47,595 nt of DNA from contig NZ_JADEWT010000039.1 of the NCBI RefSeq assembly GCF_015207505.1, positions 1-47,595 on the forward strand, in the 5' to 3' direction. Each line of letters opens with the position of its first letter. Positions within the stretch are counted from its first letter, which is position 1. The notes beneath the pieces are model-generated. The model had not been told where the DNA came from. It made no database searches and saw only the letters and a list, made by a program, of their open reading frames with translations. The position numbers and the translations under genes are program-made. The DNA comes from Tychonema sp. LEGE 06208. GTDB taxonomy: Bacteria; Cyanobacteriota; Cyanobacteriia; Cyanobacteriales; Microcoleaceae. Of this stretch, positions 1-47,595 are shown piece by piece.

Positions 1-4
1 CCCC

Positions 5-2314
5 ATGCCCAATTCCCAACAGTCAACAGTCAACAGTCAACAGTCAACAGTCAACAGTCAACAACCAATGCCAAATTCACAAGTCGCAACCCAACAACCA
101 GCTCGCAAAGAAAGGCTCATTCCCAAAATCAAAAATATCTTAGAAGAAACTTCTGGTGAAGATTTAGGTAGCGTCAGCGACGATCTAACCTTTTTAGAAA
201 TGGGTTTGGATTCTCTGTCTTTGACTCAAGTAGCGCTGAACTTGCAAAAAGAATTTAACGTTAAAATTACCTTCCGCCAGCTACTAGAAACTTTCCCCAG
301 TCTCGAAACTTTATCTGAATTTATCGACAGATCTTTGCCGCCGGAAGTTTTGCCCGCAATTGTGGCGGTAGCACCTCCGGCACCTCCGGCATCTCCGGGC
401 ACGGTAGCACCGCCCCTAGCAGCGCCTCCCGCACCAATTGCCGCCAGCGCCCCGGTAAATCTGCCTGCCCCGCCAGCTCATCTATTGCAACCCTTACAAT
501 CGAGCAACCTCGAATACTTGATCGGCCAGCAGTTGCAGATTATGTCGCGACACCTAGAATTGTTAGGTGGCGGTGTTCCCGCGCAGCCGGCACCGACAGC
601 CCCACCTCAAATGGTGCAGCCCCCCGCACCGGTGCAACAGATCCCGCAATCCCACAATAATGGCAGCACGATCGCCCCAGCCGCCGCACCTGCACCATCC
701 GCCGAACCCACCGCCGAACCCAAAAAAGTATTCGGCGCGGCCGCCCGCATTGACACATCCGATCGCGGTGCCTTAACTCCATCGCAAAAAGCATATTTAG
801 AAACATTTGTCAAGCGGTACATGGTGCGAACCCAAAAATCGAAACAGTACGCTCAGACTCACCGCCACCACCTCGCCGATCCGCGCGTAGTTTCCGGCTT
901 TAACCGGACGATGAAAGAGTTGGTTTATCCAATTGTCACAGTGCGATCGTCCGGTTCCAAACTTTGGGATAAAGACGATAACGAATATGTCGATTTAACC
1001 AACGGTTTCGGGTCGAACTTTTTCGGATATTCAGCGCCATTTATCACAGAAGCGATCGCCGCCCAAATGCAATTAGGCTTTGAAATCGGGCCGCAAACAC
1101 CGCTAGCCGGGGAAGTCGCCGAACTCGTGTGCGAAATGACCAAGCACGATCGCGTCGCCTTCTGCAATACCGGTTCTGAGGCAGTTTTGGGTGCAATGCG
1201 ACTCGCGCGCACCGTCACCGGCAACAATACGATCGTCACGTTTACCGGAGACTATCACGGAAATTTCGACGAAGTAATCGTGCGCGGAACTAAGAAATTG
1301 CGATCGCTCCCCGCAGCACCGGGAATTCCCCAATCCGCCGTTGATAACACCTTAATCCTCGACTACGGCGAACCCGAATCCCTGGAAATCCTCAAAGCGC
1401 GGGCGGGCGAGTTTGCAGCCATCATGGTAGAACCCGTACAAAGCCGCCGCCCCGACTGGCAACCGCGAGAATTCCTCCACGAAGTGCGCCGGATTACCGA
1501 GCAAGCCGGTTGCGCCTTCATTATGGACGAAGTGATTACCGGGTTCCGAGTAGCACCGGGCGGCGCCCAAGAATACTTCGGCGTACAAGCAGATATTGGT
1601 ACCTACGGCAAAGTCGTCGGCGGGGGGATGCCGATCGGGGTAATTGCGGGCAAATCGGCTTGGATGGACGCATTAGATGGCGGATTTTGGCAATTCGGAG
1701 ACGACTCTTTCCCCGAAGTAGGCGTTACTTATTTTGCCGGAACTTTTGTGCGCCACCCGCTGACATTAGCAGCCGCCAAAGCATCCCTCGAATATTTGAA
1801 ACGGGGCGGGTCTTCCTTGCAGCGCGATCTCAATGCCAAAACTGACCAATTAGTTGCAGAATTGAACGCCATGTTCGATCGCGAACAAGCACCTTTCACG
1901 GTTAAAAACTTTGGTTCCCTGTTCAAAATCACCTACCCGCAAGATTTTACGCATGGAGAACTGCTTTTCTACTCGCTGCGAGAAAAAGGCATTCACATTT
2001 GGGATCACCGCCCGTGTTTCCTGACCTTAGCCCATTCCGACGCAGATATTGCTTTTATCAAGGAGGCATTTAAAAACAGTATTGCCGAATTGCAGTCAGC
2101 CGGATTTTTAGCCGGTGGATCGGGGGAAACTGTGAGGGCGATCGAATTCCACAATCACAGTAATATTAATGGAGGAAAGTCCTCAACCGCTTTCGCCAAC
2201 AATGCTCCCGTACCCGGTGCGAAATTAGGGCGAGATCCTAACGGCAATCCCGCTTGGTACGTAGCAGATCCAGAGCGTCCAGGCAAACATTTACAAGTAG
2301 GAGAAAGCTTATAG
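5..2314 (+). CDS. ACP - class III aminotransferase (AMT) protein of a hybrid PKS/NRPS line
   Basis: Converts a carrier-bound beta-ketoacyl chain into a beta-aminoacyl chain. Seen: an acyl carrier protein domain at about residues 38-108 with the phosphopantetheine serine S70 in MGLDSLSLT; a Pro/Ala-rich linker at about 113-250; and a PLP-dependent glutamate-semialdehyde-aminotransferase-like domain at about 285-700 with the Schiff-base lysine K536 in TYGKVVGGGMPIG. The C-terminal tail (PVPGAKLGRDPNGNPAW) is of the kind found behind AMT domains in McyE-type synthetases. The start is uncertain. The frame is open to the window edge, and residues 1-21 are encoded by a heptamer repeat array, so translation may start at ATG 68 or upstream of the window. 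The next gene opens with the condensation domain that in McyE-like proteins follows AMT in the same chain, so the two probably act consecutively. Confidence 0.93.
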   Translation: MPNSQQSTVNSQQSTVNSQQPMPNSQVATQQPARKERLIPKIKNILEETSGEDLGSVSDDLTFLEMGLDSLSLTQVALNLQKEFNVKITFRQLLETFPSLETLSEFIDRSLPPEVLPAIVAVAPPAPPASPGTVAPPLAAPPAPIAASAPVNLPAPPAHLLQPLQSSNLEYLIGQQLQIMSRHLELLGGGVPAQPAPTAPPQMVQPPAPVQQIPQSHNNGSTIAPAAAPAPSAEPTAEPKKVFGAAARIDTSDRGALTPSQKAYLETFVKRYMVRTQKSKQYAQTHRHHLADPRVVSGFNRTMKELVYPIVTVRSSGSKLWDKDDNEYVDLTNGFGSNFFGYSAPFITEAIAAQMQLGFEIGPQTPLAGEVAELVCEMTKHDRVAFCNTGSEAVLGAMRLARTVTGNNTIVTFTGDYHGNFDEVIVRGTKKLRSLPAAPGIPQSAVDNTLILDYGEPESLEILKARAGEFAAIMVEPVQSRRPDWQPREFLHEVRRITEQAGCAFIMDEVITGFRVAPGGAQEYFGVQADIGTYGKVVGGGMPIGVIAGKSAWMDALDGGFWQFGDDSFPEVGVTYFAGTFVRHPLTLAAAKASLEYLKRGGSSLQRDLNAKTDQLVAELNAMFDREQAPFTVKNFGSLFKITYPQDFTHGELLFYSLREKGIHIWDHRPCFLTLAHSDADIAFIKEAFKNSIAELQSAGFLAGGSGETVRAIEFHNHSNINGGKSSTAFANNAPVPGAKLGRDPNGNPAWYVADPERPGKHLQVGESL
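16..63. repeat. heptamer STRR array (AACAGTC)n inside the ACP-AMT reading frame
   Basis: About six copies of AACAGTC in tandem. The same heptamer occurs in intergenic space at 10013-10033 and 18633-18652. Three heptamers equal seven codons, so the array stays open and encodes a Ser/Gln/Thr/Val/Asn-rich stretch. It may be leader DNA and not coding. Confidence 0.85.
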
Positions 2315-2489
2315 AAATAACAGTGATAATTGGCAATTAAATCCTGTAGGGGCGGGTTTTACCAACCATCTATGCCTAAGACTAATAATCTCATAAACCC
2401 GCCCCCACCCAACGATAAATCCCAATCTACCTTTTTCAAACTACAACAAAGACAATTTAATTTATTTACGTGCATCAACGTTAATTGCA

Positions 2490-5400
2490 ATGAAAACAAC
2501 CGTAGATTTACAACCAAAACTAACTGCTGTAGACTTCGATCCATTTGCAGGCGGAGAACTTTTTGCTTGCGTACCCGCGACGGAATCGCAAAAGGAAATC
2601 TGGATTGCCGTGCAAATGGAAGACGAGGCAAATTGCGCTTACAACGAGTCGATGTGTCTGCGATTGCAAGGAAATCTCGACGTTGAATCTCTCCGATTTT
2701 CAATTCAAGAATTGGTGCAGCGGCACGAGTCGCTGCGGACAACATTTAGCCCGGACGGATCGACTCTTTGCATTGCCTCTGCGATCGAAATTGATATTCC
2801 TTTGATAGATTTGTCAATTTTCGACGATCGCGATCGCGAATCTAAATTAGCACATTTGCGCCGCCAAGAAGTCGAGCAGCCTTTCAATTTAGTGCGCGGG
2901 CCGCTGTTTCGCAGTCAAATTATCAAGCTGCAAGAACAGGAATACATCGTTATTCTCACCGGTCACCACATCATTTGCGATGGCTGGTCTTGGGGCATAT
3001 TATTCCCTGATTTGGGTGAAATTTATTCTGCAAAAAATCAAGGCTTAGCGGTCAATCTTCCACAGCCCGAAAGTTTTATAGAGTACGCAATTTTACAAGA
3101 AGAACAAGCAACAAGCCCCGAAGTTATTGCCGCTGAAAAGTATTGGTTAAATCAGTTTTCAGGCACGATTCCAGTGCTGGATTTGCCGACAGACAGAGCG
3201 CGGCCTCCTTTGAGAACTTACAAGGGTTCGCGGGAAGATTGGGAACTAAAGCCGGATTTGGTTGCTAACCTCAAACGCCAGGGAAAGAAAGCAGGGTGCA
3301 GTTTTTTTACAATTCTCTTGGCTGGATTTGAAGCTTTTATCTACCGCTTGTGCGGACAAGAGGATTTGGTTGTCGGAATGCCGGCGGCGGGACAGCTTGT
3401 TGGGGGCAAAGACAAGCTTGCCGGACACTGCGTAAGTTTCTTGCCGTTGCGTACCCAAATTAACGGAGAACAATCTTTTATCGATTATTTGCGATCGCGC
3501 CGCACTGGAGTTTTAGATGCGATCGAACGCCAGCAGCTAACCTTCGGTACTCTGGTCAAAAAACTAGCAATGCCACGGGATTTCAGTCGCATTCCGCTAG
3601 TGCCTGTAAGTTTTAATTTGGATGTGCAGCTTACGGAAGATCAGCTGAATTTTGAAGGTTTTAAGGCTGAAGTCTTCTCGAATCCGAGAACTTATGAAAA
3701 TTTTGAATGGGCGGTGAATGCCAGCGAAACAAAAAACAAACTCGTGCTGGAGTGTCAGTACAATACTAACTTATTTGATGCTGCGACAATCCGCCGCCGC
3801 ATGGCTGAATTTGAGGTGCTGTTAGAGGGAATAGTTGCTAATCCAAACCAGAAGATTTCAGAATTGCCCCTGCTAACCGAAGCAGAGGGATACCAGTTGC
3901 TAGCGGAATGGAACAACACCACAAAAGAATATCCCTCTGATAAGTGTATCCACCAGTTGTTTGAGGAACAGGTTACGCGATCGCCCGATGCCATTGCGGT
4001 GGTTTTTGAAGATAAACAGTTGACCTACCTCCAACTCAACCAACGGGCTAACAAAATAGCACATCACTTGAGAACTCTGGGTGTGGGGCCAGAAGTTTCG
4101 GTGGGTATCTGCGTGGAGCGCTCCCTAGAGATGGTAGTGGGATTGCTTGGTATCCTCAAGGCTGGTGGTCCTTATGTGCCGCTTGACCCAGAGTATCCTA
4201 CTGAACGCTTGAGCTTTATGCTCCAAAACGCTCAAGTTAAGGTGCTGTTGACGCAACAGCGACTGGTTGAGAAGCTACCTGAATATGAAGCGCAGTTTGT
4301 CTATTTAGATACTGATTGGCAGGTGATTTCCCGGTCGAGTGAGGAGAATCCAATCACTGGTGTGCAAGCAACTAACTTGGCTTATGTGATTTATACTTCC
4401 GGTTCTACAGGTCAGCCTAAGGGAGTAGCAATGAATCATTTTTCTCTTTGCAATCTGATCTTGTGGCAACTTCAAAATACGACAATTTCTAGCGGGGCAA
4501 AAACTCTACAATTTGCTCCTATCAGCTTTGATGTCTCCTTCCAAGAAATGTTTTCTACTTGGTGTTCTGGAGGGACATTACTCTTGATTGCAGAGGAATT
4601 ACGACGAGATGCATTCGCTTTGTTAGGTTTACTCCAAGAAAAAGCTGTTGAGAGACTGTTTGTCCCCTTTGTTGCCTTACAGCAAATAGCTGAGGTAGCT
4701 ACTGGTAGTGAATTAGTTACCAGCTATTTACGGGAAATCATTACTGCTGGTGAACAGTTGCAGATTACTCCCGCCATTTCTAGCTGGTTGAGCAAGCTAA
4801 CTGATTGTACTTTGCACAATCATTATGGACCATCGGAGAGCCATGTTGTCACCACTTTTACCCTCACTAATTCAGCGGACAATTGGCCGATACTTCCTCC
4901 TATCGGTCGTCCCATCGCTAACACGCAAATTTATATTCTCGACCGCCTCCTAAAGCCAGTCCCCATCGGCGTATCGGGTGAACTACACATCGGCGGTGCT
5001 GGCGTCGCCCGAGGCTACCTAAACCGTCCCGATTTGACTGATGAAAAATTTATCCCTAACCCCTTCACCACTCAATCTGGGTCACGCCTCTACAAAACTG
5101 GCGATAAAGCCCGTTACCTAAGTGACGGTAACATCGAGTTTCTAGGTCGCATCGACAATCAAGTCAAGATTCGCGGCTTCCGCATCGAACTGGGGGAAAT
5201 TGAGGCAGCGATCGCGCAGTACCCCGGTGTGCGAGAAACTGTAGTTATAGTGCGAGAAGATGTTCCAGGTCAAAAATATCTGGCAGTTTACATTGTCGCC
5301 AACAACTCGTCCACGATCGCCACTAGCAACTTGCGGGGTTTTCTCAAAGAGAAACTGCCTGATTACATGATACCGGGAGCATTGGTGATGTTGAATGCCC

Positions 5401-8400
5401 TGCCACTAACCCCCAGTGGCAAGGTAGACCGTCGCGCCTTACCCGCACCAGAATTTCGACCCGAACTGCAACGGTCATTAGTAGCCCCAAGAACTCCTAT
5501 TGAAGAGATGCTAGCCAGCATTTGGGCGGATGTCCTGAGAATTGAAATTGTGGGCGTTCACCACAATTTCTTTGAACTGGGCGGACATTCCTTATTAGCC
5601 ACTCAAGTAATTTCGAGAGTGCGCGATACCTTTGCCGTCGAATTAGCGCTACGCAGTTTGTTTGAAGCACCCACCATTGCCGAATTCGCCTCTCGGGTAG
5701 AGAATTCGCTCTCTAACGGACAATCACAAGAAGCAGAGCCGCTTCTACCAATTCCAAGGTCAGAGTCCATCCCACTATCCTTTGCTCAACAGCGACTGTG
5801 GTTTCTCGACCAGTTACAGCCCAACAGTCCCTTTTACAACATCCCGGTAGCGTTGCGTCTTTTCGGTCAGCTCAATATAACGGCGCTACAGAACAGCATC
5901 AACGAAATTATCGGGCGTCACGAAGCCTTACGCACCAACTTCGCGACAGTAGAGGGAGAACCCATTCAGGTTATCGCTTCAACTCACAGTTGGGAACTAC
6001 AAGTAGTCAGCTTGTTGCACCTAGGAGAAAGCGAGCGAGAAATTGAAGCGCAACGATGGGTAAATGAAGAAGCAAATCGACCTTTTAACCTGGAACGAGA
6101 GCTTTTGCTCCGAGGTTTGGTGCTGCAGCTAGGTGAAACCGAGTACGTCTTGCTGCTTACCATGCACCACATTATTTCTGATGGGTGGTCTGTAGGCGTG
6201 TTCTTGCGAGAGTTAGCAGAACTTTACAAAGCCAACAGCACGGGCATGGCTCCGGTTTTACCAGAATTATCCGTACAGTACGCCGACTTTGCTCTTTGGC
6301 AGCGGCAGTGGCTGCAAGGAGAAATACTCGAAACCCAGCTTGACTACTGGAAGCAACAACTATTGGACGCTCCAGCTTTATTAGAATTACCCACAGACCG
6401 AGCGCGACCGCCTGTTCAAACCTTCCGGGGAGGATATTACTATGCAGCCCTTTCCCTGGAATTGAGCGCGGAACTTACCGCTCTGGGCAAGCGAGCGGGA
6501 GTCACTCTGTTTATGACCCTTTTGGCGGCATTTCAGACATTACTCTGCCGCTATACAAACAGTGAGGACATCGTAGTGGGTACGCCTGTAGCTGGTCGCA
6601 ATCGGCGGGAAATTGAAGGACTAATTGGCTTTTTTGTCAATACCTTAGTGCTGCGTACCGACCTCGGCGACCACCCCAGTTTTGAGGAGTTACTCGCCAG
6701 AGTTCGGGAAGTCGCGCTGCAAGCTTACGCGCATCAAGACTTGCCCTTCGAGCAGTTGGTAGAGGCATTGCAACCAACGCGAGACTTAAGCTATACGCCT
6801 CTGTTCCAGGTGATGTTTGTCCTCGACGACGCTTTGGTTAATTCTGTAGAACTGCCTGAGTTATCGGTAAGTTCTTATTCCGTGGAATTCGGCACTTCCA
6901 AGTTCGACCTGACTCTATCAATAGAGAATACGGCTTCTGGATTGATAGGAGCATGGGAATACAATACTGATTTGTTTGATGGGTCAACGATCGCTCGGAT
7001 GGCGGGACATTTCCAGACTTTACTAGAAGTGATCGCAGCCAATCCAAAGCAGAAGATTTCAGAATTGCCCCTGCTGACAGAAATAGAACAACAGCAGCTA
7101 TTAATTGAGTGGAATAACACTCACACAAATTATCCCGAATCAGCCTGCATTCACCAACTATTTGAAGTTCAAGCAGAACAAACTCCCGACGCTGTAGCCT
7201 TAGTTTTTGGCGAACAACAGCTAACCTACCAACAGCTAAATTGTCGGGCCAATCAATTAGCACATTACTTGCAAACTTTGGGGGCTGGGCCGGAAGTTTT
7301 AATCGGTGTTTGTTTCGATCGCTCTATGGATGCGATCGTCTCGCTTTTGGCTGTTCTCAAAGCCGGATCTGCTTACCTGCCTTTAGATCCAGCTTATCCC
7401 AAAGAGCGTCTGGAATTCATGCTGTCAGATGCCGCCCTATCCGTGCTGTTAACTCAACAGCATTTAACAGAAAAGCTGCCCGATACTGAAGCAAAAATAG
7501 TTTGTTTGGAGCAGGTGCGGGAGGAAATAAACGCACAAAGTGAGGACAATCTTGCCCATCTCGCGCAGGCGGAAAATCTGGCTTATGTCATGTATACTTC
7601 CGGTTCCACAGGCAAACCAAAAGGCGTTTGCGTCGTCCACCGTGGGGTAGTGCGGTTAGTTAAAAACACCGATTATGCGAGCTTCAGCGCCGCCGAAGTC
7701 TTCCTGCAACTGGCTCCGATTTCCTTTGACGCTTCGACGCTGGAAATTTGGGGGGCGCTGCTTAACGGGGCGCAACTGGTTGTCTTTCCCCCAGGAACTC
7801 CATCTTTAGCAGAGCTGGGAGAGGCGATTCGCTTATACAATGTGACTATTTTGTGGTTGACCGCCGGACTGTTTCACTTGATGGTGGACGATCGCATTGA
7901 GGATTTAAAGGGTGTGCGCCAACTGTTGGCAGGCGGTGACGTTTTATCTGTTCCCCACGTCCAGAAGTTGCTGCGAGAGGCTCCAAACTGCCAATTAATT
8001 AACGGCTACGGGCCGACAGAAAATACGACTTTTACTTGCTGCGCGGCGATCGCCCCTGACAGTCAAATTAGCAATTCGGTGCCGATCGGCAGACCGATCG
8101 CCAATACTCAAGTTTACATACTCGATCGCCATTTGCAGCCAGTGCCGATCGGCGTTCCGGGCGAGTTGTATGCAGGCGGTGCAGGCTTAGCCAGAGGCTA
8201 CCTCAACCGCCCGGATTTAACAGCCGAAAAATTCATTCCAAATCCTTTGATCGCCAACCAAGAAGATAGATGGAAAAATGCCGAAGGGCGATCGGTTTCA
8301 AGCCTTCTTCCTTCTGCAAATCACCTTTACAAAACAGGGGATTTAGCCCGCTATCTGCCCGATGGTAACATCGAGTATTTGGGACGCATTGACAATCAAG

Positions 8401-9797
8401 TAAAGATTCGCGGCTTCCGCATTGAAATAGGAGAAATTGAGGCCGTACTGGCCGGACATCTAGATGTGAGTCAAGTGTCTGTGGCAGTTCAGTTAGATGC
8501 TTCGGGGAACAAATGTCTCGCAGCTTATGTAGTCCCGGGCCCAGGCAAAATTCTCGCCGCCAATACCCTGCGGAGTTTCCTGCAAAAAAGACTGCCAGAC
8601 TACATGATACCCGCTGGGTTTGTCTTCCTCGACGCTTTGCCCTTGAACCCCAACGGCAAAGTTGACCGCCGCGCTTTGGCAAGTCAAAAGTGGCAATCTG
8701 CCAGGGTTGCACCCGATCAAACAATTGCTGTTGCCCCCCGGGACAAATTAGAACTCCAAGTGAAGCAAATTTGGGAACAAGTTTTAGGGATCAATTCAAT
8801 TGGCATCAGGGACAATTTCTTCGAGATAGGAGGGCATTCGCTGTTAGCGGCGCGTTTGTTAGCTGAAATCGAAAAAATATTCGGCAAAAAACTGCCGCTT
8901 TCTACTATTTTCCAATCGCCAACCGTTGAGCAATTGGCTGATATTCTCCGCGAACCGGAATGGTCTTCACCCTCTCCATCAATGGTAGTGATTCAACCGG
9001 GAACAGGGAGTTACAAACCTCCTCTATTCTGCATTCACGTACTCGGTAGGGGATTGGAATTTTACCGTCCTTTACTGAATCATTTGGAGCAATCGCAGGC
9101 TATTTTGGGACTGTCTACCCAGATTATGGATGAAAAGCTGGCTCCTCCCAATCGAGTTGAGGAATTGGCAGCTTATTACATCAAAGAAATGCAAGTTTTC
9201 CAGCCGCACGGGCCTTATTTTCTGTTAGGAGTATCTTTTGGCGGGACAGTAGCTTTTGAGATAGCTAGGCAACTTGATGCCAAAGGTGAAAAGGTAGCTT
9301 TGCTGGGATTGTTGGATACCTACGGCCCGGATGCTTTTAAAAAATCGTCTGAAAAAAAACGCGGTCAACGCGCGATGAAAGTTTTACACATGACTCCCGG
9401 TGTATTTCTGGGGAAAACTCAGAGCAATCTGGCGGGAAAAGTCGAAAGTATTACTAATCAAATATGGAGGATTTCTTCTAAGTTTTACCAAGCGATCGGG
9501 CGTCCCTTGCCGATCGAGCTGGAAAACTTCACTCATCGAGAACTCAATGAAGAGGCATTGAGACACTATGTAGCAGGAGTTTACTCGGGTGGAGCGACTA
9601 TCTTCAAAGCGGTTGAGAGTGCCATCTTGTTTGATGCCGATCCCGCATTGGGTTGGGGCGAGGTAGTTACAGGAGGAATAGAGATTCACGAGATCCCTAG
9701 CGATCATTTGGGGATGTTACAAGAGCCGCACGTTCGGATACTGGCGGAAAAATTGCAAGCCGCAGTCGATCGCGCTCGGCAAATGAATTGTCAATAA
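2490..9797 (+). CDS. Nonribosomal peptide synthetase, C-A-PCP-C-A-PCP-TE
   Basis: Terminal two-module NRPS of 2435 residues. Seen, in order: C1 (about 20-450, HHIICDG at 159-165); A1 (about 480-985, YTSGSTGQPKG at 635-645); PCP1 (S1034 in LGGHSLL); C2 (about 1095-1530, HHIISDG at 1226-1232, LCL-like); A2 (about 1545-2075, YTSGSTGKPKG at 1702-1712); PCP2 (S2117 in IGGHSLL); and a type I thioesterase (about 2180-2430; GVSFG with S2249, probable D2276, H2406). Pockets read by alignment to GrsA: A1 D-V-Q-F-I-A-H-V-V, a proline-type code; A2 D-A-L-W-L-G-G-T-F, valine-like. There are no epimerase or methyltransferase domains. C1 resembles condensation domains that follow AMT in hybrid systems, so it likely accepts the beta-aminoacyl chain from the preceding protein. 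The start follows a 175-base gap with no obvious Shine-Dalgarno. Release could be hydrolytic or cyclising. Confidence 0.97.
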   Translation: MKTTVDLQPKLTAVDFDPFAGGELFACVPATESQKEIWIAVQMEDEANCAYNESMCLRLQGNLDVESLRFSIQELVQRHESLRTTFSPDGSTLCIASAIEIDIPLIDLSIFDDRDRESKLAHLRRQEVEQPFNLVRGPLFRSQIIKLQEQEYIVILTGHHIICDGWSWGILFPDLGEIYSAKNQGLAVNLPQPESFIEYAILQEEQATSPEVIAAEKYWLNQFSGTIPVLDLPTDRARPPLRTYKGSREDWELKPDLVANLKRQGKKAGCSFFTILLAGFEAFIYRLCGQEDLVVGMPAAGQLVGGKDKLAGHCVSFLPLRTQINGEQSFIDYLRSRRTGVLDAIERQQLTFGTLVKKLAMPRDFSRIPLVPVSFNLDVQLTEDQLNFEGFKAEVFSNPRTYENFEWAVNASETKNKLVLECQYNTNLFDAATIRRRMAEFEVLLEGIVANPNQKISELPLLTEAEGYQLLAEWNNTTKEYPSDKCIHQLFEEQVTRSPDAIAVVFEDKQLTYLQLNQRANKIAHHLRTLGVGPEVSVGICVERSLEMVVGLLGILKAGGPYVPLDPEYPTERLSFMLQNAQVKVLLTQQRLVEKLPEYEAQFVYLDTDWQVISRSSEENPITGVQATNLAYVIYTSGSTGQPKGVAMNHFSLCNLILWQLQNTTISSGAKTLQFAPISFDVSFQEMFSTWCSGGTLLLIAEELRRDAFALLGLLQEKAVERLFVPFVALQQIAEVATGSELVTSYLREIITAGEQLQITPAISSWLSKLTDCTLHNHYGPSESHVVTTFTLTNSADNWPILPPIGRPIANTQIYILDRLLKPVPIGVSGELHIGGAGVARGYLNRPDLTDEKFIPNPFTTQSGSRLYKTGDKARYLSDGNIEFLGRIDNQVKIRGFRIELGEIEAAIAQYPGVRETVVIVREDVPGQKYLAVYIVANNSSTIATSNLRGFLKEKLPDYMIPGALVMLNALPLTPSGKVDRRALPAPEFRPELQRSLVAPRTPIEEMLASIWADVLRIEIVGVHHNFFELGGHSLLATQVISRVRDTFAVELALRSLFEAPTIAEFASRVENSLSNGQSQEAEPLLPIPRSESIPLSFAQQRLWFLDQLQPNSPFYNIPVALRLFGQLNITALQNSINEIIGRHEALRTNFATVEGEPIQVIASTHSWELQVVSLLHLGESEREIEAQRWVNEEANRPFNLERELLLRGLVLQLGETEYVLLLTMHHIISDGWSVGVFLRELAELYKANSTGMAPVLPELSVQYADFALWQRQWLQGEILETQLDYWKQQLLDAPALLELPTDRARPPVQTFRGGYYYAALSLELSAELTALGKRAGVTLFMTLLAAFQTLLCRYTNSEDIVVGTPVAGRNRREIEGLIGFFVNTLVLRTDLGDHPSFEELLARVREVALQAYAHQDLPFEQLVEALQPTRDLSYTPLFQVMFVLDDALVNSVELPELSVSSYSVEFGTSKFDLTLSIENTASGLIGAWEYNTDLFDGSTIARMAGHFQTLLEVIAANPKQKISELPLLTEIEQQQLLIEWNNTHTNYPESACIHQLFEVQAEQTPDAVALVFGEQQLTYQQLNCRANQLAHYLQTLGAGPEVLIGVCFDRSMDAIVSLLAVLKAGSAYLPLDPAYPKERLEFMLSDAALSVLLTQQHLTEKLPDTEAKIVCLEQVREEINAQSEDNLAHLAQAENLAYVMYTSGSTGKPKGVCVVHRGVVRLVKNTDYASFSAAEVFLQLAPISFDASTLEIWGALLNGAQLVVFPPGTPSLAELGEAIRLYNVTILWLTAGLFHLMVDDRIEDLKGVRQLLAGGDVLSVPHVQKLLREAPNCQLINGYGPTENTTFTCCAAIAPDSQISNSVPIGRPIANTQVYILDRHLQPVPIGVPGELYAGGAGLARGYLNRPDLTAEKFIPNPLIANQEDRWKNAEGRSVSSLLPSANHLYKTGDLARYLPDGNIEYLGRIDNQVKIRGFRIEIGEIEAVLAGHLDVSQVSVAVQLDASGNKCLAAYVVPGPGKILAANTLRSFLQKRLPDYMIPAGFVFLDALPLNPNGKVDRRALASQKWQSARVAPDQTIAVAPRDKLELQVKQIWEQVLGINSIGIRDNFFEIGGHSLLAARLLAEIEKIFGKKLPLSTIFQSPTVEQLADILREPEWSSPSPSMVVIQPGTGSYKPPLFCIHVLGRGLEFYRPLLNHLEQSQAILGLSTQIMDEKLAPPNRVEELAAYYIKEMQVFQPHGPYFLLGVSFGGTVAFEIARQLDAKGEKVALLGLLDTYGPDAFKKSSEKKRGQRAMKVLHMTPGVFLGKTQSNLAGKVESITNQIWRISSKFYQAIGRPLPIELENFTHRELNEEALRHYVAGVYSGGATIFKAVESAILFDADPALGWGEVVTGGIEIHEIPSDHLGMLQEPHVRILAEKLQAAVDRARQMNCQ

Positions 9798-9805
9798 TGT
9801 TAAGT

Positions 9806-10034
9806 CTTTTGGTTATTGGTTATTGGTTATTGGTTATTGGTTGTTGGTTATTGGTTATTGGTTGTTGGTTATTTGTTGTTGGTTATTTGTTGTTGGTTAT
9901 TGATTGACAGTTATTGGTTAACAAATAACAAATAACAGATAACAGATAACAAATAACAGATAACAGATAACAGATAACAGATAACAAATAACAGATAACA
10001 GATAACAGATAACAGTCAACAGTCAACAGTCAAC
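9806..10034. repeat. STRR block between convergent genes, able to fold back on itself
   Basis: A 5' half of TTGGTTA/TTGTTGG-type heptamers faces a 3' half of AACAAAT/AACAGAT heptamers and ends in AACAGTC copies. TTATTTGTT in the first half is complementary to AACAAATAA in the second, so the transcript from either side could form a long AU-rich hairpin. It fills the whole gap between the NRPS stop and the cobS stop and may serve as a two-way terminator. Confidence 0.8.
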
Positions 10035-10037
10035 TGT

Positions 10038-10835
10038 TCACCCTTCCAAAGCCACCAAAAGACACAGCAACAAAACCTCCGTCCACTCCACTACAGCACC
10101 GTAAGTATCGCCCGTATGGCCGCCCAAACGGTGGTTAAACCAGGCTCCGACAAAAATTCCGATCGCACTTCCGCCCAAAGCCATCCCCACCGCCAACAGC
10201 CACCGATCGCCATCCAAGACAACTTGCAGCACGCTCAAACTTAGCAACAACAGAACTCCTGGGATAAAATCAAAAGGTGAATAAATCGATTCTTTATGAA
10301 AAGCTCCCTTACCCTCCGGGCGGAGATAGGGATAGCGGGCGATCGCCACCAGTTGGCCCCACCTCCCCCAACCCGCCACACCCATCAAAGCCAGCCACCG
10401 ATAGTGATTCAAATCCGAAAGAGCGACAGTTTTCAGCAGGACGATCGCGATCGCAGCCATCGCCCCAAAAGCCCCTGTAACGCTGTCCCGCATCACTTCC
10501 AGTCGGCGCACAGGGTCGGGTACGGCAAGCCCGTCCGCCGCGTCCATAGCCCCATCTAGGTGCAGCCCCCCAGTGATGGCGATGCCCAAAACTACCACCA
10601 AGGCCGATCGAGTCAGGGCAGGCATACCGAACAACTGCAACCCAATATCCGCCAGTCCCAGCATCCCGCCGATCAAAAGCCCGATCGCCGGAGCCAAACG
10701 AGCAATGCCCCGGAACTCCAAAGTCCAAGACACAGGCACCGGCAAACAAGTATAAAACGCGACTGCAGCTGCCATAGCAGCGCCTTGATTCCGGAAAAAG
10801 TCGATCGTAGAGCGAACCAATTGATCATCCACCAT
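10038..10835 (-). CDS. cobS: Cobalamin synthase (adenosylcobinamide-GDP ribazoletransferase)
   Basis: Joins adenosylcobinamide-GDP to alpha-ribazole (phosphate) in the last steps of cobamide synthesis, at the membrane. Seen: 265 residues, normal for CobS/CobV; the family signature [12 protein letters not shown] followed by [16 protein letters not shown]; and several hydrophobic segments across the protein. Starts at ATG 10835, with no strong ribosome site. It is convergent with the NRPS, and its stop codon sits a few bases from the repeat block. No other cobalamin gene is in the window, and no cobalamin riboswitch is evident in the 259-base upstream gap. Confidence 0.95.
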
Positions 10836-11094
10836 AAGATAGAAATTTTTTCATTTTGTATACAGTTGTCAATTCATTAGCTTGTGCCAGAATTGGAACT
10901 GTAACACGCTAGTCCTTTGGATCGGGCATTCCTCCTGTCCGAGCAATTTTCCCCGGAAAACCTCTGCCGGCAGCGCTCCCGAAGCTCCCTATCTAAAATG
11001 ACTAAACTCAAGATTCTGGTTTCCCGTATCCAGAATTCTAGCTAACTCCCCGATTTTCAAAACGGGAAAATACTACAACAGAGGCTTTTGTTCC

Positions 11095-11544
11095 ATGAGT
11101 CACGACCAATCGAATAACAGGGTAGTTGCTCCTTGCATCATTGATACAGGCATTGTCGTCAACAAGCGCGATATCAAAAGATTGCTGTTTGATTTAGGAC
11201 GTGTGCGCTACCTTCACATCCAAGATGGCAAGATTTACAGCGAAGGTGAAGGGTACGTGCTCGAAGTCTTCGCCAACCCCCACCGTTCTACCCTGATTGC
11301 CAACCACGGGCTTTATTTGAACGTGTATAGTTTTGATTACCTGGAACTGAAACAGTCCCCGGTCGAGGGTGCTTATTTTGACCTGATTCAAGACGGCCGG
11401 CAGTTGCGGTTAATTCCCCTCTCCAATCCTTTGCAAGAGCAAGTCTCCCGGAATTTAAATGCTGCGGCTTTGGATGCGGTTGTCGATCAGGTACTCTCAG
11501 GCCACTGGGATCTGCAATTGGATGAGGATGATTCTCAGTTTTAA
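11095..11544 (+). CDS. Conserved cyanobacterial protein of unknown function
   Basis: 149 residues, soluble, acidic at the C-terminus (DLQLDEDDSQF), with no signal peptide or membrane segment. The middle has alternating beta-type segments (RYLHIQDGKIYSEGEGYVLEVF). I cannot name a domain or reaction. It lies upstream of tgt and psbK on the same strand but 223 bases before the tgt start, with a TTTTAGA heptamer array between, so co-transcription is uncertain. The clear ATG start and normal composition argue that it is a real gene. Confidence 0.8.
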   Translation: MSHDQSNNRVVAPCIIDTGIVVNKRDIKRLLFDLGRVRYLHIQDGKIYSEGEGYVLEVFANPHRSTLIANHGLYLNVYSFDYLELKQSPVEGAYFDLIQDGRQLRLIPLSNPLQEQVSRNLNAAALDAVVDQVLSGHWDLQLDEDDSQF

Positions 11545-11558
11545 TCACCAGTCAGTCG

Positions 11559-11590
11559 ATTTTAGATTTTAGATTTTAGATTTTAGATTT
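11559..11590. repeat. STRR array (ATTTTAG)n
   Basis: About four tandem copies of ATTTTAG directly after the 149-residue gene. A shorter copy of the same heptamer is at 19267-19288. Confidence 0.8.
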
Positions 11591-11767
11591 ACTCGAAAGA
11601 TGAATCTGGGAGATTAAATTTTGGTCTAAAATTTTTGGTCATCTATGAAAGAAGTCCGGGCTTGTCTCCGTTTTTGGGCTCAGTCATGGGTTTTTTGTCT
11701 CAATCTCCATAAGAATAGGTTAGATAACAACGACTGCCCAGTAGCGGTTAACGATCGACGGAGACTA

Positions 11768-12898
11768 ATGACTGAAGACAACGGGAGATTTTCTTTTAAA
11801 TGTAAGGCTAACTGCAGCCATACTCAAGCACGTGCAGGGGTTTTTACCACTCCCCACGGTATTGTGGAAACGCCTAAATTTATGCCCGTGGGGACGCTGG
11901 CTAATGTCAAAACCTTGACCCCGGCACATCTTGAAGACGCAGGTTCTCAAATGGTTTTGGCGAATACTTATCATTTGCACTTGCAGCCGGGGGAACGAAT
12001 TGTCGCAGGCGCTGGCGGATTGCACAAATTTATGGCTTGGCCGGGCCCGATTCTGACGGATTCGGGCGGCTTTCAGGTGTTTAGCTTGAGCCAAATGCGG
12101 ACTATTTCGGAGAATGGGGTGACTTTTCGAGCTCCCCGCGACGGCCGCATCATTAATTTAACGCCGGAAAAATCGATCGAGATTCAGAACGAGTTGGGCG
12201 CTGACGTGATTATGGCCTTTGATGAGTGTCCGCCTTACCCCGCTACACGGGACGAGGTGGAGGCAGCGACAGATCGCACTTACCGCTGGCTGCAACGCTG
12301 TATGCAGGCTCACTCGCGCCCGGAACAAGCTTTGTTCGGCATCGTGCAGGGGGGTGTTTTCCCCGATTTGCGATCGCGCGCGGCGAACCAGTTGGTAGAC
12401 TTAGATTTGCCCGGTTATGCGATCGGCGGGGTTAGCGTCGGGGAATCGGGGGATTTGATCGCAGAGATTGTGAGAGTTACTGCGCCTCTGTTGCCGGCAA
12501 ATAAACCTCGTTATCTGATGGGGATTGGCACCTATCGGGAAATGGCGCTGGCTGTAGCGAGTGGCGTAGATATGTTTGACTGCGTGATTCCGACTCGGCT
12601 GGGCCGCCACGGGACGGCTTTTGTGCGAGGGGAACGCTGGAATTTGAAAAATGCTCGGTTTCGGGAGGATTTTGCTCCCCTGGATGAGTCTTGTCCTTGC
12701 TATACCTGCCAAAAATTCAGTCGGGCTTATTTGGCCCATTTGGCGCGGGCTAAGGAAGCACTCAGCTATACTTTGCTGGCGCTGCACAACGTGACGGAGT
12801 TGATTCGCTTTACTGGGAGGATGCGGGAGGCGATTTTGGCCGATCGATTTACCGAAGAGTTTGGCCACTGGCTGACACCGACTGTCGATCGATCGTGA
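11768..12898 (+). CDS. tgt: Queuine tRNA-ribosyltransferase (tRNA-guanine transglycosylase)
   Basis: Exchanges guanine-34 in GUN anticodons for a queuosine precursor. Seen: the N-terminal [13 protein letters not shown] block; [11 protein letters not shown]; the [10 protein letters not shown] motif carrying the general-acid Asp; [30 protein letters not shown] with the nucleophile Asp; and a C-terminal zinc site, CPCYTCQKF plus a distal His. The frame is open from 11645, but I start at ATG 11768: a GGAG lies eight bases before it, and the 376-residue product matches the family length, while the extra 41 residues have no Tgt character. psbK follows on the same strand 60 bases later. Confidence 0.96.
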
Positions 12899-12958
12899 GC
12901 TCCTTGGGTGAAGATATGCGACAATTATTAGAATTGTGTTGGATAGGTAGGTTGATTC

Positions 12959-13096
12959 ATGGAAGCTGCATTACTTTTAGCAAAACTGCCCGAAGCTTAT
13001 GCGATATTTGACCCGCTGGTTAATGTTTTGCCAGTGATTCCCGTGTTTTTCTTGCTGCTGGCTTTTGTCTGGCAAGCGGCTGTCGGGTTCAGATAA
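12959..13096 (+). CDS. psbK: Photosystem II reaction centre protein K
   Basis: A 45-residue single-span subunit of the PSII core in the thylakoid membrane. Seen: an eight-residue leader MEAALLLA, then [20 protein letters not shown], then a hydrophobic span ending [10 protein letters not shown], the PsbK signature. Processing before K9 would give the usual 37-residue mature form. It follows tgt, an arrangement I recall from other cyanobacteria, and has an AGGTAGG ribosome site before ATG. A strong hairpin follows. Confidence 0.96.
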
Positions 13097-13108
13097 GTCG
13101 GATTTTAG

Positions 13109-13147
13109 TAAAAGCAGGGGCTATTCACAAATTAGCCCCTGCTTTTA
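13109..13147 (+). terminator. Rho-independent-type terminator of psbK
   Basis: A perfect 15-base-pair stem, arms 13109-13123 and 13133-13147 (core GCAGGGGCTA/TAGCCCCTGC), with a nine-base loop, 12 bases after the psbK stop. The downstream arm ends in TTTT, but no long T tract follows. Confidence 0.85.
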
Positions 13148-13270
13148 GCTGTTGAGTTTTTGTTTCGATCGGGTTTGCGGTTGTTTCGGATAGATTTAAC
13201 CGCAGAGTCCGCAGAGTCCGCAGAGTCGGAGGAGAGAGAGTTGAATCATTAATCGGTGTAGCGCCTTTCT
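13148..13270. repeat. Spacer with a CCGCAGAGT triplet repeat
   Basis: About three tandem CCGCAGAGT units at 13200-13227. A relative (CCGCAGAGGGCGCTGAG) occurs at 31724-31751. No gene seen. Confidence 0.6.
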
Positions 13271-13825
13271 TCAGTTACCGCCGATCGCCTTTTGGAATGC
13301 CGGTCTTTCCGAGATCCGCTTCATGTAATCTAAAACAGCCGGATAAGCGCTGAGGTCTAGTTTCAGCATCATCGGGATGTAGCATAAAATTGAGCCGACT
13401 GCTGCGTCGGCGACGCCGAATTCATCGCCCATTAAAAACGGCTGTTTCTCGAAAATGCGATTTAACGGTTCTAACATTTTCGGGGTTTCGCGATCGCGAC
13501 TTGCTTCGACAAATATTCCCGGGCCGAGGGTAGCGTTAGCAAACATGACCCACTGCACGATTTCGGCTTGCTGCTCCAAACTATCGGGCATTTTACCGTA
13601 TTTTTGAGCTAAATACAGCAAAATTGCGCCGGATTCCCAAAGTTTAAAATCTCCATCCACAATTGCCGGTACTTTGCCGATCGGGTTAATTTCCAGAAAC
13701 TCTGGCTGCAAGTGTTCCCCTGCTTGCATATCTAGGGTGACGAATTCGTAGGGAACCGCTATTTCTTCAAGATACCACTGGACAATAGAGGCCCTGCTGC
13801 GGGCTCCGCCGTAAAGTTTCAGCAC
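13271..13825 (-). CDS. Glutathione S-transferase family protein
   Basis: 184 residues with an N-terminal thioredoxin-like half (LKLYGGARSRASIVQWYLEE... INPIGKVPAIVDGDFKLWESGAILLYLA) and a C-terminal all-helical half (GVADAAVGSILCY). The cis-Pro (KVPAI) and ES glutathione-contact motif are visible; the serine in SRAS may be the activating residue. The frame is open to 13978, but the extra 51 codons are encoded by GGGAATT-type repeats. I take GTG 13825, which has AAAGGA nine bases upstream. The substrate is unknown; detoxification or a reductive role is family inference. Confidence 0.88.
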   Translation of the reverse strand: MLKLYGGARSRASIVQWYLEEIAVPYEFVTLDMQAGEHLQPEFLEINPIGKVPAIVDGDFKLWESGAILLYLAQKYGKMPDSLEQQAEIVQWVMFANATLGPGIFVEASRDRETPKMLEPLNRIFEKQPFLMGDEFGVADAAVGSILCYIPMMLKLDLSAYPAVLDYMKRISERPAFQKAIGGN

Positions 13826-13870
13826 GGAATTTTTATCCTTTAACGTAATATTTCTGTTATAGCATCTTTG

Positions 13871-14050
13871 GGGAATTGGGAATTGAGAATTGGGAATTGA
13901 GAATTGGGAATTGGGCATTGGGAATTGGGCATTGGCCCGCGCAGGGCATTGGCCCGCGCAGGGAATAGGAACTAACAAATAACAAATAACAAATAACCAA
14001 TAACCAATAACTAATTACCAATAACTAATGACTACTGACTACTGACTACT
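13871..14050. repeat. Three adjoining STRR arrays
   Basis: GGGAATT/GAGAATT units at about 13871-13935, with the direct repeat GGCATTGGCCCGCGCAGG at about 13929-13964; AACAAAT/AACCAAT units at about 13974-14027; then GACTACT units to 14050. The last array runs into the mntP stop codon. Confidence 0.8.
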
Positions 14051-14052
14051 GA

Positions 14053-14634
14053 CTACTGTCCTGTAATTATTGTCGCTTCTGTTAAATGCACAAACAAGAT
14101 TCTACTGCCAATAAAAATCAAAATTGATCCACCCAATATTTCGATTTTATTAGCAAACAAGTTGCCGCATTTGTGCCCGATAAACACGCCGGCAAAAGCT
14201 AAAAAGAAAGTAATAAGTCCGATCGCAGTCACCGCCTGAGCAATAGAATCTTTCAAGACAGCAAATCCGACTCCCACTGCGAGGGCATCGAGACTCGTCG
14301 CCACCGACAGGGTTATCAAAGTCCCCGTATGTAAGGGATTGAACTTTTTTTCGCTTTCTTCGCCCTGCAGCGATTCGTAAATCATTTTACCGCCAATGAA
14401 ACTCAAAAGCCCAAAAACGATCCAATGGTCGATCGGTGTTATCCAAGAACTAAAACTCAGACCTGCCAACCATCCGATTACGGGCATCAACGCTTGAAAG
14501 CAGCCGAAAAATAAGGCAATTTTTAAAGCTTTGTTGAGCTTCATGTGTTTGATTGCTAAACCGCTAGAAATCGCTACAGCAAAAGCATCTGCTGCTAGTC
14601 CCAAGGAAAGAAAGACGGTAGTGGCTGCATCCAT
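14053..14634 (-). CDS. mntP: Manganese efflux pump MntP family protein
   Basis: Small inner-membrane exporter, 193 residues (E. coli MntP 188). Seen: six predicted membrane segments and the paired, internally repeated signatures LAADAFAVAISSG and ATSLDALAVGVGF, whose aspartates are the conserved metal-path residues of the family. Likely role is Mn(II) export, inferred from the family. Its TAG stop is contributed by the flanking GACTACT repeat. It is divergent from the cytochrome b561-like gene. I looked for and did not see a yybP-ykoY manganese riboswitch upstream. Confidence 0.9.
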   Translation of the reverse strand: MDAATTVFLSLGLAADAFAVAISSGLAIKHMKLNKALKIALFFGCFQALMPVIGWLAGLSFSSWITPIDHWIVFGLLSFIGGKMIYESLQGEESEKKFNPLHTGTLITLSVATSLDALAVGVGFAVLKDSIAQAVTAIGLITFFLAFAGVFIGHKCGNLFANKIEILGGSILIFIGSRILFVHLTEATIITGQ

Positions 14635-14795
14635 TTTTGTTAACTATGAAATCTTACGATTAAAGGAGTTTTTTAGACAATTTTAGTCTACACTAAACCT
14701 CGATAAAATAACGCTTTTATCACAATACATTCATTTTTAAATCACATTTATTTCATAATTTGCAGGTTGAAAAATGCCCGGATTGGTTGTAAAGT

Positions 14796-15428
14796 ATGGT
14801 GAAGAGTTTTTCAGTAGCAGAGTTGAGAATGTCGCAATCTAAACCTTACCAGCCATTGTTGCTCAGATTACTGCACGGGCTTAACGGTGCGATCGCCCTT
14901 TTAGCAATTTTGACCGCATTTTTGGTGTACAACGCCTATGACGGGCGGTTGGGCAAAATCCCCGCGCCTCCGATTGCCGATCTCATCGGGATTCACGGCA
15001 CTTTCGGCAAGCTGTTGCTGTTAGGAGTCATGCCGGCTTTTGCATTGTACAGTTTCCACGCAGGTCAACAACGCTTGGTGCAGCCGGATTCTTTTGGCAA
15101 ACTAACTCAGTTGGGAAAACCGATTTGGTGGTACAGTTTGCACCGGATTGTAAATACTTTGATGTTGTTAGCGCTGACTTGGGCGATCGCCTCTGGAAGT
15201 ATGGTTAAGGAAGAATGGCTTCCGGCGGGGGATTTGACGCAGATTTGGTATTATTTGCACGCTTCTGGTTGGGCGGTATTAGTGTTTTGTCTGCTGATGC
15301 ACTTGTTGATGAGTGCGAAAGTGGGGGGTTTACCGCTAATTTTGTCGATGTTTGATGTTGCGTACCGCCGGGAGGATTCGCCGGCTGCTTGGTGGCGCAA
15401 AATTCGCTCTTTTGTCGATCGCTCTTAA
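14796..15428 (+). CDS. Cytochrome b561-like multi-span membrane protein
   Basis: 210 residues with four to five hydrophobic helices. Histidines placed in or beside helices (LLHGLNG, GIHGTFGK, LHRIVNT, YLHASGW, LMHLLMS) fit a di-heme b-type cytochrome of the b561/Ni-Fe hydrogenase b-subunit fold. Likely a membrane electron carrier; partner unknown. ATG 14829 (MSQSKPYQP) is an alternative start that would remove 11 residues. A 29-codon hydrophobic frame follows seven bases after the stop. Confidence 0.72.
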   Translation: MVKSFSVAELRMSQSKPYQPLLLRLLHGLNGAIALLAILTAFLVYNAYDGRLGKIPAPPIADLIGIHGTFGKLLLLGVMPAFALYSFHAGQQRLVQPDSFGKLTQLGKPIWWYSLHRIVNTLMLLALTWAIASGSMVKEEWLPAGDLTQIWYYLHASGWAVLVFCLLMHLLMSAKVGGLPLILSMFDVAYRREDSPAAWWRKIRSFVDRS

Positions 15429-15435
15429 TGTAAAA

Positions 15436-15525
15436 ATGAACAAAAATATCCTATTAATTGTTGTGGAAATCGTGGTAATGGGAGGCTGGTTGTTTGCTGT
15501 TATCGCGCCTTTATTGTTCCCCTAA
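15436..15525 (+). CDS. Possible 29-residue single-span membrane peptide
   Basis: ATG-initiated frame of 29 codons. Short charged N-terminus (MNKN), then an almost entirely hydrophobic stretch (ILLIVVEIVVMGGW...), ending PLLFP. It lies seven bases after the b561-like gene on the same strand, in the way small subunits of cyanobacterial membrane complexes are placed. No clear ribosome site. It matches no photosystem or cytochrome b6f small subunit that I recognise, and a chance frame is possible. Confidence 0.35.
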   Translation: MNKNILLIVVEIVVMGGWLFAVIAPLLFP

Positions 15526-15577
15526 TCCGATCGCGATCGGCTTCGCAGCAACGATTTTCTGTTTTACGGGCTTTATA

Positions 15578-17983
15578 TCAAACGATTGGCAATTCTACGA
15601 TAAACTCAGCACCGCCCCCAGTTTGAGATTCAATTTCAGACGGTACTGGAGATTGAACGGTAAAAATACCGCCGTGCAATTCTACAATAATTTTATAGCA
15701 AGCCGATAGTCCCAACACTGTAAAATTTTTCCAGGATTTAGTATTGCCAAATGGTTCAAATATTCTCTGTTGAATCTCTGGCGAAATCCGGCAGCCGTTG
15801 TGGGCGATCGATACTGCAATAAACCTGCCAGAAAAATGCTCTACTATATCTGTTTTAATTGTAATGATTGGCTCGGAGTTGTCAAGACTGTTAACAGCAT
15901 CAATCGCATTGTTGAGGATATTCGTAAATACTTGGCTGAGTTGACCGGGATAACACAAAATTGGTGGCTGGTTGTTATATTCCTTGACTACTAATACTTT
16001 GGGAGACAATCGGTGATCGAGCAATAGCAGTATATTGTCGATACCTTCGTGAACGTTGGTGCGTTCTTTGTTAGCTTTGTCAGGAAGTGAAATTTTCCGA
16101 AAAGCCACTACGAGCTGCCGAATGCGATCGGTTCCTATTTTCAGAGCGTTGATAGTTTCCGGCAAGTCTTGGCTGATAAAATCTAGGTCGAAGGTTTCTA
16201 TTTCTCTGGCAATTCGCGGCACTGGTTGGGGGTACTGTTCGCGATAAAGGTGAATTATTTCGAGCAAATATTTGATATAATCGTTGACGTGAATCAGGCG
16301 ACCATAAATAAAGTTAATTGGGTTATTAATATCCTGGGAAATTCCGGCAGCGAGTTGACCCAAAATTGCCATTTTTTCGCTTTTTACTAAATGCTCTTCG
16401 GTTTTTCTCAGTTGGGCTAATACTTCTTCTAAAAGTTTGAGTTCTTCTTGAATTTGTCCCTGGAGTTGAGATTGAGAAATTGCGATCGCCAGTGAATCTG
16501 CTATGGCTTCCAAAACTTCTAATTCGTTGGGATTCGCAAACTGCCGATTAGCAATGGTGAACAGATATCCCAGCCGATTAGTCTGAGTAAGTACGGGTAC
16601 TGTTGCGTAGCGGCTGTTTGTGAGTTCGAGATGGGCGGGTTTTGGAAATCCTGCGACATCAGAGGCGGAGGTTTTATTGAGAATTACTGTTTCGCACCGG
16701 TGCAGCCGTGCAGCTAAATCTCCCGATGGCCCTCCGGTAGCGCCGAAGATTCCCAAGCGCCCCGATAAACCTTGTCGGCAATATTCCCAGCAAAATTCTA
16801 CTGTATCTTGTCGGGGGTCGTACCAGCCGAATATTGCTCGATCGAGCTTTAACAATGTACCGAGTTCTTCTACTGTTGTTTGCAGGATGCGATCGAGCGG
16901 CAAGCCAGCGCGAATGCGGCCGCTCAAGCGGTGAATCAGGGCCTCTGAGCGAGTGCGGATGTAATTTTCGGCAAACAGCTTATTTGCTGCAATTACTGCG
17001 ACAATAGCTGCTGCTAAGAGTATGGTGGCGGCTGCTGCTAATATGTTTAAGGCGATTAGTTCTTTTTCGATGTGGTGGGAAGGAATTACTAGGGCGATCG
17101 ACCATTCAGCTTGCTCTAAGGGAAGATAAGCAACATAAACTCTGGCATCGTTGATTTTGGTCAACAAAATGCCTGTTTTTTGATAAACCATCTCCCTGGC
17201 TACATTTGCCAAATTAGTATCTGCGGACTCCAACAGACTCGGAGTCGGCTTGTCGATATTTCCGATTAACCGAGCGTCGGGATGGACAATGGGGACTCCT
17301 TGAGAATTGAGAACAAAAGCATAAGTTCCTGTTTCATATTCCAGTTTTTTTACTACTTCGGCTATTCTGTCGGTGCTGATTATGCCGTTCATTACTCCGA
17401 TCGGCTTGTCGGCTGTTTTGTCCAGAAAATTTGCCGAATTTGAGCGCACCGGAGCCGAAATGGGAACAATACTCTGTTGTTTTAGCGTGCGAGAAATTGT
17501 AGGATCTGAAACATAGACTTCGCCAGCCATTGCTTTTTTGAAGTGTTGGCGATCGCTGACATTAATCAAAGCTCTGCCGACTTTTGTAGTGAAATAAAAA
17601 CCGTCGGGATCGATTAATGCCAAATGCTCGAAGTCTTGTAGTCGATTGACTTCCGATTTTAAATAAGGCCCAGCCACTGACCAATTCATCGATCGCACCG
17701 AAGGAGTGTTTGCGAGGAGTTCTATCTGGGCCTTTTTCGTGCCGATCCAGCGATCGATCTTGTTCCCGCCCTGCTTAACCTCTAACAAAGCATTTCGCTC
17801 TAAATTGTCCACAATCAAGCGGCGCACGCTGTAATAGCTGATGCAACTAATGATGCTAGCTGCTAGAATTGTTGCGCCCAAAATTAACAGCGCAATTTTG
17901 TAGGGAAAATTGTATTTGCCCTTAAATCCCGCTGGCAACAATCTTGTTAATTTCCACCACTTCACTTTCGCAAAGCTTCCCAT
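15578..17983 (-). CDS. Membrane sensor histidine-kinase homologue (Cache-GAF-HisKA-HATPase) with degenerate catalytic sites
   Basis: 801 residues. Seen: a membrane helix at about 28-50; an extracytoplasmic double-Cache-like region at about 55-300; a second helix at about 310-332; a GAF domain at about 350-505; a coiled coil at about 508-540; a dimerisation helix pair; and an HATPase domain at about 660-800. The H-box reads AAGISQDINNP, with Gln (Q550) where the phosphorylated His should be. The G1 box reads AHNGCRI, with His728 for the ATP-binding Asp, and the G2 box lacks GTGLGL (NFTVLGLS). The N-box (NILNNAIDAV) is intact. The open frame argues against a decayed gene. It may be a non-catalytic sensor that modulates a partner kinase; the ligand is unknown. 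Confidence 0.9.
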   Translation of the reverse strand: MGSFAKVKWWKLTRLLPAGFKGKYNFPYKIALLILGATILAASIISCISYYSVRRLIVDNLERNALLEVKQGGNKIDRWIGTKKAQIELLANTPSVRSMNWSVAGPYLKSEVNRLQDFEHLALIDPDGFYFTTKVGRALINVSDRQHFKKAMAGEVYVSDPTISRTLKQQSIVPISAPVRSNSANFLDKTADKPIGVMNGIISTDRIAEVVKKLEYETGTYAFVLNSQGVPIVHPDARLIGNIDKPTPSLLESADTNLANVAREMVYQKTGILLTKINDARVYVAYLPLEQAEWSIALVIPSHHIEKELIALNILAAAATILLAAAIVAVIAANKLFAENYIRTRSEALIHRLSGRIRAGLPLDRILQTTVEELGTLLKLDRAIFGWYDPRQDTVEFCWEYCRQGLSGRLGIFGATGGPSGDLAARLHRCETVILNKTSASDVAGFPKPAHLELTNSRYATVPVLTQTNRLGYLFTIANRQFANPNELEVLEAIADSLAIAISQSQLQGQIQEELKLLEEVLAQLRKTEEHLVKSEKMAILGQLAAGISQDINNPINFIYGRLIHVNDYIKYLLEIIHLYREQYPQPVPRIAREIETFDLDFISQDLPETINALKIGTDRIRQLVVAFRKISLPDKANKERTNVHEGIDNILLLLDHRLSPKVLVVKEYNNQPPILCYPGQLSQVFTNILNNAIDAVNSLDNSEPIITIKTDIVEHFSGRFIAVSIAHNGCRISPEIQQRIFEPFGNTKSWKNFTVLGLSACYKIIVELHGGIFTVQSPVPSEIESQTGGGAEFIVELPIV

Positions 17984-18180
17984 GGTTTGACCAATTTGTG
18001 AGATTAAAATCCTCAGCTCACCTGCGATGCACTTGCTCGCCTGCGAGCAGTCTGAAAACTACTAGCATTGAATAAGTGCGGGGATTTTTTGATTTTTTCC
18101 CGTTGGCCGGCTCACTCTGTTAAACTGGAATCAGATTTTACCATATTTTTGATAAATTAAAACATTTCAGCGACTACTTA

Positions 18181-18258
18181 AGTCATCAGTCATCAGTCAT
18201 TAGTCATCAGTCATCAGTCATTAGTCATTGGTCATTGGTCATCGGTCATCGGTCATCA
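18181..18258. repeat. STRR array (GTCATNR)n
   Basis: About eleven heptamers alternating GTCATCA, GTCATTA, GTCATTG and GTCATCG. The same family recurs at 37316-37447. Confidence 0.85.
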
Positions 18259-18590
18259 GGAAGAAGTATTACACAGTAAGCTTTTTAGCGATCGGGCTTT
18301 TGCTTGTTACCAGTTCGAGCGAAAGCCTGGCCTATAGACGAAGATGAGCCTCTTTTGACCTCCCAACTTATACCAAAGAGGACTGTAGAAGCTGTTTGAG
18401 TTATGAAATTTTTCTTCTTTAATTGTTTTGTTAAGTCTTGTTAAGAGTCATATAAAATGCGTATTCCATGCTCTAGGTTGAAATTTAGTAAGGTACGGGC
18501 AAGGACGCACCCTAAGTTAATGTGTTTGGCGTTTTTTTTAATAAAACATTAAAAGTTTTGAGTTATTAATGAATGAACTAAAAATGTGTT

Positions 18591-18683
18591 ATATCAATTC
18601 CGATTGCACCGGGATGATGTTAACGGTTAACAGTCAACAGTCAACAGTGAATTTACTATTCCGATGAAGAGAGGATTTGATAT
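18591..18683. mobile_element. MITE-like element, copy A (93 bases)
   Basis: Bounded by ATATCAATTCCG and TTTGATAT, which are inverted repeats. It carries the shared core GTGAATTTACTATTCCGATG and four GTTAACR/GTCAACA heptamers. It matches copy B at 39272-39372 over its whole length. No coding capacity, so any movement would need a transposase in trans. Confidence 0.75.
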
Positions 18684-18755
18684 TAAATATTCAATTCACA
18701 TTTCAAAACTCAAAACTATTTTCGGTGCTAAATTGCCGCAGTTTGGCGACTTAAT

Positions 18756-19220
18756 TTAAAGAACCTTGTGAGTGTGATCGTGCTGTTTCACATTGTCTTC
18801 AGTGCGAACGATGCGCTCGGAATTGAGGACTCTTTTACGTTCTAAGGAATAAGTAAAGTCATTGCGAACTGTTCCTGACGGAATGTGAACTTGAGCTTGG
18901 GGGCGGATTTTGTAAGTGCGGGCTGCGGCGATCGCCCGAAAGCCGAATTCGTCGCTAAACTGAGCTTCCGAGGGAAATTCCGGCAGCCTTTTGGGTGAGT
19001 CGCCCTCCAGCACCGCTCCTAAAGTCGTGCCCCAAGCCATTTCATAAGATGTGGGAATGCCCTTGACAATTGCTTCCAAAGCTGCTGAGGGGATAGCTTC
19101 GATGATTTTTACTTGATGAACTTCGCCTTCTTCTTTGATGAAGCAGGTGGCCAAGCCCACTGCGATGTAATCGTCGGTGCAGAGATCGGGGGCGGTGGGA
19201 TAAACTGTTGCAGTCGTCAT
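18756..19220 (-). CDS. Conserved cyanobacterial protein of unknown function
   Basis: 154 residues, cytoplasmic, starting MTTATVYPTAPDLCTDDY. Mixed alpha/beta pattern, with a basic C-terminal third (RTYKIRPQAQVHIPSGTVRNDFTYSLERKRVL) and a His-rich end (KQHDHTHKVL). I cannot assign a domain. Its ATG start is well placed. The TnpB unit lies upstream and a repeat-filled spacer downstream. Confidence 0.75.
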   Translation of the reverse strand: MTTATVYPTAPDLCTDDYIAVGLATCFIKEEGEVHQVKIIEAIPSAALEAIVKGIPTSYEMAWGTTLGAVLEGDSPKRLPEFPSEAQFSDEFGFRAIAAARTYKIRPQAQVHIPSGTVRNDFTYSLERKRVLNSERIVRTEDNVKQHDHTHKVL

Positions 19221-19424
19221 AAAAAATCTTTTGAGTAGGAGTTGAAAACCGTTCGCGAAAAATCAAGCGATTTTAGATTTTAGATTTTTTGCACGGATTT
19301 TTCTGGGGGCTTTGACTTGAAAAATCTCAAACTGGCTGTATCTAATATCTAAAATTGTTGGGGTAAGCTCCAAAGAGCCGATCGCGCCAGCGAGTCGATC
19401 GTACCACATCAAGGCAAATGCCGG

Positions 19425-19455
19425 TTGACTACTCTCAGCGCTGAAGCGACTGAGA
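19425..19455 (-). ncRNA. Likely right end / omega-RNA 3' hairpin of the TnpB unit
   Basis: On the minus strand just after the tnpB stop there is a hairpin, TCTCAG...CTGAGA (plus-strand arms 19433-19438 and 19450-19455), followed by GAGAGTAGTCAA ending at 19425. This hairpin-then-GTCAA layout fits cyanobacterial IS200/IS605 right ends, where the omega-RNA scaffold ends and the guide begins. Any guide would then read from 19424 downward. The exact end is inference. Confidence 0.55.
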
Positions 19456-19471
19456 TTCCAAGAATCACTTC

Positions 19472-20638
19472 TTAGAGTTTCTGCTTCATAGCACCAGCCT
19501 TAACAGATTTACTCTGTTCGGGTCTTACAGTCGCTCCACAGACATTCACCGCAAGCCCTGCGGCAAGAATATTTTTCGCAGCATTCACATCTCTGTCGTG
19601 ATGTGTACCGCACTTAGTACAATCCCACTCTCTGACATTTAAAGGCAACTTATCTACGATATAACCACAGTGTCCACACCGCTTCGAGCTAGGGAACCAT
19701 CGGTCAATTTTGACGAGTGTTCGTCCATACCAGTTGCACTTATACTCAAGTTGCCTGACGATTTCACCCCAACTAGCATCACTAATTGAGAGAGCAAGTT
19801 TTTGGTTTTTGACCAGATTCTTCACCGACAAATCCTCGACTGCAATCACTTGGTTTTCACGAACCAGTCGAGTTGTCAATTTGTGAAGAAAATCCTTACG
19901 AGCATCGCTAATTTCGGCATGAACTTTCGCGACTTTCAGCCTTGCTTTGTGGCGATTGTTAGATCCCTTTTTCTTCCTACTAAGCGCTTTTTGAGCTTGA
20001 CGCAATTTACGCCGTTTTGCTTTAAAGGTTTTAGGATTAGCAATCTTCTCGCCATTACTCAAAGCCATCAGCGCCGTAATACCCAGATCCAAACCAATTT
20101 GAGCAGGAGATTCAGGCAATGCAGCTATTTCAACATCTACCAACAAAGAAACAGTCCAACGTCCAGAGGGCGAGAGCTTCACCGTAATTGTTGATGGTTC
20201 TGAATCTTCAGGGAGTTGACGACTCCAACGGATATTTAAGGGTTGAGTACATTTTGCTAAAAATACCTTGCCATCTTTCCACTTGAAAGCTGACTTGGTA
20301 AATTCAGCATTACCTCCGTGATGCTTTTTCTTGAAGTTAGGGTATTTCGCTCTTCCTGTAAAGAAATTAGTAAAAGCGGTTTGTAAATGCCTCAAGCCTT
20401 GTTGTAATGGGACACAGCTAACTTCATTGAGAAACTGCAAGTCTTCCTGCTTTTTCCAATTGGTTAGCATTGTTGAAGTTTCAGCGTATCCGACTCGCTC
20501 TTGTCGTTCATACCATGCTTCTGTCCTTGCAGCTAAAGCGCGGTTGTAAACTAATCGAGCGCAACCCATCGTTCTTCTCAGCAGTGTTTCTTGCTCAGAA
20601 GTTGGATAGAATCGGTACTTGAATGCTTTTTGTGTCAT
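19472..20638 (-). CDS. tnpB: TnpB (OrfB of IS200/IS605), RNA-guided nuclease
   Basis: 388 residues from ATG 20638. Seen: an N-terminal helix-turn-helix OrfB region (KYRFYPTSEQETLLRR); the RuvC-like triad D184 (IGLDLGI), E268 (AVEDLSV) and D350 (HHDRDVNAAKN); and a zinc ribbon with CGHC and CTKC pairs. All catalytic residues are present, so the nuclease is probably functional. TnpB proteins cut DNA guided by RNA from the element's right end and help retain it. No tnpA lies beside it, so it cannot move alone. A GTG codon two codons upstream is an alternative start. Confidence 0.93.
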   Translation of the reverse strand: MTQKAFKYRFYPTSEQETLLRRTMGCARLVYNRALAARTEAWYERQERVGYAETSTMLTNWKKQEDLQFLNEVSCVPLQQGLRHLQTAFTNFFTGRAKYPNFKKKHHGGNAEFTKSAFKWKDGKVFLAKCTQPLNIRWSRQLPEDSEPSTITVKLSPSGRWTVSLLVDVEIAALPESPAQIGLDLGITALMALSNGEKIANPKTFKAKRRKLRQAQKALSRKKKGSNNRHKARLKVAKVHAEISDARKDFLHKLTTRLVRENQVIAVEDLSVKNLVKNQKLALSISDASWGEIVRQLEYKCNWYGRTLVKIDRWFPSSKRCGHCGYIVDKLPLNVREWDCTKCGTHHDRDVNAAKNILAAGLAVNVCGATVRPEQSKSVKAGAMKQKL

Positions 20639-20644
20639 ACTCAC

Positions 20645-20650
20645 ATTATA
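20645..20650 (-). promoter_or_regulatory. Extended -10 promoter element of tnpB
   Basis: The minus strand reads TGCTATAATG: a perfect TATAAT with a TGN extension and no good -35. It lies only six bases before the ATG at 20638, so the mRNA would be nearly leaderless. Confidence 0.55.
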
Positions 20651-20700
20651 GCATTTATTCCGTGAATATAGTCAGCTAAAAAGATTAAGGGCAATAAATT

Positions 20701-20747
20701 GCCTCGCTCGTTTCCCTCTCAGGTCTGAAGACACGCTCGTTTCCCAC
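20701..20747. repeat. Left-end region of the TnpB unit, paired GCTCGTTTCCC motifs
   Basis: GCTCGTTTCCC occurs twice (20706-20716 and 20727-20737), either side of TCTCAGG. This lies where the left end of an IS200/IS605 unit is expected and abuts the stop of the acetyltransferase. The boundary is not resolved. Confidence 0.4.
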
Positions 20748-21320
20748 TTACCGTATTATTTTTATGATGCGGCAAGGATTCCCGGCCGCCACGACATTTG
20801 CGGGAATATCTTTGACCACAACGCTACCTGCGCCGATCGTGCTATTATCGCCCACAGTCACTCCGGGACAAATAATACTGCCGCCACCAATCCAAACATT
20901 ATTACCAATATTAATTTCTGCGGCGAGTTCGCGGCCAGAAAGTCTAATTTCTGGGTCTGTGGGGTGAAAAGCGGTGTAAATTTGCACATTGGGGCCGCAT
21001 AGCAAATTTTCACCAATGTTAACTCGATTGCAGTCAAGAATTACGCAGCCAAAATTCATGTACAATCCGTTTCCAGCATAAATATTGCTGCCATAGTCGC
21101 AGTAAAAAGGCGGCTCGATTTCGACTTTGGGGCCGATGGCACCGAACCATTCGGCGAGAATTTCTAACCGTTTGTCGGGTTCGTCTTCGCGGGTAGAATT
21201 GTAAGTTCTGGCGAGGCGGCGAGCTCGCTGGCGCTCTAAAATCAATTGTTCGTCGGCAGCTAAATACAATTCGCCGGCGAGCATTTTTTGTTTTTCGGTT
21301 TTTTCCACAGTTTTTTCCAC
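20748..21320 (-). CDS. maa: Maltose/galactoside O-acetyltransferase family (left-handed beta-helix)
   Basis: 190 residues. Acetyl-CoA-dependent O-acetylation of a sugar. Seen: the Maa/NodL N-terminal block (KMLAGELYLAADEQLILERQRAR); hexapeptide repeats from about residue 75; FHPTDPEIRLSG, including the catalytic His; and a closing IGAGSVVVKDIPANVVAAGNPCR. Length and domain order match the family. The true substrate is not deducible. Confidence 0.88.
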   Translation of the reverse strand: MEKTVEKTEKQKMLAGELYLAADEQLILERQRARRLARTYNSTREDEPDKRLEILAEWFGAIGPKVEIEPPFYCDYGSNIYAGNGLYMNFGCVILDCNRVNIGENLLCGPNVQIYTAFHPTDPEIRLSGRELAAEINIGNNVWIGGGSIICPGVTVGDNSTIGAGSVVVKDIPANVVAAGNPCRIIKIIR

Positions 21321-21392
21321 GGTAAGAATTGGCGGTTGAAACCACTACTTGACCAACGAACTTCCTTTTTACGAGACTGAAGGATAATGTAG

Positions 21393-21409
21393 GGTGCGCT
21401 AGACGCACC
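21393..21409. terminator. Short hairpin between the acetyltransferase and MBL genes
   Basis: GGTGCG (21393-21398) pairs with CGCACC (21404-21409) around a five-base loop. The same kind of hairpin is common as dispersed repeats in these genomes. It has no T tract, so terminator function is uncertain. Confidence 0.4.
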
Positions 21410-21460
21410 TTACCGCTATAATTAGCGCGTCAGATCATTTTTTGATGTTGCAGCATACAT

Positions 21461-22135
21461 TTAGGGTTCAGGTTTTGACTGCAAACAAACAGCTAAATCC
21501 AGATTGGCTAATTGCTCAAAAGCTCGATCGATAGATCCTTTTTTCCGCAAAAAACCAGTATTCGCAGCGGGGCAAATATACTGTAAAGTCGAAGGGGAAA
21601 ATCCATCGACAATTGACTTTACGCTGTTAATTTGTCTGGGCCAGTGAAAAGTTTTTGCCGTCCGAATGGGTACTGGAGCGCCTTCGCGGTTGGGGAGCAA
21701 GTGTCTGCCGGAAAACAGGACTCCACCGCTGCCACTATCATAAAGACAAGAGGAACCAGGAGAGTGACCGGGAGTCCAAAATGCTTTCATTCGATCGCTC
21801 AAAGTAAATTCTCGCTCAAAAACCGTCACCCGCAATCCCGGCAGTAAATAAGCTTCCTGCTCTTGAATCAGGATATCGCACCCCGTGGCTTCCTGAATCT
21901 CCCGCGCCTTGGCCATAGCGCCGCGGTGGGTGAGAAACAGCAGCCGCACACCGCCGCATTCCTCCAAAAAGGTTTGGTTAATCTCATCCCAAGGGGGACA
22001 ATCCACTAAGATGTTCGATTCGTTTTCTACAATGAAATAGGCTGTCGCACCCAGGGTATCCCGGTTAGGCGCGAAAGCAAAGATATTTGGCAGTACCAGC
22101 CTGGGCTGTTTGGAGACGGAACTCTGTTGTTTCAA
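21461..22135 (-). CDS. Metallo-beta-lactamase-fold protein with degenerate metal site
   Basis: 224 residues, TTG start at 22135. The MBL fold is shown by AYFIVENESNILVDCPP, FLTHRGAMAKA, TPGHSPGSSCLY and LFSGRHLLP. The family HxHxDH motif is reduced to THRGAMAK, keeping one His. The usual GD metal-bridging Asp is replaced by Arg (SGRHL). The His of PGHSPGS is kept. It may bind ligand without hydrolysis or use a single metal. It is divergent from the M50 protease with only 16 bases between starts, so the two share a promoter region. Confidence 0.8.
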   Translation of the reverse strand: MKQQSSVSKQPRLVLPNIFAFAPNRDTLGATAYFIVENESNILVDCPPWDEINQTFLEECGGVRLLFLTHRGAMAKAREIQEATGCDILIQEQEAYLLPGLRVTVFEREFTLSDRMKAFWTPGHSPGSSCLYDSGSGGVLFSGRHLLPNREGAPVPIRTAKTFHWPRQINSVKSIVDGFSPSTLQYICPAANTGFLRKKGSIDRAFEQLANLDLAVCLQSKPEP

Positions 22136-22151
22136 GGAAGTAATAAATATT

Positions 22152-23624
22152 ATGTTTTTTTTACTATGGTTGTTGGTTTTGGGCCTGATATCTTACTACT
22201 TGTTGGAGAGCAGCATCAGTCGCATCACCAGAACTCCGGTATGGCTGCTGTGGCTGGTAATGATGACGCCGGCGCTAATTTGGAGCGGTTGGGTTTTAGC
22301 TAACAACGCAAAAAAAACAGCACCGCCGGAGTTGGTAATTATACCTTTTTTGGTTTGCCCTGTCTTGTACTGGTTTTTGGTGCAGTTGGGGCGCAAGGAA
22401 ATTACCCGATCGACTCCTGAGATTTTAGCAGACTCGGGGAGCGAACCTGCCAAGCCAAAACCGCCCCTGCGCCCGATCGATTCAGCGGAAGAAGCGAGTT
22501 TGCGCGATTGTTTTCCTTGGTCAATTTACTTTTTGCGGGATTTAGAATTTCGCCCGCAGGCTGTGATTTGTCGCGGACAGTTACGCACCAACCCGGATGC
22601 GGCTTATCAAACAATTCGGGACAATGTGGAACAGCATTTTGGCGATCGCTTTTTAGTCATATTTCAAAACAGTTTGAGCGGTCAACCTTTTTTTGCCATA
22701 GTTCCTAACCCCAGCCGCCAATCAGTAGAAACTCCCGTCAAAACTGCACCTGTTACCAGACCCTTTTTCGCCTTAGCTTTGCTGCTGATCGCGGTGTTTA
22801 CGACTACAATTGTCGGCTCACAAATTGCCGGAGTTACTGAAAAAGTTTTGCAGTCTAACCCGTCAATGTTGCTCCGGGGTTTGCCTTACTCGCTGGCACT
22901 AATTACAATTTTGGCATTTCACGAATCAGGACACTATTTAGCTGCCAGATTCTATAAAATTCGCACGACTTTGCCTTATTTTATTCCGATTCCGTTTTTC
23001 TTGGGAACTTTGGGAGCTTTCATTCAAATGCGGAGTCCAATTCCCCACCGCCGAGCTTTATTTGATATTAGTATTGCCGGCCCGTTTACGGGTTTAGTTG
23101 CGACAGTTCCCTTATTAATTTGGGGTTTGCAGCATTCAACCATTGTACCGCTTTCTGAAAAGTCGGGAATGTTAAACTTTGACTCTTTTAGTCCAAATTT
23201 TTCGTTGCTGATGACTTTGTTGAGCAAGTTAACTTTGGGCGGTGCTTTGAATGTGGAAACTTCGATTAATTTGCATCCGGTGGCGGTGGCGGGTTATTTG
23301 GGTTTGATCCTGACGGCGTTTAATTTGATGCCGGTGGGACAATTCGACGGTGGGCACATTGTACACGCGATGTTCGGCCAGCGAGCAAGTATGGCGATCG
23401 GACAAGTTGCTAGAGTTTGTATGCTGCTGCTGGGTTTTTTGGAACAGGGTTTGCTGCTGTGGGCAATTATTTTATTGCTGACACCTCTCAACGATGAACC
23501 GGCGTTGAATGATGTTAGCGAATTGGATAACCGGCGGGATTTTTTGGGGTTGCTGGCGATCGGGCTTTTGTTAATTATTTTGTTGCCGGCTCCCAAGATA
23601 CTCGTTCAGTGGTTAAATGTTTAG
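22152..23624 (+). CDS. Site-2 protease family (M50), EGY-like intramembrane metalloprotease
   Basis: 490 residues. Seen: an N-terminal membrane pair; a soluble domain at about 90-215; a multi-span catalytic region with the zinc motif HESGH (H257, E258, H261); and the third ligand in LMPVGQFDGGH (D399). The layout resembles plant EGY proteases and their cyanobacterial homologues. Likely cleaves membrane-anchored regulators or processes membrane proteins; substrate unknown. ATG 22152 is chosen because AAGGAAG lies upstream; the earlier ATG at 22110 would overlap the divergent gene. Confidence 0.92.
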   Translation: MFFLLWLLVLGLISYYLLESSISRITRTPVWLLWLVMMTPALIWSGWVLANNAKKTAPPELVIIPFLVCPVLYWFLVQLGRKEITRSTPEILADSGSEPAKPKPPLRPIDSAEEASLRDCFPWSIYFLRDLEFRPQAVICRGQLRTNPDAAYQTIRDNVEQHFGDRFLVIFQNSLSGQPFFAIVPNPSRQSVETPVKTAPVTRPFFALALLLIAVFTTTIVGSQIAGVTEKVLQSNPSMLLRGLPYSLALITILAFHESGHYLAARFYKIRTTLPYFIPIPFFLGTLGAFIQMRSPIPHRRALFDISIAGPFTGLVATVPLLIWGLQHSTIVPLSEKSGMLNFDSFSPNFSLLMTLLSKLTLGGALNVETSINLHPVAVAGYLGLILTAFNLMPVGQFDGGHIVHAMFGQRASMAIGQVARVCMLLLGFLEQGLLLWAIILLLTPLNDEPALNDVSELDNRRDFLGLLAIGLLLIILLPAPKILVQWLNV

Positions 23625-24095
23625 AAGGAAGTTCGGCAGCGATCGCGGTACAAGATTTAACGGATTTAGGCAATCACGTTTGATGGCCTCCCTATAACCT
23701 CTCTGGGGCTCATACTCATTGATGAATTGACGACCACATTGGACACAAATGTGATTCTATTTTCCTTTCTTCTTGCCATTTTTACGGATATGGGTTGATT
23801 TACATTCGCTTGCGTTGCATAAATTATTCCTCCTATTCATACTCTAACTCAGCAACGCCAACGATTGAACAATAGACCTCTTGCAACGAATTTCGCGATT
23901 AGTCAGGAAGACGTTATCGTTTTCTAAAAAGTTGGAGAATCACTCATAGTGCTATTTGGAACTTCATTCATGACTACAATCACCAAATCCGATGAGAAAT
24001 ACTGAAAGTTCAACCGCCTCAATTTTCTCCATCCTTTACGTAAAAGCACTACCGGCATTTTAATTGTTAGTTTGGCATACCAAGTAAGGAAGATC
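23625..24095. other. 471-base spacer with transposase debris
   Basis: Contains the IS1-type relic (23671-23834) and a lone AATAGACCTCTTGCA terminus (23871-23885). Around 23932-24000 a plus-strand stretch reads ITHSAIWNFIHDYNHQIR before a stop; it may be another transposase scrap, but I cannot assign it. No intact gene. Confidence 0.6.
23671..23834 (-). pseudogene. Relic of an IS1-type InsA transposase N-terminus
   Basis: The minus strand keeps AGGAGGAATAATTTATG, then in another frame CKSTHIRKNGKKKGK, a TAG stop, then NHICVQCGRQFINEYEP and REAIKRDC. The Cys pattern and THIRKNGKK...GKxNHICVxCGRQFI motif are those of IS1-family InsA zinc-finger N-termini. A short deletion after the start, a nonsense codon and loss of everything after about residue 60 mark it as dead. 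Confidence 0.75.
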
Positions 24096-24554
24096 CTAAA
24101 TTTTGATCGCTTCCAAAGTCTTCAGCGCTTCCGAAACGTGAGCCTTAAAATCCAACATCGAGTCAAAAATATGCTTGACAACACCTTGTTTGTCAATCAC
24201 ATAAGTCACTCTACCGGGCATAATCCACATAGTAGCCGGAACCCCGTACAATTGCCGAACCTTATTGCCCGTATCGCTCAACAGTGTAAATGGTAACTGA
24301 TATTTTGAGGCAAATTTCTCGTGGGATTGTTGCGAATCGTCACTAATTCCGATCACTTCCGCACCAGCCTCTTTGAAAACTTCATAACTATCTCGAAAAG
24401 CGCAAGCTTCCGCCGTGCATCCCGGTGTATCGTCTTTCGGGTAAAAGTAGACGATGACATTTTTTTGACCACGAAAATCCTTGAGGCTGACTGATGCGCC
24501 AGTTTGCGACGTTAAGGTAAAATCCGGTGCCGTATCTCCTACTTTGACTGCCAT
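24096..24554 (-). CDS. bcp: Peroxiredoxin Q / bacterioferritin comigratory protein
   Basis: 152 residues. Thiol peroxidase reducing H2O2 and alkyl hydroperoxides, with thioredoxin as usual reductant. Seen: APDFTL; YFYPKDDTPGCTAEAC with peroxidatic C46 and resolving C51 five residues on, the PrxQ spacing; and GISDDS. Full length. It lies 101 bases downstream of the helicase-like gene on the same strand, so read-through is possible but a functional link is not implied. Confidence 0.95.
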   Translation of the reverse strand: MAVKVGDTAPDFTLTSQTGASVSLKDFRGQKNVIVYFYPKDDTPGCTAEACAFRDSYEVFKEAGAEVIGISDDSQQSHEKFASKYQLPFTLLSDTGNKVRQLYGVPATMWIMPGRVTYVIDKQGVVKHIFDSMLDFKAHVSEALKTLEAIKI

Positions 24555-24655
24555 ATTGGTTTGACTCAGTAACTCTGTTTGCGGAAAATTTTAACTTTTA
24601 TTATTGTACAGTTTTTTACAGCCCAATAGGTTTGCGATCGGCATACTGCGGGGTT

Positions 24656-27600
24656 TTACCCCCCGTCTTGCTTCGACAAAATCAAATTGAGCGCGTTCAA
24701 CTCGTTAGAGCTCAAAAGGTATTTATCGGTAAAAATCTTTTCGCGGCTTTGTTCTAAACTGTAGCTTCTAAACACGATAAACGGGAATTCGCGGTACTTA
24801 TGCCCGATCGGGATTATACTGTCTATCGGATAGGTCGATCGCACAGCAGCCGACAAAATATCCCGAAACATCAGATCCTCCGGTTCCTCCAGCTTGGTGT
24901 CAGCAAAATATTCCTGCATCGCATCCCCGCTGACAAAAGCAAACAAAGGTATGGCATAATAGCGATCGAACTGCTGGCTTTGCTGCTGGAAATACTGAGT
25001 TTTCTCCACATCGCCGCTGAGAAATTGCAAAAGCTCGATCGCACCTCCTCTAATTGCCGATCGTAAATTCTCAGGAGAAGACTTGCTATCCCTAATACGG
25101 TACATTTTTTGCAGCAGTTTACCCTCAACACATTTCTTAATTTCCCGATCCAGCCGTATCTGGTAGTTTTCCTCCAAACTCTTAGCCGCCAAAGGAACCA
25201 CCAAAAAACTACCGCAAACATGACCAATCTCCAGATTACCCCAACCAAGCAAACCCTCAAGAGGATTGCACGCCTGCAAAAACTTCCGATTAAAATCCTC
25301 CCGCATTTTCAAGTAAGAATCGCCCGTTTTAGGAGAACAATCAGAATTTTGCAAAACAAACTCCCCGCGACTCAAAAGCTCCTCCAGCCCCGCAGAAACC
25401 TCCCCTAGCAACATATTTCCAGGGTGGCTGCGGTGTTCGCTTTTCAAAACCTTAATTAGACTCGCCATCTTGCTGCTAAAAGTATCGCCCACAGCCGAAA
25501 CCGACTTACCGCCAATCGGAATCATCAAAAACTTTTCCCTACCCAAATATCCGTATCCCAAAATCCGCGTCATCACCGCAGTCTTCAGAATCAGCAGCAA
25601 ATTCAACAAATTCAACTTACTTTCTTGTAGCGAAAGTTTCGGATCGTCAGCATAGTAAAATGCCGTATCCGACAAATAAAAAACCAACTCCTTAGCTTCA
25701 CCATCCAGCGTCTTACCATCATCATCTTCCCCGCGCCCCCGATAAATCACCTGAATCACCTCCATCAGATTTTTCTCAATCTGAAAGCGGGGAATATCAA
25801 CTAAAATGTGCTTAGTTTTCGGGAAAGACAAGCCGCGACTTCCCGATGCAGTCATGAAAATTACTTTAACTGTGTTTTTGCACTTTTGTATCTGCTGTTT
25901 TTCCTCTTCCGAGATATTCGCGTGCACTTCCAGATAATCCGTATAGCGCTTAAATTCCCGCTGATTTTGAATTTTCTCGATCAGTTCTGCCAATCTTCGC
26001 TTATCCTGAATGTAGACAATAATTTGTTCCACACCAGGTATTGCTAATCGGCGATCGATATCTGCAACTATTTCCGCTTGCACAGATTTCACTAAATTAT
26101 TCTTAAGATGCAAAGAAGTATCTTCATTGAATTTCACGGCCTCTACAAAAACCTTATAAATTATATCTAAACTGCTAGCGGGATAGGAATTCGTATTGAT
26201 GACAGTAGCAGCCAACCGTTTAAATTCAAAAGGAACAACCTGTAAAGGCGGAATTTCCTGAGCAGTTTTTGGCAGTTGTTTGAAATATATTTTATCCGGT
26301 TCCGGTGAAGTATCGCTGAGGTGTTGTTTGATGACATCCGGGTCAACAATCGAAGCATCTGCTACAATAATTTTAGTATTAAAACCCTGTTTTGGGTCGT
26401 GCAACTGATATTTGTTAACCAGCTTGCCAATTCCATGCAGAAACTCAACCCCGCCGTCGTCTCCGGTAATTTCATCTATCATAATGAAAATGTGTTTAAT
26501 CCGGCTGGATATTTCTTGCATCTTAGCAGGAATGACTTGTTTATTCTGTTTGTTGTAAGTATCTTGAAATATCTTTTCTAAATGTTGGAGAGTATTTTGA
26601 TTAGTTTCTGTCACCTTCAAAGATTGGATAGAAACCGCAGCTACTATATTGTTCGATGTCTGGCAGCGAATCAGCGAATGTATTGCTTGAGAAACGCTAT
26701 TTAGCACTCCATTAGTCTTAGAATTACTAGGTTTAATTACCGTTTCTCCCTTTTTTTCGAGTTGCGGTTTGTGATGTTGATCCCGCAGTTTTTCAGCGCC
26801 GTTTTTAATAAAGCTGACAGTTGTTTGCTGGAAATCTTGGTGATAGTTATTAGCTGCGTAATTGACGGTGCATTTTCCGGCATTGTTGGCGATAATGTCG
26901 GCACTCGTGTTTATACAAAACAAGCTGTCGTCGCACAATAAACCTGTTTGGCGATCGATAAATTTTTCGATAATATCTAAATTAACTTGCTTGCGGGGAC
27001 TGACGTAAAGAAATAGAAACCCATCGTTTACATGAGTTTTCAGAAAATGTGCGATCGCCGTTGTTTTCCCAATTCCCGGATTCCCCGTTAAAAAAATATA
27101 AACTTCCTCAGATTGCAGCGATTTCACAATCAATTCAGCATGAGCGTTTCTCAGATGCAGCCCGCGAGAAATTCCCAAATCATCTGCCAATTTATCTGAT
27201 ATAATATCTAGGGAACTGACAAAGTTATCGATCCGCTCTGCATGACATACAGGTGTCGAACTTTTGCCGATTGTTAACAAAGCATCAACAAATTTTTTGC
27301 CTTGCTGAAAACTGCGAGCCGCGTTGCATTGAATTGTATCTAAAACATCAGCGCGAGCATCGCTAATTTCTTCTTTTCGAGTTTCATGCTTGTAAATTTT
27401 GGCACAAGTCGCCAAGAGGTCAATTTTATCATTGCGGAGGGAAATTGCGTTAATTGTGCGATCGCTATAACCGACAACATTCAACAAAACCTCAGCACCA
27501 GCCGGAATAATATTAGTTGTTTGCAGAAAACCGTAAAAGCTATCAGCGTAGCTACCCGCCTGAATCAACTTAGTGCTTTCCTTATCTTTATACTTAAAAG

Positions 27601-28324
27601 CCGTAAAATAGCGGCTTAAATCCTCCGAAAAATTTATCCCTAAAGTGCTCGTATCGATTCGCAAATTAGAAAAAACACTTTTCGATCGCAAATAGCTAAT
27701 TTCTCTGAGCAAAGACTTCCGCATCACCTCTATTTCGTTCAGATTATCGACTTTTCCCGAAACAAACGGGGGAGCAAAAACAGATAAATCAACGCACAGA
27801 ATTCTAAAATCTCTACCATTCTGCAACAAAATCAGCGTATCAGCTTGCAAAAACTCCCCTTTTTTCGAGTAGCGGCGGATGTACCGATTAATTTCCTCCT
27901 CCGATAAACTATGACTGGCAGTTTTTAACTGAGATAATACCTGTTTAAACCCTGCATTTTGATTTTCTTTATTATAAGTTCTAATACTGTTAGCCTCGCT
28001 AAAACTGCACTGACAGTACAAAATTTGCGCTCTCTTTAAATTCCAGCCCGTAGATTGGAGATACTCCCGAAAAAAATTCAACCCACCAATAAAGCCTTTT
28101 TGAACAAAAAACAGGCTCCATTTCTCAACAATTTTAGCATCTAAACTAGCCAGCAGATTCGCTTCCCTAGTAATTTCCGCCATCATTTTTGGCAACTTGA
28201 GTTGCTGCAAATCCAATCGATAAGAATCTCCCAAATTGTGAGCTATCTTTTCTCGCTGAATATATGCCAGAATACCAATGTTGAATCCAACCTCAAACAG
28301 CCGTCCAAAATCTTCACCAATCAT
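24656..28324 (-). CDS. Large P-loop helicase-like ATPase, uncharacterised
   Basis: 1222 residues. Seen: Walker A FLTGNPGIGKTT (K420); a motif Ia-like FLYVSPRKQVN; Walker B MIDE (D617, E618); a motif IV-like IIVYIQDKRRL; a motif V-like FMTASGSRGLSFPKTKH; and a motif VI-like EVIQVIYRGRG (R862, R864). The order fits an SF2 nucleic-acid helicase with a ~200-residue insertion between motifs I and II. Residues 1-380 match no domain I know; D162 and D178 (QADTLILL...ILCVDLS) loosely resemble a PD-(D/E)XK core but lack the lysine. The C-terminal ~330 residues are also unassigned. Its ATG shares one base with the stop of the partner gene (TAATG), so the two are probably translated together. A defence or DNA/RNA-processing role is inference. 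Confidence 0.85.
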   Translation of the reverse strand: MIGEDFGRLFEVGFNIGILAYIQREKIAHNLGDSYRLDLQQLKLPKMMAEITREANLLASLDAKIVEKWSLFFVQKGFIGGLNFFREYLQSTGWNLKRAQILYCQCSFSEANSIRTYNKENQNAGFKQVLSQLKTASHSLSEEEINRYIRRYSKKGEFLQADTLILLQNGRDFRILCVDLSVFAPPFVSGKVDNLNEIEVMRKSLLREISYLRSKSVFSNLRIDTSTLGINFSEDLSRYFTAFKYKDKESTKLIQAGSYADSFYGFLQTTNIIPAGAEVLLNVVGYSDRTINAISLRNDKIDLLATCAKIYKHETRKEEISDARADVLDTIQCNAARSFQQGKKFVDALLTIGKSSTPVCHAERIDNFVSSLDIISDKLADDLGISRGLHLRNAHAELIVKSLQSEEVYIFLTGNPGIGKTTAIAHFLKTHVNDGFLFLYVSPRKQVNLDIIEKFIDRQTGLLCDDSLFCINTSADIIANNAGKCTVNYAANNYHQDFQQTTVSFIKNGAEKLRDQHHKPQLEKKGETVIKPSNSKTNGVLNSVSQAIHSLIRCQTSNNIVAAVSIQSLKVTETNQNTLQHLEKIFQDTYNKQNKQVIPAKMQEISSRIKHIFIMIDEITGDDGGVEFLHGIGKLVNKYQLHDPKQGFNTKIIVADASIVDPDVIKQHLSDTSPEPDKIYFKQLPKTAQEIPPLQVVPFEFKRLAATVINTNSYPASSLDIIYKVFVEAVKFNEDTSLHLKNNLVKSVQAEIVADIDRRLAIPGVEQIIVYIQDKRRLAELIEKIQNQREFKRYTDYLEVHANISEEEKQQIQKCKNTVKVIFMTASGSRGLSFPKTKHILVDIPRFQIEKNLMEVIQVIYRGRGEDDDGKTLDGEAKELVFYLSDTAFYYADDPKLSLQESKLNLLNLLLILKTAVMTRILGYGYLGREKFLMIPIGGKSVSAVGDTFSSKMASLIKVLKSEHRSHPGNMLLGEVSAGLEELLSRGEFVLQNSDCSPKTGDSYLKMREDFNRKFLQACNPLEGLLGWGNLEIGHVCGSFLVVPLAAKSLEENYQIRLDREIKKCVEGKLLQKMYRIRDSKSSPENLRSAIRGGAIELLQFLSGDVEKTQYFQQQSQQFDRYYAIPLFAFVSGDAMQEYFADTKLEEPEDLMFRDILSAAVRSTYPIDSIIPIGHKYREFPFIVFRSYSLEQSREKIFTDKYLLSSNELNALNLILSKQDGG

Positions 28325-31300
28325 TATTGTGTACCTCCCTCGCTGACATTCAATACTTCTCTTACCTTATTCAAAAAAGCCAAAGAATTAAAATCTGCAC
28401 TACCGCCAGCATGACTAAATACAGACAAAGCACCAACCGATTCATCGCCAATAATCCGCTCGTAAGGATCGAGTTTTAAACTAATATTTTGACGGGCTTC
28501 ATACCGAGAAAAGTGAAACATGGTTAAATAGTGCAGCAAAGTATTTTTGATGTCGCCATCATAAATCAAACCTTCGTGAATGTCTCGATCGTCCAAAACG
28601 CCTCCGTATATGTGCAACAGCGTCGAGTAGGAAATCACACCGTTATAAAAGTTTTTCTCCTCCTTAACTTTAATGCCGTTAAACAAGTTAAAAAACATCA
28701 CAGCTTGTTGATTGGTATCAGCAAACAAATTTTCCAGCTCCATTGTATCTTGAATGTAAAAAGATTTTCCTTTATCGCCTAGGAAACTGCGAACATAGTA
28801 TTTATCAAAAAATATCGGATAAATTTTAATATCCCGCCGATTTCCTTTCAAAGTTCGGAGCAATTTTTTGGACATGAAAGACAATTCCTCATCTTCATCA
28901 GTCTTGGTAATATGCAGCGTACTCATGTAAGGTGCTTGGGAAATATATGCAAAATTCCGATATCCTTGTCGGTAAAGCTGACTCATGACATCTTCCAGAA
29001 TTACAGGTTCACTATAAAGACGGCTGACACTGTAATTCTCGGAAAGTGTTTTCAGTAATTCGACTTGAATTGTGCAGTCATCGAGGCGATTGATTCCCAC
29101 AACTTCTCCAATTAAGCAGGCTTGTCTTTGAAATCGGTTTCGATCGCCTTTTTTCGCATCGCTATCGCGACTGGAAACGACAATAATTGCTAACTTGTCC
29201 AACTCAGAAGCTAGCCGCACATTCTCGAAATAAAACTTTTTGGGAAGGATGGAATACATGGAACTCAAACCGTTACGAATTGTGTAAGAGTTTGGTGTTT
29301 TCACAATCCGAAATCCCTGAGAAGTTGAGCGCTGTTTTTCACTCAAAATGTGAGACAATGTTTTAGAAAGCTTAGCAATAAATTCTTCTGAGGGCGAAGG
29401 GTTTTTATTGTCGCCTTCGTGAAGTCTCACCATCGGAATAAATAAGTTTTTGTCTGTATTTTTCAGCAAAATTATCAGACAGATATAAGATAGCAGCAAC
29501 AGGGTAAATTTATAAACAAAAATCGCCGCAGGTTGCAAACCTTTTGCACCGCTGTGTAGTCGTCTATTGTCATAGGGAAACAAGATTAATTTTGTCTTAA
29601 AATGCTTGTCGTAAATTGCTCTGGAACGATCGGCTTTGGGTGCAAAAAGTACAGGCAAAATATCAACATCTTTTATGTTATACTCCATGCTGAAATTTTG
29701 GCGCTCTTCAGTTGGAAAATAGCGGACATCTTCTATAGTAATATTGACTGGTAGCTGACAAATAGATAGGCAATCGACACTGGGTTCTTTGACAGTAATA
29801 TAATGGAGCGTTTGCTTGTAGTTTCGCTCCATAATATCATTAAAAAATCTACGCTGATTCAAAATATTGTCAATATCCTGTACCAGACCCATTTTGAGGT
29901 TGATGTGTCTTGTTTCTGTGCGATCGGGCAAAATTGTCTGCCGTTCCAGAAAGCTTTTCAACAGTTTTCTCAGATGGTTTATTTTATATTTAACATTGAC
30001 TTCGTTAAACCTATTCACAAAATTTCGGAAAAGTCTCTTTTTGACTTCCTCCTTATCGCGACTCAATACTGTTTTGATTAGGTGTTCAAAACTAGGAATA
30101 GGATTAAACTCAAGTTCTAATTCAGGGTTATAATTGTCCGTTTCTGGAGTGTGGGGAGATGCAAAAATAAAGTGATATAAGAATGCAATTTTTAACACCT
30201 TCCGTACAAATGTTTCGGGGTTAGAATCTTCCTCAAATTCTGCTTTATGTTCTTCACTATCTGGATTGAGCAGGTTCAGATAATATTCAAATACGTCCTT
30301 TCCACCACGCGATTGAACTGAGTTATCAAATTTGACTTTGAGACCAAATATAAATTTACGTTCGCTTTGAGAACTGTCGGTGCTTTCTCCCAAGCAACCT
30401 GCTACAATCGGAATAATTGGCAGTGCATCTAAAACTTCCGCTCTGGCAAAAATCTCTCTGTAATTAACTGAAACACCAGCATAATTAACCTCATAATCAC
30501 CATCTGCTTTATTGTTGTCGTTGATGAAATCTTCCATCAATCTGAGGCGGCGGATCAAATCTTCTAAATAGATGATGCCTGCGGTATCTGTACTGCTGGG
30601 GCGGATGTGTTCTAGGAGATACTCCAAATAAGTAATTTTAGCTTCTTTTTGGATTTTCCCCAGAGTTTCTTTGTCTACCAGTCGGATCAATTTGTGAAAA
30701 TCAGAGTCGGGATTTTTAACCATCTCATCAAGAAGATCGTTAAGTGCTTGTTTGTCATCGTTAGTCTCGGCATTTTCATTGATGTAATTTTCCAAACCTT
30801 GCTTTAGTTCTTGCTCAAAAATATCAGTATTTCGGACAGTAACTGTCAACTTGTGAAATTTTAAAGTCGCACGGCTGCCAGAACCTGAATCTTGCAAAGT
30901 TAGCCTTTCTTTTTCTAAAGAAGTGTGGCGTTTGCCAAAATCGTATTTGAACCCTAACTCTTGGCCGCTTCCGCGAAAAGAGGGTGAATCTAAAGGACTA
31001 ATCAAACTAGCGATGAATTTTTCAACAGAAGTATTTGGGGGCAATTTGGAGGCTAATTGCTGTTGCAAAGACTGTTGAATTTGCCTGACTTGAGTGCCAA
31101 AATGCTCTTCCACTTGCTGCGGAAAGTTGGCAGTGGCAGAGTGTGCTTGACGTTCAAAAGAACCCAAGGGTTGCCGTACTTGCTTGTTAGCAACATCCGC
31201 AGCAATGGCATCAATATCAATTATTAATTGGTGGCTTTTATTCCATACTATAAATGGGTTTTTTGTCTGCAAAATCTCTAAAAGTTTGTCCAGCAAATCG

Positions 31301-31350
31301 CCATAATCTGCTGGCACAAGTTCGTCGTCGCCTAGTCTTAAGATGTTCAC
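28324..31350 (-). CDS. Large uncharacterised partner of the helicase-like protein
   Basis: About 1008 residues from GTG 31350 (NILRLGDDELVPADY). I chose it because it starts 13 bases after the YciI stop; ATG 31413 would overlap the YciI gene by 50 bases. I recognise no domain. The N-terminal ~330 residues are charged and helical. A central region has a 19-residue hydrophobic run (IFVYKFTLLLLSYICLIIL). The C-terminal third alternates strands and helices: KLAIIVVSSRDSD, RQACLIGEVVGI, YRNFAYISQAPYMSTLHI, IKIYPIFFDKYYVRSF. It ends four bases into a coupled TAATG start for the helicase. By eye the two genes are more A/T-rich than pheT or tgt. An obligate two-protein complex is my inference. Confidence 0.82.
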   Translation of the reverse strand: MNILRLGDDELVPADYGDLLDKLLEILQTKNPFIVWNKSHQLIIDIDAIAADVANKQVRQPLGSFERQAHSATANFPQQVEEHFGTQVRQIQQSLQQQLASKLPPNTSVEKFIASLISPLDSPSFRGSGQELGFKYDFGKRHTSLEKERLTLQDSGSGSRATLKFHKLTVTVRNTDIFEQELKQGLENYINENAETNDDKQALNDLLDEMVKNPDSDFHKLIRLVDKETLGKIQKEAKITYLEYLLEHIRPSSTDTAGIIYLEDLIRRLRLMEDFINDNNKADGDYEVNYAGVSVNYREIFARAEVLDALPIIPIVAGCLGESTDSSQSERKFIFGLKVKFDNSVQSRGGKDVFEYYLNLLNPDSEEHKAEFEEDSNPETFVRKVLKIAFLYHFIFASPHTPETDNYNPELELEFNPIPSFEHLIKTVLSRDKEEVKKRLFRNFVNRFNEVNVKYKINHLRKLLKSFLERQTILPDRTETRHINLKMGLVQDIDNILNQRRFFNDIMERNYKQTLHYITVKEPSVDCLSICQLPVNITIEDVRYFPTEERQNFSMEYNIKDVDILPVLFAPKADRSRAIYDKHFKTKLILFPYDNRRLHSGAKGLQPAAIFVYKFTLLLLSYICLIILLKNTDKNLFIPMVRLHEGDNKNPSPSEEFIAKLSKTLSHILSEKQRSTSQGFRIVKTPNSYTIRNGLSSMYSILPKKFYFENVRLASELDKLAIIVVSSRDSDAKKGDRNRFQRQACLIGEVVGINRLDDCTIQVELLKTLSENYSVSRLYSEPVILEDVMSQLYRQGYRNFAYISQAPYMSTLHITKTDEDEELSFMSKKLLRTLKGNRRDIKIYPIFFDKYYVRSFLGDKGKSFYIQDTMELENLFADTNQQAVMFFNLFNGIKVKEEKNFYNGVISYSTLLHIYGGVLDDRDIHEGLIYDGDIKNTLLHYLTMFHFSRYEARQNISLKLDPYERIIGDESVGALSVFSHAGGSADFNSLAFLNKVREVLNVSEGGTQ

Positions 31351-31363
31351 CCTGTTAATTCCG

Positions 31364-31633
31364 TTAAAATGCTTGAATCCACTCTTTGACGTTGTACTCA
31401 GTCCAAATCCCATTTAGCCAATAAGGATCGGTTTCAACTAAGTCTCGCACTGCTGTTTCGTCTGCGGCTTCGTAAATCGCGAAAACTTTTGTTAAGTCTT
31501 TTGTGGGGCCGATGGTAATCAATACACCCGATTCTTTTTGCTTGGCAAGTCCGGCTAGGTGCGCGTCTCGAAATGGTGCGCGTTTTTCGAGAACGTCTTG
31601 GCAGTAACTTCCCCACATTACATATTTCGTCAC
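31364..31633 (-). CDS. YciI family protein
   Basis: 89 residues: TKYVMWGSYCQDV, FRDAHLAGLAKQKESGVLITIGP, VRDLVETDPYWLNGIWTEYNV. A small ferredoxin-like dimer; the conserved His in RDAHL is the putative catalytic residue of YciI proteins, whose reaction is unclear. The frame is open to 31810, but I start at GTG 31633, which gives the family length. The downstream partner gene begins 13 bases after its stop, so it may head that operon, though YciI-like genes of this type are widespread in cyanobacteria on their own. Confidence 0.85.
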   Translation of the reverse strand: MTKYVMWGSYCQDVLEKRAPFRDAHLAGLAKQKESGVLITIGPTKDLTKVFAIYEAADETAVRDLVETDPYWLNGIWTEYNVKEWIQAF

Positions 31634-31793
31634 GGTTTTGAGCCTTAGATGAATTTGTTTAAAATTTATTGTACAATAAGAGTAGCAGGATTTAACGAAT
31701 TTTTTTAGGATAAGATTGATGAACCGCAGAGGGCGCTGAGGGCGCTGAGGAAGAGAGGGAAGAGTTAGGATTGTTAGATAGGAGGAGATAACT

Positions 31794-32363
31794 ATGACTT
31801 TGTTAGACATTCGGCTGCTGACGGTTCAAGAATATGACCGGATGACGGAAATTGGTATTTTTGATGAGGATGAACGGGTAGAATTACTAGCAGGACAGAT
31901 AGTAAAGATGGCAGCAAAAGGAACAGCACACGGTGCGGCGGTTAAACGGACAGAGAAGCTACTGGAAAACCGTTTGGGAGAGCAGGTTTTGGTGCGGCTG
32001 CAAGACCCGGTTCGGTTGAATAATTACTCGGAACCTGAACCGGATATTTCTGTAGTGATACCAGATCCACTTTACTATGAAGACCACCATCCAACTCCTT
32101 CAGAAATTTATCTGATTATTGAAGTTGCAGATACTACTCTGAGAACGGATTGCGGCATAAAAGCGAAAATTTATGCTGAGTCAGGAATTGCAGATTATTG
32201 GGTTTTGGATGTTAATAATCGGCAACTTCACGTATTCCGAGAACCGAGTCAGGATGGTTATGAGAGTATAGTAGTTCTTGGAGATGATGCGAGTATTTCT
32301 CCTTTGCAATTTCCTGATTGTTGTTTTTTTGTATCGGAGATGTTGCGTCCACTAAGTTATTAA
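31794..32363 (+). CDS. Uma2 family endonuclease-fold protein (DUF820)
   Basis: 189 residues with the PD-(D/E)XK-type core of the family: EPDISVV, then YLIIEVADTTLRTDCGIKAKIYAESGIADYWVLD. The catalytic Asp, Glu and Lys positions appear present. These proteins are highly multiplied in filamentous cyanobacteria; no activity is established for most. An AGGAGGAGATAACT ribosome site precedes the ATG. It is divergent from the YciI gene. Confidence 0.9.
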   Translation: MTLLDIRLLTVQEYDRMTEIGIFDEDERVELLAGQIVKMAAKGTAHGAAVKRTEKLLENRLGEQVLVRLQDPVRLNNYSEPEPDISVVIPDPLYYEDHHPTPSEIYLIIEVADTTLRTDCGIKAKIYAESGIADYWVLDVNNRQLHVFREPSQDGYESIVVLGDDASISPLQFPDCCFFVSEMLRPLSY

Positions 32364-32375
32364 TGTTATGTCTGA

Positions 32376-32442
32376 CTTTTGAGGACTGAAGTCCTCAGTA
32401 CCAACCTGGGATTTAGGTTCGCACTGAGGACTTTAGTTTTTC
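32376..32442. terminator. Long hairpin between convergent Uma2 and pheT genes
   Basis: ACTGAAGTCCTCAGT and ACTGAGGACTTTAGT form a 15-base stem with one mismatch around a ~23-base loop, itself containing a shorter TGAGGACT/AGTCCTCA foldback. TTTTT follows on the plus strand. Likely a two-way terminator; the motif is also a dispersed repeat type. Confidence 0.65.
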
Positions 32443-32475
32443 TTGAATGCGGAGGCTCGTCCTTACTACGAACAG

Positions 32476-34920
32476 TTAGCTTCTGAGACTAACGCCGAAT
32501 TTCTCAACTAAAACATCGCGCACTTTTTGTTGGGCCGGTTCGACATCGGTTTCGCTCAAAGTTCGATCGCCCGATCGATAAATCAACCGAAATGCTAAAC
32601 TACGTTGTCCCGCCGGCACGTTGTCGCCGCGATACTCGTCGAACAATTCCACCGAAGAAAGCAAACTACCAGCCGCCTTCTTCATCGCACTTTGCATCTC
32701 CACAACCGGAACCTCCATCGGTGCAAAAAAGGCAATATCCCTGTCAGAAGCGGGGAAACTCGAATAACCCGCGAATTTGCTAGTCGAATTGCTTGATCGC
32801 CCTAACTCACCCAACAGTACCGCCAAATCTAATTGAAACACATAAACCTGCTCAGGCAAACTTTTTTCCTGCTGCAATTGCGGGTGTAACTGTCCGAAAA
32901 CTCCTAACTGTTTCCCGTTTAACGATAGGGCTGCTGTGCGCCCCGGATGCAAGCGCCCATTAGACGAATCGCTTGCATATTCCACCGCCAAACCCAACCC
33001 TTGAAACACGCTTTCTAGGACACCTTTAGCCTCAAACCAAGTCAAAGGTCGATCGCGCCCGCCCTGTTGCCATTTCCACGCCGTCGGGTCGCCGCCAATA
33101 ATCCCCGCAACGGCATCTGACTCTTTCATTACCTCCCCGTCTTTCCAGAAAATGCGGCCCACCTCAAAACCGTTAAGCGCGCCGTTTCCTTGCTCCAAAT
33201 TGTACCCAAAAGCATCAATCAAACCCGACAGCATCTCAGTCCGCAAAGCCGAATACTCAACAAACAGCGGATTAGCCAGCACAACCTGATTTTCTCCCTC
33301 AGTTTTCACCAAAGAATAGTGCATCAACTCCGTCAAACCGGCCGCCCGAAAAGCCGATCGCACATTCCGCACTTGCGCGTATTCTAGAGATAAATAACCA
33401 GGTTCCGTTTTGCTGGGTAAAGTATCGCAGAAATTGTCGTAACCGTGAAGTCTGGCCACTTCTTCAATTAAATCAATTTCCCTTTCTAAATCGCGGTAAC
33501 GGTAAGCAGGAACAGTTATCGCAAAAACCCGTGCTTTTTCTGTCGCAACAACTTCGCATCCCAAGGCTGTGAGGATATTTTTCACCTCTTCCGGTTCCAA
33601 ATATTGAGAACCGCCAGTTTCTCCTCTTTTTAACTGCCCTAAAACCTGATTAATTCGATCCAGACGCAATTCAATCGTCCGCGAAAAACTCAAATCTTCC
33701 CCCGAACTAGCCGTTTTCTGCACCGTCGCAGCACCGCCAGCCCACTGCAAAATTAGGGCAACAGCGCGATCGCACGCCGTCGTCAAAGCCGCCTGATTCA
33801 CCCCCCGTTCGTAGCGGATAGAAGCCTCGCTGCGGAGGCCTTGAGCGCGGGCAGAACGGCGAATCGTTGCTTGGTCAAAAATCGCTGCTTCCAAGACCAA
33901 ATTTTGAGTTCCTTCGTGAACTTCCGTGTCTTCGCCGCCCATTACCCCAGCTAAGGCTACGGGTTTATCGCTAGCAGTAATTAACAAGTTTTGCGGTTGC
34001 AAATTGCGGTTTTGTCCGTCCAATGTTTTGAAGGATTCCCCGGTTTTGGCAAAGCGCACGCCGATGCTGACATCGGAATTACCTGTGAAAGATTGTAGCC
34101 GATCGCGATCGAAAGCGTGCAGCGGTTGTCCCCATTCCAATAAAATGTAATTAGTTACATCAACTACATTATTAATCGGCCGCACACCCGCCGCCTGTAA
34201 CCGCTGCTGCAACCAAGCTGGAGACGGTGCGATTTTCACACCCTCAATTTCCGTACCGATGTAAATTGGGCAGGCTTGCGGTTCCGATATTTCTACTGCT
34301 AAACCGGCGCTTTTTTTGTCCTCAATTGCAACACCACCGGCGGCGGGAATTCTCAAACTCGCCCCAGTCAGGGCCGCCACTTCCCGCGCGACGCCCACCA
34401 TACTCAAAGCGTCTGCACGGTTCGCAGTTGCTGTTAAGTCTAAAATCACATCATCCAAACCTAACAGCGGGCGAATATCGCTGCCCAATTCGGGATTTTC
34501 TAGTTCAAAAATGTGAATTCCCGCTGACTCCTTAGATAGTCCCAATTCCGCCAGAGAACAAATCATGCCTTCGGAAGGAACGCCGCGCAATTTAGCAGGT
34601 TTAATTTTTAAATCAATTGTTGACAAAAAAGTGCCGACAACGGCGACGGGTACGTAAATATCTGCCCTAGCGTTTGGTGCCCCACAAACAATATTCAAGG
34701 CTTCTGGTTTGCCGACATCGACTTGACAAACTCTCAATTTATCCGCGTTGGGATGCTGTTCGCAGGCGACTATTTTGCCCAATACTACGCCGTCGGCCCA
34801 AGTACGGCGGTCTTCGATTTCTTCGACTTCAAACCCTGCCATTGTCAGGGTTTCGGCTAATTCTTCTGGGGATATTGTCACATCGACCAATTCCCGCAGC
34901 CAGTTTAGAGAAATACGCAT
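32476..34920 (-). CDS. pheT: Phenylalanyl-tRNA synthetase beta subunit
   Basis: 814 residues; beta chain of the alpha2-beta2 enzyme charging tRNA-Phe. Seen: the N-terminal EMAP/OB-type tRNA-binding domain ([20 protein letters not shown]); the B3/B4 editing region ([12 protein letters not shown] downstream); B5; the catalytic-like core ([15 protein letters not shown]); and a C-terminal FDX-ACB anticodon-binding domain ([11 protein letters not shown]...[17 protein letters not shown]). Full length. pheS is not adjacent, as is usual in cyanobacteria. A GTAGTCC heptamer array begins about 17 bases before its ATG. Confidence 0.97.
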
Positions 34921-35681
34921 AATTTTGTCAGTAGTTAGTAGTCCGTAGTCCGTAGTCCGTAGTCCGTAGTCCGTAGTCCGTAGTCCGTAGTCCGTAGTCC
35001 GTAGTCCGTAGGGGCGCTGCCCCCGTGCGGGCCCTCTTAGTCGTCAGCAGTCGGTAGTCAGCAGTCAGTAGTCAGCAGCTAGTAGGGGCGGTGGATGGTG
35101 CGTGCGGGCCCTCTTAGTCGTCAGTAGTCAGTAGTCAGCAATCAGCAATCATGAATAAAAATCAAAAATTCTGACGGATGCCTCCTGCATTCTACCTTCT
35201 GGTGAATGCCGTTTGATGACTCTGCAGTCCCAGAATCAATTATGGGAACCCTATATCACACTTGTTAAATATTGTCAATCCGATTTGGGTATAGATAAGC
35301 ACAAAAGAGCGATCGGTCTAAAGCTTGATGGCGGCTGGCGGATGAGTAGCATTCTCATTCAGAACATGAGGTATGCTAGGGATATCTAACAACGCCAAAA
35401 GCACCTAAGTTTAGAAAGACTTTACACATAAAAGGGCAACTTTAGCAAGTCTTTAAACTATCTTCCAGGATGATCTACCGAAAAAACTCACAGCAGCGAC
35501 ATAATCAAAATAGGGAAAAGATATCGGCCTAAAAGACTTAGGTGCAATTCCAATTCGCACGCCGCAGCACGGCCCGCCAGCAACTGTATAGATAAGTATT
35601 TCTAACAGAGGCGCTGTCAGGGAATTTGTGCAGTCGAGCGACGCTGACAAAATCAGAAAAACATAGGCAAACTCAATCAAT
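34921..35681. other. 761-base spacer of repeats upstream of pheT and the kinase gene
   Basis: Left part: the heptamer array and a duplicated block sharing GTGCGGGCCCTCTTAGTCGTCAG (at about 35024-35046 and 35102-35124), each followed by CAGTAGT-type heptamers. Right part (35155-35681) must hold the kinase promoter. No frame or known RNA is recognised there. Confidence 0.65.
34937..35010. repeat. STRR array (GTAGTCC)n in the pheT leader
   Basis: About ten uninterrupted copies of GTAGTCC, the cleanest array of the window. It begins within about 17 bases of the pheT start codon, on the 5' side of that gene. Confidence 0.9.
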
Positions 35682-37313
35682 ATGAGCTACTGCGTAAATC
35701 CCGGCTGTCCCAATCCTCAAAATCCTGCTGACTCTATTCTCCAGTGTCAGACGTGCGGCGCGCGGCTATTGCTGCGCGCTCGCTACCGAGTTATTGAACC
35801 TTTGGGACAAGGAGGTTTTGGAGCTACATTTCTGGCAAAAGACATTTCTTTACCCGGTCAACCGAGTTGCGTGGTTAAGCAATTGCGACCCAGCAGTTCG
35901 TCACCGCGAGTTTTAGAAATGGCGCGGGAATTATTCAAGCGAGAAGCGAAAACCCTCGGCCAACTGGGCGACCACCCGCAAGTACCGAGGCTGCTAGATT
36001 ATTTTGAAATCGAGCGGCAATTTTACTTAGTTCAAGAGTATGTTAAAGGCTCGACTTTGAAACAAGAAGTCAAGCAATCAGGGCGTTTTAACGAATCAGA
36101 CGTTAAAAATTTTCTATTAGAAATTCTGTCAGTAGTGCAATACATCCACAGCCAAGGAGTAATTCATAGAGATATTAAGCCGGCAAATATTATTCGCCGC
36201 AGTCAAGATAATCACTTAGTTTTGATTGACTTCGGTGCGGTAAAAGACCAAGTTAACCAAACGCTATTATTAGACCCCGCTGACCAAGGCGCTAACACGA
36301 AATTTTCAGTCGGCACGTTTAGTTTTGCTCCCCCGGAACAAATGGCGCTGCGGCCGATATTTGCCAGCGATATCTACGCCGTGGGAATGACTTGCTTGTA
36401 CTTGCTGACAGCAAAATCGCCCAAGGATTTAGATTTCGATGCCGTAACTGGCGAAATTATTTGGCAGCCCCACGTTCAGTTGAGTCCAAGTTTTTCGCGG
36501 ATTCTTGAGAAAATGCTCAAGCCGCTAGTCGGCCACCGCTTTCAATCTGCAGCAGATGTCATCAAAGCTCTAAATGGGGAACATGAAGATGCTGACCTTT
36601 ACAAGGGTTTAGCAACTGAATTCAACTCCTCTATCCGCACGGTGGAAGAACCGACGATATTTAATGAAGAAGGTTCTTCGTGGTCGTCGCCGAAAAGCAA
36701 AATCAATGAAGATTTGCGAACAAACCACAGTATTCGCGGTAGAACTGCATTCACCCAGTCTGGAAATACGGGGATGCAGCCGAGAGTTTCTCGCAGTCTG
36801 GCAGAGTCCGGCAGAACTTTCGGAACTGCGGCATTTTCCAACAGCAATTCAGCAGTGCCGAAGGTAACGAAAGCTGTTGTTAAGTGGGACAGCAGCAGCT
36901 TGCGAGCGGCATATTTTAAGGGGAAGCGCGATTTTGCTGACTGCGAACTGTCGGGTTTGCAACTGCAAAAAGCGCAGTTAGCGGGGGGGAATTTTTATCA
37001 GGCTAGATTGGTCAAGGCCAATTTGCAAGCAGCGGATTTGTCGGGTGCGAATTTGGGTCATGCGAGGTTAATTAATGCGAATTTGCGATCGGCAAATTTG
37101 ACTGAAGCTTATTGCAGCACTGCTAATTTTGAATGCGCGGATTTTCGAGGTGCTGATTTGACGGGCGCTTATTTGAGTAAGGCGAATTTGCGGGGTGCAA
37201 ATTTGTGCGGCGCGAATCTGACTGACGCTACAGTTAGCGATGAACAACTAGCAATGGCAAAGACAAACTGGTTGACTACTAAGCCGGATGGTAAGCGGGG
37301 TTTTGGATTTTAA
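35682..37313 (+). CDS. spkB: SpkB-like Ser/Thr protein kinase with Cys motif and pentapeptide repeats
   Basis: 543 residues. Seen: an N-terminal four-Cys motif (C4, C9, C22, C25) resembling a zinc ribbon; a Hanks-type kinase at about 35-300 with glycine loop GQGGFG, Lys K66, HRD at 162-164 and DFG at 183-185; a Ser/Thr-rich linker at about 310-400; and a pentapeptide-repeat block at about 405-520 (A(N/D)LxxA pattern). The architecture is that of Synechocystis SpkB. Likely a cytoplasmic kinase with redox- or metal-sensitive N-terminus; substrates unknown. All catalytic motifs are intact. Confidence 0.9.
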   Translation: MSYCVNPGCPNPQNPADSILQCQTCGARLLLRARYRVIEPLGQGGFGATFLAKDISLPGQPSCVVKQLRPSSSSPRVLEMARELFKREAKTLGQLGDHPQVPRLLDYFEIERQFYLVQEYVKGSTLKQEVKQSGRFNESDVKNFLLEILSVVQYIHSQGVIHRDIKPANIIRRSQDNHLVLIDFGAVKDQVNQTLLLDPADQGANTKFSVGTFSFAPPEQMALRPIFASDIYAVGMTCLYLLTAKSPKDLDFDAVTGEIIWQPHVQLSPSFSRILEKMLKPLVGHRFQSAADVIKALNGEHEDADLYKGLATEFNSSIRTVEEPTIFNEEGSSWSSPKSKINEDLRTNHSIRGRTAFTQSGNTGMQPRVSRSLAESGRTFGTAAFSNSNSAVPKVTKAVVKWDSSSLRAAYFKGKRDFADCELSGLQLQKAQLAGGNFYQARLVKANLQAADLSGANLGHARLINANLRSANLTEAYCSTANFECADFRGADLTGAYLSKANLRGANLCGANLTDATVSDEQLAMAKTNWLTTKPDGKRGFGF

Positions 37314-37315
37314 GA

Positions 37316-37447
37316 AGTCATTAGTCATTAGTCATTAGTCATTAGTCATTGGTCATTAGTCATTAGTCATTAGTTAGGGGTCATTAGTCATTAGTTAGGG
37401 GTAATGGGTAATTGGTAATTGGTCATTAGTCATTAGTCATTGGTCAT
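37316..37447. repeat. STRR array (GTCATTA)n
   Basis: Starts three bases after the kinase stop. Mostly GTCATTA with GTCATTG and two TTAGGGGTCATTAG interruptions, then GGTAATTG units. A pyrimidine-rich CTCCCCCTCTCCC tract follows at 37464-37485, with a similar tract at the right end of the window (47572-47589). Confidence 0.85.
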
Positions 37448-37491
37448 TACTAATTTTCCCAATCTCCCCCTCTCCCCCTCTCCCACTCTTG

Positions 37492-38247
37492 TTATCGAAC
37501 TTGGGGAATAACAATGTATCCGTTTGTACGATCGCCCAATACGAGATTCCGCTCGATTCCCCAGTACCACCAGTGCGCGCCGATATAAGCGCACAGCAAG
37601 GCATCTAGCTGGTCTTCTAAGGCTTTGAGGGTGGCTGTGCTGGGGATTTCGGGAAGTTTTGAATCGCCAAGGCTCACAGGCAAGATGCCTGTGCCACAAG
37701 ACAGATTTAGAGAGGGTTCAAGGCTCGGTAAAATATCTATAATATACTGGCAGAGTTTCATCAATTCTAGTTGACGCTCTGCCAGTTTTCCTTTTTTGTA
37801 TTTAATAATTCGCTCTAATTGAAATAGATTGATTGTGGCTGGATGGGGATAAACTTCTATTTGATATCGCCCTAATTTCTTAGCTTCTATGATCGGTGCG
37901 TGGACAAATCCTCTGGCTTCTAAACTGAGGCCAAATTCTACTGTTTTTTGGGCGAAGGGGCGGGAAAGGTTAGCGGGATAGCAGCCTGCGTGGTAGCGCC
38001 CGAAGTGTTTGTGCGTGAGTTTGTCGGCGAGGCGCATTCCTGATGGATTGCTGATGATTGTGGGCGCGTCTACGGCGATGATGGCTGGTTCGGTTGGGGA
38101 GATTTGGGTGTCGATCCAGGTGAGGATGTCGTTGGTTGCTAAGAGGCGATCGCACTCGATTAATTGTAATTGATTGTTTTCCCAATTTAAGCAGCACAAA
38201 CCGCTGGGCCCTGAACTCCAACCTAAATCGATGCCGATAAATTTCAT
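37492..38247 (-). CDS. DUF429 family protein with an in-frame palindromic repeat
   Basis: 251 residues. Seen: an N-terminal FIGIDLGWSSGPSGLCCL and AIIAVDAPTII, giving an RNase H/actin-like beginning with two acidic residues typical of DUF429; a C-terminal LKALEDQLDALLCAYIGAHWWYWG, the conserved D-x-x-D-A motif. Function unknown; a predicted nuclease. Near residue 188 the sequence CGTGILPVSLG is encoded by a dispersed DNA palindrome. Flanking parts keep frame, so the gene is probably functional. Confidence 0.8.
   Translation of the reverse strand: MKFIGIDLGWSSGPSGLCCLNWENNQLQLIECDRLLATNDILTWIDTQISPTEPAIIAVDAPTIISNPSGMRLADKLTHKHFGRYHAGCYPANLSRPFAQKTVEFGLSLEARGFVHAPIIEAKKLGRYQIEVYPHPATINLFQLERIIKYKKGKLAERQLELMKLCQYIIDILPSLEPSLNLSCGTGILPVSLGDSKLPEIPSTATLKALEDQLDALLCAYIGAHWWYWGIERNLVLGDRTNGYIVIPQVR
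37675..37693. repeat. REP-like palindrome inside the DUF429 gene
   Basis: CACAGGCA (37675-37682) and TGCCTGTG (37686-37693) around AGA. Read on the minus strand, it is part of TGTGGCACAGGCATCTTGCC, a repeat I recall as common in filamentous cyanobacteria. Confidence 0.75.
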
Positions 38248-38651
38248 GATATTTTAAACTGAGTTTGGGACGCGGGCTGAGACTAGAAACCCGGTTTTCT
38301 CGAATATCGATCGTTCCTCTGGACAAACTATCGTAGAAACCGGGTTTTCGGTCCATCTGTCAGCCGCGATTATACATAAAAATGTAGCTGTAGATTGGGA
38401 TGCGGCCGTGTCATATCAAATCCCGTAACATTGGAATGATTCAGATATATATTCTCTCCCTCTGTGTACTCTGTGTACTAATAAGGTTAAATCATTCCGA
38501 TGCAAGCGAAAACGATATTAGAACTCTTGCAAAAATCCAAAGCACCCCACCCCAACCCTCGCCTCCCGCGGGGAGGGAGCAAGATGATTCTTGTTTCTCC
38601 CCGCGGGAGGGGGGACTAAGGGGGGTAAATTTGACTTGTGCAAGAGGTCTA
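38248..38651. other. 404-base spacer made largely of repeats
   Basis: Contains two copies of AGAAACC(C)GGTTTT (38285-38299 and 38334-38348), then two abutting mini-elements (38413-38518 and 38517-38653). No gene. Confidence 0.65.
38413..38518. mobile_element. MITE-like element, divergent copy C
   Basis: Begins ATATCAAATCCCGTAACATT and ends GATAT. Internal inverted arms CATTGGAATGATT (38429-38441) and AATCATTCCGATG (38490-38502). The ATATCAAATC...CATYGGAAT end resembles the reversed right end of copy B. Confidence 0.55.
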
Positions 38652-38653
38652 TT
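38517..38653. mobile_element. Mini-element with AATAGACCTCTTGCA-type termini (137 bases)
   Basis: Imperfect terminal inverted repeats ATTAGAACTCTTGCA (38517-38531) and TGCAAGAGGTCTATT (38639-38653), 12 of 15 matching. A perfect internal stem pairs CCTCCCGCGGGGA (38562-38574) with TCCCCGCGGGAGG (38598-38610). A solo copy of the terminus is at 23871-23885. Confidence 0.65.
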
Positions 38654-39239
38654 ACACTCTCGCCCACAAAGCCAATCCGCCGCCCCTTCCCCTCGCGGCA
38701 ATTATCCCATCTTCTATTAAAAAATATGTAAAAAAAGCCTGATTCCCCACACTCAAACTAAAAAATTCCGCCTCCCGCGATTCACCAGCGCGAATAAATC
38801 CTTGATACAGAGTTTTACCCAACAATTTCACGGTAATTCTGGTAAAATCAAAAGCTAAAATATTCTTATTTACCAAAAACTTAGTCGGCCCGGAAAGAGT
38901 TAGTTCGATCGCCCCAACTCGCACCGAATTCTCTACTTTGCCCGTTTCTCCAAGCGTTTCCCCATCCGCAACAGGTTCTAGGGAGTAAGCAATTTGGATT
39001 TTTGCCACCCACTCAGGAATGTAACGTCCCGCACCTAACACAATTCCTGCTTTTTGTCGAGTCTTTTTTGTGCCGGTGATAAAGCACAGGCGCCAATTGC
39101 CGGTTAATTGCTCGAAAGAATAGCGAATTTTATTTTTTTTGGCGTTTTTCTCGGCTTCTAGGAGGGCGGCGACTACGGCGGCGGGAGATGGTTTGGAATT
39201 GGATTTAGCGGCTTGTTCTAGAATTGATATGTTTTCCAT
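38652..39239 (-). CDS. Plastid-lipid-associated protein (PAP)/fibrillin family
   Basis: 195 residues. Seen: the N-terminal region with QLTGNWRLCFITGTKKTRQKAG, and IPEWVAKIQIAYSLEP; a lipocalin-like beta series (GAIELTLSGPTKFL...ILAFDFTRITVKLLG); and an end typical of cyanobacterial fibrillins, ..FFTYFLIEDGIIAARGRGGGLALWARV. Likely associated with thylakoid membranes or lipids and photoprotection, inferred from the family. Its TAA stop overlaps the terminus of the adjoining mini-element. Confidence 0.72.
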   Translation of the reverse strand: MENISILEQAAKSNSKPSPAAVVAALLEAEKNAKKNKIRYSFEQLTGNWRLCFITGTKKTRQKAGIVLGAGRYIPEWVAKIQIAYSLEPVADGETLGETGKVENSVRVGAIELTLSGPTKFLVNKNILAFDFTRITVKLLGKTLYQGFIRAGESREAEFFSLSVGNQAFFTYFLIEDGIIAARGRGGGLALWARV

Positions 39240-39555
39240 TTAATAATATACAAATCAGTATTTTGAAGGCAATATCAATTCCGGTTGCACTCAGACATGA
39301 TGTTAACAGTTAACAGTTAACAGTTAACAGTTAACAGTGAATTTACTATTCCGATGCTAACCGATTTGATATAATATCTGAGTCTAGCCGATCCTCGCAT
39401 CTTCCGAATCGTTGCAGGCATTTTGAATGGTTGTTGTGCTGGGCCGATCGCGCAAAAGGCGTTATACCCTAGACTGTTGACAGTTTGTCTGTTGGGTGTT
39501 GTACTAATTATCTCGCCGCGCTAAACTACTGCAAAGTGCGGGGAATATTTAAATT
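39240..39555. other. 316-base spacer upstream of the NACHT gene
   Basis: Holds mini-element copy B (39272-39372). The remainder (39373-39555) should contain the NACHT operon promoter; I see no clear -10/-35 pair and no gene. Confidence 0.6.
39272..39372. mobile_element. MITE-like element, copy B (101 bases)
   Basis: Ends ATATCAATTCCGGTTGCA and (reversed) ATATCAAATCGGTTAGCA form imperfect terminal inverted repeats. It contains five GTTAACA heptamers where copy A has four. The core GTGAATTTACTATTCCGATG is identical to copy A. Confidence 0.8.
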
Positions 39556-39762
39556 ATGCCGTTAGTAGATTTAGCTAATACTAAAGTTCGGGTAGTTGGA
39601 TGCAGTGCGGTGATGGCTGTGGGGCAGCTTATTTCTAATGCGATCGCCAATCCGGAAACTTAAGCAGCAGCGGGTATTATCGGCGGCCCGATCGCCCTTG
39701 GGGGAGTTTCTATCTTAGCTGCGATCGCTGGTGGTATTGCGGGGAATATCGCGGCGAATGAC
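39556..39762 (+). pseudogene. Glycine-rich N-terminus of the NACHT protein, cut by an in-frame TAA
   Basis: ATG 39556 opens MPLVDLANTKVRVVG..., in the same frame as the NACHT gene, with one stop (TAA 39661-39663, codon 36). After it the frame continues AAAGIIGGPIALGGVSILAA and GGIAGNIAAND straight into the ATPase. The hydrophobic Gly-x-x-x-Gly run looks like a membrane-active or glycine-zipper segment. There is no ATG between the stop and 39775. A nonsense mutation or a sequencing error would both explain it. Confidence 0.75.
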
Positions 39763-41610
39763 TTGGGAAATCGGATGGCGGAAAAATTGGGGGAAAATCC
39801 GAGGATTCTGGATAATCACGATTTGATTAAGGCGGCGGGTGAGGCGATCGGCTATATTCTCAAGGATGTGGCGAAGTCGGATGAGTTAATTGCGATCGCC
39901 GAAACCGAACAATTGACCTATCCAGAACAGGATTTAAATAAATTAGCCGACAAAACTCCTGAATACTGGCTGGACATTAACACGAATACAGCCGACTTGT
40001 CAAGGGGTTTGCAGATTTCGGAAGACCAGCTAACCAAGATTTTTTCTGCAGATGTTGAAGAGTTCGATCGAGTTACCGGATTGACACCGGAAGATTGGGC
40101 AAGTTTCCTGCAGGAATTCGCCCGCAGCGAGGGGAAATCCTTTGATGCGGCAATTGTGGATTTTGTGGCGCAAAGACTCTACGAAACATTCCCCAAGGCG
40201 TACCGCGAAGTGCTCCAACAAGATGCGGCGAAGGGAGGAGAAAAGTTTGCCGCGATGCTGTTGAATTTGCACCAAATTGCTTTGGCGGAGCTCAAGGATT
40301 TGGGGCTGCAAAATCGGGAAATTCTCGACAAGTTGGAGAGTGTGGCGACTCGCGAACATATTTGTCAGGTGATGGCGAGATTGGATGCGATGGAAATTGG
40401 TATCCGGGATGATTTGGCGCAGATTCGGAACTTGCTGGAAAGATATATCGATCCTACTGCACCCGGTTTGCCGATTCCCGTTAAGTCAGAGACGATTATT
40501 CGGGACAGAATTAAAGACTTTACCGGTCGGAGATTTGTGTTTGAAGCAATTAACGAGTTTCTTAATACACAACAGAAAGGCTATTTTGTTTTGGAGGCGG
40601 AACCTGGTGTCGGGAAAAGCGCGATTATGGCTGCTTGTGTGGTGTCCCTGAATCGACGCTGCATTACTCATTTCAACTCGCAACCGAACGGGATTGTCAG
40701 CGCTGAAACTTTTTGGGAAAATGCTTGCACTCAGTTAATTGAGGGTTTTCACCTCAAACATAAATATCCGCGAATACCGAAAAATGCCCTGAAAAATAAC
40801 AGCTTTCTAGGCGAGTTGCTGAAGGAAATTAGCGCTAATCCGAGCACAGATAGAAAAATAATTTTTGTGGTGGATGCGCTGGATGAAGTTGATTTGACGT
40901 TGCAAATTAGCGGCAGCAATGTTTCGTATTTGCCTAATGATTTGCCCGATAACGTTTATTTTATTGTTTCCAAGCGACCGAAATTCCTGCCAATGCCGGC
41001 AGCTAACAAGACTGTTTTTGATTTGATGCAGTACGATGCAGAAAGTCTGGAAGATGTCAAGGCTTATCTGGCAAAACGCACGGAGAGAAGCGAGTTAATT
41101 CAGGATTGGATTACAGCTCGAAATTTGCAGCGGGAACAGTTTGTGGCGGCGGTAGCTGAGAAAAGTGAAAAGAAATTTATCTATCTCCGCTACATTCTGG
41201 ATGAAATTGAAGGCGGTACTTATAATGATGTGAATTTAAAAGATTTACCAGCGGGTTTGCAGGAATATTATCAAAAACACTGGGGACAGATGATTGGTCA
41301 GGAAGACGATCCTCTGCTGGAATTGAAAGTTAAGATTATCTACGTGCTGTCGAAAGCTCACGAAGCTGTTTCTCGCCGCTGGATAGCAAAAGCCGTTGGC
41401 GAGACGGAGTTTAAAGTACAGCAGGTATTAAAGAAATGGGATTCTTTTTTGCGACAGGAACAGATCAACGGGGAAATTCGCTACAACATTTATCACAACT
41501 CCTTTCGCGAGTTTCTGGAAAAAGATGAAACCGTGCAATCTGCTGGGGTGAATGTGGAAGAACTTAACCGCCAAAGCATTAATAATAGGTTGGAAGGAGC
41601 GCCGATATGA
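39763..41610 (+). CDS. NACHT/STAND-type NTPase (NLR-like sensor ATPase)
   Basis: 615 codons open after the nonsense codon; the first codon is TTG and the first ATG is 39775, so the natural start is probably 39556. Seen: a helical region at about 1-240; P-loop EAEPGVGKSAI (K285); Walker B IIFVVDALDE (D371, D374, E375); a sensor-like YFIVSKRP; and a winged-helix-like C-terminal part (LPAGLQEYYQKHWGQM...YHNSFREFLEKDE). Such ATPases oligomerise when an attached sensor region binds its trigger. The sensor here is on the next gene, overlapping by ATGA (41607-41610). A role in immunity or programmed death is inference from the family. Confidence 0.88.
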   Translation: MGNRMAEKLGENPRILDNHDLIKAAGEAIGYILKDVAKSDELIAIAETEQLTYPEQDLNKLADKTPEYWLDINTNTADLSRGLQISEDQLTKIFSADVEEFDRVTGLTPEDWASFLQEFARSEGKSFDAAIVDFVAQRLYETFPKAYREVLQQDAAKGGEKFAAMLLNLHQIALAELKDLGLQNREILDKLESVATREHICQVMARLDAMEIGIRDDLAQIRNLLERYIDPTAPGLPIPVKSETIIRDRIKDFTGRRFVFEAINEFLNTQQKGYFVLEAEPGVGKSAIMAACVVSLNRRCITHFNSQPNGIVSAETFWENACTQLIEGFHLKHKYPRIPKNALKNNSFLGELLKEISANPSTDRKIIFVVDALDEVDLTLQISGSNVSYLPNDLPDNVYFIVSKRPKFLPMPAANKTVFDLMQYDAESLEDVKAYLAKRTERSELIQDWITARNLQREQFVAAVAEKSEKKFIYLRYILDEIEGGTYNDVNLKDLPAGLQEYYQKHWGQMIGQEDDPLLELKVKIIYVLSKAHEAVSRRWIAKAVGETEFKVQQVLKKWDSFLRQEQINGEIRYNIYHNSFREFLEKDETVQSAGVNVEELNRQSINNRLEGAPI

Positions 41611-43919
41611 GCAAATTAGGTGTGTGGTTGGCGCAGCAGAGTCAAGGTGATAGGGAATATTTTTTGAAATATCAACCCAGGGATTTCGTTCAGGTGTTGA
41701 AGGATTTTAATCGTTATTGCGTTTGGTTGACGGATTTCGGTTTTATTGAGACGAAACTGGAATTTTTGGGGGTACAAGCGCTAATTGATGATTACGATTT
41801 GGCGAGAAGTTCTGATGTGCTGCTTTCGGATGAGCAAAGTCAAAGTCTGAGATTGATTCAAGGGGCAGTTCGTAAGTCGGCACACGTTTTGGATCGGGAT
41901 AAAACACAGCTTGCAGGGCAGTTGTTGGGGAGATTACTACCTTATGAAGTGACTAGAGTTATAGATGAATCTAAGTATTTTTGGGAGTATTTACCATTGA
42001 TTGGTAGGTTTGCTCCCCGTAAACCGATCAAAAAAGTGACGGAAAAACTCTTGTTTTCTGATGATATTCAAGCCATTCTGGAACAAGCAAAGGAGTGGAA
42101 AGATCGTCCTTGGTTGCGACCTTTGAAGGCTAATTTAGAGCGACCGGGTGAAGGTGCGCTGCGGACGCTTGCTGGTCATAGTGAGGCGGTACGTGCAGTG
42201 GCGATCGCACCAGACGGAAAAACCGCGATTTCCGCTTCATGGGATAAAACCCTGAAAATCTGGGACACCGAGACAGGGCGGGAACTGAAAACTCTCACGG
42301 GTCATAGTAACTTGGTAAATGCAGTGGCGATCGCACCAGACGGCCTCACGGCGATTTCCGCTTCAAGGGATAAAACCCTGAAAATCTGGGACACCGAGAC
42401 AGGTTCAGAACTGAAAACTCTCACGGGTCATAGTTCCGGGGTAACAGCAGTGGCGATCGCACCAGACGGTAAAACAGCGATTTCCGCTTCATGGGATAAA
42501 ACCCTGAAAATCTGGGACACCGAGACAGGGCGGGAACTGAAAACTCTCACGGGTCATAGTAACTTGGTAAATGCAGTGGCGATCGCACCAGACGGTAAAA
42601 CAGCGATTTCCGCTTCAAGGGATGAAACCCTGAAAATCTGGGACATCGAGACAGGGCGGGAACTGAAAACTCTCACGGGTCATAGTGACTCGGTAAATGC
42701 AGTGGCGATCGCACTCCTCGGCAAAACCGCGATTTCCGCTTCCGACGATAAAACCCTGAAAATCTGGGACATCGAGACAGGGCGGGAACTGAAAACTCTC
42801 ACGGGTCATAGTGACTCGGTAAAAGCAGTGGCGATCGCACCACACGGATTCACAGCGATTTCCGCTTCCGACGATAAAACCCTGAAAATCTGGGACACCG
42901 AGACAGGGCGGGAACTGAAAACTCTCACGGGTCATAGTGAGGCGGTAAATGCAGTGGCGATCGCACCAGACGGCCTCACGGTGATTTCCGCTTCCTGGGA
43001 TCCTACCCTGAAAATCTGGGACACCGAGACAGGGCGGGAACTGAAAACTCTCACGGGTCATAGTGAGGCGGTAAATGCAGTGGCGATCGCACCAGACGGC
43101 TTCACGGCGATTTCCGCTTCCAAGGATAAAACCCTGAAAATCTGGGACACCGAGACAGGGCGGGAACTGAAAACTCTCACGGGTCATAGTTTAGGTGTAT
43201 ATGCAGTGGCGATCGCACCAGACGGCCTCACGGCGATTTCCGCTTCCTGGGATACCCTGAAAATCTGGGACACCGAGACAGGGCGGGAACTGAAAACTCT
43301 CACGGGTCATAGTGACTCGGTAAAAGCAGTGGCGATCGCACCAGACGGCCTCACGGCGATTTCCGCTTCCTGGGATACCCTGAAAATCTGGGACACCGAG
43401 ACAGGGCGGGAACTGAAAACTCTCACGGGTCATAGGGCGGTAACAGCAGTGGCGATCGCACCCGACGGCCTCACGGCGATTTCCGCTTCAGAGGATCATA
43501 CCCTGAAAATCTGGGACACCGAGACAGGTTCAGAACTGAAAACTCTCACGGGTCATAGTTCCGTGGTAACAGCAGTGGCGATCGCACCAGACGGCCTCAC
43601 GGCGATTTCCGCTTCCTGGGATTGTACCCTGAAAATCTGGGACACCGAGACAGGGCGGGAACTGAAAACTCTCACGGGTCATAGTAACTGGGTATATGCA
43701 GTGGCGATCGCACCAGACGGAAAAACAGCGATTTCCCCTTCCGACGATAAAACCCTGAAAATCTGGGATTTGCTCACAGGTAAAGAGGTTGCTAGTTTCA
43801 GCGGAGATAGTGCATTTAGAGGCTGTGCTTTTGCGCCTGATGGGGTTACAGTTGTAGCGGGGGATGATTTGGGCCGGGTGCATTTCCTGCGTTTGGAGAG
43901 AGTTAGCGACGGGCGATAA
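41607..43919 (+). CDS. WD40-repeat protein, sensor half of a split NACHT-WD40 pair
   Basis: 770 residues. Residues 1-184 are helical and resemble the linker between NB-ARC/NACHT and WD40 parts in cyanobacterial NLR-like proteins (FGFIETKLEFLGVQALIDDYDL; LRLIQGAVRKSAHVL). Thirteen WD40 units of 42 residues (three of 41) begin at L185, with consensus LKTLTGHS..V.AVAIAPDG.TAISAS.D.TLKIWDTETGRE. A degenerate 14th starts at V728. Fourteen blades fit two seven-bladed propellers. Starts by ATGA overlap with the NACHT gene, so synthesis is probably coupled. Each unit carries a GCGATCGC octamer. Confidence 0.93.
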   Translation: MSKLGVWLAQQSQGDREYFLKYQPRDFVQVLKDFNRYCVWLTDFGFIETKLEFLGVQALIDDYDLARSSDVLLSDEQSQSLRLIQGAVRKSAHVLDRDKTQLAGQLLGRLLPYEVTRVIDESKYFWEYLPLIGRFAPRKPIKKVTEKLLFSDDIQAILEQAKEWKDRPWLRPLKANLERPGEGALRTLAGHSEAVRAVAIAPDGKTAISASWDKTLKIWDTETGRELKTLTGHSNLVNAVAIAPDGLTAISASRDKTLKIWDTETGSELKTLTGHSSGVTAVAIAPDGKTAISASWDKTLKIWDTETGRELKTLTGHSNLVNAVAIAPDGKTAISASRDETLKIWDIETGRELKTLTGHSDSVNAVAIALLGKTAISASDDKTLKIWDIETGRELKTLTGHSDSVKAVAIAPHGFTAISASDDKTLKIWDTETGRELKTLTGHSEAVNAVAIAPDGLTVISASWDPTLKIWDTETGRELKTLTGHSEAVNAVAIAPDGFTAISASKDKTLKIWDTETGRELKTLTGHSLGVYAVAIAPDGLTAISASWDTLKIWDTETGRELKTLTGHSDSVKAVAIAPDGLTAISASWDTLKIWDTETGRELKTLTGHRAVTAVAIAPDGLTAISASEDHTLKIWDTETGSELKTLTGHSSVVTAVAIAPDGLTAISASWDCTLKIWDTETGRELKTLTGHSNWVYAVAIAPDGKTAISPSDDKTLKIWDLLTGKEVASFSGDSAFRGCAFAPDGVTVVAGDDLGRVHFLRLERVSDGR
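42159..43787 (+). repeat. Thirteen near-identical 126-base direct repeats (WD40 units)
   Basis: Ten units of 126 bases and three of 123. All length changes are single-codon losses that keep frame (GAT ACC CTG for GAT AAA ACC CTG in units 9 and 10; one codon after GGTCAT in unit 11). Nucleotide identity between units is very high, including synonymous sites. Confidence 0.95.
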
Positions 43920-43968
43920 TCGGATTTTTGGGTCGATTCTGGCGATCTAATACCCGGCGGTTAGAAAT

Positions 43969-44261
43969 CCCGGCGGTTGGAAACCGCGTCTTGTCAAACG
44001 ATGTCCGCCTGCGCGGACGAAGAGGGTATTCACCAGATGTGAAAAATCATCGGGTGAAATCTTCAACCCGCGCAGGCGCGTGAGTGTCTTTGTAGACGCG
44101 GTTTTAACCCAATACGGTTTACTTAAGACGATCCCCCCTAACCCCCCTTAAAAAGGGGGGGACAAGAATGCTCTCAAAGTCCCCCTTCTTAAGGGGGATT
44201 TAGGGGGATCTCCGGGGGATAAATATGTTAAGTGAACCGTATTGGGTTTTAACCGCCGGGG
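43969..44261. mobile_element. Outer hairpin element, interrupted
   Basis: Left end CCCGGCGGTTGGAAACCGCGTC (43969-43990). If 44109-44253 is removed, the right end reads GACGCGGTTTTAAC (44095-44108) joined to CGCCGGGG (44254-44261), whose reverse complement matches the left end at 20 of 22 positions. Internal GTCCGCCTGCGCGGAC foldback at about 44005-44020. Confidence 0.8.
44109..44245. mobile_element. Inner MITE (137 bases) with 8-base target duplication
   Basis: Terminal inverted repeats CCAATACGGTTTACTTAA and TTAAGTGAACCGTATTGG (one mismatch) enclose a G/C-rich foldback (GATCCCCC...GGGGGATC). GTTTTAAC flanks it on both sides (44101-44108 and 44246-44253). No coding capacity. Confidence 0.88.
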
Positions 44262-44306
44262 TTTTTGGGTTTCGACTCGACAGGATAGCTTTCTCAGTTT
44301 CAATCC

Positions 44307-45347
44307 CTAAAGACCGGCCGCACAAACTGCAGCTCCCACTAACCCTACATGGTCATCCAAAACCAATCGCACCGGAATCATTTCTAACAGTGAATTCATC
44401 CGACCTTTTTGGGTAAAAGCTCGCATAAAACCGCCTTCTAAAATCAGCGGCAAAATCTTAGCAGCAATGCCGCCGGCTACGTACAAACCGCCGTAAGGTA
44501 AAAGTGAAACAGCCATATTTCCCGCCACCGCCCCGTAAGCTTCTACAAACATTTGCATTGTTTGTTCCGAAAGCCGATCGCACTTTTTGAGTGCCGCCTG
44601 AGCAATTGTCGCCCCCGGATCGACAGTCTTCTCCCTTTTACCAATTTCTGACTCCCATTGAGCGATCGCAGCCCCTACATCTGCAGATTCAGCAGCAAAC
44701 TGGCGATCGCGCAAAAACTGGTAAATTGAAGCAATCCCCTGTCCCGAAACTACACGCTCGATCGATATTCGGGGAATATCATGTTTTGCTAACAAATATT
44801 TTAGCAACTCAAACTCCAACTCGGAGCGAGGTGCAAAATCAGCGTGTCCCCCTTCCGAAGAAAAAACCCTGATACCATTTGCTTCGGGAATTGCAAAACA
44901 ATTTCCCAAACCAGTACCCGCACCAATCACAGCAATTGGATCGTTTTGGCAGGGTTTTCCAACTTGCAAAACGTGCAAATCTCGATCGTCCAAACCCAAC
45001 ACACCATAACCAACCGCAACAAAATCATTAATTAAACTAACGCGGGATATTCCTAAATCCTGTTCCAAGCGCTTCGCATCCAGTCGCCAAGGTAAATTAG
45101 TCAATTTTGCAGTGTTGTTGACTACCGGCCCGGCGATCGCAAAACAAGCTTTTTCAGGCTCAGGTACAAAATCCAGTTTTGCAGCAGCCTCCGTCAAAAA
45201 CTGCCGCACAATCGGCACTAAATCGGGAAACTCCCCGCTCGGATAGCGAAACTCATAAAGAGCATTCATTTCACCCTTAACAGTCCTTTCCACCAAGCGC
45301 AAAATCGTCTTAGTCCCACCAATATCGCCCGCTAACAATAATGCCAT
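44307..45347 (-). CDS. glk: Glucokinase
   Basis: 346 residues. Phosphorylates glucose with ATP, feeding glucose freed from glycogen into central metabolism. Seen: N-terminal phosphate-binding LLAGDIGGTKT; AIAGPVVNNTAKLTNLPW; INDFVAVGYG, with the catalytic Asp; GAGTGLGNCF; SSEGGHADFAP; and VAGGIAAKILP. Full length for a bacterial Glk. The start has an excellent AGGAGGT site. It lies 36 bases after the debranching-enzyme gene, so the two form an operon. Confidence 0.96.
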   Translation of the reverse strand: MALLLAGDIGGTKTILRLVERTVKGEMNALYEFRYPSGEFPDLVPIVRQFLTEAAAKLDFVPEPEKACFAIAGPVVNNTAKLTNLPWRLDAKRLEQDLGISRVSLINDFVAVGYGVLGLDDRDLHVLQVGKPCQNDPIAVIGAGTGLGNCFAIPEANGIRVFSSEGGHADFAPRSELEFELLKYLLAKHDIPRISIERVVSGQGIASIYQFLRDRQFAAESADVGAAIAQWESEIGKREKTVDPGATIAQAALKKCDRLSEQTMQMFVEAYGAVAGNMAVSLLPYGGLYVAGGIAAKILPLILEGGFMRAFTQKGRMNSLLEMIPVRLVLDDHVGLVGAAVCAAGL

Positions 45348-45383
45348 AAACCTCCTATTTCAACCAAAGATCGTATTCCCCAT

Positions 45384-47450
45384 TTAAACACCCATAGTAT
45401 TAATTGCCAACCAAGCCCGCAGCACCTCAGCCACAGTCCAAGCTTGAGCAGTGCAGCCCCTAGGCGAGTGAGGAGCATCGCCCTCAAAAATCTCGCTGAG
45501 ACTTCCAACGCCTGCGCTGTTTATATGATGTGCCATCGGTGCTAGAAATTCGCGAGCTCGTGCTGGATCTTTGTATACGTGCAAGTGAGCCAAGACAAAG
45601 GGGCCCATCAGCCAGCCCCAAACCGTGCCTTGGTGGTAGGCGCGATCGCGCTGCAATTGGTCGCCTTCATAGACTCCACAATACTGCGGGTGCTGCGGTG
45701 AGAGGCTTCGCAGGCCGTGGGAAGTCAGAAGCCCTTGAGCGCAAGCGTCCACTACGCAGCGCCGCTGGATTGGTGTGAGTAACGGTGTATAGCGGGGAGT
45801 TTCCTTGCCCCGCACCCCCGGTAACAAGGAGGTGGCGGAGCGAGGCCCAATCGAGTCTAGGGGCAGGGAAACGGCGAATATTTGGTTTGGCCGCAGCGAG
45901 CTGTCGTTGCCGTTGGGGCCGTCTAAAACGTCGTAGCAGTAACTGGTTGAGTCGTTCCAGAAACGGGTGAATCCGGCGCTGGTGCGATCGCCCAACCGAT
46001 CGTATTCGTGGTGAGACTTGCCCAATCTGCGAGCAAAACTTGCCATAGCTTGCAGGGCGTTGTACCAAAGGGCGCTGAGTTCGATCGGCTTACCAATCCG
46101 AGGAGTCACCACCCAATCGCCGATTTTCGCATCCATCCAAGTTAGTTGCACGCCGGTTTCGCCCGCGTAGACTAAACCGTCATCGGGATCGACGCGGATG
46201 TTATACCGAGTTCCCCGAATGTGCCAGTCCACCATCTCACATAGGGTCGGCCAGAGTTCGGTCAAAAGTTCGTCGTCTCCGGTGCAGTCGCAGTAAGCGC
46301 GAATTGCCTCAAAGTACCACAGCGTCGCGTCTGCGGTGTTGTATTCCGGTGCGCCGCCGGCATCCGGGAAGCGGTTCGGGAGCATTCCCCGATCGACATA
46401 CCGCGCAAAAGTCCGCAAAATCGATCGGGCAATGTCCCACCGCCCGGTACAGATTGTGAGGCCGGGCAGGGCGATCGTGGTATCGCGCCCCCAGTCGCTA
46501 AACCAGGGATATCCGGCGATAATCGTTTTACCTTCGGGTTCCTCCGGTAGCGGGCGGTTGACGATAAATTGGTCTGCTGCTAGCACTAGGCGATCGATCC
46601 AGTCGGGAGATTCTCTGGCGGGGGAGAAGTTTTGCAGCAATTGTCGATGGTAAGTGCGACGCATTTCTAAAGCTTTAGCGCCGTTGAGTTCGGGATTTTT
46701 CTCGGTACTGGCTATCAATGTGACAGAGTTTCCCGGTGCGATGGTCAAGTGAAAAGTCGCCGCGTGCAAGTGATCCTCGCAATACTCCAATCCGCGCCGT
46801 TTTTCAGCCGCGAGGTCAAATCCGTAGTACCAATTGTATAAAGGAGCCGAGACTCGGAATTGAGCCTCTGGTTCGGCATCTGTCAGCAGATAAAGCGGTG
46901 CGGCTCCTTCAAAAGCGGTGACGCAAACCCCATCTGTCAAGGTTTCTAGCCTCACGGGCCAGTCGCTAGCCCTTGTTGTGTGGTGGTAGTCGCGGTAGTT
47001 GACTAGGGCTTTGACAGCGAGGGATACTGGCTTTGAGGCGCGGTGCAAATAATATTGAATATATGTTGTGTTAGCACCTTGCTGCATCCAAATCCGCTTG
47101 GACAAAATAGCGTCGCCGAGGGCAAACCTCCAAACAGGGGTAGTTTCTTCGAGGTAGAAGCTTTCGATTAAGTTGTAGCCGTGGGGTTCGATCGCACTGT
47201 CGGCCCAGCGGTTTGTATAAAGCGGATAAGGGCGATCGGCATATACGGCTGTCTCGTCGAGCTTGGCGAGCATCAAAGTCCGTGCCAGCGGGGGTTTAAG
47301 GGCGGCTACCAGCAGCCCGTGATAGCGCCTAGTGAGCAGATTGGCGATCGTCCCGCTAGCGTAACCGCCGATCCCGTTTGTGACCAACCACTCGCGAGAC
47401 TCCGCCGAGTCAAGATTGCCGCAAATTTCCCGTCCAAAATCAATAACCAT
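45384..47450 (-). CDS. Glycogen debranching enzyme, amylo-alpha-1,6-glucosidase type (GH133)
   Basis: 688 residues from ATG 47450; an 18-codon TTG extension to 47504 is less likely. Hydrolyses alpha-1,6 branch residues of glycogen. Seen: the N-terminal GDE_N domain (EWLVTNGIGGYASGTIANLLTRRYHGLLV) and a C-terminal alpha/alpha-barrel with PWFSDWGRDTTIALPGL, GGAPEYNTADATLWYF and DAKIGDWVVTPRIGKPIE, the typical motifs of this family. First gene of the operon with glk. Confidence 0.94.
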   Translation of the reverse strand: MVIDFGREICGNLDSAESREWLVTNGIGGYASGTIANLLTRRYHGLLVAALKPPLARTLMLAKLDETAVYADRPYPLYTNRWADSAIEPHGYNLIESFYLEETTPVWRFALGDAILSKRIWMQQGANTTYIQYYLHRASKPVSLAVKALVNYRDYHHTTRASDWPVRLETLTDGVCVTAFEGAAPLYLLTDAEPEAQFRVSAPLYNWYYGFDLAAEKRRGLEYCEDHLHAATFHLTIAPGNSVTLIASTEKNPELNGAKALEMRRTYHRQLLQNFSPARESPDWIDRLVLAADQFIVNRPLPEEPEGKTIIAGYPWFSDWGRDTTIALPGLTICTGRWDIARSILRTFARYVDRGMLPNRFPDAGGAPEYNTADATLWYFEAIRAYCDCTGDDELLTELWPTLCEMVDWHIRGTRYNIRVDPDDGLVYAGETGVQLTWMDAKIGDWVVTPRIGKPIELSALWYNALQAMASFARRLGKSHHEYDRLGDRTSAGFTRFWNDSTSYCYDVLDGPNGNDSSLRPNQIFAVSLPLDSIGPRSATSLLPGVRGKETPRYTPLLTPIQRRCVVDACAQGLLTSHGLRSLSPQHPQYCGVYEGDQLQRDRAYHQGTVWGWLMGPFVLAHLHVYKDPARAREFLAPMAHHINSAGVGSLSEIFEGDAPHSPRGCTAQAWTVAEVLRAWLAINTMGV

Positions 47451-47595
47451 AAAACAAACACTCGCGCTAATTTGTAATCTATCTTTAGGTATATTTAAAA
47501 CCAATTTTTAACAACAAATATAAACCTGTTGTGCATTTAAATTGTATATTTCCACGCTATCTCAAAAATCCTCTCCCCCTCCCCCTCTCCCAATC

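Follow-up and report, generated by a model that had tools for sequence, protein, structure and literature searches.

Helicase-nuclease defence systems and a candidate locus of this kind in Tychonema

Hachiman consists of two genes, combining an SF2 helicase with a PD-(D/E)XK-type nuclease that is controlled by its partner. In HamAB the helicase holds its nuclease back until DNA damage is sensed (both points from PMC12278908). The pPIWI-RE systems, as described in PMC3702460, bring together a helicase, an REase-type domain and a component of ~1000 amino acids, and are patchily distributed. A large SF2 helicase is likewise found in the defence loci of DISARM, Druantia and Dpd (YprA family). DUF1998 is typical of YprA-family helicases and has been lost in Dpd (PMC12458937). 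Leaving aside DUF1998 and the restraint of the nuclease in HamAB, the systems resemble in these respects the locus described here, a pair of genes termed A and B in 'the window', which denotes the whole stretch of 47,595 nucleotides analysed from Tychonema sp. LEGE 06208 (contig NZ_JADEWT010000039.1). From the context and sequence of the pair we infer a role in defence: with moderate confidence, the two genes would make up an uncatalogued system directed at DNA that enters the cell from phages or plasmids, with A recognising or regulating and B translocating and cutting.

Organisation of the gene pair

Both genes are encoded on the minus strand. Gene A (28324..31350), the conserved partner of B, encodes 1008 amino acids from a GTG start at position 31350, and gene B (24656..28324) encodes 1222 amino acids with a nuclease-like N-terminus, an SF2 helicase and a long C-terminal region. 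The underlying open reading frames span 24656–28324 (1222 amino acids) and 28324–31413 (1029 amino acids counted from the first ATG). Since most homologues of A begin near residue 22 of the 1029-residue frame, which corresponds to the GTG at 31350, the start of A was set there. The two genes share one base; the stop of A and the start of B overlap as TAATG (28322..28326, minus strand) within the junction sequence GGGAGG-TACACAA-TAATG, and the ribosome-binding-like GGGAGG (28334–28339) is found nine bases upstream of the start of B. The reading frames and the junction sequence bear out an earlier note on this DNA, which had described two large genes of ~1008 and 1222 residues joined by a TAATG overlap. 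Its further observation, made by eye, that the pair is richer in A/T also holds: GC content in 1-kb bins is 38–45% over the pair and mostly 44–56% in the rest of the window, with a few other low bins (9–10, 14–15, 18–19 and 41–42 kb, at 40–43%).

In the window the pair is flanked on one side by an AhpC/TSA peroxiredoxin gene and on the other by a YCII-domain gene, a Uma2 gene and pheT. The nearest homologues are in Tychonema sp. LEGE 07203/07199 (95% identity), followed by those in Microcoleus. The ratio dN/dS is 0.15–0.29, both for A compared with four same-genus relatives and for the N-terminal part of B compared with three. These values indicate purifying selection, and A and B are therefore taken to be real genes that are kept for their function.

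Domain structure of B

The helicase core occupies residues ~395–870 of B (25715..27142, minus strand). Motif I is represented by K420 and motif II by DE617–618, while SRGLSF and QVIYRGRG correspond to motifs V/VI. When compared with Pfam, B of the window matches AAA_22 with 30.2 bits (cut-off 27) and Helicase_C with 27.7 bits (cut-off 23.5), and both models are matched at E <= 1 in 21 of 21 B members. Among 44 divergent B sequences, K420, D617, E618, R830, G831, F834, Q858, Y861, R862, R864 and G865 are invariant (44/44). S833 is kept in at least 90% of the sequences, and S829 is neither invariant nor among the positions kept at that level. The earlier SF2-like motif calls were right. A PDB profile search with the core returned DEAD-box structures among the best matches, with E about 1e-4. 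B thus has the Walker A, DExx and V/VI motifs and the two RecA-like domains of the superfamily, and residues ~395–870 are, as judged from these motifs, an SF2 helicase. Residues 871–1222 (24659..25714, minus strand) form a conserved C-terminal region.

The N-terminal portion, residues 1–345 (27290..28324, minus strand), is PD-(D/E)XK-like by motif. E11, D162 (27839–27841), S181 (27782–27784), K248 (27581–27583), K252 (27569–27571), Q255 (27560–27562) and Y259 (27548–27550) are unchanged in 44 of 44 B sequences, as is G156, and position 179 (D179, 27788–27790) is D in 25 and E in 19 of the 44. The invariance of this signature spans sequences down to 15–20% identity. The acid of motif I, the D of motif II and the (D/E) of motif III are present as sequence positions only. 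At the lysine position of motif III all 44 sequences have serine; lysines instead occur in motif IV (K248 and K252, also 44 of 44). Families of this superfamily in which the lysine has moved from motif III to motif IV have been described, namely DUF506, DUF790 and DUF1626 (PMC1913061). Based on this layout of invariant positions as motifs I–IV, the N-terminus of B looks like a variant PD-(D/E)XK nuclease domain.

Residues 1–345 have no match to any Pfam, NCBIfam or PADLOC model and none in PDB profile searches, apart from single weak matches such as RE_SacI (E 0.022, in one of 43 members). In hhalign the comparison with PDDEXK_1 and Cas4 was negative, as was the positive control of PDDEXK_1 against Cas4, for which the sets were cut crudely by taking the central ORF automatically, and a few rows are probably in the wrong frame (L178 with 88 amino acids, L194 with 63, L195, L208 and L209). 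The claim that the N-terminus of B matches nothing has to be modified, as its motifs resemble those of a variant PD-(D/E)XK domain. The QxxxY motif belongs to RecB nucleases, and B shares with the RecB/Cas4 type this motif, the G...D and the (D/E)x. It differs in having serine for the motif-III lysine, with lysines before QxxxY, and in lacking hhalign similarity, though the control was negative too.

The same serine, fixed in all 44 sequences, and the lack of any profile match to a nuclease family beyond weak singles like RE_SacI would also suit an N-terminus that binds DNA or has a regulatory role, leaving B as a translocase only, directed by A to strip the DNA or RNA of an invader or to remodel it. 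This is possible, if doubtful, as the acidic and basic positions of motifs I–IV are invariant across very divergent clades, which catalysis would explain, and a lysine shifted to motif IV has precedents (PMC1913061). Such a translocase would be compatible with a defence function.

The partner protein A

The earlier note saw no recognisable domain in the first gene, and for A of the window Pfam, NCBIfam and PADLOC indeed gave nothing above noise. PDB profile searches with A found no relative of known fold. Matches to 3lub (E 0.4–0.9) and to a designed TIM barrel (E 0.007, in which no individual stretch reached significance) were set aside as chance similarities.

The C-terminal ~290 residues of A (28327..29208, minus strand) show, by eye only, a PIWI-like order, strand-strand-strand-helix-strand-helix-strand. 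Also by eye, there are pieces such as a first strand that ends in T-R-P-C-D, a strand with R-R-D-V-F-P-A-T-R-L after it, and a closing 'LPAxLxHV' helix in the proteobacterial and clade-2 A. There is no Pfam Piwi or pPIWI_RE match among 61 A C-termini. An hhalign comparison of A with 15 pAgo and four pPIWI-RE sequences was negative, as was the control of pAgo against pPIWI-RE. That A is a catalytically dead and very divergent PIWI/Argonaute-like protein, with B as its helicase-nuclease effector, is distinctly unlikely. If it were so, the pair would carry out restriction directed by a guide and would add another prokaryotic PIWI lineage to pAgo and pPIWI-RE.

Comparison with described systems

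The pair goes unnamed in Pfam, NCBIfam and PADLOC, where only the helicase and P-loop matches were judged real; two of the family lists behind this result show 25 entries each, out of 30 and 61. Compared with Hachiman, the nuclease-like domain of the A-B pair is fused to the helicase and has (D/E)xS rather than (D/E)XK; its partner protein is ~1000 amino acids long, with no recognised fold. The PADLOC library includes Hachiman models, and ten A and B proteins of several clades gave no PADLOC match above noise; DUF1837 (HamA) is absent from A and B of the window according to Pfam. The pPIWI-RE order is REase-DinG-PIWI, whereas here there are two genes, A and B, with no third gene recurring outside close relatives. 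None of the 44 B sequences shares an invariant cysteine with the others, and hence B has no conserved cysteine cluster of the DinG type. Pfam gave no pPIWI_RE or Piwi match for A of the window or for nine clade-2 A proteins. In contrast to DISARM and the YprA family, DUF1998 is not found in A or B of the window (Pfam), nor does it appear in the families shown for 21 B proteins (25 of 61). For BREX and Zorya the comparison was by PADLOC, which gave no match for A or B.

In the part of the literature under open licence, no paper was recognised as describing the pair. The earlier note did not equate the pair with a named system, and the lack of a name is confirmed: tested features of pPIWI-RE and of DISARM/YprA were not found, and BREX and Zorya gave no PADLOC match. 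As the tested features set it apart from pPIWI-RE, DISARM/YprA and Hachiman, and no description of it was recognised, A-B is best called a new candidate among nuclease-helicase defence systems.

Conservation and distribution of the pair

Pairing was surveyed in the fetched loci L021–L169 using copies of B of at least 900 amino acids (126, minus four same-contig duplicates, leaving 122). A is located upstream on the same strand in 116 of the 122 distinct copies, and is itself at least 900 amino acids long in 108 of these 116 cases. The genes overlap or are separated by at most 50 bases in 90 of the 116, most commonly with an overlap of 4 bases (25 cases) or 1 base (19 cases); starts were taken as the first ATG, GTG or TTG, so some overlaps are overstated. 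Where B has no upstream A, A is downstream of B (L023), is on another contig of the same genome (L058, with A on L039), or would fall beyond the contig edge (L144); in one locus B has internal stops (L054), and in two no A was seen at all (L152 and L158). A and B are a conserved unit.

When 386 cyanobacterial genomes from 142 genera were searched by profile, A was identified in 42 (26 genera), including a decayed copy in G104 and a fragment of 70 amino acids in G190, and B in 49. A divergent cyanobacterial group, clade 2, has ten B loci with an A of ~1060 amino acids upstream in nine and a fragment in one. The clade-1 and clade-2 versions of A are homologous (hhalign 98.9%, E 2.6e-17, 926 columns), as are those of B, over 1165 columns. 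Copies in Pseudomonadota come from Beta- and Gammaproteobacteria and from one alphaproteobacterial MAG, and part of the pair is present on one MAG contig of Chlorobiaceae (L142). The copies of B on three other MAG contigs, whose labels are planctomycete, Pseudomonadota and Propionibacterium (L096–L098), are 94–99% identical; these contigs are probably misbinned, and for this reason no further phylum is claimed from them. Clustering of 905 neighbouring genes from 81 loci revealed no third recurring gene beyond close relatives.

Occurrence on plasmids

In PLSDB, 11 plasmid records contain B; six of the 11 are typed as conjugative, and ten also match A. The Acetobacter match spans only 22% of that query. 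Nine plasmid records were inspected, of which eight are annotated. Trichormus plasmid C has a DISARM set (drmA, drmC and a DUF1998 gene), together with a gene for a cytosine methyltransferase, 12–22 kb from the pair. Nostoc pNPM2 carries genes for a DncV-like cyclase and an E2 protein (CBASS-type genes) ~10 kb away, and two Acinetobacter plasmids have HNH, WYL, HipA, HigB, Fic or DUF4011 genes nearby. No named anti-phage system occurs near the Acetobacter, Aulosira, Microchaete or broken Stanieria copies, and six of the eight annotated regions have none.

Eleven plasmid records, and the integrases or transposases near some of the plasmid copies, could mean that mobile elements carry A and B for their own use, such as the exclusion of rivals or a step in conjugation, and that chromosomal copies are remnants. 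This seems very unlikely. Chromosomal copies are not rare, since 7 of the 75 genome_contigs loci are on contigs longer than 1 Mb, and the copies in the genus of the window are under purifying selection. Excluding other elements would itself be a form of defence.

Genes neighbouring the pair

Neighbouring genes were compared at 20 loci on long contigs (19 proteobacterial and one cyanobacterial; two of them, L113 and L136, from the same genome), taking the six nearest genes at each (120), with 120 control genes from one window per locus on the same contigs, ~50 kb or more away. PADLOC was run at 1e-10 on six of the seven genes selected per locus (120 of 140). Around the pair 79 PADLOC models were matched, compared with 23 in the controls, these figures being counts of models rather than proteins. 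Among the 25 of 79 models listed near the pair are BrxA (two proteins), BrxB, ZacA and ZacB (Azaca), a TIR effector, a Type I methyltransferase (3e-251) with REase, and a Type II REase with methyltransferase. The same 25 include WYL (two), the generic mad2 (three) and four models of the Cas12/TnpB type. In the controls, 14 of the 23 models are of the Cas12/TnpB type, with one member each. Loci L165 and L166 are 98.6% identical, which may explain models matched by two proteins.

A scan of clade-1 cyanobacterial loci (20 loci, 111 genes, no control set) matched 108 PADLOC models. The 25 of 108 listed are mainly of the serine/threonine-kinase type (PD-T4-6, MkoA, C3a189), with Uma2 (PDC-S03) for the first member. 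Kinase-type and Uma2 models are taken to be common in cyanobacteria. The clade-1 neighbours are thus uninformative, with no clear defence signal among the models listed. Of the neighbourhoods surveyed, the mainly proteobacterial ones show enrichment (79 versus 23), and those of clade-1 cyanobacteria generic matches among the models listed.

The site in the genus

All but one of the 28 other genomes in the genus contain A, and the exception is 87% complete. AhpC and pheT both share the contig of A in 20 of these 27 genomes; for the remaining seven, one or both of the two genes lie on another contig or were not found. Where another genus of the family possesses A, AhpC and pheT (G030, G034 and G035), the three are on different contigs, and in two genomes of the family with both flanking genes and no A (G031 and G033) AhpC and pheT are also on different contigs. 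In its own genus, the pair resembles a settled chromosomal gene more than a travelling defence gene.

Median identity to the window's A is 75%, compared with 92% for pheT and 92% for AhpC (23 same-genus genomes; the other five, G002, G003, G014, G015 and G024, lack a complete A or pheT and were not used). In four genomes (L029, L030, L032 and L034) genes of divergent types are arrayed as A-B-A' or A-B-A-B. The faster divergence of A than of its flanks, together with these arrays, points to an old site whose content changes quickly, which fits what is expected of an immune locus.

A pair that is nearly universal in the genus, mostly between AhpC and pheT, and under purifying selection could also be a host machine for genome maintenance (repair, recombination or R-loop removal), with B as helicase-nuclease and A as a DNA-binding scaffold. 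In line with this, two B queries found no match in 50,697 phage records, and A found none in viral contigs. We nevertheless regard a maintenance role as unlikely. Only 42 of 386 cyanobacterial genomes have the pair and several copies are decayed or fragmented, conjugative plasmids carry it, defence-gene neighbours exceed controls outside cyanobacteria, and A diverges faster than the flanking genes.

Proposed function

The anti-phage role raised by the earlier note draws on co-conservation of A and B across phyla, on carriage by plasmids and on the enrichment of defence genes near mainly proteobacterial relatives, and it is on this evidence that the pair is read as a defence system. Against it stand the single AhpC/TSA-pheT site in the genus of the window and the generic matches listed around clade-1 copies.

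As a two-gene defence system, A would be translated in step with B, and the two proteins may form a complex. A would most likely bind or sense foreign or abnormal nucleic acid, keeping B inactive until it is bound and then releasing it. ATP-driven movement of B would bring its N-terminal domain to the target, and cutting would follow. In some genera, including that of the window, the pair may now be a stable chromosomal resident. By analogy, Hachiman (HamAB) appears to be the closest working model for this mechanism.

The pair is represented by more than 100 distinct fetched copies in two main phyla and occurs on conjugative plasmids, yet no model in the three libraries searched names it. The named residues of the motor and of the nuclease-like domain in B make the idea directly testable. 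If the pair is protective, it would add to the known systems one that combines helicase and nuclease, has an unusual active site and includes a partner of ~1000 residues with no recognised fold.

On plasmid C of Trichormus (L093), which also carries DISARM genes, the pair of A (the large protein with no family match) and B (the SF2 helicase) is immediately followed by a row of genes at 15689-26458 that all run in one direction. These encode two proteins annotated as hypothetical, of 828 and 1853 aa, and a DEAD/DEAH helicase. The row lies between the pair and the DISARM genes, and is possibly a further defence operon. Two different conjugative plasmids have a seven-gene row ahead of the pair (L245, 2754-8709; L246, 2815-8755). 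Judged by gene size the two rows match, and each ends in a gene annotated as dephospho-CoA kinase (coaE). This row is a possible operon.

Three metagenome-assembled contigs (L096, L097 and L098) carry almost identical pairs with shared neighbours, under planctomycete, Pseudomonadota and Propionibacterium labels; they are probably misbinned. The genome of the window itself has, on a different contig (C210, 47922-48707), a gene for a protein with a Piwi domain, a prokaryotic Argonaute. On the plus strand of the window there is a very long ORF at 2490-9797, with 2435 aa.

In some cyanobacteria the copies of the pair are decayed, split, fused or stop-bearing (L080 at about 6789-10331, L057, L054 and L052), and these provide evidence for its repeated loss. 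In one genome A and B are separated by ~7.5 kb (L056, 8455-15923), an insertion within the A-B unit in which one ORF has 1054 aa and several others are small.

At the locus of the window, four relatives carry tandem arrays (L030, 1-10174; L029, 6717-16413; L032, 6083-15794; L034, 4114-13804). The arrangement is A-B-A' in three genomes and A-B-A-B in the other, where the final B is truncated by the contig end. The A types in these arrays show 44-61% identity to that of the window, apart from one copy in L030 at 77%. At this locus, allelic pairs seem to have been gained and lost over time.
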